Shown: piece by piece, positions 1-64,000 of the stretch | How the letters are laid out: each line of letters begins with the position of its first letter | Position numbering within the stretch: position 1 is the first letter of the stretch | Assembly (NCBI RefSeq): GCF_014636865.1 | Contig: NZ_BMER01000001.1 | Span: 2,096,718-2,160,717 of the forward strand | Direction of reading: 5' to 3' | DNA: 64,000 nucleotides | Source of the DNA: Parapedobacter pyrenivorans | Lineage (GTDB): Bacteria > Bacteroidota > Bacteroidia > Sphingobacteriales > Sphingobacteriaceae | The notes under the pieces: generated by a model | What the model was told of the DNA's origin: nothing | Seen by the model: only the letters and a program-made list of their open reading frames with translations | Databases searched by the model: none | Program-made: the position numbers and the translations under genes

Positions 1-3000
1 CGGGCGCATACGCGGTTGATTCAAATCTTCCGGAGGTACCTAGTGGGAACAAGGTTGTCGAATTGCGGCAGTCAAGTGTGGCCGGGCGTGTGATTGACGC
101 GAGTGGTAATCCGCTGGCAGACGTCACGGTCAAGGTGAAAGACGGAGACGCCACGACGTCGACGGCAGCCGATGGCAATTTTTCCATCCAGATACCAGCC
201 AACAATGCGCTGCTGATTTTCTCGTTGGTGGGCTTTGAATCGCAGGAAGTTGCGGTGACGGCGGGTCAGCAGGTGAATATCACCTTACAGGAAGGGCTGG
301 AAGAACTGCAGGAGGTTGTTGTTATCGGCTATGGCACTGTCAAGAAGAAAGACTTGACAGGAGCGGTATCTGTGATCGATACCCGGGAGATGGCCAAGGT
401 TGGAGCCAGTACAATTAGCCAGTCCATTCAAGGGCTCGCTACCGGTGTGAATGTGCGGAATACCGGTAATGCGGGGAGTGATGCAACGATTGAAATAAGG
501 GGGATTGGAACACTCAGTAATAACGATCCGCTGTGGGTCATTGATGGTATGATCACATCTGGTGGCGCCGATTTCAACCCCAACGATGTAGAGTCCATCC
601 AGATTCTGAAGGATGCTTCGGCAGCAGCTATCTACGGTTCGCGAGCAGCGAACGGCGTAATTATCGTAACCACCAAGAAAGGGAAGGAAGGCCCGGCTGT
701 AGTTGACTTTTCCGTGCGCGAATCGTTTGATTGGTCGCCTCAGTATGACCTAATGAATGCCGAGGAATTCAAAAAATATAACGATATGGCCTATCGCGAG
801 GGGATCAAGGACGGCACCTGGAGCGGGACGCTGCAGGATCACCGAGACTTTGATACCGACTGGCAAAAGGAAACCATGAAGACAGCACTTGTGCAGGACT
901 ACAATGTTTCCTTATCGGGCGGCGGACAAGCGGGTAACTACTTCGTTTCGGGTGGATATTACAACAATGAGGGGATAATGTACGGCAATTCGTTCGACCG
1001 GTATACGTTCCGCGTAAATACGGCAGGTACCAAAGGAAGATTCTCATTCGGACAGACGTTTAATTTTGCACAGACGGATCGCGATCCGTTGCAGACAAGC
1101 TCCTATATAGACATTGTCCGGATGGTACCGACCATCCCGGTCTACGATCCAGACAACCTGGGTGGCTTCGGCTATGGCAGTGAAGCCAATGCGCGGACGT
1201 TTGGTACCAATCCAATCGCCCGGGAAGAGCTGGAAGATACCAACACCAAGATTTACCGGCTTCGGGGTACGTTTTGGGGAGAGGCGCGGATTACCGACTA
1301 CCTCAAATACAAGCTTAATGCCGGTATAGACTATACGTTCGATGAATACCGGTATTTCCGGAAGGAAGGCAACTGGACGATGAACCAGGAATATCGCGAT
1401 CCTACCGGTCAGAAAAACCGGATAAAACGAACTACAGAACTTATTGAGCACACGCTCGATTTCAATAAAGCTTTTGGCCGGCATCGGGTAGATGCTGTAG
1501 TGGGGATGACCTATCAGCATTATTATTTTGAAGATGTCGGTGCACAGCGGCTGAAGTTTCCTTTTCTAGGAGGTGATTATATCACTGTGCTTAACGCAGG
1601 GCAGACCAACCAAACCAACTGGAATAGCATAGGGGAGTCTGTTTTGCTTTCTTACTTGGGGCGGGCAAACTACAATTTCGATGATCGTTACTATGCGACG
1701 TTTACGTTCAGAAGGGACGGCTCTTCAAAGCTAAGCCCCGCAAACCGGTGGGATGATTTCTATTCGGTATCCGGTGCTTGGCGGATCAGCGGCGAACAAT
1801 TTTTCAACGTGCCGTGGATCAACGACCTAAAGTTACGAGCCAACTACGGCCAATTGGGAAATGCTGCCATCGATGGCGATTGGAATTACTTGGGTACCAT
1901 CAACCCCAATATCATCACCATTTTCGGCGATAACCAGCGGATCGTAAACGGTGCCACGCAGGTGAAGATTGTCAACGACAACCTGCGTTGGGAAAAGAGT
2001 GAACAGATCAATATTGGTATCGACGCAGCCGTCTTGTCGAACCGTTTGACGTTGGTGGCGGAATATTACAATTCCAAGACCAGCGATATCCTGACGGGTA
2101 TGCAGATTTCGATGACCACCGGCAATCAGGGCGGTGCACCATTGGCCAATGCCGCAAGTTTACGAAATACGGGTGTGGAGCTTTCGGCTACCTGGCGGGA
2201 TAAAGTCGGTGAGGTTGGGTACACCGTAGGAGCCAACTTTACAACACAGAAGAATACCATCCTCGAACTGGGTTATGGCAATGAGGTGTTTTACACCGGC
2301 CAGACACGGAGCGAGATTGGTCGGTCATTGGGCGAGTATTACCTGCTCAAAACCAATGGGTTATTCCGTTCACAAGCCGATATTGATGGCTATGTAAATT
2401 CCCAGGGTGTTCCAATTACCATTGAAGGCAAGCGGCCACAATTGGGCGACCTGAAGTACATCGATACGGATGATAACGGACAGATCACTACCAACGACCG
2501 GCAGATCGTGGGTGATCCATGGGCCGATGCCTTGGTATCGGTAAATGCGGGTGTGAATTGGAAAAATTTCGATTTCTCCATGTTTTGGAATGGCCAGTTT
2601 GGTAACGATGTACTCAATGGTGGCATGCGGCAGGGGCGCTTTTTTTCTGACAATTCAAATTATATCCGTTTTGAAAAAGGTCATGAGCCCTATCAGGAAA
2701 ATCCAAACAGTGATTTCCCACGTATTATCTATGGCGACACGCGCAATACCAGGGGCGACAGCGACATTTGGTTGGAAGATGGTTCCTACCTGCGGTTGCG
2801 TAATGTCCAACTTGGATACACGTTTGATAAGGCCGCGCTGGCTCGCCTGCACTTAAGTGGTCTGCGGATTTTCGTAAGTGGAAACAATCTGCTTACACTG
2901 ACCAAGTACAAAGGCCTCGATCCAGACTTCATCAATACGAGTGTATGGGATCGGGGTACCGACAACATGGCATTCCCCAACCCGCGGACGGTGATGATGG

Positions 3001-3020
3001 GCCTCCAGTTGAATTTCTAG
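1..3020 (+). CDS. SusC/RagA-type TonB-linked outer-membrane transporter, 5' end cut by the window
   Basis: Imports oligosaccharides across the outer membrane together with a SusD lipoprotein. The frame is already open at base 3 (reading GAYAVDSNLPEVP), so the true start and signal peptide lie outside the window; the TTG at 63 is only an internal codon. Visible in order: a carboxypeptidase-regulatory-like domain (VAGRVIDASGNPLADVTV), a TonB-box-like stretch (LQEVVVIGYGTVKKKDLTG), the plug with DPLWVIDGM and ILKDASAAAIYGSRAANG, then a long beta-barrel ending in MMGLQLNF with the usual C-terminal Phe. The SusD gene follows after 20 bp, so the two are surely co-transcribed. The family assignment is firm; the transported glycan is unknown. 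Confidence 0.95.
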   Translation, partial: GAYAVDSNLPEVPSGNKVVELRQSSVAGRVIDASGNPLADVTVKVKDGDATTSTAADGNFSIQIPANNALLIFSLVGFESQEVAVTAGQQVNITLQEGLEELQEVVVIGYGTVKKKDLTGAVSVIDTREMAKVGASTISQSIQGLATGVNVRNTGNAGSDATIEIRGIGTLSNNDPLWVIDGMITSGGADFNPNDVESIQILKDASAAAIYGSRAANGVIIVTTKKGKEGPAVVDFSVRESFDWSPQYDLMNAEEFKKYNDMAYREGIKDGTWSGTLQDHRDFDTDWQKETMKTALVQDYNVSLSGGGQAGNYFVSGGYYNNEGIMYGNSFDRYTFRVNTAGTKGRFSFGQTFNFAQTDRDPLQTSSYIDIVRMVPTIPVYDPDNLGGFGYGSEANARTFGTNPIAREELEDTNTKIYRLRGTFWGEARITDYLKYKLNAGIDYTFDEYRYFRKEGNWTMNQEYRDPTGQKNRIKRTTELIEHTLDFNKAFGRHRVDAVVGMTYQHYYFEDVGAQRLKFPFLGGDYITVLNAGQTNQTNWNSIGESVLLSYLGRANYNFDDRYYATFTFRRDGSSKLSPANRWDDFYSVSGAWRISGEQFFNVPWINDLKLRANYGQLGNAAIDGDWNYLGTINPNIITIFGDNQRIVNGATQVKIVNDNLRWEKSEQINIGIDAAVLSNRLTLVAEYYNSKTSDILTGMQISMTTGNQGGAPLANAASLRNTGVELSATWRDKVGEVGYTVGANFTTQKNTILELGYGNEVFYTGQTRSEIGRSLGEYYLLKTNGLFRSQADIDGYVNSQGVPITIEGKRPQLGDLKYIDTDDNGQITTNDRQIVGDPWADALVSVNAGVNWKNFDFSMFWNGQFGNDVLNGGMRQGRFFSDNSNYIRFEKGHEPYQENPNSDFPRIIYGDTRNTRGDSDIWLEDGSYLRLRNVQLGYTFDKAALARLHLSGLRIFVSGNNLLTLTKYKGLDPDFINTSVWDRGTDNMAFPNPRTVMMGLQLNF

Positions 3021-3040
3021 TGTTAACCTGTTTCAAATTG

Positions 3041-4606
3041 ATGACAATGAAAAGTACTAATAGCATACTATTCGGGCTGCTCGCCACCTTGATTTTTACG
3101 AGCTGCAGCCACGATTTGCTCGATATCGAAAATCCTAACGAGCCTACAACAGGCACGTATTGGAAGACAGAAGACGATGCCCAGAAAGGCTTGAATGCTG
3201 CCTACAGCCGTTTTTATAAAGAAGGTACCTGGATGCGTTGGTTGTCCTTTAGGTACGATCTGGCATCGGATGAAGGGTGGAGTTCCAGCCCCTGGAACGA
3301 ATTGGCCGACTGGACCCGGTTCAATTACGTGAATTATAATTTTTGGGAAGGCAATAACGGGCACTGGGAAGATTTCTATGTGAGTATTTATCGCACAAAT
3401 CAAGTGCTTAAGTATGTCCCAGAAATCACGTTTGAAAATCAGACCGACAAAGACTACGTGATCGGACAGGCGGAATTTCTAAGGGCATTATGGTATTTCC
3501 AAATCGTAACCCTTTGGGAAAAGGGCGCTTTGGTACTGGAACCCAAAGACGGGAGCTACAAACCCGAAGAAGTGCAGGAAGAGCAGCTTTGGGCGCAGAT
3601 AGAGGCCGATTTAACAAGTGCCGCTGCGAAGCTGCCCGACGCGTGGGATGCGAATAACACGGGTAGGGCAACAATAGGTGCTGCAAAAGCCTTGCTTGCC
3701 AAAGCGTATATGCAACAGCATAAGTTTGCCGAGGCCAAGTCGGAGTTGCAATGGCTGATCGATCGTGAAAATTCCATGTATGGGCTGATGGACGATTATA
3801 TGGATAATTTCACCCATTATAACGAAAATAACATGGAAAGCGTGTTTGAAATCCAGTTTAGCGATGAAAACAAGGGCGGCACGGGCAATGATGCCTCCAT
3901 GGCTACGGGCTTTCAGCGCACGCAGTTCTATGCGCCCGGCGGAATAGGCTGGCAAGACGGAAAGGCGCGGGCATGGCTGGTCGGTGAATACAAACGTGAA
4001 AAGAACCTGGATGGCAACAACGACATCCGTCTGTATCATAATCTGTACTACAAAAGTAGCCCTACGGATTTTCCCGAAGAAAATCCATTGATTTACGGCA
4101 GGCAATGGGACGATGGCGCCTGGGGGGATCATTTATTCATCAGGAAATATTCCACGTCGTATTTCCGCGATCGGGAGGATTATTTTGCGCCAAACAATTA
4201 CCGGATAATTCGCTATGCAGACGTACTGTTGATGTATGCGGAATGTATCGTGGAAACGGGTGGTTCGCCGACAGAGGCGGCGGTTTATGTCGACAAAGTT
4301 CGTCGTCGTCCTTCCACCAATCTGCCAACCCTACAAAACAGCGCGTTTGCAAATGCGTTGAATTCGAAGGACGCGTTTTTGAAACGCCTGCAGATGGAAC
4401 GTGCGTTGGAACTGTGCTTTGAAGGGTGGCGTTGGGCGGATCTGAAGCGTTGGGGTCTTTTGGATACGCAAGTGGGGATCGACGAATTAAAATCAAGGGA
4501 CCCTGATTTCAATAACTTTATCCTCGACAAGCATAAGCGGTTGCCTATTCCACAAATCGAAGTAGACAACAGTGACGGCAAGCTAACACAGAACCCTAAT
4601 TATTAA
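3041..4606 (+). CDS. SusD/RagB-type starch-binding-like surface lipoprotein
   Basis: Glycan-binding lid partner of the SusC just upstream. I chose the ATG at 3041 (521 aa); an ATG two codons on (3047) is equally good, and the frame upstream of 3041 overlaps the SusC end and is not needed. A short basic and hydrophobic leader ends in the lipobox IFTSC, with the lipidation Cys at about residue 22. The SusD N-terminal pattern (DIENPNEPTTGTYWKTEDDA), TPR-like helices and the C-terminal SusD signature (MERALELCFEGWRWADLKRWG, then a short tail ending LTQNPNY) are all present. Length is normal for the family. Four bases separate its stop from the following GH43-like gene. Confidence 0.95.
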   Translation: MTMKSTNSILFGLLATLIFTSCSHDLLDIENPNEPTTGTYWKTEDDAQKGLNAAYSRFYKEGTWMRWLSFRYDLASDEGWSSSPWNELADWTRFNYVNYNFWEGNNGHWEDFYVSIYRTNQVLKYVPEITFENQTDKDYVIGQAEFLRALWYFQIVTLWEKGALVLEPKDGSYKPEEVQEEQLWAQIEADLTSAAAKLPDAWDANNTGRATIGAAKALLAKAYMQQHKFAEAKSELQWLIDRENSMYGLMDDYMDNFTHYNENNMESVFEIQFSDENKGGTGNDASMATGFQRTQFYAPGGIGWQDGKARAWLVGEYKREKNLDGNNDIRLYHNLYYKSSPTDFPEENPLIYGRQWDDGAWGDHLFIRKYSTSYFRDREDYFAPNNYRIIRYADVLLMYAECIVETGGSPTEAAVYVDKVRRRPSTNLPTLQNSAFANALNSKDAFLKRLQMERALELCFEGWRWADLKRWGLLDTQVGIDELKSRDPDFNNFILDKHKRLPIPQIEVDNSDGKLTQNPNY

Positions 4607-4610
4607 CGTT

Positions 4611-5660
4611 ATGTGTAGCATCCACGGGATAGTTAAAAGGGCTGCGCTGGTTTCGGCACTGGTTGTGACGGCCCTCGTGGACGTCATAGGGCAGCAACCC
4701 AACCCGCCAGGCCAGGTTCACCGCAGGGAAGACGCGGTGAACCAAGCTTATCTGTTTGCCCATATGACCCACCAGGATTATGGTCGGCTGTATTATTCGG
4801 TAAGTATCGACGGACTCCATTGGCATGCCCTCAACGGGGGAAAGCGGGTTTCCGAAGAATACCAGGGGCATCCTGATATTTGCAAAGGGCACGATGGTAG
4901 GTACTATCTTGCAGGTAATACAAGCGATGGGTCACCTGATATTGTAATATGGGTATCAACGGACCTCAAAAAATGGGATAAGCACCATACCTACACGCCC
5001 GACCTGCGAAGTACACCCGATTATGCGCAGGCACTGCAGCGAATAGGAGCCCCAAAACTGTACTTTGATGCATCGACCAGCCAGTACATACTGACATGGC
5101 ATACGCCGCATAAGGAAGGGACGAAAGAAGACCCGGAGCGATACTGGGCGAGCCAACGCACACTTTACGTACTGTCGAAAGATCTCCGGTCATTTTCGGA
5201 TCATCCAACCAAATTATTTGATTGGGACATGGGTACGATCGATGTATTTCTTCGCAAAGTGGGGAGCCAGTATTATGCTGTCATCAAGGATGAATCGTAC
5301 CCGACATTGTATTGGCCAACAGGTAAGACCATTCGCATTTCAAGAGCACCGTCCCTCACGGGTCCGTATTCGGAGCCTTCAGCACCGATCAGCCCCAATT
5401 TTAGGGAAGCTCCGATGCTGATCCCGTCGCCGGATGATCAGGCGTGGTACCTATATTACGAGCAATATCCGGGGGTCTCATACGGACTATCGATTGCCGA
5501 CAACCTAAACGGTCCTTGGTATCAGGCTTCGGGGTATACATTTCATTCGGATTGGGATAAATACAGTCTTCCAGCCAACGTGCGTCATGGTTGCATGATT
5601 ACCATTTCGCAGGATGAATATGGTGAACTCGTGAAACATTTTGGAATAGTTAAAGAATAA
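4611..5660 (+). CDS. Divergent GH43-like five-bladed beta-propeller glycosidase, secreted
   Basis: Probable exo- or endo-acting glycosidase of the GH43/GH117-like five-bladed propeller fold. The ATG at 4611 gives 349 aa with a hydrophobic leader (RAALVSALVVTALVDVIGQ). Blade repeats are recognisable: AYLFAHMTHQDYGRLYYSVS, DGLHWHALNGG, LYVLSKDL and GPYSEPS. Candidate counterparts of the GH43 triad are Asp89 in GHPDICKG, the Asp in GTIDVFLRK and the Glu in FREAPML. The local sequence differs clearly from the plain GH43 motifs of the next gene, so the subfamily and substrate are uncertain. It lies 4 bp after SusD and 5 bp before the next GH43, inside one operon. Confidence is high for a propeller glycosidase, lower for GH43 proper. 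Confidence 0.75.
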   Translation: MCSIHGIVKRAALVSALVVTALVDVIGQQPNPPGQVHRREDAVNQAYLFAHMTHQDYGRLYYSVSIDGLHWHALNGGKRVSEEYQGHPDICKGHDGRYYLAGNTSDGSPDIVIWVSTDLKKWDKHHTYTPDLRSTPDYAQALQRIGAPKLYFDASTSQYILTWHTPHKEGTKEDPERYWASQRTLYVLSKDLRSFSDHPTKLFDWDMGTIDVFLRKVGSQYYAVIKDESYPTLYWPTGKTIRISRAPSLTGPYSEPSAPISPNFREAPMLIPSPDDQAWYLYYEQYPGVSYGLSIADNLNGPWYQASGYTFHSDWDKYSLPANVRHGCMITISQDEYGELVKHFGIVKE

Positions 5661-5665
5661 ATCGG

Positions 5666-6646
5666 ATGATTATTGAAGTGAAAAAGACGGCCCTTATGGC
5701 CATGGCGATCGGCTTGTCGGTGTTGGCTTGTTCATCAGGCGACTCGGATCCGACACCCGAAGTACCCATAGAACGAGTAGAGACCAATGTCTCTTTTGGC
5801 GACCCCTTTATTTTGTTACATGAAGGTACCTATTATGCCTATGGTACGTCAGCGGATGATGGCATTGGGGTCCTCATCTCGCAAGACTTGCTCACTTGGG
5901 AAGCAGTTCCAGGCAACCGGTTGGCGCTACATAAGAATGATTCTTGGGGTGGCCGTTGGTTTTGGGCGCCTGAAGTCTATCAAGTGGATGGGAAGTTTTA
6001 TATGTATTATTCGGCTGATGAGCACATCTGCGTGGCCACCAGTGACAGCCCGCTCGGACCATTCAGGCAAGCAGTTAAGAAGCCGATGCTTGAGGGCGAG
6101 AAATGTATCGATAACTCACTGTTCATCGATGATGATGGGAAGCCATATTTGTTTTTTGATCGGTTTAATGATGGGTTGAATATTTGGGTAGCCGAGCTTG
6201 AAGACGACCTGATGACGATTCGCATGGAAACCCTGGAAAAATGCATAAACGTTTCTCAGCCATGGGAAGAAGTTTGGCCCCGTGTGAACGAAGGGCCATA
6301 TGTGATGCAACACAATGGTAAATACTACATGACTTATTCCGCCAATAGCTATGAAAGTCCGTTTTATGGGATAGGCTATGCAACGGCCGACCAGGTTACG
6401 GGTCCATGGACCAAATACGAGGGAAATCCAATACTACAAAAACCAGGCGACTTGGTTGGTGTAGGGCATAGCGCGATGTTTACCGATAAGGCTGGGCAGT
6501 TACGCATCGTCTTCCATTCACACTATAGTGAAACGGCAATTCACCCCCGGTACATGAATATAAGCACCGTAAACTTTGTGGAGAAAGAAGGGGAGGTCGT
6601 CATGCATATTGATAAGGGCTACGTTACGCCGGTACTCCTGCAGTGA
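5666..6646 (+). CDS. GH43 glycosidase, lipoprotein (arabinosidase/xylosidase-like)
   Basis: Inverting glycosidase of family GH43, members of which cleave alpha-L-arabinofuranosides or beta-D-xylosides. The leader ends in SVLAC with the lipidation Cys at residue 22, followed by an acidic linker, so it is probably membrane-anchored. The catalytic triad is visible: Asp46 in FGDPFIL (base), Asp149 in CIDNSLF (pKa modulator) and Glu209 in NEGPYV (acid). Supporting motifs are WFWAPEVYQVDGKFYMYYSA and GKYYMTYSAN. Length 326 aa is a single catalytic domain with no binding module. It is the last gene of the first PUL; about 190 bp of non-coding DNA with a new promoter follow. Confidence 0.9.
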   Translation: MIIEVKKTALMAMAIGLSVLACSSGDSDPTPEVPIERVETNVSFGDPFILLHEGTYYAYGTSADDGIGVLISQDLLTWEAVPGNRLALHKNDSWGGRWFWAPEVYQVDGKFYMYYSADEHICVATSDSPLGPFRQAVKKPMLEGEKCIDNSLFIDDDGKPYLFFDRFNDGLNIWVAELEDDLMTIRMETLEKCINVSQPWEEVWPRVNEGPYVMQHNGKYYMTYSANSYESPFYGIGYATADQVTGPWTKYEGNPILQKPGDLVGVGHSAMFTDKAGQLRIVFHSHYSETAIHPRYMNISTVNFVEKEGEVVMHIDKGYVTPVLLQ

Positions 6647-6707
6647 TGGTAAGAACGCACGCTTTCTTCTTGTTTGTCATTTAAAATAAGTGCGAATACC
6701 AAGTATT

Positions 6708-6772
6708 GATATAATTTGACCACAAAGAGGCAACATACCGCGGTTTTCCTAAAGCTGAGTGGTCTATTTTTG
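6708..6772 (+). promoter_or_regulatory. Operator copy A plus promoter for the GH43 pair
   Basis: A 40-bp operator-like block (6708-6747) has half-site GATATAATTTGAC at 6708 and a second half-site GGCAACATACCG at 6729, 21 bp further on. It ends in CGCGGTTTT. After exactly 17 bp comes TATTTTTG (6765-6772), a perfect TAnnTTTG -7 box. No TTG lies at the usual -33 distance, which fits an activator-dependent promoter. Three more copies occur in this window with the same geometry. Confidence 0.8.
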
Positions 6773-6836
6773 TGTTGTAACTAGCTGAACTCTTTTGGAT
6801 GTTAAAAATTAGCATATCCAATACTAACCTTTTGAA

Positions 6837-7850
6837 ATGAGCAATAGGATGAGATACATTAACTTCTGCTGCGCCTTCCTGATGGCAGGGCTGTTAATCC
6901 CCAGCGGTCAACTCATGGCACAGGAAAAACGCGAATTGTTTTTTGCAGACCCAACGATATATGTCCACAACGGTAAGTACTACTTGACCGGCACAGGAGG
7001 AAGCGGCGGGTCGGCAGCATCTGGATTCGCCGCTTTGGAATCCACAAACCTGCAAACCTGGAGTAAGCCTGCCGGTACAAGTGGTTCGGCGCATTTGATC
7101 TTAACCAAAGGGGAACAGGCCTTCGGTACAGAAGGCTTTTGGGCACCGCAACTATTCCAAGCAAACGATAGGTATTACCTGACTTATACCGCCAATGAAC
7201 AGACCGTATTGACGCAGTCCACTTCTTTGCTCGGCCCCTATACGCAAGCGAAAGTTGCTCCCATTGATGGCTCGGAAAAAAATATCGATTCTTACATTTT
7301 CAAAGATGAGGATGGCAAGTACTACCTTTACCATGTCCGATTTGGTGGGGGCAATTACCTGTGGGTAGCGGAGTTTGACTTGGAAAAAGGGCAAATCAAA
7401 CCTGAAACCCTGAAAAAATGCTTTGACCAAACTGAGCCCTGGGAAGCTACCCCAGCTTATGAGTCGGCACCAATTATGGAAGGCCCAACCGTTATCAAAT
7501 TGAAGGATAAATACTACCTGTTCTATTCGGCCAACCACTACCTGAATATCGACTATGCTGTTGGCTATGCTGTTTCGGATTCCCCGTACGGACCTTGGGT
7601 TAAGCAGCAAGACAGCCCGATTCTTCACCGTTCTATTGTTGGTGAGAACGGTTCTGGCCATGGTGATTTGTTCGAGGGGCTGGATGGGCAATTGTACTAT
7701 GTATACCATGTGCACTTTGACCAGCAACAGGTAACCCCAAGGCGGACACGGATAGTTCCCGTGATTAAGCAGTGGGATGCAGAGACTGGCCTTTACAAAT
7801 TTAGCGTCGCTAGCGATAAAGTCATTGTGCCCATACTGGAAGAAGAATGA
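6837..7850 (+). CDS. GH43 glycosidase, secreted
   Basis: GH43 five-bladed propeller enzyme. The ATG at 6837 gives 337 aa; an ATG four codons in (6849) is also possible. The leader is a type I signal peptide (about residues 5-28, ending QLMAQ). The triad is Asp38 in FADPTIY, Asp151 in KNIDSYIF and Glu215 in IMEGPTV. Other family motifs are GFWAPQLF, YYLTYTANEQ and DKYYLFYSANHY. It resembles the gene at 5666 in length and blade motifs and may be a paralogue acting on the same backbone. Its promoter carries operator copy A. The stop overlaps the start of the next GH43 by 4 bp (ATGA), so the two are translationally coupled. Confidence 0.9.
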   Translation: MSNRMRYINFCCAFLMAGLLIPSGQLMAQEKRELFFADPTIYVHNGKYYLTGTGGSGGSAASGFAALESTNLQTWSKPAGTSGSAHLILTKGEQAFGTEGFWAPQLFQANDRYYLTYTANEQTVLTQSTSLLGPYTQAKVAPIDGSEKNIDSYIFKDEDGKYYLYHVRFGGGNYLWVAEFDLEKGQIKPETLKKCFDQTEPWEATPAYESAPIMEGPTVIKLKDKYYLFYSANHYLNIDYAVGYAVSDSPYGPWVKQQDSPILHRSIVGENGSGHGDLFEGLDGQLYYVYHVHFDQQQVTPRRTRIVPVIKQWDAETGLYKFSVASDKVIVPILEEE

Positions 7851-8938
7851 TTTTTTTATTCAATGCCAAAGAAATGCTGATTTACAGTTTTTTTGCCGCT
7901 TCACTGCTATTGGCGGGCTGCAATGCGCAGCCGGATACCGACGATATCGGGCAGCCGGATACGACTGAAGTAATCCAATACACCAATCCTGTCTTCGAAC
8001 CGATCTTAGCCGACCCATCTGTAATCCGCGATCCGAACTCGGGCCAATTCTATGCCTACGGCACCCAAGATGATTGGGGCGACGGCCAGGGTAGCCGATT
8101 GATCCCCATTTTGAAGTCGACAGATCTGGTATCTTGGAAGGTGTCGGGCCAAGCCTTCACTGCAAAACCTACGTGGAAAAACAACGGGGGCTTATGGGCG
8201 CCGGATGTGAATCACATCGATGGCAAATACTACCTATACTATTCCTATTCCACGTGGGGCGACCCAAATCCGGGCATCGGCGTGGCTGTTGCAGACCATC
8301 CGGCCGGTCCATTTACAGACCATGGCAAGCTTTTCACCAGTGAAGAGGTTGATGTTCCTAATTCGATTGACCCTTGCTATTTCGAAGAGCATGGCGAAAA
8401 ATATCTGTTTTGGGGAAGTTTTAGCAATGCACCTACACAAGGCACTTATGGAGTGCCGTTGGCTGGCGACGGCCTGTCGGTACCCGACCTCACCCGTAAA
8501 TTCAAAATCGCCGCGGGCGATTTCGAAGCAGTGATGATTCATAAAAAGGAAGGCCATTACTATTTCTTCGGTTCTAAAGGGAGTTGCTGCGACGGCGCTG
8601 AAAGCCAATACCACGTGCTGGTTGCACGGTCTACAAGCCTTGCGGGGCCATACCTAGACAAAAATGGAAACGATATCGCCGAGCGCGGTAACGGCACCCT
8701 GCTCTTAAAGGGCAATGAACGTATTGTAGGCCCCGGTCATAATGCTCGCATCGTTACCGATAGTGAGGGAACCGATTGGCTCCTCTACCATGGAATTGAT
8801 CCGTCGCGAGGTAAGGCGGCAAGCGGCGCGAGCCGACGCATGTTGATGCTTGATAAACTGACGTGGCGCAACGGTTGGCCGGAGATTGCCGGCGGCATAC
8901 CCAGCACGACGCAACAAGACGCGCCGGTGTTTCAATGA
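7847..8938 (+). CDS. GH43 endo-arabinanase-like lipoprotein
   Basis: GH43 enzyme most like arabinan endo-1,5-alpha-L-arabinosidases. The leader ends in LLLAGC with the lipidation Cys at residue 25; an internal ATG at 7874 would still keep the lipobox. Triad candidates are Asp56 in LADPSVI, the Asp in NSIDPCYF and the Glu in GDFEAVMI. The motif GSKGSCCDG followed by YHVLVARS is typical of arabinanase subfamilies, as is GPGHNARIV. Overlap of 4 bp with the upstream GH43 indicates one transcript. Its last 7 bases overlap the end of the convergent AraC gene. The endo-arabinanase call is by motif only. Confidence 0.85.
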   Translation: MIFLFNAKEMLIYSFFAASLLLAGCNAQPDTDDIGQPDTTEVIQYTNPVFEPILADPSVIRDPNSGQFYAYGTQDDWGDGQGSRLIPILKSTDLVSWKVSGQAFTAKPTWKNNGGLWAPDVNHIDGKYYLYYSYSTWGDPNPGIGVAVADHPAGPFTDHGKLFTSEEVDVPNSIDPCYFEEHGEKYLFWGSFSNAPTQGTYGVPLAGDGLSVPDLTRKFKIAAGDFEAVMIHKKEGHYYFFGSKGSCCDGAESQYHVLVARSTSLAGPYLDKNGNDIAERGNGTLLLKGNERIVGPGHNARIVTDSEGTDWLLYHGIDPSRGKAASGASRRMLMLDKLTWRNGWPEIAGGIPSTTQQDAPVFQ

Positions 8939-9834
8939 TACTGATGGTAGGGTTCAATGGCCATTTTCTGGTATTCGCTGCGATATTGGTGGGGCTGTTT
9001 GCCGGTGACTTTCTTGAATTGTTTGTTGAAGTTGGTGACCGACTGAAATCCGCATTCGTAACCGATACGGTCGATATTCATCTTGTCTTCCTTCAGGAGC
9101 TTGCAGGCATATTCGATGCGGATTTCCTTGAGAAAGTCTGAAAAGGACTGATTGACACGCGATTTGAAGTACCTGCTGAACGAGGTACACGTCATGCTGG
9201 CAATCGAGGCAACGTCTTCCAGGTTGATTTTTTGCTGGAAGTTTTTCATGATATATTCGTATACCTTGTTCATGCGATCCGTCTCGACTTCGGTATTGTA
9301 TGATTTTGAATGGGTATCGGTGATCAGCTGGCATTCGTCGGACAGTGCGATGGTGTTCAGGATGCGGAGCAGTTGGATAATGCTTTCCGCCCCTTTCAGG
9401 TGCAGTAGTTCATTCATCAGCTGACCAACCTGCCGCTGTGTTTTGCCCGCGATTTCGATGCCGCATTGTGAACGCTGGAAAAGATGCCTGATGCTTTCAA
9501 ACTCTTCCTTATTCTCAATCGTTTCGCCCAGAAAATGATCGTGGAAGTAAATAACAACAACGGTGGTGCTGAGTGTACTGTCTTTCTCGAAATAGGGATT
9601 ATGGCTACGCCACACATGCGGTAGGTTAGGACCAATGAGTACCAAGTCCTCAGCTTTAAACGGTTTGATGCTGTCGCCCACAAAACGGTTACCCTCACCT
9701 TCCATGACGTAAGATAACTGGAATTCGGGGTGCAAGTGGAAGGTGGGATCAAAATAAGGTTCGACCTGCTTTCGTACCACGAACGAACGATTGTCAGGAA
9801 TCAGTGCCTTGGGAATAATGTGGGTTTTCTTCAT
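8932..9834 (-). CDS. AraC-family transcriptional regulator with cupin-type sensor domain
   Basis: 300 aa, start ATG at 9834 (minus strand). The N-terminal cupin-like AraC-binding domain (about residues 15-110) has FDPTFHLHPEFQLSYVMEGE and PFKAEDLVLIGPNLPHVW. The C-terminal pair of helix-turn-helix motifs (about 190-290) includes INLEDVASIASMTCTSFSRY and IGYECGFQSVTNFNKQF, the AraC/XylS signature. A cytoplasmic ligand-responsive activator is expected. It is divergent from the operon starting at 9966. A minus-strand -7 box TATGTTTG is read at 9862-9855. The shared 78-bp gap holds operator copy B. AraC-type proteins bind direct repeats about two helical turns apart, which matches the 21-bp half-site spacing, so it is a good candidate for the regulator of all four copies (inference). 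Confidence 0.92.
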   Translation of the reverse strand: MKKTHIIPKALIPDNRSFVVRKQVEPYFDPTFHLHPEFQLSYVMEGEGNRFVGDSIKPFKAEDLVLIGPNLPHVWRSHNPYFEKDSTLSTTVVVIYFHDHFLGETIENKEEFESIRHLFQRSQCGIEIAGKTQRQVGQLMNELLHLKGAESIIQLLRILNTIALSDECQLITDTHSKSYNTEVETDRMNKVYEYIMKNFQQKINLEDVASIASMTCTSFSRYFKSRVNQSFSDFLKEIRIEYACKLLKEDKMNIDRIGYECGFQSVTNFNKQFKKVTGKQPHQYRSEYQKMAIEPYHQYH

Positions 9835-9854
9835 GATTTACCATTATAAGTAAG

Positions 9855-9862
9855 CAAACATA
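9855..9862 (-). promoter_or_regulatory. -7 promoter box for the AraC regulator gene
   Basis: On the minus strand this reads TATGTTTG, a match to TAnnTTTG, about 20 bp upstream of the AraC start codon. No convincing -33 TTG is seen at the expected distance, where operator copy B lies, so autoregulation is possible. Confidence 0.45.
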
Positions 9863-9871
9863 CAAAATTCG

Positions 9872-9936
9872 GATATAATTTGACTATAAAGGGATAATAT
9901 AACGCGGTTTTATGCTGGTTATCTATTCTACTTTTG
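9872..9936 (+). promoter_or_regulatory. Operator copy B plus promoter for the oxidative sugar operon
   Basis: The 40-bp block is 9872-9911: half-site GATATAATTTGAC at 9872, half-site GATAATATAACG at 9893 (21 bp apart), ending CGCGGTTTT. Seventeen bases later stands TACTTTTG (9929-9936), a perfect -7 box. This places transcription start near 9943, which rules out the open frame's first start at 9912 and supports the ATG at 9966. It sits between the divergent AraC gene and the operon it precedes. Confidence 0.82.
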
Positions 9937-9965
9937 TATTGTTAACGATTATAGCACTATATTAC

Positions 9966-12900
9966 ATGAGAATAATTTCCTATTTGTATATTGTCCTTTT
10001 TTGCCTGTTTTTTATCCAGTGCACGAGTAACGATCGTAATTATCCACGTCGTGCCGAGGTGCTGTTTTTGGGTAGCGCAGATGAATCCGTTGAGTCGGGT
10101 AAGTATGCATCGTGGTTAGCGATAGAGCTGTTCAAAAGCGGGATCAACCTCACGTACACGGCTGATGCTAATGACTTGAACAAGCAAAATCTGCGTGTAT
10201 ATGACGGGCTGGTTTTATTCGCGCTGCCCGAGTCCATATCTTCAGAGCAAGAAGGCGCTTTAAAAAGCTTTGTCGGAGACGGCAAAGGGCTAATAGCCCT
10301 GGGGGCTGCACCGGCTAACGGGCCAGCTTGGTATAGTAAGCTGGTTGAAGGGGCCACTCCGGAGGGAACTTCTGATAATGCGGGTTCCGATGCGATGAGT
10401 AGGTTGGTGAAGGGTGATGGCCGGGTATTTCAAACAGCTTCTGGAAGCGAGGAGTCTGTATGGAAGCAGTTAGACTTTCTACGGCAGGTCAACAGTGGTG
10501 TGCAATGGGCAATCGGTGACAAGGTGATGGGATTAGTCGCACAGTTGAAAATCCCGAGCGTCAGCATCTATCAAGATACCATTGCAGATTTCACCGCACG
10601 CCATTTCGTGCCAAAGATGCAGGATCCACTTTCGTCGGAAGAATCGAAGAAATTGATGCAGGTGCCTATCGGTTTCGAGCTGCAGTTGTTTGCCGCAGAG
10701 CCCGATATCGTCAATCCCATGGCCATGAGCTGGGATGAAAAAGGCCGGTTATGGATCATCGAGGCCATGGACTATCCCAACAATTTCGTGGAGCTGAAAG
10801 GAGAGTCAAACGACCGGATAAAGATCTGTGAAGATACGGATGGGGATGGCGTAGCGGATAAATTCACGGTTTTTGCCGACAAGCTGAACATTGCCACGAG
10901 CCTTACCTTTGCCAATGGTGGCGTTATCGTTGCCATGGCGCCAGACTTTATTTTCCTGAAAGATACAGATGGCGATGACGTGGCCGATTCAAGGGAGACT
11001 ATTATGACTGGATGGCGGAAAAACGACACGCATGCAGGGCCTTCCAATTTGCAGTACGGGTTTGACAACAAAATTTGGGGCGTTACGGGATATGCCGGCT
11101 TCGATGGTCAAATCGATGGCAAGCGGATGGCTTTTGCCCAAGGGGTATACCACTTCAAGCCAGACGGAACGGATTTCGAGTACTTGGCGACAACTAGTAA
11201 TAATACTTGGGGGCTGGGAATGACCGAAGATAACAATGTGTTTATCTCCACGGCAAACAATACCCACAGCGCGTTTTATTCCATGCCCGAGCAGTTGGTA
11301 CAGCGCCGGCTCCAGGAAGATGATCAGAAGCTCAATATCAACGCGGTGCAAAAGATCGATGGGCACTACGAAGTGCATGCCATGCAACCCAACCTCCGGC
11401 AGGTGGATGTGGTCGGTGGCTTTACATCAGCCGCAGGGCACCAGCTATACACGGCGCGTGATTATCCGCAAGCTTATTGGAATAAAGTGGCTTTCGTAAC
11501 CGAGCCTACGGTGCGGTTGATCCACAATGCTGTCATCGAACCCGACGGCGCAGGTTTTAAGGAACATGACGGGTGGAACTTGGTGGCCAGCTCGGACGAG
11601 TGGTTCGGCCCTGTACACGCGGAGGTTGGTCCGGATGGCGCTGTCTGGATACTCGATTGGTACAATTTCATCATCCAGCACAACGTCTTCGTACCTGCCC
11701 AAGCACCGTCCGATAAGGTGTTGCCTTTTGTCGATCAGCCACACGGCCCGGGTAATGCGTTCGAAAGCGATCTGCGCGACAAAAAGTACGGCCGGGTTTA
11801 TCGGTTAGTCTATAAAGATGCAATGCATAAATCATCGTATAAGCTTTCCAAAGACGATACGAATGGATTATTGAAGGCGTTAAAGAGTGATAACAAATTC
11901 TGGCGGATGCATGCCCAACGCCTCTTGGTCGAGCGGCAAAAAGATGATGTTGTAAGTGAACTGATTGGCATCGCATCGGACAAGAAAGTGGATAAAATTG
12001 GCCTGAATGCCCCGGCTATCCATGCACTTTGGACATTACAGGGATTGAACGTTATCGAATCGAATAAAGATGTATTCGACGCTGTAGTCAAGTCATTAAG
12101 CCACCCGTCTGCCGGTGTGCGCAAGGCAGCTGTTCAGGTACTTTCGATAAGTGATCAATCGAGGGATGCCATACTGGAAAGCGCAATATTGGCCGACACT
12201 GCGTTAAATACGCGATTGGCAGCGTTTGTCCGGTTAGCTGAGTATCCCGCCTCTGCCGAAATTGCCAATGCCTTGCTTGAGGCGACAAACGATAGCGTCA
12301 ACGAGCGCGACCGGTGGTTGTCGCAAGCATTGTTCGGAGCGATTGCAAGTCAAGAAGACGAGTTTTTCAACGTAGCTTCGCAAGCGAACGGCAGTTTTGC
12401 CAAGCGTATCGTCGAATCATTGGCTAATGAGCAATATGTGCTCGGCCGCCGCAGCCGTTTACAGTTTTCACCTGATGTATCGAACAAGGAAATCCATATC
12501 CAAACCGAAGTAAGCAGGCGTGAGAATCAGCCCTATAATGGTTTGATCGTAGGTCAGGGCGATAAATCCGAAGGCTATGCGCTTTACATGAAAAGCAACC
12601 GCGTGTTTTTCGAAGTCTATCAGCATGGCCAGACGGCTACTGTTTCCTCGCGCGGCAGTGTGCCCAGCACGTTTACCGTCGACGCACGGATGAGCGCGGA
12701 TGCAACAGTGGAGCTTTCCATAAACGGTACCAGCCAAGGTAAGGCAAAAGCCATGCATTTATTTGCTGCGCCACTGAAATTCAACCTGCGGTCGGGAGAG
12801 GATTTTGACGACGAACATGCGTTTACTGAATATGGCGAGTCGTCCAGGTTCACCGGCAACGTCAATAACATCACTGTACGGTTCTCGAAGAAAGACCATG

Positions 12901-13325
12901 CGGGTCACGATCAAGGTGCAGTGTCCGACGCGGGCAGTACAGCCCCTTCCGAACGTATTGAGATTAAGGCCGTAAAGGACATCATGCAGTATGATAAGAA
13001 GTCATTTACCGTGCAAGCAGGAAGACGGATTACACTGGTATTCGAAAACCCCGATGGTATGCAGCATAACATGCTGATCATACAGCCGGGTACATTGGAA
13101 ATCGTAGGTAAAGCGGCGGATGATATGTTACGCTCATCAGAAGCGTTTGATAAGCAATACATTCCGTCTATTCCCGAGGTGTTGCATCATACGCCATTGG
13201 TGAATCCCGGAGAAAGCTTTACGCTGGAGTTTACGGCTCCCGCTGAGCCAGGTGATTATCCGTATGTATGTACCTTCCCCGGGCATTGGCGGGGGATGAA
13301 TGGCATTATGCACGTTGTAAAATAG
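9966..13325 (+). CDS. Lipoprotein fusing ThuA-like, PVC-type dehydrogenase propeller, HEAT, LamG-like and azurin-like domains
   Basis: 1119 aa from the ATG at 9966. The frame is open up to 9912, but that would place the start before the promoter's -7 box. The leader ends FFIQC (lipidation Cys). Domains by rough residue: a ThuA-like N-terminal domain (about 28-150); the PVC-type membrane-bound dehydrogenase beta-propeller (about 230-590; FELQLFAAEPDIVNPMAMSW, ICEDTDGDGVADKFTVFADK); HEAT-like helices (about 620-850); a LamG-like jelly roll (about 860-1000); and a C-terminal cupredoxin with His1034, Cys1102, His1107 and Met1111 in the azurin-like CTFPGHWRGM. Related proteins usually carry a CxxCH haem motif, and none is present here. 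Likely role: periplasmic sugar oxidation with electrons leaving through type-1 copper (inference). First gene of a five-gene operon. Confidence 0.82.
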   Translation: MRIISYLYIVLFCLFFIQCTSNDRNYPRRAEVLFLGSADESVESGKYASWLAIELFKSGINLTYTADANDLNKQNLRVYDGLVLFALPESISSEQEGALKSFVGDGKGLIALGAAPANGPAWYSKLVEGATPEGTSDNAGSDAMSRLVKGDGRVFQTASGSEESVWKQLDFLRQVNSGVQWAIGDKVMGLVAQLKIPSVSIYQDTIADFTARHFVPKMQDPLSSEESKKLMQVPIGFELQLFAAEPDIVNPMAMSWDEKGRLWIIEAMDYPNNFVELKGESNDRIKICEDTDGDGVADKFTVFADKLNIATSLTFANGGVIVAMAPDFIFLKDTDGDDVADSRETIMTGWRKNDTHAGPSNLQYGFDNKIWGVTGYAGFDGQIDGKRMAFAQGVYHFKPDGTDFEYLATTSNNTWGLGMTEDNNVFISTANNTHSAFYSMPEQLVQRRLQEDDQKLNINAVQKIDGHYEVHAMQPNLRQVDVVGGFTSAAGHQLYTARDYPQAYWNKVAFVTEPTVRLIHNAVIEPDGAGFKEHDGWNLVASSDEWFGPVHAEVGPDGAVWILDWYNFIIQHNVFVPAQAPSDKVLPFVDQPHGPGNAFESDLRDKKYGRVYRLVYKDAMHKSSYKLSKDDTNGLLKALKSDNKFWRMHAQRLLVERQKDDVVSELIGIASDKKVDKIGLNAPAIHALWTLQGLNVIESNKDVFDAVVKSLSHPSAGVRKAAVQVLSISDQSRDAILESAILADTALNTRLAAFVRLAEYPASAEIANALLEATNDSVNERDRWLSQALFGAIASQEDEFFNVASQANGSFAKRIVESLANEQYVLGRRSRLQFSPDVSNKEIHIQTEVSRRENQPYNGLIVGQGDKSEGYALYMKSNRVFFEVYQHGQTATVSSRGSVPSTFTVDARMSADATVELSINGTSQGKAKAMHLFAAPLKFNLRSGEDFDDEHAFTEYGESSRFTGNVNNITVRFSKKDHAGHDQGAVSDAGSTAPSERIEIKAVKDIMQYDKKSFTVQAGRRITLVFENPDGMQHNMLIIQPGTLEIVGKAADDMLRSSEAFDKQYIPSIPEVLHHTPLVNPGESFTLEFTAPAEPGDYPYVCTFPGHWRGMNGIMHVVK

Positions 13326-13357
13326 CGCACTAACTGATAATACTAAATTTTTCACGA

Positions 13358-14065
13358 ATGAACAAGATGACGAAACTATTGGCAGGATTTGCCCTGCTGT
13401 TGATGACCACGGGTATGGCGGTAGCGCAGAAACCCCTCCGGATTTTGATGGTGGGCGGCGGCGGATCCCATGATTTCGGTCGGTGGTATGGCCAGGAAGA
13501 TAAAAAGACCATCGAATCGACCGGAAAGTATAGCGTGACGTATACCGAAGTGACAGACTCCATACCGGCCTATCTGAAGCAGGCTGATCTCTTGATTTTG
13601 ACCAACAATCAACCGATTGCCGCCGAAGGACAGCAAGCCATCACCAAATTCGTCGAAAAAGGACATGGGCTGTTACTATTGCATGCCGCAGTATGGTATA
13701 ACTGGGCGGACTGGCCGGCGTACAACCTCAATTATGTAGGGGGTGGTAGTAAAAGCCATGAAAAGCTTCAGGATATAAAAAACTTTGTTGTTAACTCGGG
13801 ACATCCGATTACACAAGGCGTTCCGGCCAAGTTTGATTTTGTGGATGAGTTGTATCGGTTCGTGCCAGACCCGGCTGCGAAGGGGATTGAGGTATTGGTC
13901 ATTGGCCAATCCAAGGAAACCGACGCCGTTTTCCCAGGCGTATTCACGGTAAAACACAAGAAGGCAAAAATTGCCGGAATTACAACCGGCCACGATGAGC
14001 GTAGCCACGAACATGAAGCCTATAGGGCATTATTGATCAATGCCGTTAACTGGATTGCAAACTAA
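13358..14065 (+). CDS. ThuA domain protein, secreted
   Basis: 235 aa with a clear type I signal peptide (about residues 1-23, ending MAVAQ). The ThuA fold (class I glutamine-amidotransferase-like) is recognised from RILMVGGGGSHDFGRWY, ADLLILTNNQPIAAEGQQA, GHGLLLLHAAVWYNW and the C-terminal HEHEAYRALLINAVNWI. ThuA proteins are known from trehalose utilisation in rhizobia, where ThuA and the dehydrogenase ThuB act on keto-sugar intermediates. It lies 32 bp downstream of the PVC/cupredoxin gene, which itself has a ThuA-like N-terminus, and directly upstream of a Gfo/Idh-type oxidoreductase. That supports a shared keto-sugar pathway. The exact reaction is unknown. Confidence 0.85.
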   Translation: MNKMTKLLAGFALLLMTTGMAVAQKPLRILMVGGGGSHDFGRWYGQEDKKTIESTGKYSVTYTEVTDSIPAYLKQADLLILTNNQPIAAEGQQAITKFVEKGHGLLLLHAAVWYNWADWPAYNLNYVGGGSKSHEKLQDIKNFVVNSGHPITQGVPAKFDFVDELYRFVPDPAAKGIEVLVIGQSKETDAVFPGVFTVKHKKAKIAGITTGHDERSHEHEAYRALLINAVNWIAN

Positions 14066-14100
14066 CTGGAAAGTATAATTAGCTAAATAAGAATCAGAAC

Positions 14101-15210
14101 ATGTCAAAAATTACTGTCGTTATCGTAGGTATGGGATTTGGGAAAGAGTTTATTCCCATTTATCAGAAACACCCCAATATCAAAGCCGTAGGAATCTGTA
14201 CCCGGAACGAAAATACACTTAATGAACTAAAAGAGAAGTTCAACCTGGATGAGGATTTGCTTTTCACCGACTTCAATGAAGTGGTGAAACGGGACGATGT
14301 GGACGCCATCCATGTGGTCACTCCCGTTCCGGAACACGCACAGATGACGTTGGCATCGTTGAACGCCAATAAGCATACGGCATGTACCATCCCGATGGCC
14401 ATGACGGTGGAAGATTGCGAAGCGATAGTCGCTGCCAAGCGCAAGTCGGGCAAGGTATACATGATGATGGAAACAGCACTGTATACCCGTGAGTTCCTTT
14501 ATGGATTGAAATTGGCCGAGACGGGGCAATTGGGCAAAATCCAGTTTGTCCGCGGATCCCACATCCAAGATATGAGTATGGACGGATGGGCTGAGTATTG
14601 GAAAGGCTATCCGCCCATGTTGAATGGTACGCACGCGATATCACCGCTATTGCGCATCAATAACACCATTGCAGAGTCTGTGGTTTGCCATGGTTCCGGT
14701 AGGCTATCCGACGATTTGGCGAGCCGCTACAATGCACCATACGCCGTAGAGACGGCTACATTCAAGTTGAAGGATTCGGATGTGGTAGCAGAAGCGACGC
14801 GTTCGCTGTTTGATGTAGTGCGTCAGTATCGCGAAAGCTACGACGTGTACGGCACGAAAATGTCATTTGAATGGGAGCAGTTGCAAGACGAAGAGCATGT
14901 GATTTTTGATGGTGGTGAAAACGCCAGACGGATTGACGTGCCGGATACCGATGAATTATTGATTCCGGAAATCGCTGATTTCACCAAGCGGGAGAAAATT
15001 GACGATCCCAATCACGTGTCGTTCCTACAGGGAGCAGGACATGGCGGTTCGCATCCGCACTTGGTACAGGAGTTTGTTGCAGCGATCGTAGAAGGCAGAG
15101 ATTCGGCCGTAGATGCTGCAAAGGCAGCCAATTATACGTGCGCCGGGATTTGCGCACACGAATCGGCGATGAAAGGTGGGATACGGGTAGAAATACCAAG
15201 TTTTGAATAA
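14101..15210 (+). CDS. Gfo/Idh/MocA-family oxidoreductase with altered EKP motif
   Basis: 369 aa with no leader, so cytoplasmic. An N-terminal Rossmann fold (VVIVGMGFGKEF, then AVGICTRN) and the Gfo/Idh C-terminal alpha/beta domain are visible (NGTHAISPLLRINNT, GHGGSHPHLVQEFVAAIVEG). The family normally has an E-K-P motif whose Lys is catalytic. The corresponding place (HTACTIPMA, residues 92-100) reads Thr96-Ile97-Pro98, so that Lys is missing. Either the protein belongs to a variant subfamily with a different mechanism, or it is not a dehydrogenase. It is located 35 bp after ThuA and 15 bp before the epimerase-like gene. NAD(P)-dependent conversion of a keto-sugar or polyol is the generic expectation. 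Confidence 0.88.
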   Translation: MSKITVVIVGMGFGKEFIPIYQKHPNIKAVGICTRNENTLNELKEKFNLDEDLLFTDFNEVVKRDDVDAIHVVTPVPEHAQMTLASLNANKHTACTIPMAMTVEDCEAIVAAKRKSGKVYMMMETALYTREFLYGLKLAETGQLGKIQFVRGSHIQDMSMDGWAEYWKGYPPMLNGTHAISPLLRINNTIAESVVCHGSGRLSDDLASRYNAPYAVETATFKLKDSDVVAEATRSLFDVVRQYRESYDVYGTKMSFEWEQLQDEEHVIFDGGENARRIDVPDTDELLIPEIADFTKREKIDDPNHVSFLQGAGHGGSHPHLVQEFVAAIVEGRDSAVDAAKAANYTCAGICAHESAMKGGIRVEIPSFE

Positions 15211-15225
15211 ATAGGTTTGCAGAAG

Positions 15226-16071
15226 ATGACCATAGGAATAAGCACATTTGTTTGGGTTTCACCCTTTTCCACGCAATCCTTCGATGTCTTGCGTAAGGCC
15301 AAAGCCATGGGCTATGACCTGATCGAGATTGCCGTGGAAGACCGGAACCTGATTGATTGGAATGCGTTGAAGAAAACATGCCAAGAGTTGAATTTGAAGA
15401 TTTCGGTGAGCGGGGCCTTTGGTATGGACCGGGATATTTCCAGTGATCAGCCCGAAAACCGGGCAAATGGGCTTTCCTATATCATCGATTGCCTGGAGAT
15501 TGCCCATGAAATGGAAAGCCCCGTTTTCGGCGGACCACTTTATTCGGCAGTTGGAAAGACCAGGCTGGTCTCCGCGGAGCAAAAGAAACAAGAGCGGCAA
15601 TGGTGTTTGGAGAACCTCCATGAAGCCACCAAGCGTGCGGAAGAGCTTGGGGTGACCCTAGCGTTGGAACCGCTAAATCGATTTGAAACCGACATGGTCA
15701 ATACCGTAGATCAGGCCATTTCGATTGTCGATGAGGTGAATCACCCGTATTTGAAGATCTTACTGGATACCTTCCATAGCAATATTGAAGAGAAAAACAT
15801 CCCAGCAAGTATCCGCAAACTTGGGGATAGGCTGATCCATGTACAAGCCAATGAAAGTGATCGCGGAACACCGGGCACAGGCCATTTGGATTGGCTAGGG
15901 ATACGTGATGCATTTCAAGACATCGGGTATCGGGGTAGCCTGGTCATTGAGACCTTTGGCGCACCCTCGAAAGAATTAGCTAGAGCAGCTAGCATATGGC
16001 GGCCATTGGCCAACAGTGCAGATGAATTAGCTGAGGAGGGTTTCGCATTTTTAAAACAAACGTTTTGTTAA
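15226..16071 (+). CDS. Sugar isomerase/epimerase, D-psicose/D-tagatose 3-epimerase-like TIM barrel
   Basis: 281 aa from the ATG at 15226; the frame also permits a TTG at 15217, which I consider less likely. A cytoplasmic xylose-isomerase-like TIM barrel. The metal-binding set of the ketose 3-epimerase family is visible: Glu148 (ALEPLNRFE), Asp181 (LLDTFHSNIEE), His205 (IHVQANESDRG) and Glu242 (VIETFG). The LDTFHxNIEE and RGTPGxGHLDW patterns are characteristic of that family. Length also fits. Lying between a Gfo/Idh protein and an enolase-superfamily protein, it probably epimerises a free keto-sugar or keto-acid. The substrate cannot be stated from sequence. Confidence 0.88.
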   Translation: MTIGISTFVWVSPFSTQSFDVLRKAKAMGYDLIEIAVEDRNLIDWNALKKTCQELNLKISVSGAFGMDRDISSDQPENRANGLSYIIDCLEIAHEMESPVFGGPLYSAVGKTRLVSAEQKKQERQWCLENLHEATKRAEELGVTLALEPLNRFETDMVNTVDQAISIVDEVNHPYLKILLDTFHSNIEEKNIPASIRKLGDRLIHVQANESDRGTPGTGHLDWLGIRDAFQDIGYRGSLVIETFGAPSKELARAASIWRPLANSADELAEEGFAFLKQTFC

Positions 16072-16162
16072 CGGTCGTCCGTTAGCGGCTAAGCATAAAA
16101 TTCCCGTCGTCATCGCGAACGTGATACCGGCGTAAAAATTTAACCATTAAAACACCACTATT

Positions 16163-17371
16163 ATGAGGAGAAGGGAATTTATTTACACATTGAATGCAGG
16201 CGTAGCAGCAAGTTTGCTGTCTAAAACAGCGATTGGCGGTGTATTTCAGGGTGGGGCGGGAGTGGGCCGTATGCAAGAGGAATTAGCCTACCACAAGATA
16301 CAATCGGTAACGTTTGACGATGTACGGATGCAGTATCCGCGTTTTGTCGGAAAAAATGCGCGGTTGGACGTGCATGGATTTGGACCTCGGCTCGGCATAT
16401 GCACCATCACCACGGATAAAGGCGCAAAAGGCTGGGCTTCGCTGCGGGGCGGCCGTAATGAGGCACAGCGTCTCGTTACGGAACTGGTCGGCAAAAAACT
16501 GTCGGACGTATTCAAGGTCAATGTCGGCATTACGGATGATCGTTACCTACCATTCGATATCGCCTTGCATGATCTTGCCGGTGTCGCATTAAACAAACCG
16601 GTATACGCGTTGTTGGGCCGTGATAAGCCATTTACCACCAAGTACTACAGCGGTATGATTTATTTCGACGATCTGGAGCCCGCTCATGCACCCGGAGGTA
16701 TCGATAAGGTACTTGCAAACTGTCGCTATGATTACGACTATGGCTACCGCCAATTCAAATTGAAAATCGGTCGAGGGCATCGCTGGATGGCCCAAAAAGA
16801 AGGATTAGCGCGGGATATTGAAGTCACCAAAGCCGTTGCCAAAGCTTTTCCCGATTGCGAGATTTTGGTAGATGGCAACAATGGGTTCACGATAAATGAA
16901 TTTACGGCATACCTCGAGGGAATCGGTAATACACCGCTTTTCTGGATTGAGGAACCGTTTCATGAAACCGTTGAAGATTACCGCAAGCTCCGTGAATGGA
17001 TGGCAAAGGCAAACGTAAAGAGCCTGCTTGCAGAAGGCGAAGCCGATCCGGATCCCGCGTTGTTGGATACGCTGATGCAGCAAAAACTCATGGATGTACA
17101 CATTTCCGACATCGAGGGCCTTGGGTTTACCAATTGGCGGAAACTGATGCCATCATTGATTCAATACGGTGTACAAGCATCTCCGCATGCATGGGGCTCG
17201 CTCTTAAAATCATTTTATACCGCCCATATGGCCGGTGGTTTGGGAAATACAGTAACGATCGAAGGTGTAACGAGCACTTCGGACGACGTAGATCTCAGTC
17301 GGTATGTGATCAAGGATGGGAACCTGATCCCACCTGACGCACCGGGATTTGGGCTGGAATTACTGCGGTAG
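16163..17371 (+). CDS. Enolase-superfamily (mandelate racemase/muconate lactonising) enzyme with Tat-like leader
   Basis: 402 aa. Catalytic pieces of the superfamily are present: KxK motif Lys199/Lys201 (FKLKIGRG), metal ligands Asp237 (LVDGNNG), Glu263 or Glu264 (WIEEPF) and Glu291 (LAEGE), a further Asp in HISDIEG, and His342 (SPHAWGS). This set fits acid-sugar dehydratases or racemases that abstract the proton alpha to a carboxylate. Residues 1-7 read MRRREFI, followed by a hydrophobic stretch, a twin-arginine-type export signal. Export is odd because the two preceding enzymes are cytoplasmic. It is the last gene of the operon, 92 bp after the epimerase-like gene; I see no clear new promoter in that gap. 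Confidence 0.87.
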   Translation: MRRREFIYTLNAGVAASLLSKTAIGGVFQGGAGVGRMQEELAYHKIQSVTFDDVRMQYPRFVGKNARLDVHGFGPRLGICTITTDKGAKGWASLRGGRNEAQRLVTELVGKKLSDVFKVNVGITDDRYLPFDIALHDLAGVALNKPVYALLGRDKPFTTKYYSGMIYFDDLEPAHAPGGIDKVLANCRYDYDYGYRQFKLKIGRGHRWMAQKEGLARDIEVTKAVAKAFPDCEILVDGNNGFTINEFTAYLEGIGNTPLFWIEEPFHETVEDYRKLREWMAKANVKSLLAEGEADPDPALLDTLMQQKLMDVHISDIEGLGFTNWRKLMPSLIQYGVQASPHAWGSLLKSFYTAHMAGGLGNTVTIEGVTSTSDDVDLSRYVIKDGNLIPPDAPGFGLELLR

Positions 17372-17519
17372 CTCTTCGCTACACGGCATTTTACCAATGT
17401 GTTTACCGTCTCTACCTGGAAGGTGTAAGCATGTTTTTTGGTGGGGATTGGGATAGGAATGTTCGAATACAGGGTTAATCAATACAGTTATAAACAATTT
17501 AAAACAAAACAACAACACT

Positions 17520-20500
17520 ATGAGTAAAGCTTTACTTGTAACATTGTTATGGTGCGTTGGACTATCCATAGCAATGGCCCAGACCCGGTCTGTCACCGGG
17601 ACCGTGAGGGACGCGGAGGGCGGTACCCCCATCGGCAGCGCGACCATCAAGGCGATGGTCAGCCAGCGCACCACGTCGAGCTCGGCCGATGGTACCTTCT
17701 CCATTGATGTGGCATCCGGTGGAGATTCCCTTTTGGTTACTTATATTGGCTACGATCAGACCGTAGTGCCTGTAAGCGCTAACGCTAGCAATGTGACGAT
17801 CGACCTGACTTCATCTTCTGAAGCATTGGAAGAAGTTATTGTAACCGGTTTCGGTATGGCGCAGAAAAAGGAGACGTTGACGGGTGCCATTTCCTCTATT
17901 GGTGCCGACGACATCAGCCGATCATTAGCCTCCACCACTTCCGGTGCATTGGTGGGAAAGATGCCTGGGTTGAACTTCCGGCAGACGGATGGTCGGCCGG
18001 GGTCATCCACCGCTATCCAAATCCGAAATATGGGCACTCCGCTGTATGTCATCGATGGTGTCCAGAAAGACGCCGGCCAGTTTAATAATTTGGATTTCAA
18101 CGACATTGAATCCATCACCATCCTAAAGGATGCGTCTGCTGCGATCTACGGCGTACGGGCGGCAAACGGTGTCGTTGTTGTGACCACTAAACGGGGTAAG
18201 CAGAATACAAAGAACACAATCAGTTTGACATCCAACTACGGCTTCCAGAACTTGTCTACATTTCCGAAGCCCGCAGATGCGGTGACGTATGTAGAAAGCT
18301 ATATTCAGTCAGAAACCGTACAAGAGGTCGGCAACTATCGGTATACGCCCGAAGATTTGACCAAATGGCGGCAAGGCACCGAAAAAGGGTACGTACCGTT
18401 TGATTGGTATGATTACATTTGGGAAACCTCACCGCAGGTTTACGTCAACGCCAACGTATCCGGCGGATCCGACAAAATCAACTACTATTTCAGTTTGGGG
18501 CACCTCAACCAGAATGACGTTATTGTGAACTATGGCGGTTTCAAGCGTACGAACGTACAAATGAACATCACCGCGCAGATTTCTGATCGTTTCCGGGTAG
18601 GAGCCAACTATAACGCCCGCCACGAGTTTCGGAAAAACCCTGGTGTGCCGGGTGGTGATGACTTGTGGTTACCACGCTACGGTACATTCCGCAACCTGCC
18701 CACGGTACGCCCATTTGCAAACGATAATCCGTTGTACCCCACGCTGACTTCTACCGATCCGGGTACGAACTTCGGCTGGTTGAATTACGACTTGTCGGGT
18801 GAGCGTACGGAGACCTGGCGGGTTAGTCAGCTCAACTTCGATGCGGAGTACGATATCGTTGACGGGCTGAAAGCCAAAGCATTGGTGGGTTATTATTTTG
18901 CAAACCAACGGATGGACAATCATGAGTTTACCTACAAGTTGTACGGTTATGACGAAGCTACGGATACTTATCCGGTGATTTTCGAGAACAACAACCCTTG
19001 GCGCGAGCGTCGGATGGGCCACGTAGAGGAAATAACCTCCAATGTGCAGCTGAACTATAACAAGTCATTCGGATCACATAATCTTTCGGTAATTGGCGGT
19101 GTGGAAAGTATTCTTCGTAAAACGCCCACCACCTGGTTGCATTCTATTCCAACCTCCAATGCGTTGGAGCTTGTTTATTTTGAAACGATGGATACGTACG
19201 ATGACGAGGGTGACAATCCGCAGGCGCGCTTGGGTTACATTGGTAAAGTGAACTACGATTATAACGGAAAATACCTGCTTGAGTTGTTGGGCCGTTATGA
19301 CGGTTCCTGGAAATTCCCGACCAATGACCGTTGGGGCTTCTTCCCCGCGGCATCTGCAGGATGGCGGATTTCGCAGGAATCGTTCTGGCAAGATAGCAAA
19401 ATTGCAAATATTGTCAATGATCTGAAAATCAGGGGGTCATTCGGTCTGGTTGGCGATGACAACACTGCGGGCTATAATCCCTTTGATTACCTCGGCGGTT
19501 ATAATTACAAAAGATTCCGTAATGCCAATGGCGATTGGGTGAATGTCGCCTCGTCGGTAATCGATGGCGAGTACCTCATCGGTGCACAGCCTCGGGGACT
19601 TCCGGTAACCACATTGTCATGGCTGCGTGCAGAGATGACCAATATCGGTTTTGACGCGGCGTTTCTCCGTAATCGATTGACGACGACCGTCGAATTCTTC
19701 CAACGCAAACGTACAGGACTTCCTGCTTCACGTTATGACGTGTTGATACCTAAAGAAGTTGGTTTCAATTTACCGAATGAGAACTTGAATTCCGATATGC
19801 ACCGCGGTTATGAGGCGGTGGTGCGTTGGGCTGACCGTGCGGGCGAATTGAACTATTCACTGGGGGGTAATATAACGTTTTCCCGCTTTTATGATTGGGA
19901 TCGGTACAAACCCCGTTTTAGTAACTCGGTAGATGAGTATCGGAATTCCCTTGTGCAACGTTATGGTTATTTGAATTGGGGATTACAATCCGACGGGCAA
20001 TTCCAAAGCTGGGATGAGATTGCAGAATGGCCAATTGATAATGATCGCCAAGGTAACCGTACATTACGCCCTGGTGACGTCAAATACAAAGATTTGAACG
20101 GTGATGGGGTAATCAATGGGTTGGATGAACGTCCGATTGGGTATCGTCGTGACTCGACACCGGCACTGAACTTCGGGCTGAATTTTGCCTTTGCTTACAA
20201 AGGCTTTGATTTGGGGCTCGACTTCTCGGGTGGCGCGATGTATACTTTCTACAAGGAACATGAAATGCGTACACCTTTCCAAAACGGTGGTAACATTCCT
20301 CAGTACTATGCGGATGATGCTTGGAAGCTGTCCGACATCTGGGATGCCAATAGTGAATTGATTCCGGGTAAATACCCGATGTTATTGATTGGCAACGGCG
20401 CACATAGTAATTACTGGAACAGTGATTTCTGGAAGCAAAAAATCCGTTATATTAAACTTCGTAACTTGGATTTCGGGTATTCGTTGCCGTCTCATATTTT

Positions 20501-20660
20501 GGAACCGCTTTCTATCACGGGTGTACGAGTGTACTTTTCTGGACAAAACTTGCTTACGTTCACCAACTTGATCGGTATAGATCCCGAAACGCAGGATACG
20601 AACGGTTTGGGTTATCCTACTTATCGGATTATGAACTTCGGAATCAACGTGAGGTTTTAG
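17520..20660 (+). CDS. SusC/RagA-type TonB-linked outer-membrane transporter
   Basis: 1046 aa with signal peptide MSKALLVTLLWCVGLSIAMA. Domains: carboxypeptidase-regulatory-like (about 21-100, RSVTGTVRDAEGGTPIGSA), TonB box and plug (EEVIVTGFGMAQKKETLTG, MGTPLYVIDGVQKDAG, ILKDASAAIYGVRAANG), then the beta-barrel ending NFGINVRF. No STN domain. Its plug and domain organisation closely parallel the SusC at 29111, and the following SusD and DUF3823 genes are paralogous too. A tract of roughly 110 bp (about 17577-17690) in the first domain is visibly much richer in G+C than the rest of the gene, hinting at recombination. The 148-bp upstream gap shows no copy of the 40-bp operator and no clear TAnnTTTG box. 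Confidence 0.95.
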   Translation: MSKALLVTLLWCVGLSIAMAQTRSVTGTVRDAEGGTPIGSATIKAMVSQRTTSSSADGTFSIDVASGGDSLLVTYIGYDQTVVPVSANASNVTIDLTSSSEALEEVIVTGFGMAQKKETLTGAISSIGADDISRSLASTTSGALVGKMPGLNFRQTDGRPGSSTAIQIRNMGTPLYVIDGVQKDAGQFNNLDFNDIESITILKDASAAIYGVRAANGVVVVTTKRGKQNTKNTISLTSNYGFQNLSTFPKPADAVTYVESYIQSETVQEVGNYRYTPEDLTKWRQGTEKGYVPFDWYDYIWETSPQVYVNANVSGGSDKINYYFSLGHLNQNDVIVNYGGFKRTNVQMNITAQISDRFRVGANYNARHEFRKNPGVPGGDDLWLPRYGTFRNLPTVRPFANDNPLYPTLTSTDPGTNFGWLNYDLSGERTETWRVSQLNFDAEYDIVDGLKAKALVGYYFANQRMDNHEFTYKLYGYDEATDTYPVIFENNNPWRERRMGHVEEITSNVQLNYNKSFGSHNLSVIGGVESILRKTPTTWLHSIPTSNALELVYFETMDTYDDEGDNPQARLGYIGKVNYDYNGKYLLELLGRYDGSWKFPTNDRWGFFPAASAGWRISQESFWQDSKIANIVNDLKIRGSFGLVGDDNTAGYNPFDYLGGYNYKRFRNANGDWVNVASSVIDGEYLIGAQPRGLPVTTLSWLRAEMTNIGFDAAFLRNRLTTTVEFFQRKRTGLPASRYDVLIPKEVGFNLPNENLNSDMHRGYEAVVRWADRAGELNYSLGGNITFSRFYDWDRYKPRFSNSVDEYRNSLVQRYGYLNWGLQSDGQFQSWDEIAEWPIDNDRQGNRTLRPGDVKYKDLNGDGVINGLDERPIGYRRDSTPALNFGLNFAFAYKGFDLGLDFSGGAMYTFYKEHEMRTPFQNGGNIPQYYADDAWKLSDIWDANSELIPGKYPMLLIGNGAHSNYWNSDFWKQKIRYIKLRNLDFGYSLPSHILEPLSITGVRVYFSGQNLLTFTNLIGIDPETQDTNGLGYPTYRIMNFGINVRF

Positions 20661-20689
20661 TAGGTTAAATATTATAAAAAAAAAGAATT

Positions 20690-22561
20690 ATGAAAAAGTC
20701 AAGCATATCCATATTCAAGGTGTTGGTGCTGGCGGTCGGACTAACTTCCTTCAGCGGTTGCTCCAACTTCTTAGAGCGCGAGCCAGACACGATATTGCCC
20801 GAAGAAGATATTTTCGGTGATGAAATATTGATCCAGTCAGTGCTATCTAACTTCTATGGTCGACTAACAAACGTGCCGAACACGGATCCGGTTATTACAT
20901 GGGGGCAACATATCGCCAATTCGTATCAGTATACGATATTGGATGAAGCAGGGAAATCTGATGGTGGCCCGGATGTGATGCAAAGTTACGCCAACAACCT
21001 TTGGCGAGTGTACGACTACGAGTTGATCCGCAACATGAACCAGTTTCTACAAGGGGTTCGTGCAACAACTGCACTCGATGATGAAAGAAAACTGCTCTAT
21101 GAAGGCGAGGTCCGTTTCCTTCGCGCGTGGGTGTATTTCAATATGGCGCGCGGTATGGGCGGTATGCCGATCGTGGGAGATGAGGTATTCGATCACCATG
21201 TGGGCATGGATGTAACGGCATTGCAATACCCCCGTTCTACGGAAGCTGGTATTTATGACTACATCATCACTGAATGCGAAACCATTTCGACAATGCTCGA
21301 CGATGCGCGGAATACCAATTCTGCACGCGCCAACAAATGGGTCGCGTTGATGTTGAAAGCTCGTGCTGCCATCTATGCAGGTTCATTAGCAAATTACAAC
21401 AACAAGATGTCTAGCCCGATTCGTACGGCTGGCGGTGAGGTTGGCATCGCTGCAAACTTAGCCGAGGGATATTACGAACAAGCCCTGACAGCGGCGGAAG
21501 ACGTCATCCAAAACAGTCCATATTCGTTGCAAATGAGAAATGCAGAAGATCTGCAACGCAATTTTTACGAAGCGGTAAGCGTAAAGGATGGAAACACCGA
21601 AGTGATTTGGGCGCGGGACCATAAATATCCCGGTACTGGTCAGCAGGTTAATTTTACGACCATCAACATCCCCGGATCCCACGCCGAAGACATCGATCGC
21701 GCGTATGCCGGCCCACTGCTGAACTTGGTTGAAGATTATGAATACGCAGACAACCGTAACGGTGATATCCGTATCCGCGATGCGCAGGGTGATTATGTTT
21801 TTTACGACAGTCCCTTGGATGCCTTTGCAAACAAAGATGCCCGATTAGGTGGTACGGTAATTTTACCGAATGCACTTTTCAAGGGGGATCCAGTAACGCT
21901 GCAAGCCGGACAAAAAGTGTGGAACAATGGTGCTTGGCAGACCGTTACCGGAGCTCCTGGATCTATGCAAGGAGGACGGCTGGTCACTGCCTCCAACGGG
22001 CCAAACCGTACCAACGACGTCTATATCAATAAAACAGGCTTTTTCTTCCGTAAATTTTTGGACGAAGCGTCTGGAGCATCTACCCGCGGGCGTAATAGTG
22101 AGATGTGGTTTCCCCGTTTCCGTTTTGCCGAAGCGGTGCTGATTGCGGCTGAAGCAGCCATGGAATTGGGCAGGCAGCCGGTAGCTGTCGAGTACATCAA
22201 TCAAGTTCGCGAACGAGCAGGCATCCAGCCGTTGGCTTCCGTGACGTTGGATGACATTATCCAAGAACGACGGGTCGAATTTGCGTTTGAAGATCATCGT
22301 TACTGGGACCTGAAGCGATTCCGTCGCGCGCACATTGTCTGGAATGGTGAAGTTAATAGCCCAACTGCTCAACAGTGGGCGTTATTCCCCTACTTAGTAG
22401 TTGCTCCCGGTACAGCAAACGATGGCAAATACGTATTCGATAGGCTGACGTTTAGCAACTCGTTGCATCCCCGATTTTTTGAGTTGAGGAATTATTACAA
22501 CTTCATCGATCTGGAGTGGCAGAATGCAAATCCCAAGATTGTATTGAATCCGTTTCAATAA
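20690..22561 (+). CDS. SusD/RagB-type surface lipoprotein
   Basis: 623 aa, lipobox FSGC with Cys24. SusD features: N-terminal FLEREPDTILPEEDIFGDE, an early TPR-like segment (EGEVRFLRAWVYFNMARGMGG), and the C-terminal RERAGIQPLASV ... RRVEFAFEDHRYWDLKRFRR. Exactly as long as the SusD at 32239, with the same motif order. Starts 29 bp after its SusC. A glycan-binding role on the cell surface is expected. The last 46 bases of this gene overlap a longer frame of the following DUF3823 gene, but that gene's lipoprotein start lies after this stop. Confidence 0.95.
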   Translation: MKKSSISIFKVLVLAVGLTSFSGCSNFLEREPDTILPEEDIFGDEILIQSVLSNFYGRLTNVPNTDPVITWGQHIANSYQYTILDEAGKSDGGPDVMQSYANNLWRVYDYELIRNMNQFLQGVRATTALDDERKLLYEGEVRFLRAWVYFNMARGMGGMPIVGDEVFDHHVGMDVTALQYPRSTEAGIYDYIITECETISTMLDDARNTNSARANKWVALMLKARAAIYAGSLANYNNKMSSPIRTAGGEVGIAANLAEGYYEQALTAAEDVIQNSPYSLQMRNAEDLQRNFYEAVSVKDGNTEVIWARDHKYPGTGQQVNFTTINIPGSHAEDIDRAYAGPLLNLVEDYEYADNRNGDIRIRDAQGDYVFYDSPLDAFANKDARLGGTVILPNALFKGDPVTLQAGQKVWNNGAWQTVTGAPGSMQGGRLVTASNGPNRTNDVYINKTGFFFRKFLDEASGASTRGRNSEMWFPRFRFAEAVLIAAEAAMELGRQPVAVEYINQVRERAGIQPLASVTLDDIIQERRVEFAFEDHRYWDLKRFRRAHIVWNGEVNSPTAQQWALFPYLVVAPGTANDGKYVFDRLTFSNSLHPRFFELRNYYNFIDLEWQNANPKIVLNPFQ

Positions 22562-22578
22562 CCTTTATGATTACGATA

Positions 22579-23253
22579 ATGAAAAAATATGTAAATATGT
22601 TCTTGCTTCCCGCAGTAGTGGCGGTAAGCAGTTGCGGACTGGATAATTATGACGCACCGGAATCGACGATACGAGGACGGGTAGTCTATAATGGCGAACC
22701 GATAGGCGTGCGTGGTACAGGTGAGGCCGTGCAACTTCAGTTGTACCAAGATGGTTACGAATTGCGGAATCCGATTCAGGTATTTGTAACACAAGACGGT
22801 ACATTTGAAGCAAAAGTATTCGACGGAGAATACAAACTGGTAACGCGTGATAACAATGGCCCGTGGGTAAACGACCGAGATACAACCGTAGTTAATGTGA
22901 AAGGTACGGCAAATGTTGACAAAGAAGTAACGCCATTCTATACCTTGTCGAACGTGCAGCTTTCGTTAAATGGAAGCAGTGTCAATGCGTCTTTTCAGAT
23001 AGAAGAAGTAGCGGGTGGTAGAGACATTGAGTATGTATTGATATTGGTCGGTAAGACGTCTTTTGTCGACGACGTATCGAGTAATGGTCGACTTCGCATC
23101 GATGGCGTCACCGCCGGGACCACCGTCACCGGTACGGTTGACCTGACAGATAATGCCGATTTCAATGCAGGGAAACCTGTGTTTGCCCGCGTGGCGTTGC
23201 GGCCGGCAGGTAAAGACCAGGCGATTTATTCGCAGGTCGTAAGATTGCGATAA
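22579..23253 (+). CDS. DUF3823-type SusD-associated lipoprotein
   Basis: 224 aa from the ATG at 22579, chosen because it gives a compact lipoprotein leader ending AVSSC (Cys19); the frame is open further upstream into SusD. The pattern CGLDNYDAPESTIRGRVVYNGEPIGVR matches the DUF3823 family, short two-domain beta-sandwich lipoproteins found after SusC/SusD pairs. A surface glycan-binding or complex-stabilising role is presumed, not shown. A paralogue occupies the same place at 34123 (ELDNYDPPASPLNGRLVHN). A rho-independent terminator follows at 23275. Confidence 0.85.
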   Translation: MKKYVNMFLLPAVVAVSSCGLDNYDAPESTIRGRVVYNGEPIGVRGTGEAVQLQLYQDGYELRNPIQVFVTQDGTFEAKVFDGEYKLVTRDNNGPWVNDRDTTVVNVKGTANVDKEVTPFYTLSNVQLSLNGSSVNASFQIEEVAGGRDIEYVLILVGKTSFVDDVSSNGRLRIDGVTAGTTVTGTVDLTDNADFNAGKPVFARVALRPAGKDQAIYSQVVRLR

Positions 23254-23274
23254 GTAATAAAAAATCTTATCTTT

Positions 23275-23311
23275 AACCGTTGCCCGTCGTTGAGATGGGT
23301 AACGGTTTTTT
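23275..23311 (+). terminator. Rho-independent terminator after the SusC-SusD-DUF3823 genes
   Basis: Stem AACCGTTGCCC (23275-23285) pairs with GGGTAACGGTT (23296-23306, one mismatch) across a short loop. The run of T residues at 23305-23311 follows. It separates the DUF3823 gene from the macroglobulin-domain gene. Confidence 0.8.
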
Positions 23312-23385
23312 GCTTTCAGTGTATATTGATTCTCAAATGCGCTAGCCAATTGTCAATGACGTTGTTGTTGCATAAACCAGACCCA

Positions 23386-25995
23386 ATGAGGATAAAGTAT
23401 GTCGGCTGTTTGTTATTATGGTGTGCCGTTGTCGCCCAGTTGGGCTATGGCCAATCGAATTCCATTGATAGCCTTGTTTCCGGCTTGACGTCTTTTCGTT
23501 CCGATTTCCCCCGCGAAAAGTTATTTATCCACCGTGACCGCAGTGACTACCTGTCGGGCGACACGTTGTGGTACCGGGGTTATGTATTGCGTGCCGACAC
23601 GCACGTGCCGGGCGACAGTATCGATGTGGCCTATGTGGAAGTGATCGACGGTGACGATAAGGTTGTGAAAAGGGTGAGCGCGCCGGGCCACTGGGGCGGA
23701 TTCAGCGGCCGTATCGTACTGGATGAGGGAGACTATGCCCAAGGCGAATACACGCTGCGGGCCTACACAAACTGGATGCGGAACTACGGCGATACATTGC
23801 TGTACGTGGACCGTTTCCGGGTGGTGGACCCAAAGGCGAAGGGATGGCGCGCGCCGGTGTCCGCATTCAGCGAAGGCGGGCTCGACGTACAGTTCCTCCC
23901 CGAGGGTGGGAGCTTTGTTTCGGGGTTCGACCAGCGGCTGGGATTCAAGACGCTGGACGCCTACGGCAACGGGGCGGACATCAAAGGGGTTATCGTTGAT
24001 GATACTGGAAAAGAGATCCGTGCATTCGCATCGGCGCACCGCGGCATGGGCGTGGTTGATTTCACGCCGGAGGCGGGTGTCCGTTATACCGCGGTGCTGG
24101 ATGACGGTTCGCGGCATGCGCTGCCGGAAGTGGAACTCTCGGGCACCATGCTACGCGTGGTCAGCGATCCCGGGTCGGACAGCGTGACAGTGGTAATCGA
24201 CGCGACGCCGGACTTACACGGCCGGGTGTATCATTTCACGGCGGAGGCGCGGGAGTCGGTGGGCATCCGCGGGTCGACGCCGCCGCTTGACGGGCCTTAT
24301 GTACGTGCATTCCCGAAAAGCCTTTTCCCGTCGGGGGTAATCCGGTTCACGGCCTACGACAGCGACCTGACGCCACTGAACGGCCGCTCGGTGTTCGTGT
24401 GGCACGGTGATGATTTAAACATGCAGCTGAACACCAACCGTGCGGTGTACGGTACACGGGACAGCGTGGGTCTTACGCTGCGGGTGCGGGACGCCGACGG
24501 CAGGCCCATCCCGGTGGGTAGCTTTTCGGTTGCGGTGCTGGACACTGGGCAGGTCGCCTTCGACGCATACGGAGGCAACCTGCTAAGCTATATGCTGCTG
24601 GGTGCAGAACTTCGGGGAAGGGTTGAGGATCCCTATTATTACATCAAACATCCGGATTCCCCGGCGATGGATGCTTTGCTGCTGACGCAGGGATGGGTGC
24701 GATACGTGCGAAGGCATGACTCCCCGGTTTTCAGTCGTGAAAAGGGTTATTCGGTTGCTGGTCGTGTCGTTGACGCCCTGGGCCGGCCGATAAAGAATTC
24801 AGGTGTCACGCTGCTGGCGCGGATGGGTTCAGCCGGAGCCCTGGTACAGGATACCTCGGCCAACACGGCGGGGGCGTTCCGCTTCGACGGTTTCGGGCCT
24901 TTCATCACGGACACGGTGAGCATGGTGCTCAAGGCGCTCAACAAACGGAACTGGGACTACGGCATCCGGGTGGAGCTGGATGAACCTTCGTTCCCGGCCC
25001 TGTCGGCTATCGGTTGGGGCCGTGTTTTCACGCCCGGCCTGTTGCTGGCCGACACGGTTTCGCGGCGGCTGGTGGAATCGCGGGCTCGGGTGCTGGGGCG
25101 GATCGACCCGGGCAGCATCATGCTGGAGGAGGCGGTGGTGACGGCGCAGGCGCAGATTCCGGGTTCGAAGAACCTCAACAAGGGCGGCGGCGCGGACCAG
25201 GTCATCCCGCAGAAGCTGTTCGAGGATACCCCGAAGAAAACACTATTCGATCTAATCCATGAGCAGGTAGATGGGTTTGGAATGCGATATGTCGAAGGTA
25301 CTGGTGAATATATTCCAAGGACCGGTGCGCTAAGTAGAGGACAAGTGTTTACTGTAGGAACAAATTACGCACGTTTTATTATCGACGGTGTCGCGTTGAA
25401 TCAATTTTATTATCCTCCTGGCGAGTATTTACCCCCTACTGATCCCCCAACACTTTGGCTTCCCACCGATGAAACGCTGATCGAAGATTTTGACCCAAAA
25501 GGGTACATGGATTACCTGCGCCCGTACCTAGAGCATTTTAGGGCTGAGGATATCCTAGGAATGGAGGTCATGAGTAGCATGCGGTACAAGTCGCGCTACC
25601 AGAGCCGGCATTTGGGCATTAAAGAAAACGTAGCCACTCAGGGGATAGGTCCTCGTGGCCTGGCTTTCATCGAGATTACCACGCGCCTAGGCACCGGCCC
25701 GTTCCTCAACAAAATTCCGGGCGAGTACCGGTTCCGGCCACTGGTTCCGGTAGTATCGCCGGAGTTCTACAGCCCGAAGTACACCTCACCGGAAAGGGAA
25801 GGGACTCCGGCGGATACGCGGGCGACGCTGTATTGGAATCCCGAGGTGTTGGTGGATAAAAACGGGGAAGCGGAGTTCTCCTTCTATACATCGGATAATG
25901 CAGGCGGGTATGTTGTGGTGGTGCAGGGCACGGATTTATTCGGAGGGATTGGCGTCCTACACCAATATCTTGATGTGAAGAATGAAGCGTTATAA
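23386..25995 (+). CDS. Macroglobulin-domain / TonB-plug-like surface protein
   Basis: 869 aa from the ATG at 23386, chosen for its leader MRIKYVGCLLLWCAVVAQLG; the frame is open back to 23290, across the terminator. N-terminal MG2-like beta-sandwiches (EKLFIHRDRSDYLSGDTLWY, GEYTLRAYTNWMRN) resemble alpha-2-macroglobulin repeats. A carboxypeptidase-regulatory-like domain follows near residues 460-540 (SVAGRVVDALGRPIKNSG), then a TonB-plug-like portion (ARFIIDGVALNQFY, FIEITTRLG) without a beta-barrel, and a last beta domain (AEFSFYTSDNAGGYVVVV). Such proteins occur widely in Bacteroidota with no defined function. Base composition is mosaic: roughly 23540-25240 is G+C-rich and 25241-25550 much poorer. 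Role unknown. Confidence 0.75.
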   Translation: MRIKYVGCLLLWCAVVAQLGYGQSNSIDSLVSGLTSFRSDFPREKLFIHRDRSDYLSGDTLWYRGYVLRADTHVPGDSIDVAYVEVIDGDDKVVKRVSAPGHWGGFSGRIVLDEGDYAQGEYTLRAYTNWMRNYGDTLLYVDRFRVVDPKAKGWRAPVSAFSEGGLDVQFLPEGGSFVSGFDQRLGFKTLDAYGNGADIKGVIVDDTGKEIRAFASAHRGMGVVDFTPEAGVRYTAVLDDGSRHALPEVELSGTMLRVVSDPGSDSVTVVIDATPDLHGRVYHFTAEARESVGIRGSTPPLDGPYVRAFPKSLFPSGVIRFTAYDSDLTPLNGRSVFVWHGDDLNMQLNTNRAVYGTRDSVGLTLRVRDADGRPIPVGSFSVAVLDTGQVAFDAYGGNLLSYMLLGAELRGRVEDPYYYIKHPDSPAMDALLLTQGWVRYVRRHDSPVFSREKGYSVAGRVVDALGRPIKNSGVTLLARMGSAGALVQDTSANTAGAFRFDGFGPFITDTVSMVLKALNKRNWDYGIRVELDEPSFPALSAIGWGRVFTPGLLLADTVSRRLVESRARVLGRIDPGSIMLEEAVVTAQAQIPGSKNLNKGGGADQVIPQKLFEDTPKKTLFDLIHEQVDGFGMRYVEGTGEYIPRTGALSRGQVFTVGTNYARFIIDGVALNQFYYPPGEYLPPTDPPTLWLPTDETLIEDFDPKGYMDYLRPYLEHFRAEDILGMEVMSSMRYKSRYQSRHLGIKENVATQGIGPRGLAFIEITTRLGTGPFLNKIPGEYRFRPLVPVVSPEFYSPKYTSPEREGTPADTRATLYWNPEVLVDKNGEAEFSFYTSDNAGGYVVVVQGTDLFGGIGVLHQYLDVKNEAL

Positions 25996-26103
25996 CGTAG
26001 AAAATACCGATTGCATACAGTGTAATTGTTAATCCGGGCAAATCCTTAGGTTAGCGCCCTTGCACCTGCTGTTAGACTGCTGCCGGACTGCTGCGCGTGG
26101 CTT

Positions 26104-26183
26104 GGCTGTCTGCCTGCGGTGGGTTAGCTGTCTGCCGGGTGTTTGCAGCACCCTTACAGCAAGGCGACCGCAGCCAGACAGCC
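26104..26183. repeat. Triple nested inverted repeat
   Basis: Outer arms GGCTGTCTGCCTGCGGT (26104-26120) and ACCGCAGCCAGACAGCC (26167-26183) are reverse complements with one mismatch. Inside them GCTGT (26127-26131) pairs with ACAGC (26156-26160), and GGGTG (26137-26141) with CACCC (26149-26153) around a 7-nt loop. No T-run follows on either strand, so it is not a plain terminator. Confidence 0.75.
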
Positions 26184-26261
26184 AGCTGACTCCTCCGTGA
26201 TGCGACTCCTTTTGGCAGTAAGTGCCGTGCCGCCACTTGCTTTTCTCCGTACTTTCTTCCC

Positions 26262-26389
26262 ACTTTCTCCTGCCATCCGCTATGAATCGACTAACGCCTA
26301 GCTAACCCGTCGCTATAAAATCGTTAGCCACCGCACGGATAGAGGTTACCTAGGGGATAGCGGATGGCAGAACAAGGTCAGGAGAAAGT
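26262..26389. repeat. Imperfect long inverted repeat with inner hairpin
   Basis: The left arm (26262-26283) is ACTTTCTCCTG followed by CCATCCGCTAT. The right arm (26357-26389) is its reverse complement, except for an 11-base insert flanked by CTG, as if the left arm had lost one unit. Between the arms GCTAAC (26301-26306) or CTAACG (26291-26296) can pair with CGTTAGC (26322-26328), giving alternative inner hairpins. Confidence 0.7.
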
Positions 26390-26561
26390 CGGGCAATAGT
26401 GTGGTTATTGTACCCATGCGAAGGCCCCAGTCCGTAGTGGGCTGTGCCTCTTCCTTTTCAGTTCACGTTGTATGGTGGCGTGCCTGAGGTACTTTTGCCA
26501 GCAATGATGATTGGCGAATAGTTCGGGATTTAGGTTGTCTATTTCTCTGCCCACTCAGCGG

Positions 26562-26972
26562 TTAGAGCCTTCTTACGAAATCTTCTAAAGTAATCGTATT
26601 GATTGCCGGGAAACCAATAGACTTCAAAATTTTGAAATGTTTATCATTCGTAACCAAGTAATGGGCGTTGCAGGCAAAAGCACAATCCGAAAATTTGTTA
26701 TCATCTACATCTTGCGTGATTAGCTGCAATTGGTAATGGATGTCAGTTTTCTTTACATTCGGCAATAACGTAAAAGCACCAAGCAAGAGTTCGGCAGTTT
26801 CCTTTGAGAAGATGTCTGTTATCTTTTCTTCGTACTCTAGCAGGATGTCGTTGGTAAGCCACAGTTCAAACGTGCCGTCGTACAATTTGTCAATCATTAT
26901 TGCATATTCCGACCTTCGGGAAATTGATCGAAGTAGTGCATTGGTGTCAAGGACGACTTTCAGCAGTGACAT
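26562..26972 (-). CDS. PIN-domain ribonuclease, probable toxin of a type II toxin-antitoxin pair
   Basis: 136 aa from the ATG at 26972 (minus strand); a longer frame runs upstream into the antitoxin gene, but MSLLKVVLDTNALL is the standard PIN N-terminus. The acidic active-site residues of PIN nucleases are visible: Asp9 in VVLDTNALL, Glu in LLEYEEKI, and Asp in DDNKFSDCAFACNAHYLVT. The C-terminal part KHFKILKSIGFPAINTITLEDF is typical of the small PIN family with putative toxin members. The preceding small gene ends 2 bp before this start, the usual antitoxin-toxin order. Expected action: RNA cleavage when the antitoxin is lost. Confidence 0.85.
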   Translation of the reverse strand: MSLLKVVLDTNALLRSISRRSEYAIMIDKLYDGTFELWLTNDILLEYEEKITDIFSKETAELLLGAFTLLPNVKKTDIHYQLQLITQDVDDNKFSDCAFACNAHYLVTNDKHFKILKSIGFPAINTITLEDFVRRL

Positions 26973-26974
26973 CG

Positions 26975-27187
26975 CTAATCGTTGTCGAGCTTTTGTTTCA
27001 AAGATTCGTCGGAGTAGCCTTTTGCATCCCAAATGGCATCTGCGTTATCTCTTGCTTGATCCAATAGGAACTTCGCCATAACCTTTTTTAATTCCAACAA
27101 TTGGCTATCCGGTATGCCCGTCGAGAAGAGTTTCAGCAATTCCGCTTGCACGTTGCTGAGCGGTGGTTGTACAGTTATATTTGCCAA
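26975..27187 (-). CDS. Small antitoxin-like protein paired with the PIN toxin
   Basis: 70 aa. The start codon is TTG at 27187 (minus strand). It is favoured because AAAGGAG, a strong Shine-Dalgarno sequence unusual in this phylum, stands 8 bases before it, and an in-frame stop lies a few codons further up. The protein (QAELLKLFSTGIPDSQLLEL, FLLDQARDNADAIWDAKGYS) matches the helical partner commonly encoded upstream of PIN proteins of this type; its C-terminus is acidic and probably wraps the toxin. The TAG stop is 2 bp before the toxin ATG, so they form a bicistron. No DNA-binding fold is obvious. Confidence 0.75.
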   Translation of the reverse strand: MANITVQPPLSNVQAELLKLFSTGIPDSQLLELKKVMAKFLLDQARDNADAIWDAKGYSDESLKQKLDND

Positions 27188-27512
27188 GTTAATATCTCCT
27201 TTCTATTTCCCTATAATCTCTCCTCATGTTTAATCCGTTGCCATGCTTTAGACAGGAGAAAACTGAGGTTACCTACAAAAATACGAAAAGTATTGGAGTT
27301 TAAAAGGTACCTGCGTATCCATTGAGGAAACCGAAAGTCTTTCAAAGAAATATGACAGATTGAACCTGTGCTGATAAAACATGATTTGCCATTTTGCTGT
27401 TGTTGATATTACAAAAAGGGGTATAATTTGACTACAAAGAGATAACATATCGTGGTTTTAAGGGGGCGTTACGGAGTATTTTTGTGATGCGACAATTATT
27501 AACCATCAATAC
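27188..27512. other. 325-bp divergent intergenic region: toxin-antitoxin promoter and sulfatase promoter
   Basis: No gene seen. Reading leftwards, a minus-strand TATTTTTG box (27283-27276) is a likely -7 element for the antitoxin-toxin pair. Reading rightwards, operator copy C and its -7 box (27420-27484) precede the sulfatase, followed by the leader sequence CAATTATTAACC. The remaining bases show nothing I can name. Confidence 0.6.
27420..27484 (+). promoter_or_regulatory. Operator copy C plus promoter for the lone sulfatase
   Basis: The 40-bp block is 27420-27459: half-site GGTATAATTTGAC at 27420 and half-site GATAACATATCG at 27441, 21 bp apart, ending CGTGGTTTT. Exactly 17 bases later is TATTTTTG (27477-27484), a perfect TAnnTTTG box. 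Same geometry as copies A, B and D. Confidence 0.82.
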
Positions 27513-28898
27513 ATGAAAGCCATTATCAAAAGTATAATCATCGTTGGATTATTATTACAATCCCTCACTTCACAGAGCCAGGAGCAACCCAACATCATTG
27601 TGATCCTGACCGACGACATGGGGTTCAGTGATATCGGTGCATTCGGAGGGAATTTCGTGCCGACTCCGCAGCTAGACCGATTCGCGGAAGAAGGTACTCG
27701 GTTTACCCAGTATTACAGCGCGTCCCCGATTTGCAGCCCTTCGCGCACGAGCATCCTAACCGGTATGTTTCCGGCCGAATGGAATTTTACCACGTTTCTT
27801 AACAATAGGCGAAGCAACGAGTTGGCTGAACAGGCCAACTACCTCAATGTCCATGCACCGTCTATCGCCAAGGTGCTGAAAAGTGCAGGCTATGCAACGG
27901 GTCATTTCGGGAAGTGGCATATGGGTGGCGGCCGCGATATCAAAAATGCACCGAAGTTTGAAAAATATGGGTTTGATGAGCATGCCAGCACGTATGAAAG
28001 CCCGGAGCCGGATCCGGTATTGACGGCTACAGACTGGATATGGTCTGACGTGGACAGCGTAAAACGTTGGGATAGAACTGCCTATTTTGTGGATAAGACA
28101 TTGGGTTTTTTGCGACGGCATCGGGGTACACCCTGTTTTGTGAACCTGTGGCCCGATGACATGCATGATCCGTGGGTGCCCGAGGAAAACCGGCGGCAAT
28201 CAGGCCAGTTTCCGATGAACCCCAAGGAAGAGGATGCATTCAAACTGGTGCTGGCCGAATTTGACAAACAGCTAGGCAGACTTTTCGAGGGACTGCGTGA
28301 GTTGGGTATTGCCGAAAATACGATCGTGATTTTTACGAGCGACAACGGCGCACTGCCGAGCTTCAAAGGCAGTCGTAATGGTGGGCTTCGTGGTACGAAG
28401 CTTTCGTTATACGAGGGCGGTATCCGCATGCCGTTCATTGTCAGATGGCCCGGCCATGTGCCTGCTGGCGCAACGGATAGTCTTTCGGTACTGAACTCGA
28501 CTGATCTCTTCCCAACGCTGACCAGCATTGCTTCGGCTAAGTTGCCCGCGAACTATAAAGGGGATGGTGAAGATCGGTCGGCGGTATGGCTGGGAACACC
28601 CGCTTCGCGGACCAAGGATATGTATTGGGAATATGGCAGGAACGACCATGCGTTTAACTATCCGAAGGGGAGAGATCGAAGCCCTAATCTAGCCATCCGA
28701 TCGGGAAAGTGGAAGCTGATCATGGATTACCATAAGAACAATCCCGAATTGTATGACATGGAACAGGATCGCTATGAGACGACCAATTTGGCCGATGCAC
28801 ACCCCGATATTGTCAAAGCATTGCGTACGAAATTAATCACTTGGCGTACGTATTTGCCGGAGCTGACCACAGGGCGCGCGAATCCGCCGGTTGAGTGA
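27513..28898 (+). CDS. Sulfatase (formylglycine-dependent, family S1), secreted
   Basis: 461 aa with signal peptide (about residues 1-22). Hydrolyses a sulfate ester, probably on a carbohydrate, in the periplasm or at the surface. The maturation signature is PICSPSRTSILTG with Cys74, which must be converted to formylglycine by a maturase not encoded in this window. Metal ligands: Asp34/Asp35 (LTDDMG) and the later DN pair in TSDNGALPSF. Lys/His motifs such as HFGKWHMGGG and LRGTKLSLYEGG are conserved. It stands alone between a toxin-antitoxin pair and the next PUL, with its own promoter carrying operator copy C and a terminator after it. Sulfate position and sugar unknown. Confidence 0.93.
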   Translation: MKAIIKSIIIVGLLLQSLTSQSQEQPNIIVILTDDMGFSDIGAFGGNFVPTPQLDRFAEEGTRFTQYYSASPICSPSRTSILTGMFPAEWNFTTFLNNRRSNELAEQANYLNVHAPSIAKVLKSAGYATGHFGKWHMGGGRDIKNAPKFEKYGFDEHASTYESPEPDPVLTATDWIWSDVDSVKRWDRTAYFVDKTLGFLRRHRGTPCFVNLWPDDMHDPWVPEENRRQSGQFPMNPKEEDAFKLVLAEFDKQLGRLFEGLRELGIAENTIVIFTSDNGALPSFKGSRNGGLRGTKLSLYEGGIRMPFIVRWPGHVPAGATDSLSVLNSTDLFPTLTSIASAKLPANYKGDGEDRSAVWLGTPASRTKDMYWEYGRNDHAFNYPKGRDRSPNLAIRSGKWKLIMDYHKNNPELYDMEQDRYETTNLADAHPDIVKALRTKLITWRTYLPELTTGRANPPVE

Positions 28899-28939
28899 TA
28901 CGTTGATACATTATCCCGTAAACTGGTTTTCGCCTGCTG

Positions 28940-28974
28940 CTTGCCATTGGTAACCCGATGGCAAGTCTTTTTTT
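28940..28974 (+). terminator. Rho-independent terminator after the lone sulfatase
   Basis: CTTGCCAT (28940-28947) pairs with ATGGCAAG (28958-28965) around a 10-base loop. Seven T residues follow at 28968-28974. Confidence 0.85.
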
Positions 28975-29110
28975 GTCTACATCGTTGGTTTCGTATAGGT
29001 TATCGATGGAATCGCCCCCTGGATTTGAGACAAAATCGATAGTTATTGAATAAAATCAAGTAAAAACACGTCGTTATTTTGCAGCTGGAATAAACCAATT
29101 ATTAACGACT

Positions 29111-32100
29111 ATGCAGAAACTTTTAATTACGTGTCCGCTATTGATCATCATGTCGTTCTGCGGTATGGCATACGGGAGTCTCCCAGTATCGCTAGACATT
29201 TACAAGAGCGAGTTGAACCAAGACAGTTTGGTCTCGGGTATTGTTTCCTCGGTGACCGGGGAGCCTATTGGGGGCGTAACGATTTCGGTCAATGACCGGG
29301 TGCAAACAGTTTCTACCAATCCCGAAGGAAAGTATTCCATCCGTGCAAAAGGAACGGATGTACTCCGCTTCTCTTCGGTAGGCTATGAAACGTTGGAAAT
29401 AACGGTTGACAACCGCACGGTGGTGGATGCGCAGCTTCATGCGGTGTCGCATTCGCTGGAAGAAGTTGTCGTTGTCGGTTACGGTGAGCAACGTCGCGCG
29501 AACCTGACCAACGCGATATCGACCGTCGGCTCAGAAGAACTTACCCAAAGTCCGGTGCCCACGGTTTCCCAGGCGCTGATCGGCAAAGTGGCGGGCGTGA
29601 CTTCGCGGGCGCCAGACGGAAGGCCTGGCGCGGAGGCTCGGATGCAGATCCGGAATATGGGTACACCGTTGTATGTGATTGATGGGGTCCCTTCCGGCGC
29701 TCAGCAATTCAACAACCTGAATGGAGAAGACATCGAGAGCTTGTCTATACTGAAGGATGCATCGGCGGCTGTATACGGCCTGCGGGCGTCCAACGGTGTG
29801 GTGTTGGTTACCACGAAAAAGGGCGGGTTGAACCGGGAAAATCGAATCAATGTCAATGCATATCATGGGTGGCAGAGCCTATTCCGTTTCCCGACCCCCG
29901 CTAGTGCGGCCGATTATGTACGGGCTAATGCGGAAGCTGATATGAATGAGTTTGGTGAGTCGACCTGGACGCGCGAAGAGGTTGAAAAATGGCAGCGCGG
30001 AGAACCAGGATACGAAGGGTTTGACTGGTCGACCTACCTGAAAAGTAACGCACCACAGTCTTACGTCAACCTGAATACTTCGGGCGGTGGCGAACGGACA
30101 AGTTACCACGTATCCGTAAGCCGTCTTAACCAGGATGCCGTTTTTGATGGATATAATTTTAACCGGACGAATCTGCAGACCAATGTCGAGACCCGAATCG
30201 GCAAGCGGCTTAAAGCAGGCGTCCGCATCAACGGAAAGGTGGAAGCGAGAGATTTGCTGGGGCTTCCGGGCGCAGATGATTATTTCCAATCACTGCTGGG
30301 CCAATTCCGGAACAGGCCAACCGAGCAACCGTATGCCAACGGAAACCCGGAATATCCGGCAACAAATAACAATTTTGCGAGCAATTACGCAACGTTTCCG
30401 TACTCTGGTTACACCAAAACGGAACGCCGCACGTTGCAGACGAGTTTTGATGTTGAATACAAGTTTCCGATAGAAGGGTTGACCGCTACGGGTATGTATG
30501 CGTTTTTCTATAACAACCTTTTCGAAAATATATTTGAAAAAACCTTCGATACCTATGCGTATAACGCACAGACCGACCAATACGTGGTTACCGGAGGGCA
30601 ACAGAATCCTTTCCGGTCAAGGAGCAACGGATACATCACGGACAACGTATACCGCGTACAGCTGAACTATAAGCGTACGTTCGGAAAACACGATGTCAGT
30701 GCCTTCGGCGCAATGGAGGCTCAGGAGCGGTTGGATAACTTGTTTTTTATCCGTTCGCAACCCGCTACAAATTATATCGATCTGATCAATAGTTTCAATG
30801 AACTGCAGGCGGTGGATGACCGCGTGATCGAAGAAGCACGTGCAGGGTTTATTTTCCGGGCAAACTATGGTTTTGACAACAAATACCTATTGGAGCTCGG
30901 AGGACGTTATGATGGTTCGTGGCGGTTTCCGAAAGGAGATAGATGGGGCTTTTTCCCATTTGTGAGTGGCGGTTGGCGGATCTCTGAAGAGAAATTCATG
31001 CAAAACAGCGGGGTAGCCCAGGTGCTGACCGACTTGAAGATACGGGCTTCTTACGGGCAGACAGGAAGTGAAGATAACGGCGTTGGGCCGTTCGCTTACC
31101 TGCCCGGATATAACTGGAATTCCGGTACCGCGTTTCTGGATAATCAGCTGATCACTGGAATTGTTTCGCGTGGCCTTCCCGTAACGACACTGACGTGGGT
31201 GAAAAGCGAGATAATGAATGTAGGCCTGGATTTCTCGCTGTTAGGGAACAAATGGAACGGTAGCTTTGAAGTATTCAGGCGCAACCTGACGGGAATCCCG
31301 GCCTCCCGCTACGATTTGTTGTTGCCCGCAGAAGTCGGTTTTGGCCTCCCGGCCGAAAATTTGAATGCAAACAAAATGCTCGGCATGGAGACTGCCTTGA
31401 ATTATTCCAATAATGCAGGAAACGTATCTTACAGCATCGGTGCCAATGCGACGCTGGCCAGGTTGAAGAATTGGTATTCCTATAGACCACGGTTCGGCAA
31501 TTCTTGGGATGAATACCGGAATTCGTCTGAAAACCGCTGGGCACGGATAAATTGGAGCTACGAATACATCGGTCAGTTTCAGTCTGAAGAGGAAATCGCC
31601 AATTACCCGGTCAATATTGACGGGCAGAACAACACGACGCTGAATCCGGGTGATTTCATCTATAAGGATCAAAACAATGACGGGGTAATAAACGGCTTGG
31701 ATGAACGGCCGAATGCTTATAGCGAGGGAAACCTGCCTTACCTCAACTTCGGGTTGAACACGAGTGTGGCGTATAAAGGCTTTGACTTGACACTGAATTT
31801 TTCCGGTGCAGCGATGCAAAGCCGCGGGCGGGCCGCTGAAATCAAAACCCCGTTCCAGAATGATGCCAATTCGCCGGATTACCTGTTCAATGACCGTTGG
31901 CACCGCCAAGACATTTTTGACCCAACGAGCCCTTGGGTGCCCGGAACCTACCCTGCGCTCAAAAAATCGAACAACGAAAGCAATATGCGTCCGTCGACGT
32001 TTTGGTTCAGGAATACATCCTACCTGCGGCTGCGTGATGTACAGGTGGGGTACAATCTTCCGGCAGCCCTGCTAAAACGTGCTGGCATTACCAAAGTGCG

Positions 32101-32239
32101 GGTGTATGCAAACGGATTTAATCTATTTTCCATTGACAATGTCCGTGACCTGGGAGTTGACCCCGAAACACAGTCGAATAATGGCTTGGACTACCCGTCG
32201 GTGCGCGTGTATAACGTGGGTGTAAATTTAACCTTTTAA
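29111..32239 (+). CDS. SusC/RagA-type TonB-linked outer-membrane transporter
   Basis: 1042 aa with a signal-like leader (about residues 1-22, CPLLIIMSFCGMAYG). Regulatory-like domain (VSGIVSSVTGEPIGGVTISV), TonB box and plug (EEVVVVGYGEQRRANLTN, MGTPLYVIDGVPSG, ILKDASAAVYGLRASNG) and a barrel ending NVGVNLTF. Clearly paralogous to the SusC at 17520. It opens a long operon: its stop shares one base with the SusD start (TAATG). The leader contains CAATTATTAAC just before the start codon, as in front of the sulfatase at 27513 and after operator copy D. I see no copy of the 40-bp operator; the best -7 candidate near 29074 (TTATTTTG) is one base off. Confidence 0.95.
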   Translation: MQKLLITCPLLIIMSFCGMAYGSLPVSLDIYKSELNQDSLVSGIVSSVTGEPIGGVTISVNDRVQTVSTNPEGKYSIRAKGTDVLRFSSVGYETLEITVDNRTVVDAQLHAVSHSLEEVVVVGYGEQRRANLTNAISTVGSEELTQSPVPTVSQALIGKVAGVTSRAPDGRPGAEARMQIRNMGTPLYVIDGVPSGAQQFNNLNGEDIESLSILKDASAAVYGLRASNGVVLVTTKKGGLNRENRINVNAYHGWQSLFRFPTPASAADYVRANAEADMNEFGESTWTREEVEKWQRGEPGYEGFDWSTYLKSNAPQSYVNLNTSGGGERTSYHVSVSRLNQDAVFDGYNFNRTNLQTNVETRIGKRLKAGVRINGKVEARDLLGLPGADDYFQSLLGQFRNRPTEQPYANGNPEYPATNNNFASNYATFPYSGYTKTERRTLQTSFDVEYKFPIEGLTATGMYAFFYNNLFENIFEKTFDTYAYNAQTDQYVVTGGQQNPFRSRSNGYITDNVYRVQLNYKRTFGKHDVSAFGAMEAQERLDNLFFIRSQPATNYIDLINSFNELQAVDDRVIEEARAGFIFRANYGFDNKYLLELGGRYDGSWRFPKGDRWGFFPFVSGGWRISEEKFMQNSGVAQVLTDLKIRASYGQTGSEDNGVGPFAYLPGYNWNSGTAFLDNQLITGIVSRGLPVTTLTWVKSEIMNVGLDFSLLGNKWNGSFEVFRRNLTGIPASRYDLLLPAEVGFGLPAENLNANKMLGMETALNYSNNAGNVSYSIGANATLARLKNWYSYRPRFGNSWDEYRNSSENRWARINWSYEYIGQFQSEEEIANYPVNIDGQNNTTLNPGDFIYKDQNNDGVINGLDERPNAYSEGNLPYLNFGLNTSVAYKGFDLTLNFSGAAMQSRGRAAEIKTPFQNDANSPDYLFNDRWHRQDIFDPTSPWVPGTYPALKKSNNESNMRPSTFWFRNTSYLRLRDVQVGYNLPAALLKRAGITKVRVYANGFNLFSIDNVRDLGVDPETQSNNGLDYPSVRVYNVGVNLTF

Positions 32240-34110
32240 TGACGATGTATATCTATAAAAATATAGCGAAGAGCATTGGTGTTGCTGCTTTGGTAATGCA
32301 GCTCACCAGTTGTGAAAAATGGCTGGACCGAAACCCAACCGAAATCTTGTTGGAGGAACAGGTCTGGAACGACCCCGAAATGGCACGCTCCGTGTTGGCC
32401 AACTTATACAACCGGCTGCAGCCTACGGGCGGTTTGGAGGGCGGGCTGTTATCACCTACCGATGTGGATGAAGGGATGTGGTCGGGCGGTCTCGGTGGAA
32501 ACAATGGGCGAAACACACGCGTAAACTATGGGTATGACGTTAAGCAGCTATGGGATTACGGCTTGATCCGAGATATTAACTTGTTTCTTGAAAACATTGA
32601 GGCATCAACGGTGATGGATGCTGAAGATAAGCAGCAGCTGCTGGCCGAAGGACGGTTTATACGGGCGTATGTTTATTTTCTTCACGTTCGTGGCATGGGC
32701 GGTGTTCCGTTGATTTTGCGTACCTATCAATATGATGGGCCGGAAGGCGTCCCAGCCATGCGCGAACCCCGTGCTACGGAGGCTGGCTTGTATGATTTTA
32801 TTTCGACGGAGCTGGATCAAATCAAAGACCAGTTGCCGCAGACCGCAGGCAGTAAAACCCGAGCCAACAAATGGACCGTATTGGCATTGAAATCACAAGC
32901 CATGCTCTACGCCGCCTCTATTGCAAAATACAATAACCTAATGACCGATCCCATCCGCACAACTAACGGTGAAGTGGGGATACTCGCGGACCGCGCGGCA
33001 GGCTACTATGAGCAGTCATTGGCCGCCTCTCAAGAGATTCTGAACGATGGTCCGTTTGCGCTTTACGAGGAAAATCCGGATCGCGCGCAGAATTTTTACG
33101 AGCTGTTCACTACCAAGAACAATAATCCGGAGGTCATCTGGGCGTTTGATTACACACTCGACGGCAAATACCATAGTTTCACCTTCGAGAACATTCCACG
33201 TTCGCTGCGGGAGAGCGCTGGCGGTGCGGCAGGGGTTACCCCTTCGCTCAACATTGTTGAGGCGTTTGACTACCTGGATGGTCGTCCTGGGGCACTGGTC
33301 ACCCGCACACCCGACAATTCGGACTATATTTATTACGATAGTCCGGAAGCGGTTTTTGAAGGTAAGGACGCGCGGATGGCGGGTACTGTAATCACCCCCG
33401 GATCTACTTTCCGCGGACAACGCATCAATATTCAAGCAGGGGTAATGGAATGGGATGAAGCATCCGGTAGGTACATCGTGCATACCCATGCGGATCTAGG
33501 CCGCGAATTCGAGGACGGCGGACTGATGGTGGGGCACGATGGCCCCCTGCCCAATGCTGCGAACGTCACCAATTCGGGCTTTTACCTCCGGAAATATGTC
33601 GACGCAAGAGTCGGCTCGGCACAACAGGGGCAGGGAAGCGATGTGTGGTGGATCCGGTTCAGGCTCGGTGGGATTTACCTTAACGCTGCCGAAGCCGCTT
33701 TTGAGCTTGGAGACGAGCCACAAGCGCTCGCCTACATGAACCGCCTGCGGGAGCGGGCAGGGTTTGCAGCGAACAGCCTGACCGCATTGACCATCGAGAA
33801 AATAAGGGGAGAATTCCGCGTAGAGCTTGCCTTTGAAGAACAACGTTGGTGGGACTTGAAGCGTTGGCGTATTGCGCATGAGGTATTTAACGGTAATCGC
33901 CAATCGGCGAATACCCTGGTTCATGCCCTATGGCCCTACCGCGTGGTCCGGCCCGGTGACCCGGATAAACACAATAAATACGTTTTTGAGAAGCGTGTGG
34001 CTCCACGGTTTACACAGCCCCGTTTTTTCCGGTTGGGGAATTATTATTCAACCATACCCCAAAATGCGTTGAACGGGAATCCATTGCTTGTTAGAAATCC
34101 ATTTCATTAA
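32239..34110 (+). CDS. SusD/RagB-type surface lipoprotein
   Basis: 623 aa, lipobox MQLTSC with Cys25. The ATG at 32239 overlaps the SusC stop by one base; Met3 (32245) is an alternative. SusD motifs: KWLDRNPTEILLEEQVWND, LLAEGRFIRAYVYFLHVRG, RERAGFAANSL and VELAFEEQRWWDLKRWRI. Same length and motif order as the SusD at 20690, which supports duplication of a SusC-SusD-DUF3823 unit. Binds glycan on the cell surface and delivers it to SusC. Followed after 12 bp by the DUF3823 gene. Confidence 0.95.
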   Translation: MTMYIYKNIAKSIGVAALVMQLTSCEKWLDRNPTEILLEEQVWNDPEMARSVLANLYNRLQPTGGLEGGLLSPTDVDEGMWSGGLGGNNGRNTRVNYGYDVKQLWDYGLIRDINLFLENIEASTVMDAEDKQQLLAEGRFIRAYVYFLHVRGMGGVPLILRTYQYDGPEGVPAMREPRATEAGLYDFISTELDQIKDQLPQTAGSKTRANKWTVLALKSQAMLYAASIAKYNNLMTDPIRTTNGEVGILADRAAGYYEQSLAASQEILNDGPFALYEENPDRAQNFYELFTTKNNNPEVIWAFDYTLDGKYHSFTFENIPRSLRESAGGAAGVTPSLNIVEAFDYLDGRPGALVTRTPDNSDYIYYDSPEAVFEGKDARMAGTVITPGSTFRGQRINIQAGVMEWDEASGRYIVHTHADLGREFEDGGLMVGHDGPLPNAANVTNSGFYLRKYVDARVGSAQQGQGSDVWWIRFRLGGIYLNAAEAAFELGDEPQALAYMNRLRERAGFAANSLTALTIEKIRGEFRVELAFEEQRWWDLKRWRIAHEVFNGNRQSANTLVHALWPYRVVRPGDPDKHNKYVFEKRVAPRFTQPRFFRLGNYYSTIPQNALNGNPLLVRNPFH

Positions 34111-34122
34111 ACCATTACTACG

Positions 34123-34800
34123 ATGAATCGAAAAAATTTATATCGCTTATTGATCTTTCCTGTTGTTTTGCTTGCTGGCTGCGAGTTGGATAACTACGAT
34201 CCGCCTGCTTCGCCTTTGAACGGCAGGTTGGTTCACAACGATCAACCCATCGAGATCCGTCAGGGTATGAATGTATTGCAGCTTTTCCAGAACAGCTACG
34301 AAAATAACACCCCTATCGCGATACAGGTAAGACAAGACGGGAGTTTTTCGTCCATGCTGTTTGACGGTAGCTATCAATTGGTGCGGATCGGTGGCAATGG
34401 TCCGTGGAATCATATTCCGGATACGATTATGGTAGCGGTGAACGGCGCAACAACGGTCGACATACCCGTTACCCCTTATTTTTCCATTTCGGGTGCAGCG
34501 TTTTCTGTAGACAACGGGGTGTTGACGGCAAGTTGCTCGGTTACCAGGAATGTTGCCGAGCGCCAGCTGGAGGCTGTGGTATTGCTGGTAGGAAAGCGGG
34601 CGCTGCTAGACCACATGTACCGCATCACCGAAAGTAGGAAGCCCAGTGGGCAGGTCAACCTGGATGAACCAGTGGTACTGACCCAATCGCTTGATGCCGA
34701 CCTGCTCGCATCAGAGCCTTACCTTTTTGCACGTATCGGCGTCAAAACGGTCGGCCATCCGGAATATATTTATTCCCCGGTGTGGCAAGTCGTTCGGTAA
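34123..34800 (+). CDS. DUF3823-type SusD-associated lipoprotein
   Basis: 225 aa, leader ending VLLAGC (Cys20). The conserved ELDNYDPPASPLNGRLVHND and the FDGSYQLVRIGGNGPWNH segments pair it with the paralogue at 22579 (FDGEYKLVTRDNNGPWVN). It is probably an extra surface lipoprotein of the SusC/SusD complex; function inferred from position only. It ends 15 bp before the sensor kinase gene, so the regulator is co-transcribed with the transport genes it may control. Confidence 0.87.
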   Translation: MNRKNLYRLLIFPVVLLAGCELDNYDPPASPLNGRLVHNDQPIEIRQGMNVLQLFQNSYENNTPIAIQVRQDGSFSSMLFDGSYQLVRIGGNGPWNHIPDTIMVAVNGATTVDIPVTPYFSISGAAFSVDNGVLTASCSVTRNVAERQLEAVVLLVGKRALLDHMYRITESRKPSGQVNLDEPVVLTQSLDADLLASEPYLFARIGVKTVGHPEYIYSPVWQVVR

Positions 34801-34815
34801 AACGTATATTTGGGT

Positions 34816-37800
34816 ATGCCTCGGTATGTGTCAACGGTTTTTTTGCTGGTATTTTCTTCCTTCGCCCTTAGGGGACAACCGCATTACTTCAAGCATTTCC
34901 AGGTTGATCAAGGACTGTCACACAATTCGGTAACGTGCATCATCCAAGACCGTCTTGGGTTTATTTGGGTTGGCACGAAAGGTGGGTTGGACCGATTTGA
35001 TGGGCATGAATTTGAAGATATTGCACTTGATCCGGGAACGGCGGGTGCGAATCATATAACGTCCTTGTATGAGGACCGTCACGGAAAGATTTGGATAGGC
35101 ACCATTTCAGGATTATTCCGTTTCGATCCCCGAAGTGGGCGATGCGAACGGGTACCGCAATCTCCCGCTTTACGCGTCGCCGATATCCGTGAAGACACCG
35201 CGAATCAGGTATGGTTTATCGCTGGTGGGCGCTTATACAAATATAACGGGGAGACCTCCCGTATCACTGCACTGAACGTGCAGGCTTCGGCCATTGAAAT
35301 TGATAGCGAAGGCGGGGTATGGATAGGGGGGCGGCAGGGAGCAGTCAAAAATGTCAATGCCGAAACCAATCGAACAACCCCTATCGAGCAGCCACGCCAC
35401 CAATCCATCAACCGTGGATTGATCACGTGTATGACTGCAGTGAATCAGTTCCTCCTTGTCGGTACAACGAAGGGCCTCTGGCGGCTCGACCGGCGTACGG
35501 CGCAGTGGAAGACGTTATTGACGAAAAACAGCCAGGGAGCAGATGTCTTTGTGCGGGATATCGAGGCTATCAAGAACGAAGGGAAATACTACATCGCTAC
35601 GGAGTCGGGGCTGTTTGTTTACGATTACGGTAAGGATCGGTTTGAATCGGTTGAGAAAGTGATAGGAGACCCCTATTCGCTCAATGATAATGCGGTGTAT
35701 ACGGTTTGCGTGGATAACCGGAACGGTGTGTGGCTGGGTACTTTTTTTGGGGGCGTTAATTTCTACTCACGAGAGAACGGTAGTTTTGAAAAGTATAGTC
35801 CACTACCGGCAAATGCATCTATTTCCGGCAACGCGGTCCGTGAAATCTGTGGAGACGACGAAGGCAATGTATGGATTGGTACAGAAGATGCAGGCATAAC
35901 CAAATTCAATCCGAAGACCGGTTTTTTCGAACACTTGGTTTTCGGAGATCCGCGTACTGGGATTTCCTATCCAAACATCCATGGCTTGCTGGTTGATGGT
36001 GGGCGGCTCTATGCCGGTCCTTTCGTGCATGGCCTTGAAGTGATGGACTTGGCTAGTGGCAAAGTCGTAGAGCGATACGCAGATATCCGCACGCGAGACA
36101 GCCTATTTGCAAGTAATTTTGTAATGTCTATTTACAAAACCACTTCCGGTCGCATCTTGGTGGGTACGACCGGTGCCGGCTTGCATTGGTATGACTCGGT
36201 TTCCAAAACGTTGACCCAAGTACAGGAAATACCCCAAAAATCCTATGTGTATGCGGTTTTTGAGGATCATGCCGGAACGATATGGACCGGAAGCCTCTCC
36301 TCCGGCGTCTTCTATTTTAATCCTAAGACAGGCGAACATGGAAATGTCAATTTCAGCCTCGATAGTGCGGACCGCAGGTTCTATACAATTCAAGGTATCC
36401 ACGAAGATCGTAACCGTACCCTTTGGTTTACGTCCGAGGGCGGTGGATTGATCCGGTTGGATAGTAGCCGAACCGGTTTTCGCCGATACACCAAAGCGGA
36501 AGGACTGCCCACCGAATACACTTACCGGATGTTGGAAGACCGTAGTGGTCGTCTCTGGATTAGCAGCCTGAAGGGGCTGATCTGTTTTAACCCCGAGACG
36601 GAAGATATTAACGTGTATACGCAAGCCAACGGACTGATTACCGATCAGTTTAACTATAGTTCTGCCTATAAGACCGCCGATGGGAAAATGTACTTCGGTA
36701 CGGTAAAAGGGATGGTCGCCTTTATCCCCGAAAACTTGGTGAAAAACACGCAGCCCCCGCCACTATACATAACGGGGTTGCAGGTGGGCGATACAAAGAT
36801 AAGACCCAAGGATAGTCTGGCGATATTGGGCACGTCTGCCTTAGTTACCGATTCCGTTACGTTAGACTATAAGCACTCCAGTTTTGAGATTGCATTTGCC
36901 GCGCTCGACTTCGCTGCTCCGTCTGCCATCCGTTATCGGTACCGAATGGAGGGGTTCGAGGATAAATGGACGTATTTGTCATCCAACAGAAAAGCATATT
37001 ATACCGGTCTGCCTGCTGGAACCTATCGGTTTGTTGTAACGGCTGAAAGCAACGTGGGTTATTGGAAGACGGAGCCAAAAAGCTTGGTTGTTACCGTTTT
37101 GCCGCCATTATGGAAGAGTTGGCCAGCCTATGTTTGTTATGCCTTGGCAGTATTGCTATTGGTTGCTAGCACGGTATATTACTATCACCGCAACGTGAAA
37201 AGGCGGAATGCGAGGCGGCTCAAACTCCGTGAGCTGGAAATGGAGAAGGAGGCATACCGATCAAAGATTGAGTTTTTCACGAATATCGCCCACGAAATCC
37301 GGACACCGTTGACCCTGATAAAAGGTCCGGTTGAGTGGGCGTATGACAAAGCCGAAGATGCTGGCGCGGTAAAGCGAAATCTTACGCTGGTGAAAAGCTA
37401 TACGGATCGGTTGGTAGCGTTGACAACCCAGTTGCTCGACTTCAGGAAAGCGGAGATCAATCAATTCTCGCTCAATTTTGCGCATACGGACATCGGCATG
37501 ACGACCGCTAACTTGATAGCCGATTTTACGCCCGAAGCGGAGAAGCGGGACATCGTGTTGCGGGCTTTCGGACAGAAAATGCCATTGATGGCAGCTGTCG
37601 ATCGCGAGGCTTTTGTTAAGATCGTGAGTAATTTGCTGTCCAATGCGATTAAATATGCGGACCAGTATGTGTCCGTCGAATGGGAGGAGGATGCCATCGC
37701 GCAGCAGTTTTCGGTGATCGTTGCCAATGACGGCGAAATCATTCCCGAGAAATACCGGGAAAAGATATTTGAACCTTTTTTCAGGATTCCTAGCCGGAAA

Positions 37801-37998
37801 GAAGTACAGGGGACGGGTATCGGCCTCTCATTGGCGCGTTCACTGGCTGATTTGCATGACGGTACATTGGATGTCATCGTAGACGAAACGGCGTTGAATA
37901 TCTTTGTCCTGACCTTGCCGACTAATCAACAGGGAGTGTTTAGGTTAAATCCACAGACAAATGAAGTTGGAAATGAAAGAGACGTTGCTCATAATTGA
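34816..37998 (+). CDS. Sensor histidine kinase with beta-propeller (Reg_prop) sensor; hybrid-two-component-type without receiver
   Basis: 1060 aa from the ATG at 34816 (a TTG two codons upstream also keeps the frame). Signal-like leader, then many Reg_prop propeller repeats (IIQDRLGFIWVGTKGGLDRF, LYEDRHGKIWIGT, VCVDNRNGVWLGTFFGG), a Y_Y_Y-type domain (RYRYRMEGFEDKWTYLSSNR), one membrane helix near residues 768-790, HisKA with phospho-His826 (FFTNIAHEIRTPLTLIKGP) and an ATPase domain (VSNLLSNAIKYA, GTGIGLSLARS). Typical Bacteroidota hybrid regulators continue into a receiver and AraC HTH in the same chain. Here the protein ends after the ATPase domain, and those parts form the next, overlapping gene. 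It likely senses a periplasmic oligosaccharide. Confidence 0.93.
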   Translation: MPRYVSTVFLLVFSSFALRGQPHYFKHFQVDQGLSHNSVTCIIQDRLGFIWVGTKGGLDRFDGHEFEDIALDPGTAGANHITSLYEDRHGKIWIGTISGLFRFDPRSGRCERVPQSPALRVADIREDTANQVWFIAGGRLYKYNGETSRITALNVQASAIEIDSEGGVWIGGRQGAVKNVNAETNRTTPIEQPRHQSINRGLITCMTAVNQFLLVGTTKGLWRLDRRTAQWKTLLTKNSQGADVFVRDIEAIKNEGKYYIATESGLFVYDYGKDRFESVEKVIGDPYSLNDNAVYTVCVDNRNGVWLGTFFGGVNFYSRENGSFEKYSPLPANASISGNAVREICGDDEGNVWIGTEDAGITKFNPKTGFFEHLVFGDPRTGISYPNIHGLLVDGGRLYAGPFVHGLEVMDLASGKVVERYADIRTRDSLFASNFVMSIYKTTSGRILVGTTGAGLHWYDSVSKTLTQVQEIPQKSYVYAVFEDHAGTIWTGSLSSGVFYFNPKTGEHGNVNFSLDSADRRFYTIQGIHEDRNRTLWFTSEGGGLIRLDSSRTGFRRYTKAEGLPTEYTYRMLEDRSGRLWISSLKGLICFNPETEDINVYTQANGLITDQFNYSSAYKTADGKMYFGTVKGMVAFIPENLVKNTQPPPLYITGLQVGDTKIRPKDSLAILGTSALVTDSVTLDYKHSSFEIAFAALDFAAPSAIRYRYRMEGFEDKWTYLSSNRKAYYTGLPAGTYRFVVTAESNVGYWKTEPKSLVVTVLPPLWKSWPAYVCYALAVLLLVASTVYYYHRNVKRRNARRLKLRELEMEKEAYRSKIEFFTNIAHEIRTPLTLIKGPVEWAYDKAEDAGAVKRNLTLVKSYTDRLVALTTQLLDFRKAEINQFSLNFAHTDIGMTTANLIADFTPEAEKRDIVLRAFGQKMPLMAAVDREAFVKIVSNLLSNAIKYADQYVSVEWEEDAIAQQFSVIVANDGEIIPEKYREKIFEPFFRIPSRKEVQGTGIGLSLARSLADLHDGTLDVIVDETALNIFVLTLPTNQQGVFRLNPQTNEVGNERDVAHN

Positions 37999-38746
37999 TG
38001 ATCAGGTAGACATACTGAATTTTCTTAACGAAATTTTAGCCGATAGGTATCAGGTGTTAACCGCATTGAACGCCAAAGCCGCGCTGGAGGTGTTGCAAAC
38101 CCGAGTGGTGCATTTGGTCATCAGTGATGTGATGATGCCGGGGATGGATGGGTTTGCGCTGTGTGACTTGTTGAAGACGACTGTAGATTACTGTCATATC
38201 CCGGTGATTTTGCTTACGGCTAAAAATTCATTCCGTTCAAAAATTGAAGGGTTACAGCTTGGCGCAGATGCCTATATCGCAAAGCCGTTTTCGCCGGAAC
38301 TGTTATTGGTTCAGGTTGATAATCTATTGAAAAACAGGGATAAAATACGCGAGCATGCAAAAAATAAACCATTTGAACACCTTCAGCTAACGGTAAGGTC
38401 TAAGTCTGATGAACAGTTTCTAGGGAAGCTTAACGACTACATCCACGAACACATTCGCGACGCCAATCTCAGCATGGACCTGTTGGCCGATTACATGGGC
38501 ATGAGCCGGCCTACCTTCTATCGGAAGGTAAAAGCGGTGACCAATCTTTCGCCAAAGGAATTGGTGGATCAGGTGCGGATAAAAAAGGCAGCTGAACTCA
38601 TCGCGGAAAACGATTTGAAGATTTTCCAGGTAGCCAACAAGGTAGGGTACAATTCGCAGGCTGTGTTTGGCCAGAATTTCCAGAAATATTTTAAACGCTC
38701 GCCAAGGGAATATATGGCGTTGTTGAAAACGAAACTCGGAAGCTGA
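37961..38746 (+). CDS. Response regulator with receiver and AraC-type HTH
   Basis: 261 aa; start at 37961, or Met5 at 37973. It overlaps the kinase gene by 26-38 bp, indicating translational coupling. The receiver domain (residues 7-125) has the acidic pair Asp13/Asp14, phospho-acceptor Asp56 (LVISDVMMPGMDG) and the conserved Lys in YIAKPFSPE. The C-terminal AraC HTH (about 155-255) reads MDLLADYMGMSRPTFYRKVK and FQVANKVGYNSQAVFGQNFQ. Together with the kinase it equals one hybrid two-component regulator cut in two at the ATPase/receiver boundary. The local PUL genes are the likely targets. It is the second candidate binder of the 40-bp operator, although no copy lies before its own operon. 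Confidence 0.93.
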   Translation: MKLEMKETLLIIDDQVDILNFLNEILADRYQVLTALNAKAALEVLQTRVVHLVISDVMMPGMDGFALCDLLKTTVDYCHIPVILLTAKNSFRSKIEGLQLGADAYIAKPFSPELLLVQVDNLLKNRDKIREHAKNKPFEHLQLTVRSKSDEQFLGKLNDYIHEHIRDANLSMDLLADYMGMSRPTFYRKVKAVTNLSPKELVDQVRIKKAAELIAENDLKIFQVANKVGYNSQAVFGQNFQKYFKRSPREYMALLKTKLGS

Positions 38747-38793
38747 AAGAACAAACAAGAAGTAAACGAAAAAAAGAAAACCGAAATATATTT

Positions 38794-41028
38794 ATGAACA
38801 GGAAAATGATGCTATTGGCGGTTTCAGCATTGATGATGGAGGGGACTGCAATGGCGCAGGATACCAAGCTGAATCCAGGGAAAATGATGACTGAGTGGGG
38901 AGAACAAGTGACGCCGGAAAATGCATGGCGCGCTTATCCGCGCCCACAGTTGAAACGGAGTCAATGGGCATCGCTCAATGGCCTTTGGGACTATGCAATC
39001 CTGCCGCGCGATGCATCAAAGCCGAAGAATTTCGACGGCAAGATCCTGGTGCCGTTTGCACCTGAGTCGGCGCTTTCCGGTGTACAGCAAACGGTAAAGC
39101 CCGACGAGAGGCTTTGGTATCGGAGAACATTCCGCATAGCGGACGATTGGAAAGGTAAAACCGTATTGCTGCATTTCGATGCCGTAGACTGGGAGGCAGA
39201 AATCTGGTTAAACGGGAAGAAACTGGGCGTGCACCGCGGCGGAAGTGACCCGTTTCACTTTGACATCAGTAAATCTCTTAAAAAAGGCGATCAGCACCTG
39301 GAAGTGGCGGTATGGGACCCTACCGATACCGGAACGCAACCCAGGGGAAAGCAGGTGTTGGATCCCAAAGGAATATGGTATACACCGGTGACAGGTATTT
39401 GGCAATCGGTGTGGCTGGAGCCCGTGGAAAAGACGTACATTGCTACAATTTTGCCTGAACCGGATATCGACAACGGGGTTGTGGTTTTGAAGAACACGGT
39501 GGAAGGAATCTCGGGCGGAGAACAGCTGCAGATTAAAGTGCTTGATGATGGGAAAACCGTTGCTGAAGCTACGGCGGTTCCGAACCAACCCGTTTCCATC
39601 GCCATGCCGGATGCCCGACTGTGGTCTCCCGCGGACCCACATCGCTATCAATTGGATGTCAGTGTGGTAAAAGGCGGTCGGGTATTGGATCGCGTGGATT
39701 CCTATTTTGCCATGCGCAAAATTGCCAAGGGTAAGGATGAGCTGGGCTATGAGCGGATGCTGTTGAACAACCAGCCACTGTTTCAATATGGACCGCTTGA
39801 TCAGGGATGGTGGCCAGACGGTTTGTTGACTCCTCCTTCGGAAAAGGCGATGTTGTATGATATGGAGGTGCTGAAAAAGATGGGATTCAATATGCTGCGG
39901 AAACATATCAAGGTCGAACCCGCCCGTTATTATTACTATGCCGATTCCATCGGACTATTGGTCTGGCAGGATATGGTCAGCGGGTTTGCGACGGCCGAGC
40001 GGGATGTGCAGCATGTGAAAGCTACCGCTGAAACTGATTGGGACCGGCCGGCCGAGTCTGCGATGCAGTTTGAGGCCGAATGGAAAGCAATCATGGATCA
40101 TCTGCGCTTCTTTCCATCCATTGTGGTCTGGGTGCCTTTCAATGAAGGTTGGGGGCAATACGATACGAAGCGCGTGGTGGAATGGACCATGGCTTATGAC
40201 CCTTCCCGTATCATCAACGGTGTAAGCGGTTGGACAGATCGCAACGTTGGGCACATGAACGATGCGCATCACTATCCCGGTCCGGGTATGGAGCCGGCTT
40301 CCCAGAACCCAGGGCGGATCATCACATTGGGGGAATTCGGCGGATTGGGATGGCCGATCGAAGAACACCTGTGGAATCCAGGCATGCGAAACTGGGGTTA
40401 CCGGACATACTATAGCGAAGGGGAATTAATCAAGGAGTACGCCCGCTTGTTGCATAATCTCCAACCCATGATCGGGCGGGGATTGGCGGCAGCGGTCTAT
40501 ACGCAAACCACCGACGTGGAAGGTGAAGTAAACGGATTGATTACGTACGATCGAAAGCAGATAAAAATAGATCCCGATCTGATGCGGGTGCTGCATGAGC
40601 CCCTTTATAGGCGCCCTCAATCATGGCGGGCGTTGGCCGAAGACAGTGAGGTGATGCCTGGAGCGGTCATGGTAACGCGCCAAAAGCTCACGGACACCCA
40701 ATTACGTGCACCTGAAGCAACGGCTTTTTCCAGGGAACGTGGTCCGGTTCAGTTTAAGAAAGGGCAGGAAGGTGCATTGCTTAGGGAGTTTACCTTGGAT
40801 GAGCCCTTCGAGCAGTTGCAGCTTCGGCTTCTGGCACATGCCGATGTGCGGATTTTCCTCAATGGCCGCGAAGTGGTATCCAAGTTTGTAAATACCAAAC
40901 GCCACTACGATGAAATCAATTTGAGCATGTTTAAGGATTTTCTGGTTGAAGGGAACAACACCCTGCTGATGGAAATTAGCGACACGAGAACGATTTCTGA
41001 TGTGGATTTGGGGCTGTATGCCCACTAA
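38794..41028 (+). CDS. Glycoside hydrolase family 2 enzyme, secreted
   Basis: 744 aa with signal peptide ending GTAMAQ (about residue 22). Order: GH2 sugar-binding jelly roll (ASLNGLWDYAIL, RLWYRRTFRI, DAVDWEAEIWLNGKKLGVHR), immunoglobulin-like middle domain, then the TIM barrel with acid/base Glu451 (WVPFNEGWGQ) and nucleophile Glu514 (ITLGEFGG). A small beta domain closes the protein. GH2 covers beta-galactosidases, glucuronidases, mannosidases and others; the sequence does not decide among them. It follows the response regulator by 47 A-rich bases and precedes a sulfatase by 12, so it belongs to the same PUL. Confidence 0.92.
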   Translation: MNRKMMLLAVSALMMEGTAMAQDTKLNPGKMMTEWGEQVTPENAWRAYPRPQLKRSQWASLNGLWDYAILPRDASKPKNFDGKILVPFAPESALSGVQQTVKPDERLWYRRTFRIADDWKGKTVLLHFDAVDWEAEIWLNGKKLGVHRGGSDPFHFDISKSLKKGDQHLEVAVWDPTDTGTQPRGKQVLDPKGIWYTPVTGIWQSVWLEPVEKTYIATILPEPDIDNGVVVLKNTVEGISGGEQLQIKVLDDGKTVAEATAVPNQPVSIAMPDARLWSPADPHRYQLDVSVVKGGRVLDRVDSYFAMRKIAKGKDELGYERMLLNNQPLFQYGPLDQGWWPDGLLTPPSEKAMLYDMEVLKKMGFNMLRKHIKVEPARYYYYADSIGLLVWQDMVSGFATAERDVQHVKATAETDWDRPAESAMQFEAEWKAIMDHLRFFPSIVVWVPFNEGWGQYDTKRVVEWTMAYDPSRIINGVSGWTDRNVGHMNDAHHYPGPGMEPASQNPGRIITLGEFGGLGWPIEEHLWNPGMRNWGYRTYYSEGELIKEYARLLHNLQPMIGRGLAAAVYTQTTDVEGEVNGLITYDRKQIKIDPDLMRVLHEPLYRRPQSWRALAEDSEVMPGAVMVTRQKLTDTQLRAPEATAFSRERGPVQFKKGQEGALLREFTLDEPFEQLQLRLLAHADVRIFLNGREVVSKFVNTKRHYDEINLSMFKDFLVEGNNTLLMEISDTRTISDVDLGLYAH

Positions 41029-41040
41029 TAACCGATTGCG

Positions 41041-42477
41041 ATGAAAAAAAGAATAGCCCTTTTCCTTTGGTTTGCTTGTTTGCTGGAAATTGCTCACGGG
41101 CAAGTGCGGGCTTCGCTGCCCAATATGGTCCTATTCATCGGTGATGATTTGGCGGTCCGGGATATCGGGCCGTATGGAAACCACGTCGTCCGTACACCCC
41201 ATTTGGATAAATTGAGCCGCGAATCCTTGGTATTTGATCAAGCGTTCGCCACTTCACCTACCTGTGGACCTTCCCGCAGCTCGTTATTTACCGCGATGTA
41301 TCCGATGAGACATGGAGCGCACGGTAATCATTCGGGGGTCCATGAAGGCCTGTCTTCCATGGTGCAGCGGCTTTCCGCGCTGGGTTACCGGGTGGCGATA
41401 GCAGGTAAACTCCACGTCGGTCCCCAGGAAGTATTTCCCTTCGAGCGCATCCCAGGAACCAATACACCCGAACGGGGTTACGAAAACAATCCCGGGTTAC
41501 GTTATGATTTGACGTTGGCTCCCGTCGACACCTGGCTCGGAGCGCAGGAGGCGGGAAAACCGTTTGTATTGATTGTCGCAGACCACAGCCCGCATGTCAT
41601 TTGGCCAGAAAATCCGATTTATAAGCCCGAAGAGGTGGATATTCCACCCATCCACATTGACACCGACGACACCCGGAAAGCCCGGGCAAGGTACTATACC
41701 GACGTGACCAAAATGGACGCTAATTTGGGTAAGCTGATGAACTTGATGGATAAGCATGGGATGACAGGCAATTCCATTTTGATGTTTACCGCAGACCAAG
41801 GGCCGCAGTGGGCATTCGGGAAGTGGGGGCTATACGATTATGGGATCCAAGTTCCCTTTATCGTACGGTGGCCCGGAGAGGTCAGTGCGGGAACCCGGAC
41901 TGACGCACTGGTATCTCAGGTGGATATTTTACCGACGATGGTGGAGATCGCCAACGGTGTCCCTCCGCAGGACATCGATGGCAAAAGTTTTATGGCGGTA
42001 TTGAAAACCCCCAGTGCCAAACACCGCGACACGATTTTTGCTTCCCATACCGGGGATCGGTTGATGAACCGTTCGCCCATGCGCATGCTGCGCACTGACC
42101 AGTACAAATACATTCTGAATCTGGCACCTGAAATACCATACACGACCCATATGGATAGGGCCACGGACCATGACGGGGGGCGGGAATATTGGCCTTCATG
42201 GCGCATCGCGTCGTTCCGCAATGCGCATGCCGCCGCGGTGCTATGGCGATACCATAACCGGCCGGCAGAAGAGCTTTACGACATAGATACCGATCCCTGG
42301 GAACAGGTGAATCTGGCCGCTGATCCGATGTATGCTGATATGCTGGACCGTTTCCGGACGCAAATGAAAGCGACGAGGGAAGCACAGGGCGATCACGAAA
42401 CCGGTCCGGAGGATTTAAGTGCACCAAATAAGAACCGGGGTAAAGGGAAAGGACCTGTCGCTCCCTATGTATTCTAA
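41041..42477 (+). CDS. Sulfatase (family S1, heparan-N-sulfatase-like subgroup), secreted
   Basis: 478 aa with signal peptide (about residues 1-20). Formylglycine site TCGPSRSSLFTAM with Cys75; metal Asp35/Asp36 in IGDDLAVRD. The usual C-terminal DN metal pair is replaced by Asp-Gln in FTADQGPQWAFGKWGLYDYG. The same type of change is seen in the sulfatases at 52432 and 53864 and is a mark of their subgroup. HSPHVIWPEN-like substrate-site residues are present. Twelve bases after GH2 and 3 before the next sulfatase. Substrate unknown; N- or O-sulfated sugar is possible. Confidence 0.92.
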   Translation: MKKRIALFLWFACLLEIAHGQVRASLPNMVLFIGDDLAVRDIGPYGNHVVRTPHLDKLSRESLVFDQAFATSPTCGPSRSSLFTAMYPMRHGAHGNHSGVHEGLSSMVQRLSALGYRVAIAGKLHVGPQEVFPFERIPGTNTPERGYENNPGLRYDLTLAPVDTWLGAQEAGKPFVLIVADHSPHVIWPENPIYKPEEVDIPPIHIDTDDTRKARARYYTDVTKMDANLGKLMNLMDKHGMTGNSILMFTADQGPQWAFGKWGLYDYGIQVPFIVRWPGEVSAGTRTDALVSQVDILPTMVEIANGVPPQDIDGKSFMAVLKTPSAKHRDTIFASHTGDRLMNRSPMRMLRTDQYKYILNLAPEIPYTTHMDRATDHDGGREYWPSWRIASFRNAHAAAVLWRYHNRPAEELYDIDTDPWEQVNLAADPMYADMLDRFRTQMKATREAQGDHETGPEDLSAPNKNRGKGKGPVAPYVF

Positions 42478-42480
42478 AAA

Positions 42481-43914
42481 ATGATCAGGATGAATGTGTT
42501 CGGTAAGTTGGCGGCAGTATGTTGTGCTTTATTTAGCGGGCTTTTGCCTGGCGTTGCGCAACCTATAGAAAAGCCTAATATTGTGGTTATATTGGCCGAT
42601 GACCTGGGATGGGGTGATGTAGGGTACAACGGCGGCGACATCAAAACACCTTACATTGACCACCTGGCGAAGGAAGGCGTGATACTGAACAACTTTTATA
42701 CAGCGCCGATTTGCTCGCCGACACGTGCCGGTCTACTAACAGGGAGGTATCCGAATCGGTTTGGCTTACGGGAGACGGTCATTCCGCCTTGGAGTGATTT
42801 CGGTGTCGATACGACAGAGGTTTTCTTATCTAATATGCTGGCTGAGGCAGGATATGTGCACCGGGCTGCGTTCGGAAAGTGGCATTTGGGGCATTCAAAG
42901 CGCGCATACCTACCCCTACAGCGAGGTTTTACCCATTTTTATGGTCATTATAATGGGGCCATTGACTACTTTACACATAGGCGTGAAGGCGAATTGGATT
43001 GGCATCGGGACGAAGAAACATGTTACGACGAGGGATATGCCACGGATTTGATTACCAAAGCGGCAGTCGCCAGTATAAAGCAATACGGCGGTGACGCGTC
43101 ACCATTCTTTATTTATGTTGCCTATAACGCTCCTCATAGCCCGTTACAAGCCGAAGAAGATGATTTGCTGCAGTACGGGTATGAGAAGGATAAGCCGCTT
43201 TATGGGAATGCTGAGCAAGAATTGATCGGAAGAGGGAATACCAAGCGCCAAACCTATTCGGCGATGGTCACTGCGATGGATCGCGGCATTGGAGAAATCT
43301 TGTCCGCGCTCGAAGAGGCAGGTATTGCCGAGCATACCTTGGTATTGTTTTTCAGCGACAATGGAGCAGCTCCCGGGTTCGGAGGTTCGAGCGGTGCGTT
43401 GCGGGGTACGAAGTTTACCGAGTGGGAAGGAGGCGTAAGGGCACCAGCAATTATCAGATGGCCTGCGGGATTTGCCGGTAAGCGAGTGGTTAATCAGGTA
43501 ACGGGCTATATCGATGTGGTGCCCACCGTCCGCGATGTGGTGGGGCTGTCGTCACCATTGTCAAAGCCATTGGATGGTGTTAGTATCTGGTCGGTGTTAA
43601 CGGGTGAACAGGCGACGATATCTCGGGAGTTTTACCTGGGATACGGTACATTGATCGCAGATAACCGCTGGAAATTGGTCAAAGCCGAATCGGGAAACCC
43701 ACGGATGGATATCAAAGAAGATTTTTTGTTTGACATTCAGCAAGATCCGTATGAAAAAAAGGACTTGAAAACTCAACATCCAGCGATCTATCGTCAAATG
43801 TTAAAACAAGTGAACCAAGTTTATGAAACCATACAGTCTCAAGTTTCTGTGCCTTCGTATGACACAGGACGGGAAAATTTCGAGGCGCCGAAAGCGTGGA
43901 AGATTTCGGAATAA
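42481..43914 (+). CDS. Sulfatase (family S1, arylsulfatase-B-like), secreted
   Basis: 477 aa, leader about residues 1-27 (ALFSGLLPGVAQ); Met4 is an alternative start. Formylglycine signature PICSPTRAGLLTGRYP with Cys78; metal Asp40/Asp41 (LADDLGWGD) and the DN pair in FFSDNGAAPGFGG. FGKWHLGHSK and LRGTKFTEWEGGVR are further active-site segments. Only 3 bp after the previous sulfatase. It is the last gene of the operon that starts at 29111. About 245 bp of non-coding DNA with operator copy D follow. Confidence 0.93.
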   Translation: MIRMNVFGKLAAVCCALFSGLLPGVAQPIEKPNIVVILADDLGWGDVGYNGGDIKTPYIDHLAKEGVILNNFYTAPICSPTRAGLLTGRYPNRFGLRETVIPPWSDFGVDTTEVFLSNMLAEAGYVHRAAFGKWHLGHSKRAYLPLQRGFTHFYGHYNGAIDYFTHRREGELDWHRDEETCYDEGYATDLITKAAVASIKQYGGDASPFFIYVAYNAPHSPLQAEEDDLLQYGYEKDKPLYGNAEQELIGRGNTKRQTYSAMVTAMDRGIGEILSALEEAGIAEHTLVLFFSDNGAAPGFGGSSGALRGTKFTEWEGGVRAPAIIRWPAGFAGKRVVNQVTGYIDVVPTVRDVVGLSSPLSKPLDGVSIWSVLTGEQATISREFYLGYGTLIADNRWKLVKAESGNPRMDIKEDFLFDIQQDPYEKKDLKTQHPAIYRQMLKQVNQVYETIQSQVSVPSYDTGRENFEAPKAWKISE

Positions 43915-43979
43915 GCATGGTAGTCATCGGACGCTTATCCCAAATTTGTCATTTCTTAACAAAAAAATGTGCAAATTAT

Positions 43980-44044
43980 GATATAATCTATCTATAAAGG
44001 GATAATATATCGCTGCTTTGCCTTTGCTTTCATACTTACTTTTG
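43980..44044 (+). promoter_or_regulatory. Operator copy D plus promoter for the ECF sigma operon
   Basis: The 40-bp block is 43980-44019: half-site GATATAATCTATC at 43980 and half-site GATAATATATCG at 44001, 21 bp apart, with a degenerate tail CGCTGCTTT. Again exactly 17 bases precede a TAnnTTTG box, TACTTTTG (44037-44044). The leader that follows contains CAATTATTAACC, shared with copy C. About 115 bp separate the box from the sigma-factor start. Confidence 0.78.
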
Positions 44045-44071
44045 TAATAAGGGCAATTATTAACCGTTTAC

Positions 44072-44116
44072 ATGCTGTTTCTTATCAATTGTGCGGTAGC
44101 CGTATTGGATCGTTAG
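44072..44116 (+). other. Possible 14-codon leader ORF upstream of the sigma factor
   Basis: The ATG stands 7 bases after CAATTATTAACC, the place where the sulfatase start stands downstream of operator copy C. It encodes MLFLINCAVAVLDR and stops 42 bp before the sigma-factor gene. It could be a leader peptide or the relic of a gene once placed here. Evidence is positional only. Confidence 0.25.
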
Positions 44117-44158
44117 CGATGTTATTCTTCACAGCTGACTTGGGATAATGGATTTGGA

Positions 44159-44737
44159 ATGACTGATTATAGCAAAGACACAGACGATACCTTGTTGAAA
44201 TTGCTTCGCGACAGCGATCAGCGGGCGTTTAGGGCTTTGTACGAACGACATTGGAATGTGTTATGGAGCTATGCCCGTAATGCTATGGCGGATCCCGACG
44301 ATGCGGAGGATATTGTACAGGAACTGTTCATGACGTTGTGGGAGAAGCGGGAAGTTCTGGATATCAATATTTCGCTCAAGGCGTATCTGTACCGCGCCAC
44401 GTTAAACAAAGTGATCGATCGTAGCGATCGTACCAAATATCGGTTTTCGTACCTCGAAGACCTGAAGCGAACCTATGAGCAGGGAAAATATAGCATTGAT
44501 GAAACATTGTTTGAGAAAGAACTGAGGAGTCGTTTCGAGGCGTGTGTCGGCAAAATGCCACCCAAAATGCGCACAATTTTTACACTTAGCCGAACCCACC
44601 TATTGACCCATCAGCAGATCAGCGACTACTTAAACATCTCGCGTGACAATGTCAATCGGCAAATAAAGAATGCCCTGATCCTCTTGAAGAAGAGTTTGCT
44701 GTTCGTTACATTAATTTTAAAATATTTTTTACCCTAA
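44159..44737 (+). CDS. ECF-type sigma-70 factor of the Bacteroidota FecI/RagA-associated group
   Basis: 192 aa, cytoplasmic. Region 2 (FRALYERHWNVLWSYARNAM, DDAEDIVQELFMTLWEKRE) and region 4 (KMPPKMRTIFTLSRTHLLTH, ISDYLNISRDNVNRQIKNAL) are clear, with an unusually hydrophobic C-terminal tail (LLFVTLILKYFLP). It would direct RNA polymerase to the SusC operon when released by the FecR-type anti-sigma encoded 33 bp downstream. The STN-type SusC at 46065 is the expected upstream signal giver. Its own promoter carries operator copy D, so transcription of the sigma gene appears to be under a second regulator. Confidence 0.92.
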   Translation: MTDYSKDTDDTLLKLLRDSDQRAFRALYERHWNVLWSYARNAMADPDDAEDIVQELFMTLWEKREVLDINISLKAYLYRATLNKVIDRSDRTKYRFSYLEDLKRTYEQGKYSIDETLFEKELRSRFEACVGKMPPKMRTIFTLSRTHLLTHQQISDYLNISRDNVNRQIKNALILLKKSLLFVTLILKYFLP

Positions 44738-44770
44738 CCGCGCATCCAACCGTCTTCATAGCATAAACCC

Positions 44771-45877
44771 ATGTTATTGATGGACGAAAAGGAATTAACA
44801 AAGCTATTGGACCGCTATAAGCGGGGCAACTGCACAGCGGCCGAACGCCGGTTGGTTGAGAGCTTGCATCTGCATACCTATCCCGTTGCGCCCATAGCTG
44901 AGGATGCTGCTGCTAAACAGCGTACGTGGCGCCGACTACGGAAAGAGTTGCTAATTGATGGTGCTAAAAAGGCACGCCGGATTCAGTGGTTGGCTGCGGC
45001 TGCCTCTTTGATTGCTATAGCGTCAATCGTGTGGCTACTTCGTTCGGAAAGCAACCCTATTCCCGTTCACCAGTTTGTCGATATCGCTGCTGGGGGTAAC
45101 AAAGCCATCCTGAAAATGGCAAACGGGGAAACCGTGACATTGGATAGTGCCCAAAATGGCGTGATGATCCTGTCGGATAAGCTGTTGTATACAGATAGTA
45201 CACTTGCGGGGAATCTCCGCAACGGTGACGCTGAAGGCAACGAAACGTTGAATAACGAAATTGTCACACCTCGTGGTGGAACGTATCAGATCGTCCTCGG
45301 CGACTGCACACGGGTTTGGCTCAACGCGGAGTCCAAATTAACGTTCCCCCAGCGGTTTGCCAAATCAAAGCGCGAAGTAGCGTTGGTTGGTGAGGCCTAT
45401 TTTGAAGTGGCGAAAAGCAAGAACCATCCCTTTATCGTGCGGACTGCTGAACAGGAGATTGCGGTGTTGGGCACATCGTTCAACGTTGCTGCTTACGAGG
45501 GTGAACTGTCTGAACAGACGACATTGGTGGAGGGAGAGATCCGGATAGCCACATCTCAACGTACGCAACAACTATCGCCGGGCGAACAGGCATTAGTTAC
45601 TGAAAATGAAGTGGCAGTAGGCAAAGTGGATACGGCGCCGTTCGTCGCTTGGAAGTCTGGCTTTATCGCATTCAACGAAGCGACGTTGGAACAGATTATG
45701 GCCGATATCAGTCGCTGGTATGATATAGATGTTCATTTTGAGGGCGTGGACAAACAGCTTCGTTTTGGGGGCACCGTTTCGCGGTATGCGAATGTGTCCG
45801 AAGTATTGCGACGGTTGGAACTGACGGGGCAAGTTCACTTTAATGTTTCGGAAAGGAGGATTGTAGTTACGCCGTAA
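44771..45877 (+). CDS. FecR-type anti-sigma factor
   Basis: 368 aa; start at 44771, with Met4 as an alternative. The cytoplasmic N-terminus (about residues 1-70) would bind the sigma factor, one membrane helix spans about residues 72-90 (LAAAASLIAIASIVWLL), and the periplasmic FecR domain contains TPRGGTYQIVLGDCTRVWLN, VALVGEAYFEVAKS and AVLGTSFNVAAYEGE. The C-terminal DUF4974-like region (FNEATLEQIMADISRWYDID) would touch the STN domain of SusC. It relays substrate occupancy of SusC to the sigma factor. Followed by about 187 bp containing a hairpin. Confidence 0.93.
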   Translation: MLLMDEKELTKLLDRYKRGNCTAAERRLVESLHLHTYPVAPIAEDAAAKQRTWRRLRKELLIDGAKKARRIQWLAAAASLIAIASIVWLLRSESNPIPVHQFVDIAAGGNKAILKMANGETVTLDSAQNGVMILSDKLLYTDSTLAGNLRNGDAEGNETLNNEIVTPRGGTYQIVLGDCTRVWLNAESKLTFPQRFAKSKREVALVGEAYFEVAKSKNHPFIVRTAEQEIAVLGTSFNVAAYEGELSEQTTLVEGEIRIATSQRTQQLSPGEQALVTENEVAVGKVDTAPFVAWKSGFIAFNEATLEQIMADISRWYDIDVHFEGVDKQLRFGGTVSRYANVSEVLRRLELTGQVHFNVSERRIVVTP

Positions 45878-45892
45878 ACTGACTAAAAAACA

Positions 45893-45916
45893 CCGGAGAT
45901 GTCTCACCACCTCCGG
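45893..45916. repeat. Short inverted repeat after FecR
   Basis: CCGGAG (45893-45898) pairs with CTCCGG (45911-45916). There is no T-run on the + strand, but six A residues precede it, so it could only end transcription arriving from the right. Weak. Confidence 0.35.
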
Positions 45917-45940
45917 CTTATTGTGATGACAAATTAACGT

Positions 45941-45980
45941 TCGGACAGTCCGCTCTGTGGATGAAAACAGGCCTGTCCGA
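45941..45980. repeat. Inverted repeat in the leader of the STN-type SusC gene
   Basis: TCGGACAG (45941-45948) and CTGTCCGA (45973-45980) are perfect reverse complements separated by 24 bases, 85 bp upstream of the SusC start. Candidate protein-binding site or RNA hairpin; no T-run follows. Confidence 0.5.
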
Positions 45981-46064
45981 TTATCAAACACCAGACAAAC
46001 ATAGCCAACAAAGATTAGCTTTCAAAAGCTAAATTGATATGTCTGTCGCTTTGTTAACCATTTT

Positions 46065-49000
46065 ATGAATAAATATTTGTTTAAAAAACGTAGTCGGAGT
46101 AGGACTGCGATCCCGCCAACTCAGTTATTAAGGGTTATGAAAATCACGTATTTGCTACTGACAGTGCTGTTGTTTCAAGCAAATGCCGAAACATTGGCTC
46201 AGCGGCTGACCATCAAAAAGGCCAGTACAAGTCTGCGTTCCATTTTTACTGAAATCAACAATCAAACCGGTTATTCGGTGATCTACAGCGTGAAGCATAT
46301 TGAACGGATGCCGGCCGTCAGTGTTTCACTGGCCGACGTGCCCTTGGAGCGGGCGATGGAACAGATATTAACGGGACTTCCGCTGGATTTCACGATCGCT
46401 AACAAAGAAATTGTGATCAAGGAAAAACGCAGGCCGCGCGTGTCGTCACCTTCGTCAATAAAGGAGACAGCGCTGGAAGTGATACAACAGACGGTAACTG
46501 GCAGGGTGATCGATGAACAAGGAAATCCGTTGCAAGGGGCCGCCGTGCGTATTAAAGGAACTTCGCAACAAGCCAGTACCGATGCAGATGGGCGATTTTC
46601 ATTCACCAATGTAGATCCATCGGCGATAATCGTGGTTTCGTTTGTGGGCTATGAAAGCAAGGAGCTTCCTGCTTCCGTTAATCTGGCCGCCATCGCATTG
46701 AGCCCTGATGTTTCGGACTTGGATGAGGTAATCGTTGTGGGCTATGGTACCGTGAAAAAGAGTGACGTTACCGGATCGGTTGTATCGCTGAAAGCGTCAG
46801 ACCTTACACCAGGCGCGAACGTGAACGTACAGCAATTGATGCAGGGTAGAGCCGCCGGTGTACAGATTTCGCAGAAAAGTGGCGAGCCGGGCAGTGCCAT
46901 GTCCGTAAAAATCCGCGGTGTTAGTTCGATCTCAGCGGGAAATGAACCCCTGTATGTCATCGATGGGATGCCGGTGAACGACGCGCCGCCCGTAAGCGGC
47001 TCAGGTGCGGCCTTTGTGGCTAACCCCAATCAGCGGAATCCGCTGAACAGCCTTAATCCAGCAGATATCGAATCTATTGAAATACTGAAAGATGCTTCGG
47101 CAACTGCGATCTACGGAGCACGCGGGGCAAATGGCGTAGTGTTGATTTCAACAAAAAAAGGCGCTTCAGGGGCCCTAAAAGTTAATTATGGCGCCAACTA
47201 TGGCTTCCAAGAGGTGGCTAATAGCGTCCGCGTACTATCGGGAAGTGAGTATCACGATGTACTGAATGCCATCATCGACGACGGTGGCGGCTCGGCTTCC
47301 GAACGTGTTGATGACAATTATGAGGCGGATACGGATTGGCAAAACCTGTTGTTCCAACGGGCTCAAACGCAAACCCATGATCTTTCGTTCTCCGGTGGTG
47401 CAAATAACAATCGGTTCTTTGTATCGTTGGGCTATTTTGGTCAGGAAGGTGTGGTGCAGACCTCCTCCGTAGACCGGTATACAGCCCGGATCAATTACGA
47501 CAACACGGTAAGCGGAAAATACGGGTTCGGAATCAACCTGACTACTTCGTATATCAAAGACCGTATCAATTCCTTTGGTACGGGTATCAATGAACAGAGC
47601 GGTGCCTTGTATTCCGCAATTTATTACGACCCGACTTCGCCTATTTATGCACCCGATGGTAGCTATTACCGGTCCACATTCATGACCATGGATAATCCTG
47701 CGGCGCTTCGTGACGGGCAGAATGCAAACAGTGATTCGTACCGTACTTTTGGTACCATATACGGTGAGTACTTTGTTCTCCCAGGGTTATCGATCAAAGC
47801 CAAATTGGGCGGTGATGTCAACAATAGCCAACGGAATGTTTTCGTGGCACCTTTTACCACGCAGGGACTGCCGGGTGGGGTGGCTTCTATCCTGACCGGT
47901 ACCCGGAATTACTACATGGCAGAAGGTACGGTGAACTTTAACAAAACCATTGGCGATCGTCATGCAATAAATGGCGTAGGGGGTGTTACCTATGAACGTT
48001 TCGGTTCGTACTCGTTCACGGGAAATGGGCGTGGATACGCGTTGCCGGATCTCGGTTATGATGCTATCGGGTCAGGTGAGCAGGCATTGAATGTGATCGG
48101 TAGCGGCAGGGCAGGAACGATACTGGCGTCTTACCTCGCTCGGGTGAACTATACACTAGACAACAAATACCTAATCACTGCATCATTCCGTGCGGATGGG
48201 TCGTCACGGTTCGGCCCCAACAACCGGTTCGGTTACTTCCCATCGGCAGCATTGGCATGGAAAGCACATGAAGAGGATTTTCTGAGCGATTATAGTTTCA
48301 TCAACGAGCTAAAATTACGGGCAAGTTATGGTTCGATAGGCAACCAGAGTATCGCTAATTTCTTGTATATTCCGACGTTTTCAATCGGCGGTGATGCTGT
48401 CTTTGGCGACACCCGTTACACAACCATCAACCCGTCGCGTAATCCCAATCCCGATCTAAAGTGGGAAGCTGCGATACAAACCGATATCGGAATTGATTTC
48501 GCGTTCTTTAAGAACCGGATTCGGGGGAGCGTAGAATATTATAACCGGAAGACCACCGACCTGTTACTGAGCCTTCCACAACCACTCAGTTCTGGCTTCG
48601 GCAACCGTACACAGAACATCGGTAGTATGCGTAACACCGGCGTCGACGTCCAGCTGTCGGTAGGGGTGCTGCAAGGTGACGGCTTCAACTGGGGGATTGA
48701 CGGTAACATCTCATTCCTTAAAAACAAGGTCGTAGATTTGGGTCCGCTTAACCGGATCATTCAGGGCGGCGCAGGCTTCATCAACAATGCGAGTATTATC
48801 ATGCCAGGAAGGTCCATCTCATCCTATTATGGTTATGAAGTACTTGGCGTATGGCAAGAAGGCGATGATTTTTCGACCACAACAGATAACGTGAAGCCGG
48901 GTGATCTCAAGTACCGCGATGTAAACGGCGATGGGACAATAACGGATGTAGACCGCATGATTCTCGGGAAACCACTGCCGGATTTTACCTATGGCATGGC

Positions 49001-49469
49001 CAATACGTTTAGCTATAAAAATCTATCACTGATGGTTTATTTGGAGGGATCCAAGGGCGGAAGCATCTTGAACAGCATGCTGGTGGATAGCTATTTCCCG
49101 ATCAGTTTCCGTCGGAATAAGGTAGCGGAACCTTATTTGAACCGGTGGACGCCATCAAATCCGACGAACGAATATCCATCGTTCGTGAACCCTACTTCAC
49201 AGGGGCAACGGCAGGTGAATTCGCGTACAGTCGAGACCGCCGACTACCTCAGGTTGCAATCGGCCCGACTGTCGTATAATTTGCCGGTTAAGGTAGCGTT
49301 TTTTAATAGCCTGAATGTCTACGTGGTGGGCCAAAACCTCTTTACCATTACGAAGTACTCGGGCGTTGACCCGGCCGTGAATTCCATCGGTGGGGATGTG
49401 CTGAAGATCGATTTTGCAGCGTACCCCTTTACAAGGAGCTATTTGATGGGTATTAACTTAGAATTCTAG
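46065..49469 (+). CDS. SusC/RagA-type transporter with STN signalling domain
   Basis: 1134 aa. The N-terminus has the long basic stretch plus hydrophobic leader usual for this subgroup (MNKYLFKKRSRSR ... MKITYLLLTVLLFQANAETL). An STN domain follows at about residues 48-125 (LTIKKASTSLRSIFTEINN, TGYSVIYSVKHIERM), which contacts the FecR protein. Then come the regulatory-like domain (VTGRVIDEQGNPLQGAAVR), the plug (EVIVVGYGTVKKSDVTG, NEPLYVIDGMPVND, ILKDASATAIYGARGANG) and a barrel ending MGINLEF. The only SusC here with an STN domain, in keeping with the ECF sigma and FecR genes upstream. Two SusD genes follow, the first after 4 bp. Confidence 0.95.
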   Translation: MNKYLFKKRSRSRTAIPPTQLLRVMKITYLLLTVLLFQANAETLAQRLTIKKASTSLRSIFTEINNQTGYSVIYSVKHIERMPAVSVSLADVPLERAMEQILTGLPLDFTIANKEIVIKEKRRPRVSSPSSIKETALEVIQQTVTGRVIDEQGNPLQGAAVRIKGTSQQASTDADGRFSFTNVDPSAIIVVSFVGYESKELPASVNLAAIALSPDVSDLDEVIVVGYGTVKKSDVTGSVVSLKASDLTPGANVNVQQLMQGRAAGVQISQKSGEPGSAMSVKIRGVSSISAGNEPLYVIDGMPVNDAPPVSGSGAAFVANPNQRNPLNSLNPADIESIEILKDASATAIYGARGANGVVLISTKKGASGALKVNYGANYGFQEVANSVRVLSGSEYHDVLNAIIDDGGGSASERVDDNYEADTDWQNLLFQRAQTQTHDLSFSGGANNNRFFVSLGYFGQEGVVQTSSVDRYTARINYDNTVSGKYGFGINLTTSYIKDRINSFGTGINEQSGALYSAIYYDPTSPIYAPDGSYYRSTFMTMDNPAALRDGQNANSDSYRTFGTIYGEYFVLPGLSIKAKLGGDVNNSQRNVFVAPFTTQGLPGGVASILTGTRNYYMAEGTVNFNKTIGDRHAINGVGGVTYERFGSYSFTGNGRGYALPDLGYDAIGSGEQALNVIGSGRAGTILASYLARVNYTLDNKYLITASFRADGSSRFGPNNRFGYFPSAALAWKAHEEDFLSDYSFINELKLRASYGSIGNQSIANFLYIPTFSIGGDAVFGDTRYTTINPSRNPNPDLKWEAAIQTDIGIDFAFFKNRIRGSVEYYNRKTTDLLLSLPQPLSSGFGNRTQNIGSMRNTGVDVQLSVGVLQGDGFNWGIDGNISFLKNKVVDLGPLNRIIQGGAGFINNASIIMPGRSISSYYGYEVLGVWQEGDDFSTTTDNVKPGDLKYRDVNGDGTITDVDRMILGKPLPDFTYGMANTFSYKNLSLMVYLEGSKGGSILNSMLVDSYFPISFRRNKVAEPYLNRWTPSNPTNEYPSFVNPTSQGQRQVNSRTVETADYLRLQSARLSYNLPVKVAFFNSLNVYVVGQNLFTITKYSGVDPAVNSIGGDVLKIDFAAYPFTRSYLMGINLEF

Positions 49470-49473
49470 GACG

Positions 49474-50928
49474 ATGAAGATAGTTAGAAGCCTATTTTTA
49501 TGGTGCTTCGTCTTAGCAGTGACGGGGTGTGAATCCATACTTGAGCTGTCGCCAGATGCAGAATTTGCACCGGATAATGTGTTAACGAACGAAAACGGTA
49601 TCAAAACCCTCTTGTATTCGGCGTATCAAAATTTCCAAGGGCAGGCGGAAATCAATAATGTGCTTGCCGTTTGCGAGGTTTCGACAGATATGATGTACAA
49701 TACGGGCGGAAACGCTAATTTGTTCCTCAGCCAGTTTATCAACTTTACATGGGATCCGTCCTTGTCTCAACTGCAGGGCCTCGTTTGGGGGCCTTATTAC
49801 CGGGTTATCCGCGATGCGAATTCAGTAATCGAGAACATGGGTAATGTGCAGGCGTCTGACGAGATCAAACGAGTGTTAATAGCCGAGGCCCGCTTCCTAA
49901 GGGCTTACTGCTACGCGTATCTTTATAGTTGGTACGGTACTGTGCCGCTGCGTATCACCAGTACACAGGAACAGGACCTGCCACGGGCTGGAGCGGATGA
50001 ATTGGAAGCCTTTATCGAAAGCGAATTGGAAGCAAGTGCCACTGATTTGCCCGAACCGGGCGCGGAGGAGCTGTGGGGCCGGGCTCACAAGGGCGCAGCA
50101 TTGGCTGTTCTGAGCAAGTTTTTGCTCAATACCAAGCAATGGGAGAAGGCAGCGGCAGCCGCACAGCGGGTGATCGACTTGGACTACTATGAACTGTTTC
50201 CCGTGTATAAGGATTTGTTCAAAGTAGAGAACGAGCGGAACCGGGAAATGATTTTCGTGATTCCCTGTATAAACCAGTTTGAATTCGGTAACTGGTACGC
50301 TGCAGGCGCCATGCCACCGGGATTCGTATCGACGCCCCAGCTACCGGAATACCGGTGGGTGCCGGGCATCCAGAACTTTGCTACCCATTATCGCTTCCGT
50401 GACAGCTTTATTCGTACATTTTCCGAAGATGACGACCGCTTTGTATTGGTAGTACGGAGCTATGTAAATACAGCAGGGCAGACTATAGACCTTACGGCGA
50501 CAGTAGACAATACACGCAGCTTTAAGTACTTTGACAATAATGCCGTGTCCAATGCGCATGGCAACGATCTTCCGATTGTACGGTATGCAGACATCTTGCT
50601 CTCTAGGGCGGAGGCGTTGAATGAGATCGACGGCCCCAATCAGGAAGCGGTGAACTTGCTAAACGAAGTGCGCGGCCGGTCTTCCTTGGGCGGGTTCGAC
50701 TTGGGCGATTTTCCCAACAAGGAGGCATTAAGGGATGCCATTTTGCGTGAGCGTGGCTGGGAATTCTTCTCCGAAGGCAAGCGCCGCGAAGACCTTATCC
50801 GCCATGGCAAATTTATTTCTTCGGCTCGCGAACGTGGCGTGAATGCGGACGATCATCACTTGGTTTTTCCGATTCCGCAGAGCGAAGTCGATGCCAACAC
50901 GCTAATGGTGCAGAATGAGGGCTATTGA
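49474..50928 (+). CDS. SusD/RagB-type surface lipoprotein, first of a tandem pair
   Basis: 484 aa, lipobox AVTGC (Cys19). Typical SusD: ESILELSPDAEFAPDNVLT, IAEARFLRAYCYAYLYSWYG, and the C-terminal ERGWEFFSEGKRREDLIRHG. Partner of the STN-type SusC 4 bp upstream. The neighbour at 50978 has the same length and aligns by eye without gaps, most positions identical, so this is a recent tandem duplication. Differences cluster in the N-terminal third (for example EINNVLAVCEVSTDMMYNTG here against KKDVINFSEVTTDIAFNTGG). Confidence 0.95.
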   Translation: MKIVRSLFLWCFVLAVTGCESILELSPDAEFAPDNVLTNENGIKTLLYSAYQNFQGQAEINNVLAVCEVSTDMMYNTGGNANLFLSQFINFTWDPSLSQLQGLVWGPYYRVIRDANSVIENMGNVQASDEIKRVLIAEARFLRAYCYAYLYSWYGTVPLRITSTQEQDLPRAGADELEAFIESELEASATDLPEPGAEELWGRAHKGAALAVLSKFLLNTKQWEKAAAAAQRVIDLDYYELFPVYKDLFKVENERNREMIFVIPCINQFEFGNWYAAGAMPPGFVSTPQLPEYRWVPGIQNFATHYRFRDSFIRTFSEDDDRFVLVVRSYVNTAGQTIDLTATVDNTRSFKYFDNNAVSNAHGNDLPIVRYADILLSRAEALNEIDGPNQEAVNLLNEVRGRSSLGGFDLGDFPNKEALRDAILRERGWEFFSEGKRREDLIRHGKFISSARERGVNADDHHLVFPIPQSEVDANTLMVQNEGY

Positions 50929-50977
50929 TAGGGATATCAAAGGATCCATCTGACAACTAACAAAAAAAGATAGACAG

Positions 50978-52432
50978 ATGAAAATTATAAGATATATTTT
51001 TACAGCGATTCTCGTCATACAACTCATGGCGTGTGAACGCATGCTGGAAATTTCTCCCGAGTCTGAGTTTGCTCCAAGCAATGTATTGACGACGGAAAAT
51101 GGGATTAGATCCTTACTTTATTCGGCCTACCTGAATTTTCAAGGACAAACCGCCAAGAAGGATGTTATCAACTTTTCGGAGGTAACTACGGATATCGCTT
51201 TCAATACCGGAGGGAACGAAAACCTATACCTTACTCAATTCATCAATTTTACATGGGATCCTTCCGTTACGCAGTTACAGGGCATCATTTGGGGGCCCTA
51301 TTACCGGGTAATCCGGGATGCGAATTCGGTATTGGAAAACATGGATCAGGTACAGGCATCGGATGCCAGTAAGCGGCTGTTTATAGCGGAAGCTCGCTTT
51401 TTGCGCGCCTATTGCTACGCCTTCCTCCACAATTGGTACGGTCCGGTACCGTTACGCACGAGCGGCGCGCAGGAAAAAGACCTAGCCCGTGCTTCCGAGG
51501 ACGAACTAAAGGCGTTCATCGAAAGCGAGTTGGAGGCCTGTGTGTCCGACCTTCCGGATCCGGGTGCGGAAGAGCTTTGGGGCCGTGCAAACAAGGGGGC
51601 AGCACTGGCTGTGCTCAGTAAGTTCCTCTTGAATACCAAGCAATGGGACAAAGCGGCCATCGCCGCGAAGCGGGTCATGGACTTGGATTACTATGAGTTG
51701 TTTCCGGTATTCAAGGATTTATTCAAGGTGGAAAATGAGCGGAATAGCGAAATGATTTTGGTGACGCCGGCTATTAATCAATTTGATTTCGGGAATTGGT
51801 TTCCGGCCGGTGCCATGCCGCCTGGATTTGTATCGACACCGCAGCTACCCGAATACCGGTGGATACCCGGTATCCAGAATTTTGCCACCCAATATCGATT
51901 GCGCGATCAGTTCGTCAACACCTTTTCCGAGGAAGATGACCGGTACGTATTGGTGGTGAGGACTTATGTGAATACCGCCGGACAGACGATCGATCTAACG
52001 GCCACGACAGATAACACCCGAAGTCTTAAGTATTTCGATAACAACGCAGTATCCAACGCACATGGCAACGACGTTCCGATTGTCCGGTATGCGGATATTC
52101 TGCTGACGCGGGCCGAGGCGCTCAACGAGATCAATGGTCCGAACACGGAATCGTTGACCTTGCTGAATGAAGTGAGGCGGCGGTCATCGCTAGCCGATTT
52201 GGAGATAGGTGATTTTCCGAGTACGGAAGCTTTTCGGGACGCTATCCTTAGGGAGCGCGGTTGGGAGTTCTTTTCCGAAGGCAAACGACGTGAGGACCTG
52301 ATCCGACACGGCAAGTTTATTTCCTTCGCTCGTGAACGGGGGGTAAACGCCGATGAGCGCCACGTGGTTTTCCCGATTCCACAAAGCGAGGTTGATGCCA
52401 ATTCGGCAATTATTCAAACGGAGGGTTATTAA
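50978..52432 (+). CDS. SusD/RagB-type surface lipoprotein, second of a tandem pair
   Basis: 484 aa, lipobox LMAC (Cys19). Nearly collinear with the SusD at 49474 (shared FINFTWDP, GPYYRVIRDANSV, GAMPPGFVSTPQLPEYRW and others). There is no second SusC; a 49-bp A-rich gap separates the pair. It may offer a different ligand specificity to the same SusC or be redundant. Its TAA stop shares one base with the ATG of the following sulfatase. Confidence 0.95.
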   Translation: MKIIRYIFTAILVIQLMACERMLEISPESEFAPSNVLTTENGIRSLLYSAYLNFQGQTAKKDVINFSEVTTDIAFNTGGNENLYLTQFINFTWDPSVTQLQGIIWGPYYRVIRDANSVLENMDQVQASDASKRLFIAEARFLRAYCYAFLHNWYGPVPLRTSGAQEKDLARASEDELKAFIESELEACVSDLPDPGAEELWGRANKGAALAVLSKFLLNTKQWDKAAIAAKRVMDLDYYELFPVFKDLFKVENERNSEMILVTPAINQFDFGNWFPAGAMPPGFVSTPQLPEYRWIPGIQNFATQYRLRDQFVNTFSEEDDRYVLVVRTYVNTAGQTIDLTATTDNTRSLKYFDNNAVSNAHGNDVPIVRYADILLTRAEALNEINGPNTESLTLLNEVRRRSSLADLEIGDFPSTEAFRDAILRERGWEFFSEGKRREDLIRHGKFISFARERGVNADERHVVFPIPQSEVDANSAIIQTEGY

Positions 52433-53862
52433 TGAAAAGATTTGGGTTAGCAATATCACTGCTTATAAAGGGTTGTTTTGTGTTTATAATTGTGTTGCCG
52501 GAGAATGGGTTCGCCCAGACTCCGGCTTTTAGGCCAAACATTGTCTTTATTATGGCCGATGACTTAACCCTGTGGGATATCGAGCCGTATGGTAGCAAGC
52601 AGGTACACACCCCCCACCTTGCTCGGTTGGCCGAGGAAGGCATGTGTCTGGATAACATGTTTAACGTTGTGCCAATCTGTTCGCCCACGCGACAGTCGCT
52701 GCTCACTGGCCTCGGGCCCGTCCGCAATGGAGCATACCCGAATCACAGCGTGATATACGACGGAATCAAGACATTGCCCGTATACTTGCAGGAATTGGGG
52801 TATCGCACAGCGCTGATCGGAAAAAAGCATTACAGTCCGGAGGCATCGTATCCCTTTGATTTCCTCGGTGGGCGGGAACATGATGACGGCGATGGGCAGG
52901 ATGTAGACCTTTCCAAAGCGGAAGGCTATATTCAAGCGGCTGGAAATACCCCTTTCTTCCTGATGTTTACCAGCAACCAGCCGCACAGCCCCTGGAACCG
53001 AGGTAACAGTGCTGTATATGATTCAGGGGAAATTGAGCTGGGTCCTAATATGGTCGATACGGAGCTAACGAGGCGGCAAATGGCCGATTACTTTGCGGAA
53101 ATTACTTATTTGGATAGCCTGGTAGGTGCTTGCCTAGCTATCATCGACCGTTCGGGGCATGGCGACAACACCATTGTGATTTTTGCCACCGAACAGGGCA
53201 ACTCATTCCCTTTTTCCAAGTGGACACTCTACGACCAGGGATTGCGTTCAGGCTTTATCGTCAGGTGGCCGGGGAAGGTGAAGCCGGCAGCTCGCAGTGG
53301 TGCGATGCTGCAATACCTCGATGTTTTGCCCACGTTGATTGATATTGCTGGTGGCCGTGCGGAAGCCGTCAATACCGGCTCCACGGATGCGAATGGAGGT
53401 GTTGGGTTTGATGGACAAAGTTTTAAGGATGTGCTCCTAGGCAAGCGGACGAAGCAACGTACCTATGTACATGGGATGAATACCACGCGTGGTATTCATC
53501 ACGGCAGCGAAGCCTATGCTAGTCGCTCGGTAAGGGATACCACCTTCCTGTACATCGAAAATCTAAACCACGGGAATAGGTATGCCAACGTCGTCACCAT
53601 TTCGAAATTGTTCGAATCGTGGGCTGAAGCAGATGCTTCGCGGGCACGGGAGTATATCCAACGACCCCATGAAGAGCTGTATCATGTTGTGAACGATCCC
53701 TATCAATTGGTTAACTTGGCGGCCGATCCGAATTATGGAGAAGTGAAAGCCCGACTGAAAAACGAAATGGTTAAATTTATGAAGCAGCAAGGAGATGAAG
53801 GGGTTGGAACGGAAATGAAGGCATTTGAGCGGCAACGTGGGCGTCAGAAGGGAAATAAATAA
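52432..53862 (+). CDS. Sulfatase (family S1, heparan-N-sulfatase-like subgroup), secreted
   Basis: 476 aa with a leader of about 29 residues (LIKGCFVFIIVLPENGFAQ). Formylglycine site PICSPTRQSLLTG with Cys83; metal Asp43/Asp44 (MADDLTLWD). The later metal pair is Glu-Gln (FATEQGNSFPFSKWTLYDQG) instead of Asp-Asn. It resembles the sulfatases at 41041 and 53864 in this respect and in the HSPWNRGN-type region. Coupled to the upstream SusD by a one-base overlap, first of four consecutive sulfatases. Sulfate position and sugar unknown. Confidence 0.92.
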   Translation: MKRFGLAISLLIKGCFVFIIVLPENGFAQTPAFRPNIVFIMADDLTLWDIEPYGSKQVHTPHLARLAEEGMCLDNMFNVVPICSPTRQSLLTGLGPVRNGAYPNHSVIYDGIKTLPVYLQELGYRTALIGKKHYSPEASYPFDFLGGREHDDGDGQDVDLSKAEGYIQAAGNTPFFLMFTSNQPHSPWNRGNSAVYDSGEIELGPNMVDTELTRRQMADYFAEITYLDSLVGACLAIIDRSGHGDNTIVIFATEQGNSFPFSKWTLYDQGLRSGFIVRWPGKVKPAARSGAMLQYLDVLPTLIDIAGGRAEAVNTGSTDANGGVGFDGQSFKDVLLGKRTKQRTYVHGMNTTRGIHHGSEAYASRSVRDTTFLYIENLNHGNRYANVVTISKLFESWAEADASRAREYIQRPHEELYHVVNDPYQLVNLAADPNYGEVKARLKNEMVKFMKQQGDEGVGTEMKAFERQRGRQKGNK

Positions 53863-53863
53863 G

Positions 53864-55303
53864 ATGGTTATAAAAGTAAAGGACAAGACAAACAACAAAG
53901 CGATGATGTATAAAGTTACGGTATTGCTATTCAGCCTATTTGTAAGCCGGGTCGCTGGGGCCTATCAAGACGGACAGGAACAGCCGAGAGATGGTCGCCC
54001 GAACATCATTCTGATCATGGCTGACGATCTGGATTCACGGCAATTGAGTTGTTATGGTGGCGAAAACCTGAAAACAACGCACATCGACCAGCTTGCTGCC
54101 GACGGGATGCAATTCAATGCCATGATTGCGTCCGAAGCAATGTGTGTGCCTACACGTGCTTCATTGTTTACTGGACTTTATCCGGTAAGGCATGGGGCTT
54201 ACCAAAACCACAAACCTGTTTATGATGGCCTTAAAAGCGTGGTGCATTACCTGAATGACCTGGGGTATCGGGTTGGACTCACTGGAAAAGATCATATGAC
54301 ACGGCCGAAGTCGATTTTCCCATTTGACATCGTGCCGGGTTTTGAACCCAACTGCGTCTCGCCGACAGATAACTATTTTTTGGATAGTGTGCGGAATTAT
54401 ATCGTTCAAGACGAACCATACTGCCTCTTTGTGATGAGCAACAACCCGCATCGACCATGGACGGTGGGCGATCCGGATGAATTTGACGCGAGCGAGCTTA
54501 AACTGCCACCGCATTGGGTAGATACTGAGCTAACCCGGGAAAACTTCCGCCTTTATTTGGCAGAAGTGCGTCGCTTAGACAATCAAGTGGGTGATATTAT
54601 GAACCTGCTGAAAGAGACCGGGCAAGATAAAAACACCATCGTCGTCTTCTTGGGAGAGCAAGGACCGCAGTTTCCGGGTGGAAAATGGACCTTGTATGAC
54701 AACGGACAGAAGAGTTCCATGATTGTCAAGTGGCCGGGCACGGTAGAACCGGATACGCAAACCGATGCAATTGTCCAATACGAAGACGTCACGCCGACGC
54801 TGATTGATATCCTTGGCGGTGATCCCATCTCCGGGTTAGACGGTAGCAGTTTCAAGTCGGTTTTGAAAAACCATGCCGCCGGACATCGCGAGGTCGCCTT
54901 TGGTATACACAATAACATTCCGGAAGGGTCTGCCTACCCTATGCGTAGCATAAGGGGAAATCGCTATAAGTTGATCTGGAATCTCACCCCGGATTCGGCT
55001 TACTACATCAAGTATTCAATGAATAACGAAAAACCAGACTTGGATTGGCCGACTTGGCTGCAGGTGGCGACGCATAATGACGAAGCGCGAAAACTCACCG
55101 AACGAATTGTACGTAAGCCTGAGGTTGAATTTTATGACCTCGAGAATGATCCCTATGAATTGGAGAACCTTGCCGGCAAGTCGACATATCAGGAAATGAT
55201 AGCAGATTATTCCGCGCAGCTTAAGGCGTGGATGGCAGATCAGGGAGACAAAGGTGCAGCATTGGATGTGCCAATTAAAAGAAAACAAAAAGGACAGCGA
55301 TGA
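53864..55303 (+). CDS. Sulfatase (family S1, heparan-N-sulfatase-like subgroup), secreted
   Basis: 479 aa from the ATG at 53864, one base after the previous stop; ATGs at 53903/53906 would give a shorter leader (MYKVTVLLFSLFVSRVAGA) and are plausible. Formylglycine site AMCVPTRASLFTG with Cys94; metal Asp54/Asp55 (MADDLDSRQ). Glu-Gln replaces Asp-Asn at the later metal pair (FLGEQGPQFPGGKWTLYDNG). Most similar by eye to the sulfatase at 52432. It overlaps the next gene by 4 bp. Confidence 0.92.
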   Translation: MVIKVKDKTNNKAMMYKVTVLLFSLFVSRVAGAYQDGQEQPRDGRPNIILIMADDLDSRQLSCYGGENLKTTHIDQLAADGMQFNAMIASEAMCVPTRASLFTGLYPVRHGAYQNHKPVYDGLKSVVHYLNDLGYRVGLTGKDHMTRPKSIFPFDIVPGFEPNCVSPTDNYFLDSVRNYIVQDEPYCLFVMSNNPHRPWTVGDPDEFDASELKLPPHWVDTELTRENFRLYLAEVRRLDNQVGDIMNLLKETGQDKNTIVVFLGEQGPQFPGGKWTLYDNGQKSSMIVKWPGTVEPDTQTDAIVQYEDVTPTLIDILGGDPISGLDGSSFKSVLKNHAAGHREVAFGIHNNIPEGSAYPMRSIRGNRYKLIWNLTPDSAYYIKYSMNNEKPDLDWPTWLQVATHNDEARKLTERIVRKPEVEFYDLENDPYELENLAGKSTYQEMIADYSAQLKAWMADQGDKGAALDVPIKRKQKGQR

Positions 55304-56928
55304 ACGTTAGGCTTTTTTTTATGATGGCGGGCCTGGTGGTGTTATCCCAGGCTGTCCGAGCGCAGGATAAGCGACCCAACATCGTGCTGATTATGGCAGA
55401 CGACATGGGATATTCCGATATCGGATGTTACGGTGGTGAGATTGAGACGCCCAATTTGGATCGATTGGCTACAGAGGGGCTGCGGTTCAGTCAGTTTTAT
55501 AATAATGCACGGTGTTGCCCAAGCCGGGCGTCATTAATGACTGGACTATATCCACACCAGACGGGCATCGGGCACATGACCAACGACCCCGAGGATAGTA
55601 CCGCGTTTAACTACGGGCTACCAGCTTATTCCGGTGATCTGAACTTCCAAAGCGTGACCATCGCAGAGGTGTTGAAATCGGCGGGCTATCAAACCCTCAT
55701 GACCGGGAAGTGGCATTTGGGGTACCACGATCGAAGCCGCTGGCCCTTGCAGCGTGGGTTCGATAAGTATTACGGGCTAATTGCAGGTGCATCGAACTTT
55801 TTTGAGCCTTCGGGGAAAAGAGGGCTTACCCTAATGAATGACCCGATTGAACCGGAGGGGAATGATTTTTACGTTACAGACGCATTCACGGACTATGCGA
55901 TTCAATTCGTGAACGAAAGTCAAGCCGAAAGTGACGCGCCCTTTTTCTTATACTTAGCTTATACCAGCCCACACTGGCCGCTTAATGCTTTAACGGAAGA
56001 TATTGCCAAGTACCGGGGAACGTACAAGGCAGGTTGGAAAACGCTCCGGCGGGAACGGTTTGAACGAATGCAGCGCATGGGAGTGATTGATGGCCAGGTT
56101 ACCCAGCTCAGTGATGACGATGGAGCAGAATGGGACAAACTCACGCCCGAACAACAAGATGAAATGGACTACCGGATGGCCATTTATGCAGCCCAGGTAG
56201 ATCGGATGGATCAGAATATTGGTCGGCTAATCGAGACGCTTGAAGCATCAGGCGAGCTCGAAAACACCTTGATTTTCTTCCTGACCGATAATGGCGCGTG
56301 TGCCGAGGGTGGACTTTTGGGTGGCGGGGAAAAAGAATTGTTGGGCGGTAAAGGTGGTTATTTTCTCACTTATGGGCAATCATGGGCAAATGCATCGGCT
56401 ACCCCGTATCGGACCTATAAACACTGGGTGCATGAAGGCGGGATTGGTACGCCATTGATTGTTCACTGGCCACAGGGTATCGTAAAGCGTGTCCAAGGAG
56501 ACTTTACCGATCAGTATGGTTTCCTCCAGGATATTATGGCTACTGCGATTGACGTCGCGGATGCAGATTATCCGACGAAGTATAACGGTGAGTCGATTAC
56601 GCCCTTGCAGGGGCAAAGTATGCGCCACGTGTTACAGGGAGAAGACACGCCGATTCATGAAGAGCCGATTTTCTGGGAACACGAAGGGAACGGCGCCGTG
56701 AGGTATGGAAACTTGAAGTTGGTTAAAGCCTACCAACCCGGCAATCCATCAAATTGGGAATTATATGACATCAGTAAAGATCGGTCAGAAATGAATGACC
56801 TCTCCGCCGAAATGCCCGATGCCGTCGCCGAACTTTCCGGATATTATGACCAATGGGCCGTGGAAAATGGTGTGTTGCCTTATGACGAGGTCCTACAGAT
56901 TCGAAAAGAAAAGAATGCCAAACGCTAA
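55300..56928 (+). CDS. Arylsulfatase (family S1), secreted
   Basis: 542 aa, signal peptide about residues 1-21 (MMAGLVVLSQAVRAQ). Formylglycine site NNARCCPSRASLMTGLYPHQ with Cys72, the CCPSR form common in bacterial arylsulfatases; metal Asp34/Asp35 (MADDMGYSD) and the canonical DN pair in FLTDNGACAEGG. TGKWHLGYHD is conserved. Longer than its neighbours, with a typical arylsulfatase insert around residues 240-290. Its ATG overlaps the preceding stop (ATGA). Third of four consecutive sulfatases. Confidence 0.94.
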   Translation: MNVRLFFMMAGLVVLSQAVRAQDKRPNIVLIMADDMGYSDIGCYGGEIETPNLDRLATEGLRFSQFYNNARCCPSRASLMTGLYPHQTGIGHMTNDPEDSTAFNYGLPAYSGDLNFQSVTIAEVLKSAGYQTLMTGKWHLGYHDRSRWPLQRGFDKYYGLIAGASNFFEPSGKRGLTLMNDPIEPEGNDFYVTDAFTDYAIQFVNESQAESDAPFFLYLAYTSPHWPLNALTEDIAKYRGTYKAGWKTLRRERFERMQRMGVIDGQVTQLSDDDGAEWDKLTPEQQDEMDYRMAIYAAQVDRMDQNIGRLIETLEASGELENTLIFFLTDNGACAEGGLLGGGEKELLGGKGGYFLTYGQSWANASATPYRTYKHWVHEGGIGTPLIVHWPQGIVKRVQGDFTDQYGFLQDIMATAIDVADADYPTKYNGESITPLQGQSMRHVLQGEDTPIHEEPIFWEHEGNGAVRYGNLKLVKAYQPGNPSNWELYDISKDRSEMNDLSAEMPDAVAELSGYYDQWAVENGVLPYDEVLQIRKEKNAKR

Positions 56929-56936
56929 ATAATTAC

Positions 56937-58490
56937 ATGATTCCAATACGTTTAGAAATGTTAGTAGAAAGTCGAAAAAAAGTACAATTAGGATTTTTTG
57001 TGGGAATATTAGGCTTTTTCTTCCCTTTATTTGGGTGTAGTGGCGACGAAGCGCAGAACAACAAACCACCAAACGTATTGTTGATCTTGGTAGACGATCT
57101 GCGTCCCGCAATCGGCGCCTATGGAGACGGTGTGGCCAATACGCCAAATATCGATAAGCTGGCGTCAAATGGATTTCGGTTTGAGCAAGCGTATTCCAAC
57201 CAAGCGGTATGTGCACCATCGCGATTTAATCTGCTACTAGGCAGTCGATCTACTTCGTCTGGGATTTATGGGTTTGGGCAAAATTTTCGCGACTATTATC
57301 CCGACGCGGTAACGTTGCCCCAGTATTTTAAGCAGCATGGCTATCATACCGAATCCATGGGTAAGGTGTTTCACATTGGTCACAATACCTATGCCGATGA
57401 AGGCTCCTGGAGCGTGCCCCATCACAAAGAGCTAGTCATTGAGTACGTAGATCCCGAAAGCAAGAAGGGGGGATTCACCCGGGAGGAAGCGTTGTTTTCT
57501 AATCAGCCTGCCCGGGGGTTACCTCGTGGCCTTGCGTGGGAATCGCCAGATGTTGCCGACGATGCGTATGCCGATGGCCGTGTCGCGGAGCGGGCGGTTG
57601 AGCGGTTGCGTGACCTGAAATCCCAGCCCAATCAGCCGTTTTTCCTTGCTGTTGGATTTGCCCGGCCGCACCTTCCGTTCTCCGTACCCAAGAAGTACTG
57701 GGATCTATATGACGAAGACACGCTTCCCCTGCCCGGGCGTACCGTGCGGCCAGCGGGTGCGCCACCCTACGCGGTGAAGTACGGCACGGAAATCGATCAG
57801 TATATCCCGATTCCTACAGACGTTACCGAAGAGCCTTTTCCGGATAGCCTGACCCGAAAATTGATACATGGTTATTATGCAGGGGTGAGCTATGTGGATG
57901 CTCAAATCGGCAAGGTGCTGGACGAATTGACCGCCTCAGGACTCGATGAGCATACGATCGTGGTGTTTTGGGGCGACCACGGTTACATGCTTGGTGAGAT
58001 GGGCATGTGGACCAAGCATGTCAATTATGAATTAGCAAACCGTATCCCGTTAATCATCTCCGCACCGGGTGTTGGAAAGCCCGGCACCCATACCACGCAG
58101 CTAACCGAAACTGTGGATATCTATCCTACCTTGGTGGAACTTGCCGGGTTGCCGGCTCCGCAGGTCTCACAGCCGTTGGATGGCCTGAGCCTGCTGCCCG
58201 TGCTTAAAAATCCGGAAACCCATATCCGGGACCATGCGTACCATTGCTTCCCACGTGGCGGCCGCCTCGGAAGAGCTATACGTACCGATCGCTACCGATT
58301 GGTGGAATGGCAGAAAATCGGTGACACCACGGAAGACGTGCAATATGAGCTGTACGATTACCAAAGCGGGCCGATGGAGGTAAAGAACATCGCGGAGGAA
58401 CAGCCGGAAGTACGGAAGGCGCTTCAAGCCATACTGGCGCAGCATCCTGCACCGATGCCATCCCGTCCACAAAGTGCGCGCAGGGAATAA
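56937..58490 (+). CDS. Iduronate-2-sulfatase-like sulfatase, lipoprotein
   Basis: 517 aa from the ATG at 56937; Met8 (56958) is also possible. The leader ends PLFGC with the lipidation Cys at residue 34, so unlike the other six sulfatases it is membrane-anchored. The formylglycine site QAVCAPSRFNLLLGSR (Cys92) and the surrounding NFRDYYPDAVTLPQYFKQHG and MGKVFHIGHN match iduronate-2-sulfatase-type enzymes. Metal Asp53/Asp54 (LVDDLRPAIG) and Asp-His at the second pair (FWGDHGYMLGEMGMWTKHV). Uronic acid 2-sulfate is a possible target by family resemblance only. Last of the four sulfatases; followed by a long hairpin. Confidence 0.92.
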   Translation: MIPIRLEMLVESRKKVQLGFFVGILGFFFPLFGCSGDEAQNNKPPNVLLILVDDLRPAIGAYGDGVANTPNIDKLASNGFRFEQAYSNQAVCAPSRFNLLLGSRSTSSGIYGFGQNFRDYYPDAVTLPQYFKQHGYHTESMGKVFHIGHNTYADEGSWSVPHHKELVIEYVDPESKKGGFTREEALFSNQPARGLPRGLAWESPDVADDAYADGRVAERAVERLRDLKSQPNQPFFLAVGFARPHLPFSVPKKYWDLYDEDTLPLPGRTVRPAGAPPYAVKYGTEIDQYIPIPTDVTEEPFPDSLTRKLIHGYYAGVSYVDAQIGKVLDELTASGLDEHTIVVFWGDHGYMLGEMGMWTKHVNYELANRIPLIISAPGVGKPGTHTTQLTETVDIYPTLVELAGLPAPQVSQPLDGLSLLPVLKNPETHIRDHAYHCFPRGGRLGRAIRTDRYRLVEWQKIGDTTEDVQYELYDYQSGPMEVKNIAEEQPEVRKALQAILAQHPAPMPSRPQSARRE

Positions 58491-58495
58491 CGGGT

Positions 58496-58573
58496 GCGCT
58501 TTGGATTCGCAACGCAACTGTAACGCTCCCTATCGGTCCGCGTCACAAGGTTGCTTTTGCGAGTCCAAAGCGC
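58496..58573. repeat. Long near-perfect inverted repeat between sulfatase and hydrolase genes
   Basis: The left arm (58496-58517, GCGCTTTGGATTCGCAACGC plus AA) and right arm (58551-58573) are reverse complements over about 22 bases with two or three differences, around a 33-base loop. It starts 6 bp after the sulfatase stop. No T-run follows the right arm, so classical termination is doubtful; mRNA processing or stabilisation of the upstream transcript is possible. Confidence 0.65.
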
Positions 58574-58677
58574 TGGGTGGGAACCCCATCAGGCGAAATA
58601 CCTCCAGAGCGTTTCCGGTTTTCATCGGCATTGTGTACTTTAGCGACTCCGGTATTAACAGGGCCGAGAAAATTAAT

Positions 58678-59535
58678 ATGGTCAAAAAGAGAAGATTATT
58701 TTACCGCTTGGTGGTGGGCTTGTGCCTAATCGCGTTCATGTATACCGCACATGCACAACAAACTACCAATCCCGTAGTCTATCAACTCATCGAGAATATG
58801 GGGTATAGAACGGAAAATAAGGGCGATGCCTATGCCGCTGAGCGTTGTGTATTGGATGTCTATTACCCCGAAAATACCAAAGGCTACGCGACAGTCGTGT
58901 GGTTTCACGGTGGGGGAATCACCGGTGGTGAGAAGTTTATTCCGCAGGAGTTGAAGGAGAAGGGGATTGCGGTAGTGGCGGTCAATTACCGGCTGAGCCC
59001 GAAAGTGAAGGCGCCGGCGTATATCGACGATGCCGCTGCAGCCATTGCCTGGACGTTCAAGCATATCGGGGAATACGGTGGGGATCCGAATAAAATCTTC
59101 GTTTCCGGTCATTCGGCAGGAGGGTATCTCGTCGCGATGGTCGGGCTTGATAAGTCCTGGCTGCAGCGGTATGGCCAGGATGCGGATAGACTAGCTGGGA
59201 TTATCGATTTCAGCGGCCATGCCATTACACACATGACGGTGCGCGCGGAGCGTGGGATAAAAGATACACAGCCCATTGTTGATGAACTGGCACCGTTATA
59301 TCATGTACGCAGCGACGCGCCCTTGCTCGTGCTGATCACCGGCGGCCGCGAAATAGAAATGCTCGGCAGGTACGAGGAAAATGCATACTTTTACCGCATG
59401 ATGAAGGTGGCCGGTCATCAAGATGTGCACCTTTACGAATTGGATGGTTTTGACCATGGTGCCATGGCAGCGCCGGCTTTCCATATCCTGCTCCATTATG
59501 TGAACGAACTGACGAAGAATACAACAAGAGACTGA
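58678..59535 (+). CDS. Secreted alpha/beta hydrolase (carbohydrate-esterase or lipase-like)
   Basis: 285 aa from the ATG at 58678. The frame is open back to 58474, but that part overlaps the sulfatase and the hairpin and codes for no leader. Signal peptide about residues 6-26 (LVVGLCLIAFMYTAHA). Hormone-sensitive-lipase-like features: oxyanion motif WFHGGGITGG, nucleophile Ser in VSGHSAGGYLVAM, and catalytic His in DGFDHGAM. Small size and position suggest removal of acetyl or feruloyl groups from the glycan (inference). A weak -7 box TACTTTAG is at 58636. The stop shares one base with the next GH43 start. Confidence 0.85.
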   Translation: MVKKRRLFYRLVVGLCLIAFMYTAHAQQTTNPVVYQLIENMGYRTENKGDAYAAERCVLDVYYPENTKGYATVVWFHGGGITGGEKFIPQELKEKGIAVVAVNYRLSPKVKAPAYIDDAAAAIAWTFKHIGEYGGDPNKIFVSGHSAGGYLVAMVGLDKSWLQRYGQDADRLAGIIDFSGHAITHMTVRAERGIKDTQPIVDELAPLYHVRSDAPLLVLITGGREIEMLGRYEENAYFYRMMKVAGHQDVHLYELDGFDHGAMAAPAFHILLHYVNELTKNTTRD

Positions 59536-60647
59536 TGAATTTATCTACTGCAATCGCTGCCCTTTTTACCTTCACACTGCCGGTTATCGCCCACGCGCAA
59601 GAAATAGGCAAATCGTTCAATAACCCACTTGATGTCGCCTTCGGCGATCCGTATGTTATCTATGACGACGCGACGGAGCGTTATTACATGTATGGCACGG
59701 GGGGAGGCGCCAAGAACGGTTTTGCGGTCTATTCCTCTGCCGATCTGGCGAACTGGAAGAACGAAGGCCAGGTTTACCATGCCGGCAACGAAAATGGCTG
59801 GAGCGACTCCACCGCCGCATGGGGTGGAGCATACTGGGCACCTGAAGTGTATGCACATAACGGCAAGTTTTACCTGTTCTACAGCGCGCAATGGAAAGAC
59901 AATCCCGGTAAGGAACTGGAGAACTTTCGTATCGGCGTTGCTGTTGCCGACAAGCCCACGGGGCCTTTTATCGACCTGCAAAACCACCCCGTATTCGATC
60001 CCGGATACCCGATTATCGATGCTAATGTTTACTTTGCGGAAGATGGCCGTATATTTCTCTATTATTCCCGTTGCTGCTATAAGCACGCCGTAGAGAGCGA
60101 AGTAGCCGACTGGGCAAAGCAGCAGGGTTGGTTTGACGAAATCGAGGAAAGCTGGGTGTATGGAATAGAACTAAAACCGGATTTTTCCGGCACAATAGGG
60201 GAACCCGTACTATTGTTGCGGCCACCTGTTAAGATGAATGAGCCGCAAGCGGAGTGGGAAAGCCGTTCGGTGACCAGCCGCGAGGTGAACCGCCGCTGGA
60301 CAGAGGGCTCTTTTACATTCAAATATGGCGATACCTATTACATGATGTATTCGGCCAATCACTTTGCGGGAGAAAACTATGCCGTTGGTTACGCCACTGC
60401 CGCTCATCCCCTGGGGCCGTATACCAAAGCAGCGAATAACCCCATCCTGGAAAAAAACACGGCAAAGGGCGGCGATGTGAGCGGCACCGGCCACAATAGT
60501 GTCGTGTTCCTGCCGGATGGACGCATGCTCTGCGTTTATCATGGCCGCACCGAGAAAACCGGTGATGAGCGGGTGGTCTTCATCGATGAAATGAAAATCG
60601 ATGGAGCGGGGAAACTGACCGTGTCGGGGCCGACAACCGCACGATGA
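59535..60647 (+). CDS. GH43 glycosidase, secreted
   Basis: 370 aa, signal peptide about residues 1-21 (IAALFTFTLPVIAHAQ). GH43 triad: Asp38 (AFGDPYVIY), Asp in IIDANVYFAEDG and Glu in WTEGSFTFKYGDTYYMMYSA. Also YWAPEVYAHNGKFYLFYSAQ and GTGHNSVVF. It contains an insert with RCCYKHAVESEVADWAKQQG between blades not seen in the other GH43s here. Its ATG overlaps the esterase stop (TGATG), so the two are coupled and may act together on an esterified arabinoside or xyloside side chain. It ends 7 bp from the convergent DeoR gene. Confidence 0.92.
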   Translation: MNLSTAIAALFTFTLPVIAHAQEIGKSFNNPLDVAFGDPYVIYDDATERYYMYGTGGGAKNGFAVYSSADLANWKNEGQVYHAGNENGWSDSTAAWGGAYWAPEVYAHNGKFYLFYSAQWKDNPGKELENFRIGVAVADKPTGPFIDLQNHPVFDPGYPIIDANVYFAEDGRIFLYYSRCCYKHAVESEVADWAKQQGWFDEIEESWVYGIELKPDFSGTIGEPVLLLRPPVKMNEPQAEWESRSVTSREVNRRWTEGSFTFKYGDTYYMMYSANHFAGENYAVGYATAAHPLGPYTKAANNPILEKNTAKGGDVSGTGHNSVVFLPDGRMLCVYHGRTEKTGDERVVFIDEMKIDGAGKLTVSGPTTAR

Positions 60648-60654
60648 CGCCTTT

Positions 60655-61404
60655 TTAGAGAACCTTAATGCCTTGCTGGGTAAAGAGATTCAATCGTTGA
60701 TCTCCCGGGTCCAGTTCGGTGATGAGGTAATCGACCTGACCCACCGGGCAGATATTGAGCCATTTTACAGTATTAAGCTTTTCCGAAATGCTGACGACGG
60801 CTACTTTTTTCGCGGATCGGATAAGCGCTTTCTTTACCTGTACCACTTCCCAATCGAGATCGGTCAGCCCTTCTTCCGAAGAGAAAGCATTTGCCCCCAG
60901 GATGCACAGGTCGGATTTTAGGCCGTATAACTGATTGACGACGCTTGCTCCGATATGTAGGTTAGCATTTTTTGTAAGTTTACCACCGATGCTGATCACG
61001 TCGATACTTTCATGCTGGGCAAGTGTGATGGCGACCTGTGGACTGATGGTAATGAAGGTTGCTTTCAGATTCGAAGGGATAATCTTGGCCAATTCTAGCA
61101 TTGTTGTGCCACCCTCTGTCAGTATAATCATATTGTTCTTGATCAATGATAATGCTTTATACGCGATTTGAGCTTTGGCAGTAGCTGCATAAACCACATT
61201 ATCAACGTTGAAAGGCGTGACAAACGATTTACCGACAGCGCCCCCATGCACCCTTATCAGTTTTCCTTCAGTGGCCAGTTGCTTAATGTCGCGGCGTACG
61301 GTGTCATCTGAAACATCCAATTGTTCGCTTAGATTTACTGAAAGCACTTTGTTGTGTAGGTTTACTTCCCTCAAAATAAAGGCATGCCTTTTATCTTTTC
61401 TCAT
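60655..61404 (-). CDS. DeoR-family transcriptional repressor
   Basis: 249 aa, start ATG at 61404 (minus strand). N-terminal DeoR winged helix-turn-helix (RHAFILREVNLHNKVLSVNL, DVSDDTVRRDIKQLATEGKL, IRVHGGAVG). The C-terminal sensor domain of the phosphosugar-isomerase-like fold has ILTEGGTTMLELAKIIP and ISIGGKLTKNANLHIGASVV. DeoR proteins usually bind a phosphorylated sugar and lose DNA affinity. Divergent from the SusC at 61695 and convergent with the GH43 operon; the SusC promoter in the 290-bp gap is a likely target. A minus-strand TAATTTTG box (61469-61462) fits its promoter. Confidence 0.93.
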   Translation of the reverse strand: MRKDKRHAFILREVNLHNKVLSVNLSEQLDVSDDTVRRDIKQLATEGKLIRVHGGAVGKSFVTPFNVDNVVYAATAKAQIAYKALSLIKNNMIILTEGGTTMLELAKIIPSNLKATFITISPQVAITLAQHESIDVISIGGKLTKNANLHIGASVVNQLYGLKSDLCILGANAFSSEEGLTDLDWEVVQVKKALIRSAKKVAVVSISEKLNTVKWLNICPVGQVDYLITELDPGDQRLNLFTQQGIKVL

Positions 61405-61461
61405 GGTTTACTGTTTGGTTTTGATATGCGGGTTTGCGAAAACGCATTCCTGTCAATACCG

Positions 61462-61469
61462 CAAAATTA
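61462..61469 (-). promoter_or_regulatory. -7 promoter box for the DeoR gene
   Basis: On the minus strand this reads TAATTTTG, a TAnnTTTG match 58 bp upstream of the DeoR start codon. No clear -33 TTG is seen. Confidence 0.45.
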
Positions 61470-61604
61470 ACTAAATTTCTGATTTCTTCGTTGTTAGGGG
61501 TGTTTTGCTAGGTTTTAACAGATTAGAGGTCTAACTTTTAAAGCAACACGGTTCCTTGATTTCTTGGTTAATGCGTGTTTTGACTCATAAAATTAGAAAA
61601 AATA

Positions 61605-61634
61605 TTGCATTTATTGAGCAAATATCTATATTTG
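61605..61634 (+). promoter_or_regulatory. Promoter of the SusC gene at 61695
   Basis: TTG at 61605-61607 and TATATTTG at 61627-61634, separated by 19 bp, are a textbook Bacteroidota -33/-7 pair. Predicted transcription start is near 61641, giving a leader of about 55 bases. Unlike the four operator-linked promoters, this one has a proper -33 element, consistent with repression (DeoR) rather than activation. Confidence 0.75.
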
Positions 61635-61694
61635 GCAAAATTATGCTGTTTTAATGCGTTAAATGAAGAATACTTACTAACCCAATTCTTAATT

Positions 61695-64000
61695 ATGAAT
61701 CGAATTTATACTCCAGTATCATTGAATCAAGCTGGTATTCGTTTGTTGTTCCGCATCGCGAGTGTGATATCGATATTGGTAATCATGGCTTGGTCTGCCG
61801 CTGCACAGGAGGGTCGGCCGGTTTCCGGCAAAGTGACGGACGATACCGGGCAAGCGATTTCAGGCGTCACTGTATCGGTCAAGAATCGCGACAAAGCAAC
61901 CGCGACCACCGATGCGGAAGGACAGTTTTCAATTGCAGCTTTAGAAATTGACACACTGATGCTAACACACATCAGTTACGAGCCTCAGGAGATTTTTGTT
62001 GGAAACAATATCGTTTTTAATGTGGTCATGACGGCTTCTGCCAGTATGATGGAAGAGATTGCGGTTGTTGGATATGGCACGCAACGGAAAATTACCGTAA
62101 CGGGTGCGCAGTCAACCATCTCCGTCAGGGAGATGGAACGGACTTCGACACCCTCCATGTCAAATGCGATTGCAGGGAAAATGCCCGGTATTATTACAAG
62201 GCAGTCTAGCGGTGAACCAGGAGCAGATGCGGCACAGGTATTTATCCGCGGACTTTCCACGTTTGGAAACAATTCACCCCTTATTCTCATTGACGGAGTG
62301 GAGCGAAATATGGATCAGATCAACGCGCAGGAAATCGAGAGCTTTACCATACTAAAAGATGCTTCGGCGACCGCAGTTTACGGTGTCCGAGGAGCCAACG
62401 GTGTCATCATTATCAATACGAAGCGCGGCGTGGTGGGTAAACCGGAAATCACATTCCGTACCGAGACGGCTTCATTGACAGCGCTACGGCTGCCCGATTA
62501 TATCAGTGGGGGCGAATATGCCCTCTTGATGAATGAGGCCCGCAGTTTTCAGGGCTTGGATCCGCGATGGTCGGATATAGAACTTGCCAAGTTTTTCGAT
62601 CAGACGGATCCCTACCTATATCCTGATGCCGATTGGACCGAGTCCGTATTGAATAAAAAAACTTGGCAATCAATCAACAACCTCAGCGTAACGGGAGGCT
62701 CTGAAATCATCAAGTATTATACGAATGTAGGCTATACCTTACAAAACGGTATTTATAAGCAGGATCCTGCAAACAAATACAATACGAATGCTAACGTTAA
62801 ACGCTACAACTTCCGGAGCAATGTAGACCTCAATCTGGCAAAAAATCTGACGATGCAGCTGGGGATAGGTGGCATCATCCAAAACGGCCATTATCCCGGA
62901 GCTTCCTCCGGACAGATCTTCGACATGCTAAGGGTTATTTCTCCAATTGCTTATCCGGTGTTGAATCCGGATGGCACACCGGGTGGCGCTTCCACATATA
63001 TCGGCGGCAACCCATGGGGGCTCGCAACACAGTCGGGTTATTCTACGCAAGACCATACCACGCTCCAGGCGACGTTTGGCGGCCGGTGGGATCTTTCGTC
63101 GTTGTTGTTGGAAGGGCTGTCGGTACGCGGGCTTTTTTCATACGATCGCTATGCCCTGACCAACAACGTGCGTACGAAGGAATTTGAAGTGAAACGGTAC
63201 CTGGGCAAGGATCCGGAAACTGGCGAGGACCGCTACAGTACGCCCTTCCGGGAGGAAAAGCCGTTGGGCTATGCAATAGCTAATGCGGGCAACCGTGCCA
63301 TTTACATGGAAGGTCAGCTCAACTTCGAGCGGGCATTTGATGCACATTACGTGACGGCAATGCTGTTGTACAACCAGCGCGATTATGTGGATCTCACAGC
63401 GGGCAGCTCCATCCAGAACCTGCCGTTCCGGAAGCAGGGTGTTTCGGGAAGGCTGACCTATGCCTTCCATGATCGATACCTTGCAGAGGTAAACTTTGGA
63501 TACAACGGATCGGAGAACTTTCCCAAAGGCAAGCGCTTCGGCTTCTTTCCCGCGTTTTCTGCAGGCTGGGTGGTTTCGAACGAGTCGTTCTGGAATTGGG
63601 AGTTGGTCAATCACTTCAAGATCCGCGGGTCACACGGCAAGGTGGGCAACGATCAGATCGGCCAGCGCTTCTTGTTCCTGAACACCATTAATACGGCTGG
63701 ACAGTCCTACCTATTCGGGCCTGACCAGCAGCTGTACTATGGGATGGAGGAAAATCAAATCGGGAACGACAGGATTACTTGGGAACGCGCAACGAAAAAT
63801 AATCTAGGCATCGATGTGGGGTTGCTGAATGATAAGATTACGCTGCAGGTAGACGCGTTTAATGAACATCGGTCGGGCATCCTCATGCGGCGGTCTACCG
63901 TACCGGATGTGGCCGGTTTCTTTCCATGGTCTATCCCTTATGCTAATATCGGTGTGATGAAGAATAAGGGAGTGGACGCTTTGTTGGAGGTACGTAATGC
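61695..64000 (+). CDS. SusC/RagA-type TonB-linked outer-membrane transporter, 3' end cut by the window
   Basis: The frame opens at ATG 61695 (MNRIYTPVSLNQAG, then leader LLFRIASVISILVIMAWSAA) and stays open to the window end, 768 codons. Regulatory-like domain VSGKVTDDTGQAISGVTVSV, TonB box and plug (EEIAVVGYGTQRKITVTGAQ, NSPLILIDGVERNMD, ILKDASATAVYGVRGANG), then barrel strands (RYNFRSN-type and YFPAFSAG-type repeats). No STN domain. Preceded by a strong promoter and a divergent DeoR-type gene. A SusD gene is expected just past the window. Confidence 0.93.
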   Translation, partial: MNRIYTPVSLNQAGIRLLFRIASVISILVIMAWSAAAQEGRPVSGKVTDDTGQAISGVTVSVKNRDKATATTDAEGQFSIAALEIDTLMLTHISYEPQEIFVGNNIVFNVVMTASASMMEEIAVVGYGTQRKITVTGAQSTISVREMERTSTPSMSNAIAGKMPGIITRQSSGEPGADAAQVFIRGLSTFGNNSPLILIDGVERNMDQINAQEIESFTILKDASATAVYGVRGANGVIIINTKRGVVGKPEITFRTETASLTALRLPDYISGGEYALLMNEARSFQGLDPRWSDIELAKFFDQTDPYLYPDADWTESVLNKKTWQSINNLSVTGGSEIIKYYTNVGYTLQNGIYKQDPANKYNTNANVKRYNFRSNVDLNLAKNLTMQLGIGGIIQNGHYPGASSGQIFDMLRVISPIAYPVLNPDGTPGGASTYIGGNPWGLATQSGYSTQDHTTLQATFGGRWDLSSLLLEGLSVRGLFSYDRYALTNNVRTKEFEVKRYLGKDPETGEDRYSTPFREEKPLGYAIANAGNRAIYMEGQLNFERAFDAHYVTAMLLYNQRDYVDLTAGSSIQNLPFRKQGVSGRLTYAFHDRYLAEVNFGYNGSENFPKGKRFGFFPAFSAGWVVSNESFWNWELVNHFKIRGSHGKVGNDQIGQRFLFLNTINTAGQSYLFGPDQQLYYGMEENQIGNDRITWERATKNNLGIDVGLLNDKITLQVDAFNEHRSGILMRRSTVPDVAGFFPWSIPYANIGVMKNKGVDALLEVRN

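Follow-up and report, generated by a model that had tools for sequence, protein, structure and literature searches.

A candidate oxidative sugar cassette under a conserved operator in Parapedobacter pyrenivorans

Gene layout and conservation of the operon

The window analysed here, a stretch of 64,000 nt of Parapedobacter pyrenivorans (GCF_014636865.1, contig NZ_BMER01000001.1, 2,096,718 to 2,160,717 on the forward strand), contains five collinear plus-strand genes that were real and placed as claimed in the original prediction, whose family naming agrees with Pfam and NCBIfam (Table 1). They encode a DUF7133/TIGR02604 propeller protein, a ThuA protein, a GFO_IDH_MocA protein (Gfo protein hereafter), an AP_endonuc_2 barrel and an MR_MLE_C protein of the enolase superfamily, with intergenic gaps of 32, 35, 6 and 91 bp in this order. 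In the named collection, the nearest relatives are P. defluvii, P. indicus and P. koreensis, whose Gfo proteins are 95-96% identical to that of the window. GH43, GH2 and sulfatase genes surround the operon, and the 148-bp gap before the next SusC gene contains no terminator-like site, so that the operon transcript may continue into the SusC, SusD, DUF3823 and MG2 genes; a SusC gene also comes after the enolase-like gene in six congeners.

Table 1 Features of the operon, its operator sites and its surroundings in the window.
Feature	Position	Strand	Basis or remark
Operator copy A	6673..6747	+	Upstream of two GH43 genes (6837, 7847)
AraC-family regulator (cupin and HTH), divergent	8932..9834	-	Pfam HTH_18, AraC_binding
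Operator copy B	9837..9911	+	75-nt repeat family D2; kept in 7/9 genus genomes
-7 promoter box TACTTTTG (TAnnTTTG)	9929..9936	+	17 nt past operator copy B
Lipoprotein: ThuA-like domain, DUF7133 propeller, HEAT, ConA-like domain, auracyanin-type cupredoxin	9966..13325	+	Pfam/NCBIfam, AlphaFold2
Cupredoxin domain, residues about 994-1119	12945..13322	+	Alignment, PDB matches
ThuA-domain protein, Sec-type signal	13358..14065	+	Pfam PF06283, 93 bits; N-termini of relatives compared
GHGG-type Gfo/Idh/MocA protein, cytosolic	14101..15210	+	85-97% identical in orthologues
Codon of H154 (position of AmGH109A Y226)	14560..14562	+	Invariant 100/100
Codon of H178 (position of AmGH109A H259)	14632..14634	+	Invariant 100/100
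GHGG loop, residues 313-316; H314 at AmGH109A H404 position	15037..15048	+	Alignment
Ketose-3-epimerase-like TIM barrel, cytosolic	15217..16071	+	AP_endonuc_2; likelier start ATG 15226
Codon of Q210, place of D-psicose 3-epimerase metal-ligand His	15844..15846	+	Alignment
Enolase-superfamily protein, Tat-type leader	16163..17371	+	Pfam MR_MLE_C; genus-specific operon member
SusC, SusD, DUF3823 and MG2-domain genes	17520..25995	+	Gaps 148, 29, -46, 36 bp
Operator copy C	27385..27459	+	Upstream of sulfatase gene (27513)
Operator copy D, weakest of four	43945..44019	+	Upstream of sigma-70-family/FecR pair (44159, 44771)

Loci in other genomes were picked by the Gfo protein alone, and neighbours were counted within 6.5 kb. 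Across the 38 loci of the orthologue clade, which come from Sphingobacteriaceae, Chitinophagaceae, Spirosomataceae/Cytophagaceae and Cyclobacteriaceae, the Gfo gene is accompanied by ThuA in 37, by the PVC-cupredoxin gene in 35 and by the barrel in 33, nearly always on the same strand, three misses being contig ends. A second Gfo clade of 14 loci, with about 50% identity and some members in the same genomes, has the barrel in 14, the PVC gene in 13, AraC in 10 and a separate ThuA in none. These counts overstate independence because the cassette loci are of common ancestry. The enolase-like gene is found near the Gfo gene in 6/38 orthologous loci, all of them Parapedobacter, and its relatives in other genera of the family are located elsewhere, not beside cassette genes. 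Of the five genes of the original prediction, four are thus conserved neighbours in other genomes, and a place in the core is not supported for the enolase-like enzyme, which adjoins the Gfo gene only within the genus. Additionally, an MFS gene recurs in varying positions in the operons of relatives; it is absent from this operon, with no close copy elsewhere in the genome. The 91-bp gap before the enolase-like gene was considered as the site of an MFS-gene remnant, and this was rejected, the open frame there being unlike an MFS C-terminus. A search of the literature on DUF1080, on ThuA with Gfo and on PVC-type proteins returned nothing relevant.

The predicted compartments, with all signal peptides and leaders judged by eye, also bear on how the genes may work together. 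No export signal was seen in the Gfo and barrel proteins, the N-termini of ThuA relatives bear Sec-type or lipoprotein-type signals, and the enolase-like protein begins with MRRREFI, of which RRxF[IL] is kept in the relatives seen; TatC is encoded in the genome. We read the enolase-like protein as a genus-specific and probably exported addition to the operon. Its closest solved chain is 3n4f (E 2.6e-45), which we take to belong to a D-galacturonate dehydratase, and the best of the named-dehydratase equivalog scores is 42.4 bits (arabinonate dehydratase) against a cut-off of 650. The original prediction had suggested a route that leads from periplasmic oxidation of a released sugar to a keto-acid; taken in gene order, its last step would fall to an acid-sugar dehydratase. 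Five collinear genes under one operator, the last of them related to 3n4f, are what such a route would look like in this genome, but operons of other genera do not include the fifth gene, and linear gene-order steps do not fit because the enolase-like protein looks exported whereas the Gfo and barrel proteins seem to stay in the cytosol, so that we regard this route as very improbable.

The operator and its likeliest regulator

The operator copy that had been predicted upstream of the operon (copy B) exists and is one of four 75-nt copies. Searching the 5.9-Mb genome for the operator core with three mismatches allowed gave exactly four matches, all inside the window, and a control pattern gave 0. 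Moreover, the promoter box of Bacteroidota, TAnnTTTG, starts 17 nt past every operator copy, 55 nt from the core start, in all 12 copies compared (four in this genome and eight in congeners); in a sigma-70-type promoter scan, matches were no commoner than in shuffles. On this comparative evidence, the operator and TAnnTTTG form a phylogenetic footprint, that of an activator-type site which keeps a constant distance to its promoter. The position of the box also favours the lipoprotein start at 9966, since the earliest in-frame ATG in the long ORF, at 9912, precedes the box.

The operator core is present in seven of nine genus genomes and lies upstream of this operon in all seven; the two genomes without it, G045 and G068, are also the two without an orthologous Gfo gene. 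In four congeners the single copy found per genome is the operon's own, so that what the operator constantly serves seems to be the operon and not the GH43 or sulfatase genes. The earlier proposal that the operon is wired into a polysaccharide regulon agrees well with these patterns, as the predicted control site is common to the GH43, sulfatase and sigma-factor genes and conserved in relatives. From its genomic position, the divergently encoded AraC protein is the most probable candidate for the regulator that acts at the operator sites. Its gene occupies the same position, with 85-92% identity, in each of the six loci of congeners that were read at length, whereas for the response regulator encoded in the window, a candidate we favour less, a related protein is encoded in G045, which yet has neither operator nor operon.

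Residues and folds of the core proteins

The Gfo protein carries the N-terminal Rossmann domain PF01408 (76.6 bits, cut-off 24), and the lysine of the E-K-P motif of the Gfo family is absent from it, with I or V at this position in 100/100 relatives. A GHGG loop is found in 99 of these 100 relatives, and E124, H154, H178 and H314 are invariant throughout the alignment. Mapping the catalytic positions by alignment to three GH109 proteins that this genome also encodes places H314 on the histidine of the GH109 GHGG loop and H178 on the second catalytic histidine, with H154 replacing a tyrosine; the equivalence of H154 with Y226 of AmGH109A is our own count along the alignment, and the roles of the AmGH109A residues are taken from PMC10755693. 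In hhalign, the C-terminal half reached a GH109 probability of 95.3, compared with 29.7, 11.2, 0.3 and 0.6 for four other Gfo sets. The AlphaFold2 model (pLDDT 87.9, part of the GHGG loop under 50) has two GH109 structures, 6t2b (Z 36.7) and 2ixa (Z 36.3), as its top matches, with a lead of GH109 over other Gfo structures of only about 1 Z unit. The Pfam model of the GH109 C-terminal domain, PF21252, finds the GH109 proteins of the same genome at 1e-43 to 1e-85 and gave no match to the Gfo protein up to E 10. Because the residues match and the Pfam model does not, the protein may work in a GH109-like manner without being filed as GH109. Judged by these features, it resembles a glycosidase of a little-known, NAD-using kind more than it does an ordinary dehydrogenase, and we put forward glycosidase as a candidate activity.

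The kinship with ThuB that had been proposed for the Gfo protein is not borne out, given the missing lysine, the GH109-type loop and a score of 22.5 bits against the disaccharide 3-dehydrogenase model, whose cut-off is 650. More broadly, the protein could act on the product of the lipoprotein as a sugar 3-dehydrogenase or 3-keto-sugar reductase of the ordinary NAD-dependent type, like LgdA/LgdC, DgpA or ThuB. By score its closest solved sequences are DgpA and glucose-fructose oxidoreductase, levoglucosan dehydrogenase lies within 2 Z units of the best structural match, and the arrangement in Agrobacterium combines a sugar oxidase with a Gfo reductase and barrels; nevertheless, with the lysine replaced in all relatives and a C-terminal half far closer to GH109, we consider this reading somewhat unlikely.

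The lipoprotein has a ThuA-like N-terminus, a propeller domain recognized by TIGR02604 (255.7 bits, cut-off 122.2) and a cupredoxin C-terminus, and its HEAT and ConA-like domains are named from our reading of the secondary structure of the AlphaFold2 model (pLDDT 72.9). The CxxCH heme motif is found neither in the protein itself nor in any of 53 relatives. The cupredoxin is closest to auracyanin (Z 20, predicted structure against the PDB), and its copper-ligand positions H1034, C1102, H1107 and M1111 are nearly invariant among relatives. The closest structures of the propeller are AA12 (pyranose dehydrogenase), HHIP and sGDH (soluble glucose dehydrogenase); the fold thus also fits a non-enzyme, HHIP. 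No PqqE above the cut-off is encoded in the genome, and the weak match below the cut-off recurs in all 14 control genomes. The prominence of HHIP and the failure to find a gene for PQQ synthesis in the genome would suit a lipoprotein that is no oxidase but attaches to glycan through its propeller and ConA-like domains, its cupredoxin working with a different redox partner. We hold this to be unlikely, since a copper domain that forms one protein with a propeller of the sugar-dehydrogenase type, or that has its own adjoining gene as in Cyclobacteriaceae, is most easily understood as a route for electrons.

Ketose 3-epimerases are the closest matches of the barrel (E 4e-42), and a further match is the 3-keto-D-glucoside 4-epimerase 6wn6 (E 2e-16); in NCBIfam, the barrel scores best with D-psicose 3-epimerase (NF051856), at 188.9 bits, below the cut-off of 300. 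The acid/base positions of the ketose-3-epimerase active site and the metal ligands E151, D184 and E245 are kept, and the histidine is replaced by Q210, which leaves the four-ligand set of Glu, Asp, His and Glu incomplete. Counted from the alignment, as a simple pattern is confounded by other HxN motifs, glutamine stands at this position in all 47 Bacteroidota cassette barrels (including one locus, L062, without a PVC neighbour) and in one of 13 barrels elsewhere, the other 12 having histidine. This exception comes from a Gemmatimonadota contig (L134) and, alone among the 13, has a full PVC-cupredoxin protein beside it; in trees it groups with strong support with histidine-bearing Chloroflexota barrels; the two Bacteroidota Gfo clades are split by well-supported branches. 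Read from these trees, at least two origins of the combination of His-to-Gln with PVC-cupredoxin are required and three are likelier, although the sampling is small and the barrel tree alone is compatible with one origin within Bacteroidota. The His-to-Gln exchange is apparently a repeated change that accompanies the PVC-cupredoxin cassette.

The Gfo and barrel proteins might also form an epimerising pair that oxidises, epimerises and reduces 3-keto-glycosides, for which E. coli YcjS/YcjR presumably provide the model. The relationship of the barrel to ketose 3-epimerases and 6wn6 and its remaining metal and acid/base positions would agree with such a pair, but the metal-ligand histidine is glutamine in every Bacteroidota cassette member and the operon has a single Gfo gene, which makes this improbable in our view.

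Proposed function and relation to known systems

From gene order, the operator, domains, conservation and residue patterns we infer, as the best explanation, an operator-controlled carbohydrate cassette for the oxidative handling of a sugar or glycoside freed by the nearby polysaccharide genes, with a GH109-like Gfo protein; we propose this tentatively, its likelihood lying a little short of even. The propeller of the lipoprotein would oxidise a sugar outside the cytosol and pass the electrons to the fused blue-copper domain, and the oxidised product would enter the cytosol, in relatives via the operon-encoded MFS permease. There the GHGG-type Gfo protein may act as a GH109-like NAD+ enzyme that transiently oxidises the ring; H314 and H178 would serve as its acid/bases, H154 would occupy the position of C2-proton exchange, and the enzyme would eliminate and re-hydrate rather than simply dehydrogenate. 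The HxQ barrel may then rearrange or hydrate the keto-sugar intermediate. Elimination and hydration by Gfo proteins together with isomerase-type barrels have been described in the levoglucosan and Agrobacterium pathways (PMC7676230, PMC10628242). No step in the scheme can be assigned to the ThuA protein, and where the lipoprotein already makes a keto-sugar, the scheme could strictly do without a redox-neutral Gfo step.

The GH43, GH2 and sulfatase genes around the operon point to a glycan that is branched and sulfated and may contain arabinose or xylose. In other phyla, a XylR-type regulator is encoded close to the GHGG Gfo gene in Paenibacillus and Aquibacillus, and a xylose isomerase and a xylulokinase, both above the cut-off, are encoded near it in an Anaerolineae locus (L114), a hint only at pentose metabolism.

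The cassette shares features with several known systems. With the NAD+-dependent glycosidases of GH109 and GH188 (AmGH109A, SqgA) the Gfo protein has in common the Gfo/Idh/MocA fold, the GHGG-type loop and two catalytic histidine positions, and with GH109 also the absence of lysine at the E-K-P position; it differs in having His at the third position, where GH109 has Tyr and GH188 Glu, and in lacking an export leader and a match to the Pfam GH109 C-terminal model; a glycosidase here is a predicted, candidate activity. The levoglucosan system LgdA-LgdB1-LgdB2-LgdC and the 3-keto-glycoside operon of Agrobacterium (AtOGE, AtHYD, Gfo) likewise combine a Gfo-type enzyme, isomerase/epimerase-type TIM barrels and sugar oxidation, whereas the cassette has a propeller-blue-copper lipoprotein as its candidate for the oxidase, together with ThuA, one ketose-3-epimerase-type barrel and one GHGG-type Gfo protein. 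The YcjQRS cluster of E. coli, which we take to have two Gfo proteins, also pairs a Gfo protein with a 3-keto-glucoside epimerase barrel; it differs from the cassette, which has a copper protein, and the relation is seen only as the weak barrel match to 6wn6. PVC-type heme-binding CxxCH proteins (TIGR02604) share the propeller domain, while the cassette lipoproteins have a type-1 copper domain in place of the heme motif. Rhizobial trehalose utilisation (ThuA-ThuB) has a ThuA domain beside a Gfo-family gene as well, but the Gfo protein of the cassette is GHGG-type without the dehydrogenase lysine, and its ThuA is exported. Finally, blue copper proteins (auracyanin/azurin) show the same cupredoxin fold with His, Cys, His and Met ligand positions. 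What is new is the four-gene core with a GH109-like Gfo protein, the propeller protein with copper for heme, the promoter footprint and the apparently repeated His-to-Gln change; the function proposed for the cassette is a prediction.

In a wider and more speculative form, which we consider rather unlikely as a whole, the GHGG-type Gfo proteins, which the analysis met in nine phyla, would be an unrecognised family of NAD+-dependent glycosidases or lyases and, where a propeller-blue-copper oxidase joined them, the barrel would repeatedly have exchanged its metal-binding His for Gln so as to work on the oxidised sugar, giving an oxidative sugar pathway coupled to electron transport. The repeated His-to-Gln change offers a single residue for probing a common substrate of oxidase and barrel, and the operator defines a small predicted regulon. 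If the proposal is true, a very common, unassigned protein family would gain an enzyme mechanism that lends itself to testing, and organisms that degrade polysaccharides in soil and water would gain an oxidative branch in which sugar electrons pass to a copper protein.

Gfo conservation and gene neighbourhoods

Conservation across the window's operon is uneven among genera, with the GHGG-type Gfo protein retaining 85-90% identity, whereas its operon neighbours reach only ~44-71%. Outside Bacteroidota, Paenibacillus mendelii has genes for a DUF6807 protein and a 2-hydroxyacid-dehydrogenase-type protein downstream of its GHGG Gfo gene, and an XylR-type regulator is encoded upstream of the latter.

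Lipoprotein architecture and variable gene content

Compared with relatives outside Parapedobacter, the window's lipoprotein appears to have a shortened ThuA-like domain at its N-terminus (alignment A3). In Cyclobacteriaceae (loci L070, L073, L081, L082 and L087), the cupredoxin part is a gene of its own, located immediately 3' of the propeller gene. An MFS permease gene recurs at varying positions in the operons of L046-L050, L052, L058, L060, L072, L080 and L138 but is absent from the window's operon. The window's own genome carries a further cassette, ~50% identical to that of the window and comprising AraC, barrel, Gfo and PVC-cupredoxin genes, with neither a separate ThuA nor an enolase-like gene.

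Coordinates of the features discussed
Feature	Source	Position
Apparent shortening in ThuA-like domain of lipoprotein	window	10320-10450
Gfo gene	window	14101-15210
Weakest operator copy with sigma factor/FecR-type pair	window	43945-45877
Further cassette	own genome (L055)	C1:640000-659000
GHGG Gfo neighbourhood	P. mendelii (L128)	7634-12007
Extra operator copies	one congener (L047; G087)	L047:14324; G087:C56:165739

Operator copies and a possible second control layer

One other Parapedobacter genome holds operator copies beyond the operon's own, one preceding the SusC gene that follows the operon and the other lying ~17 kb further on. In the window, the weakest operator copy precedes a sigma factor/FecR-type pair, and the operator regulon may therefore feed a second control layer.
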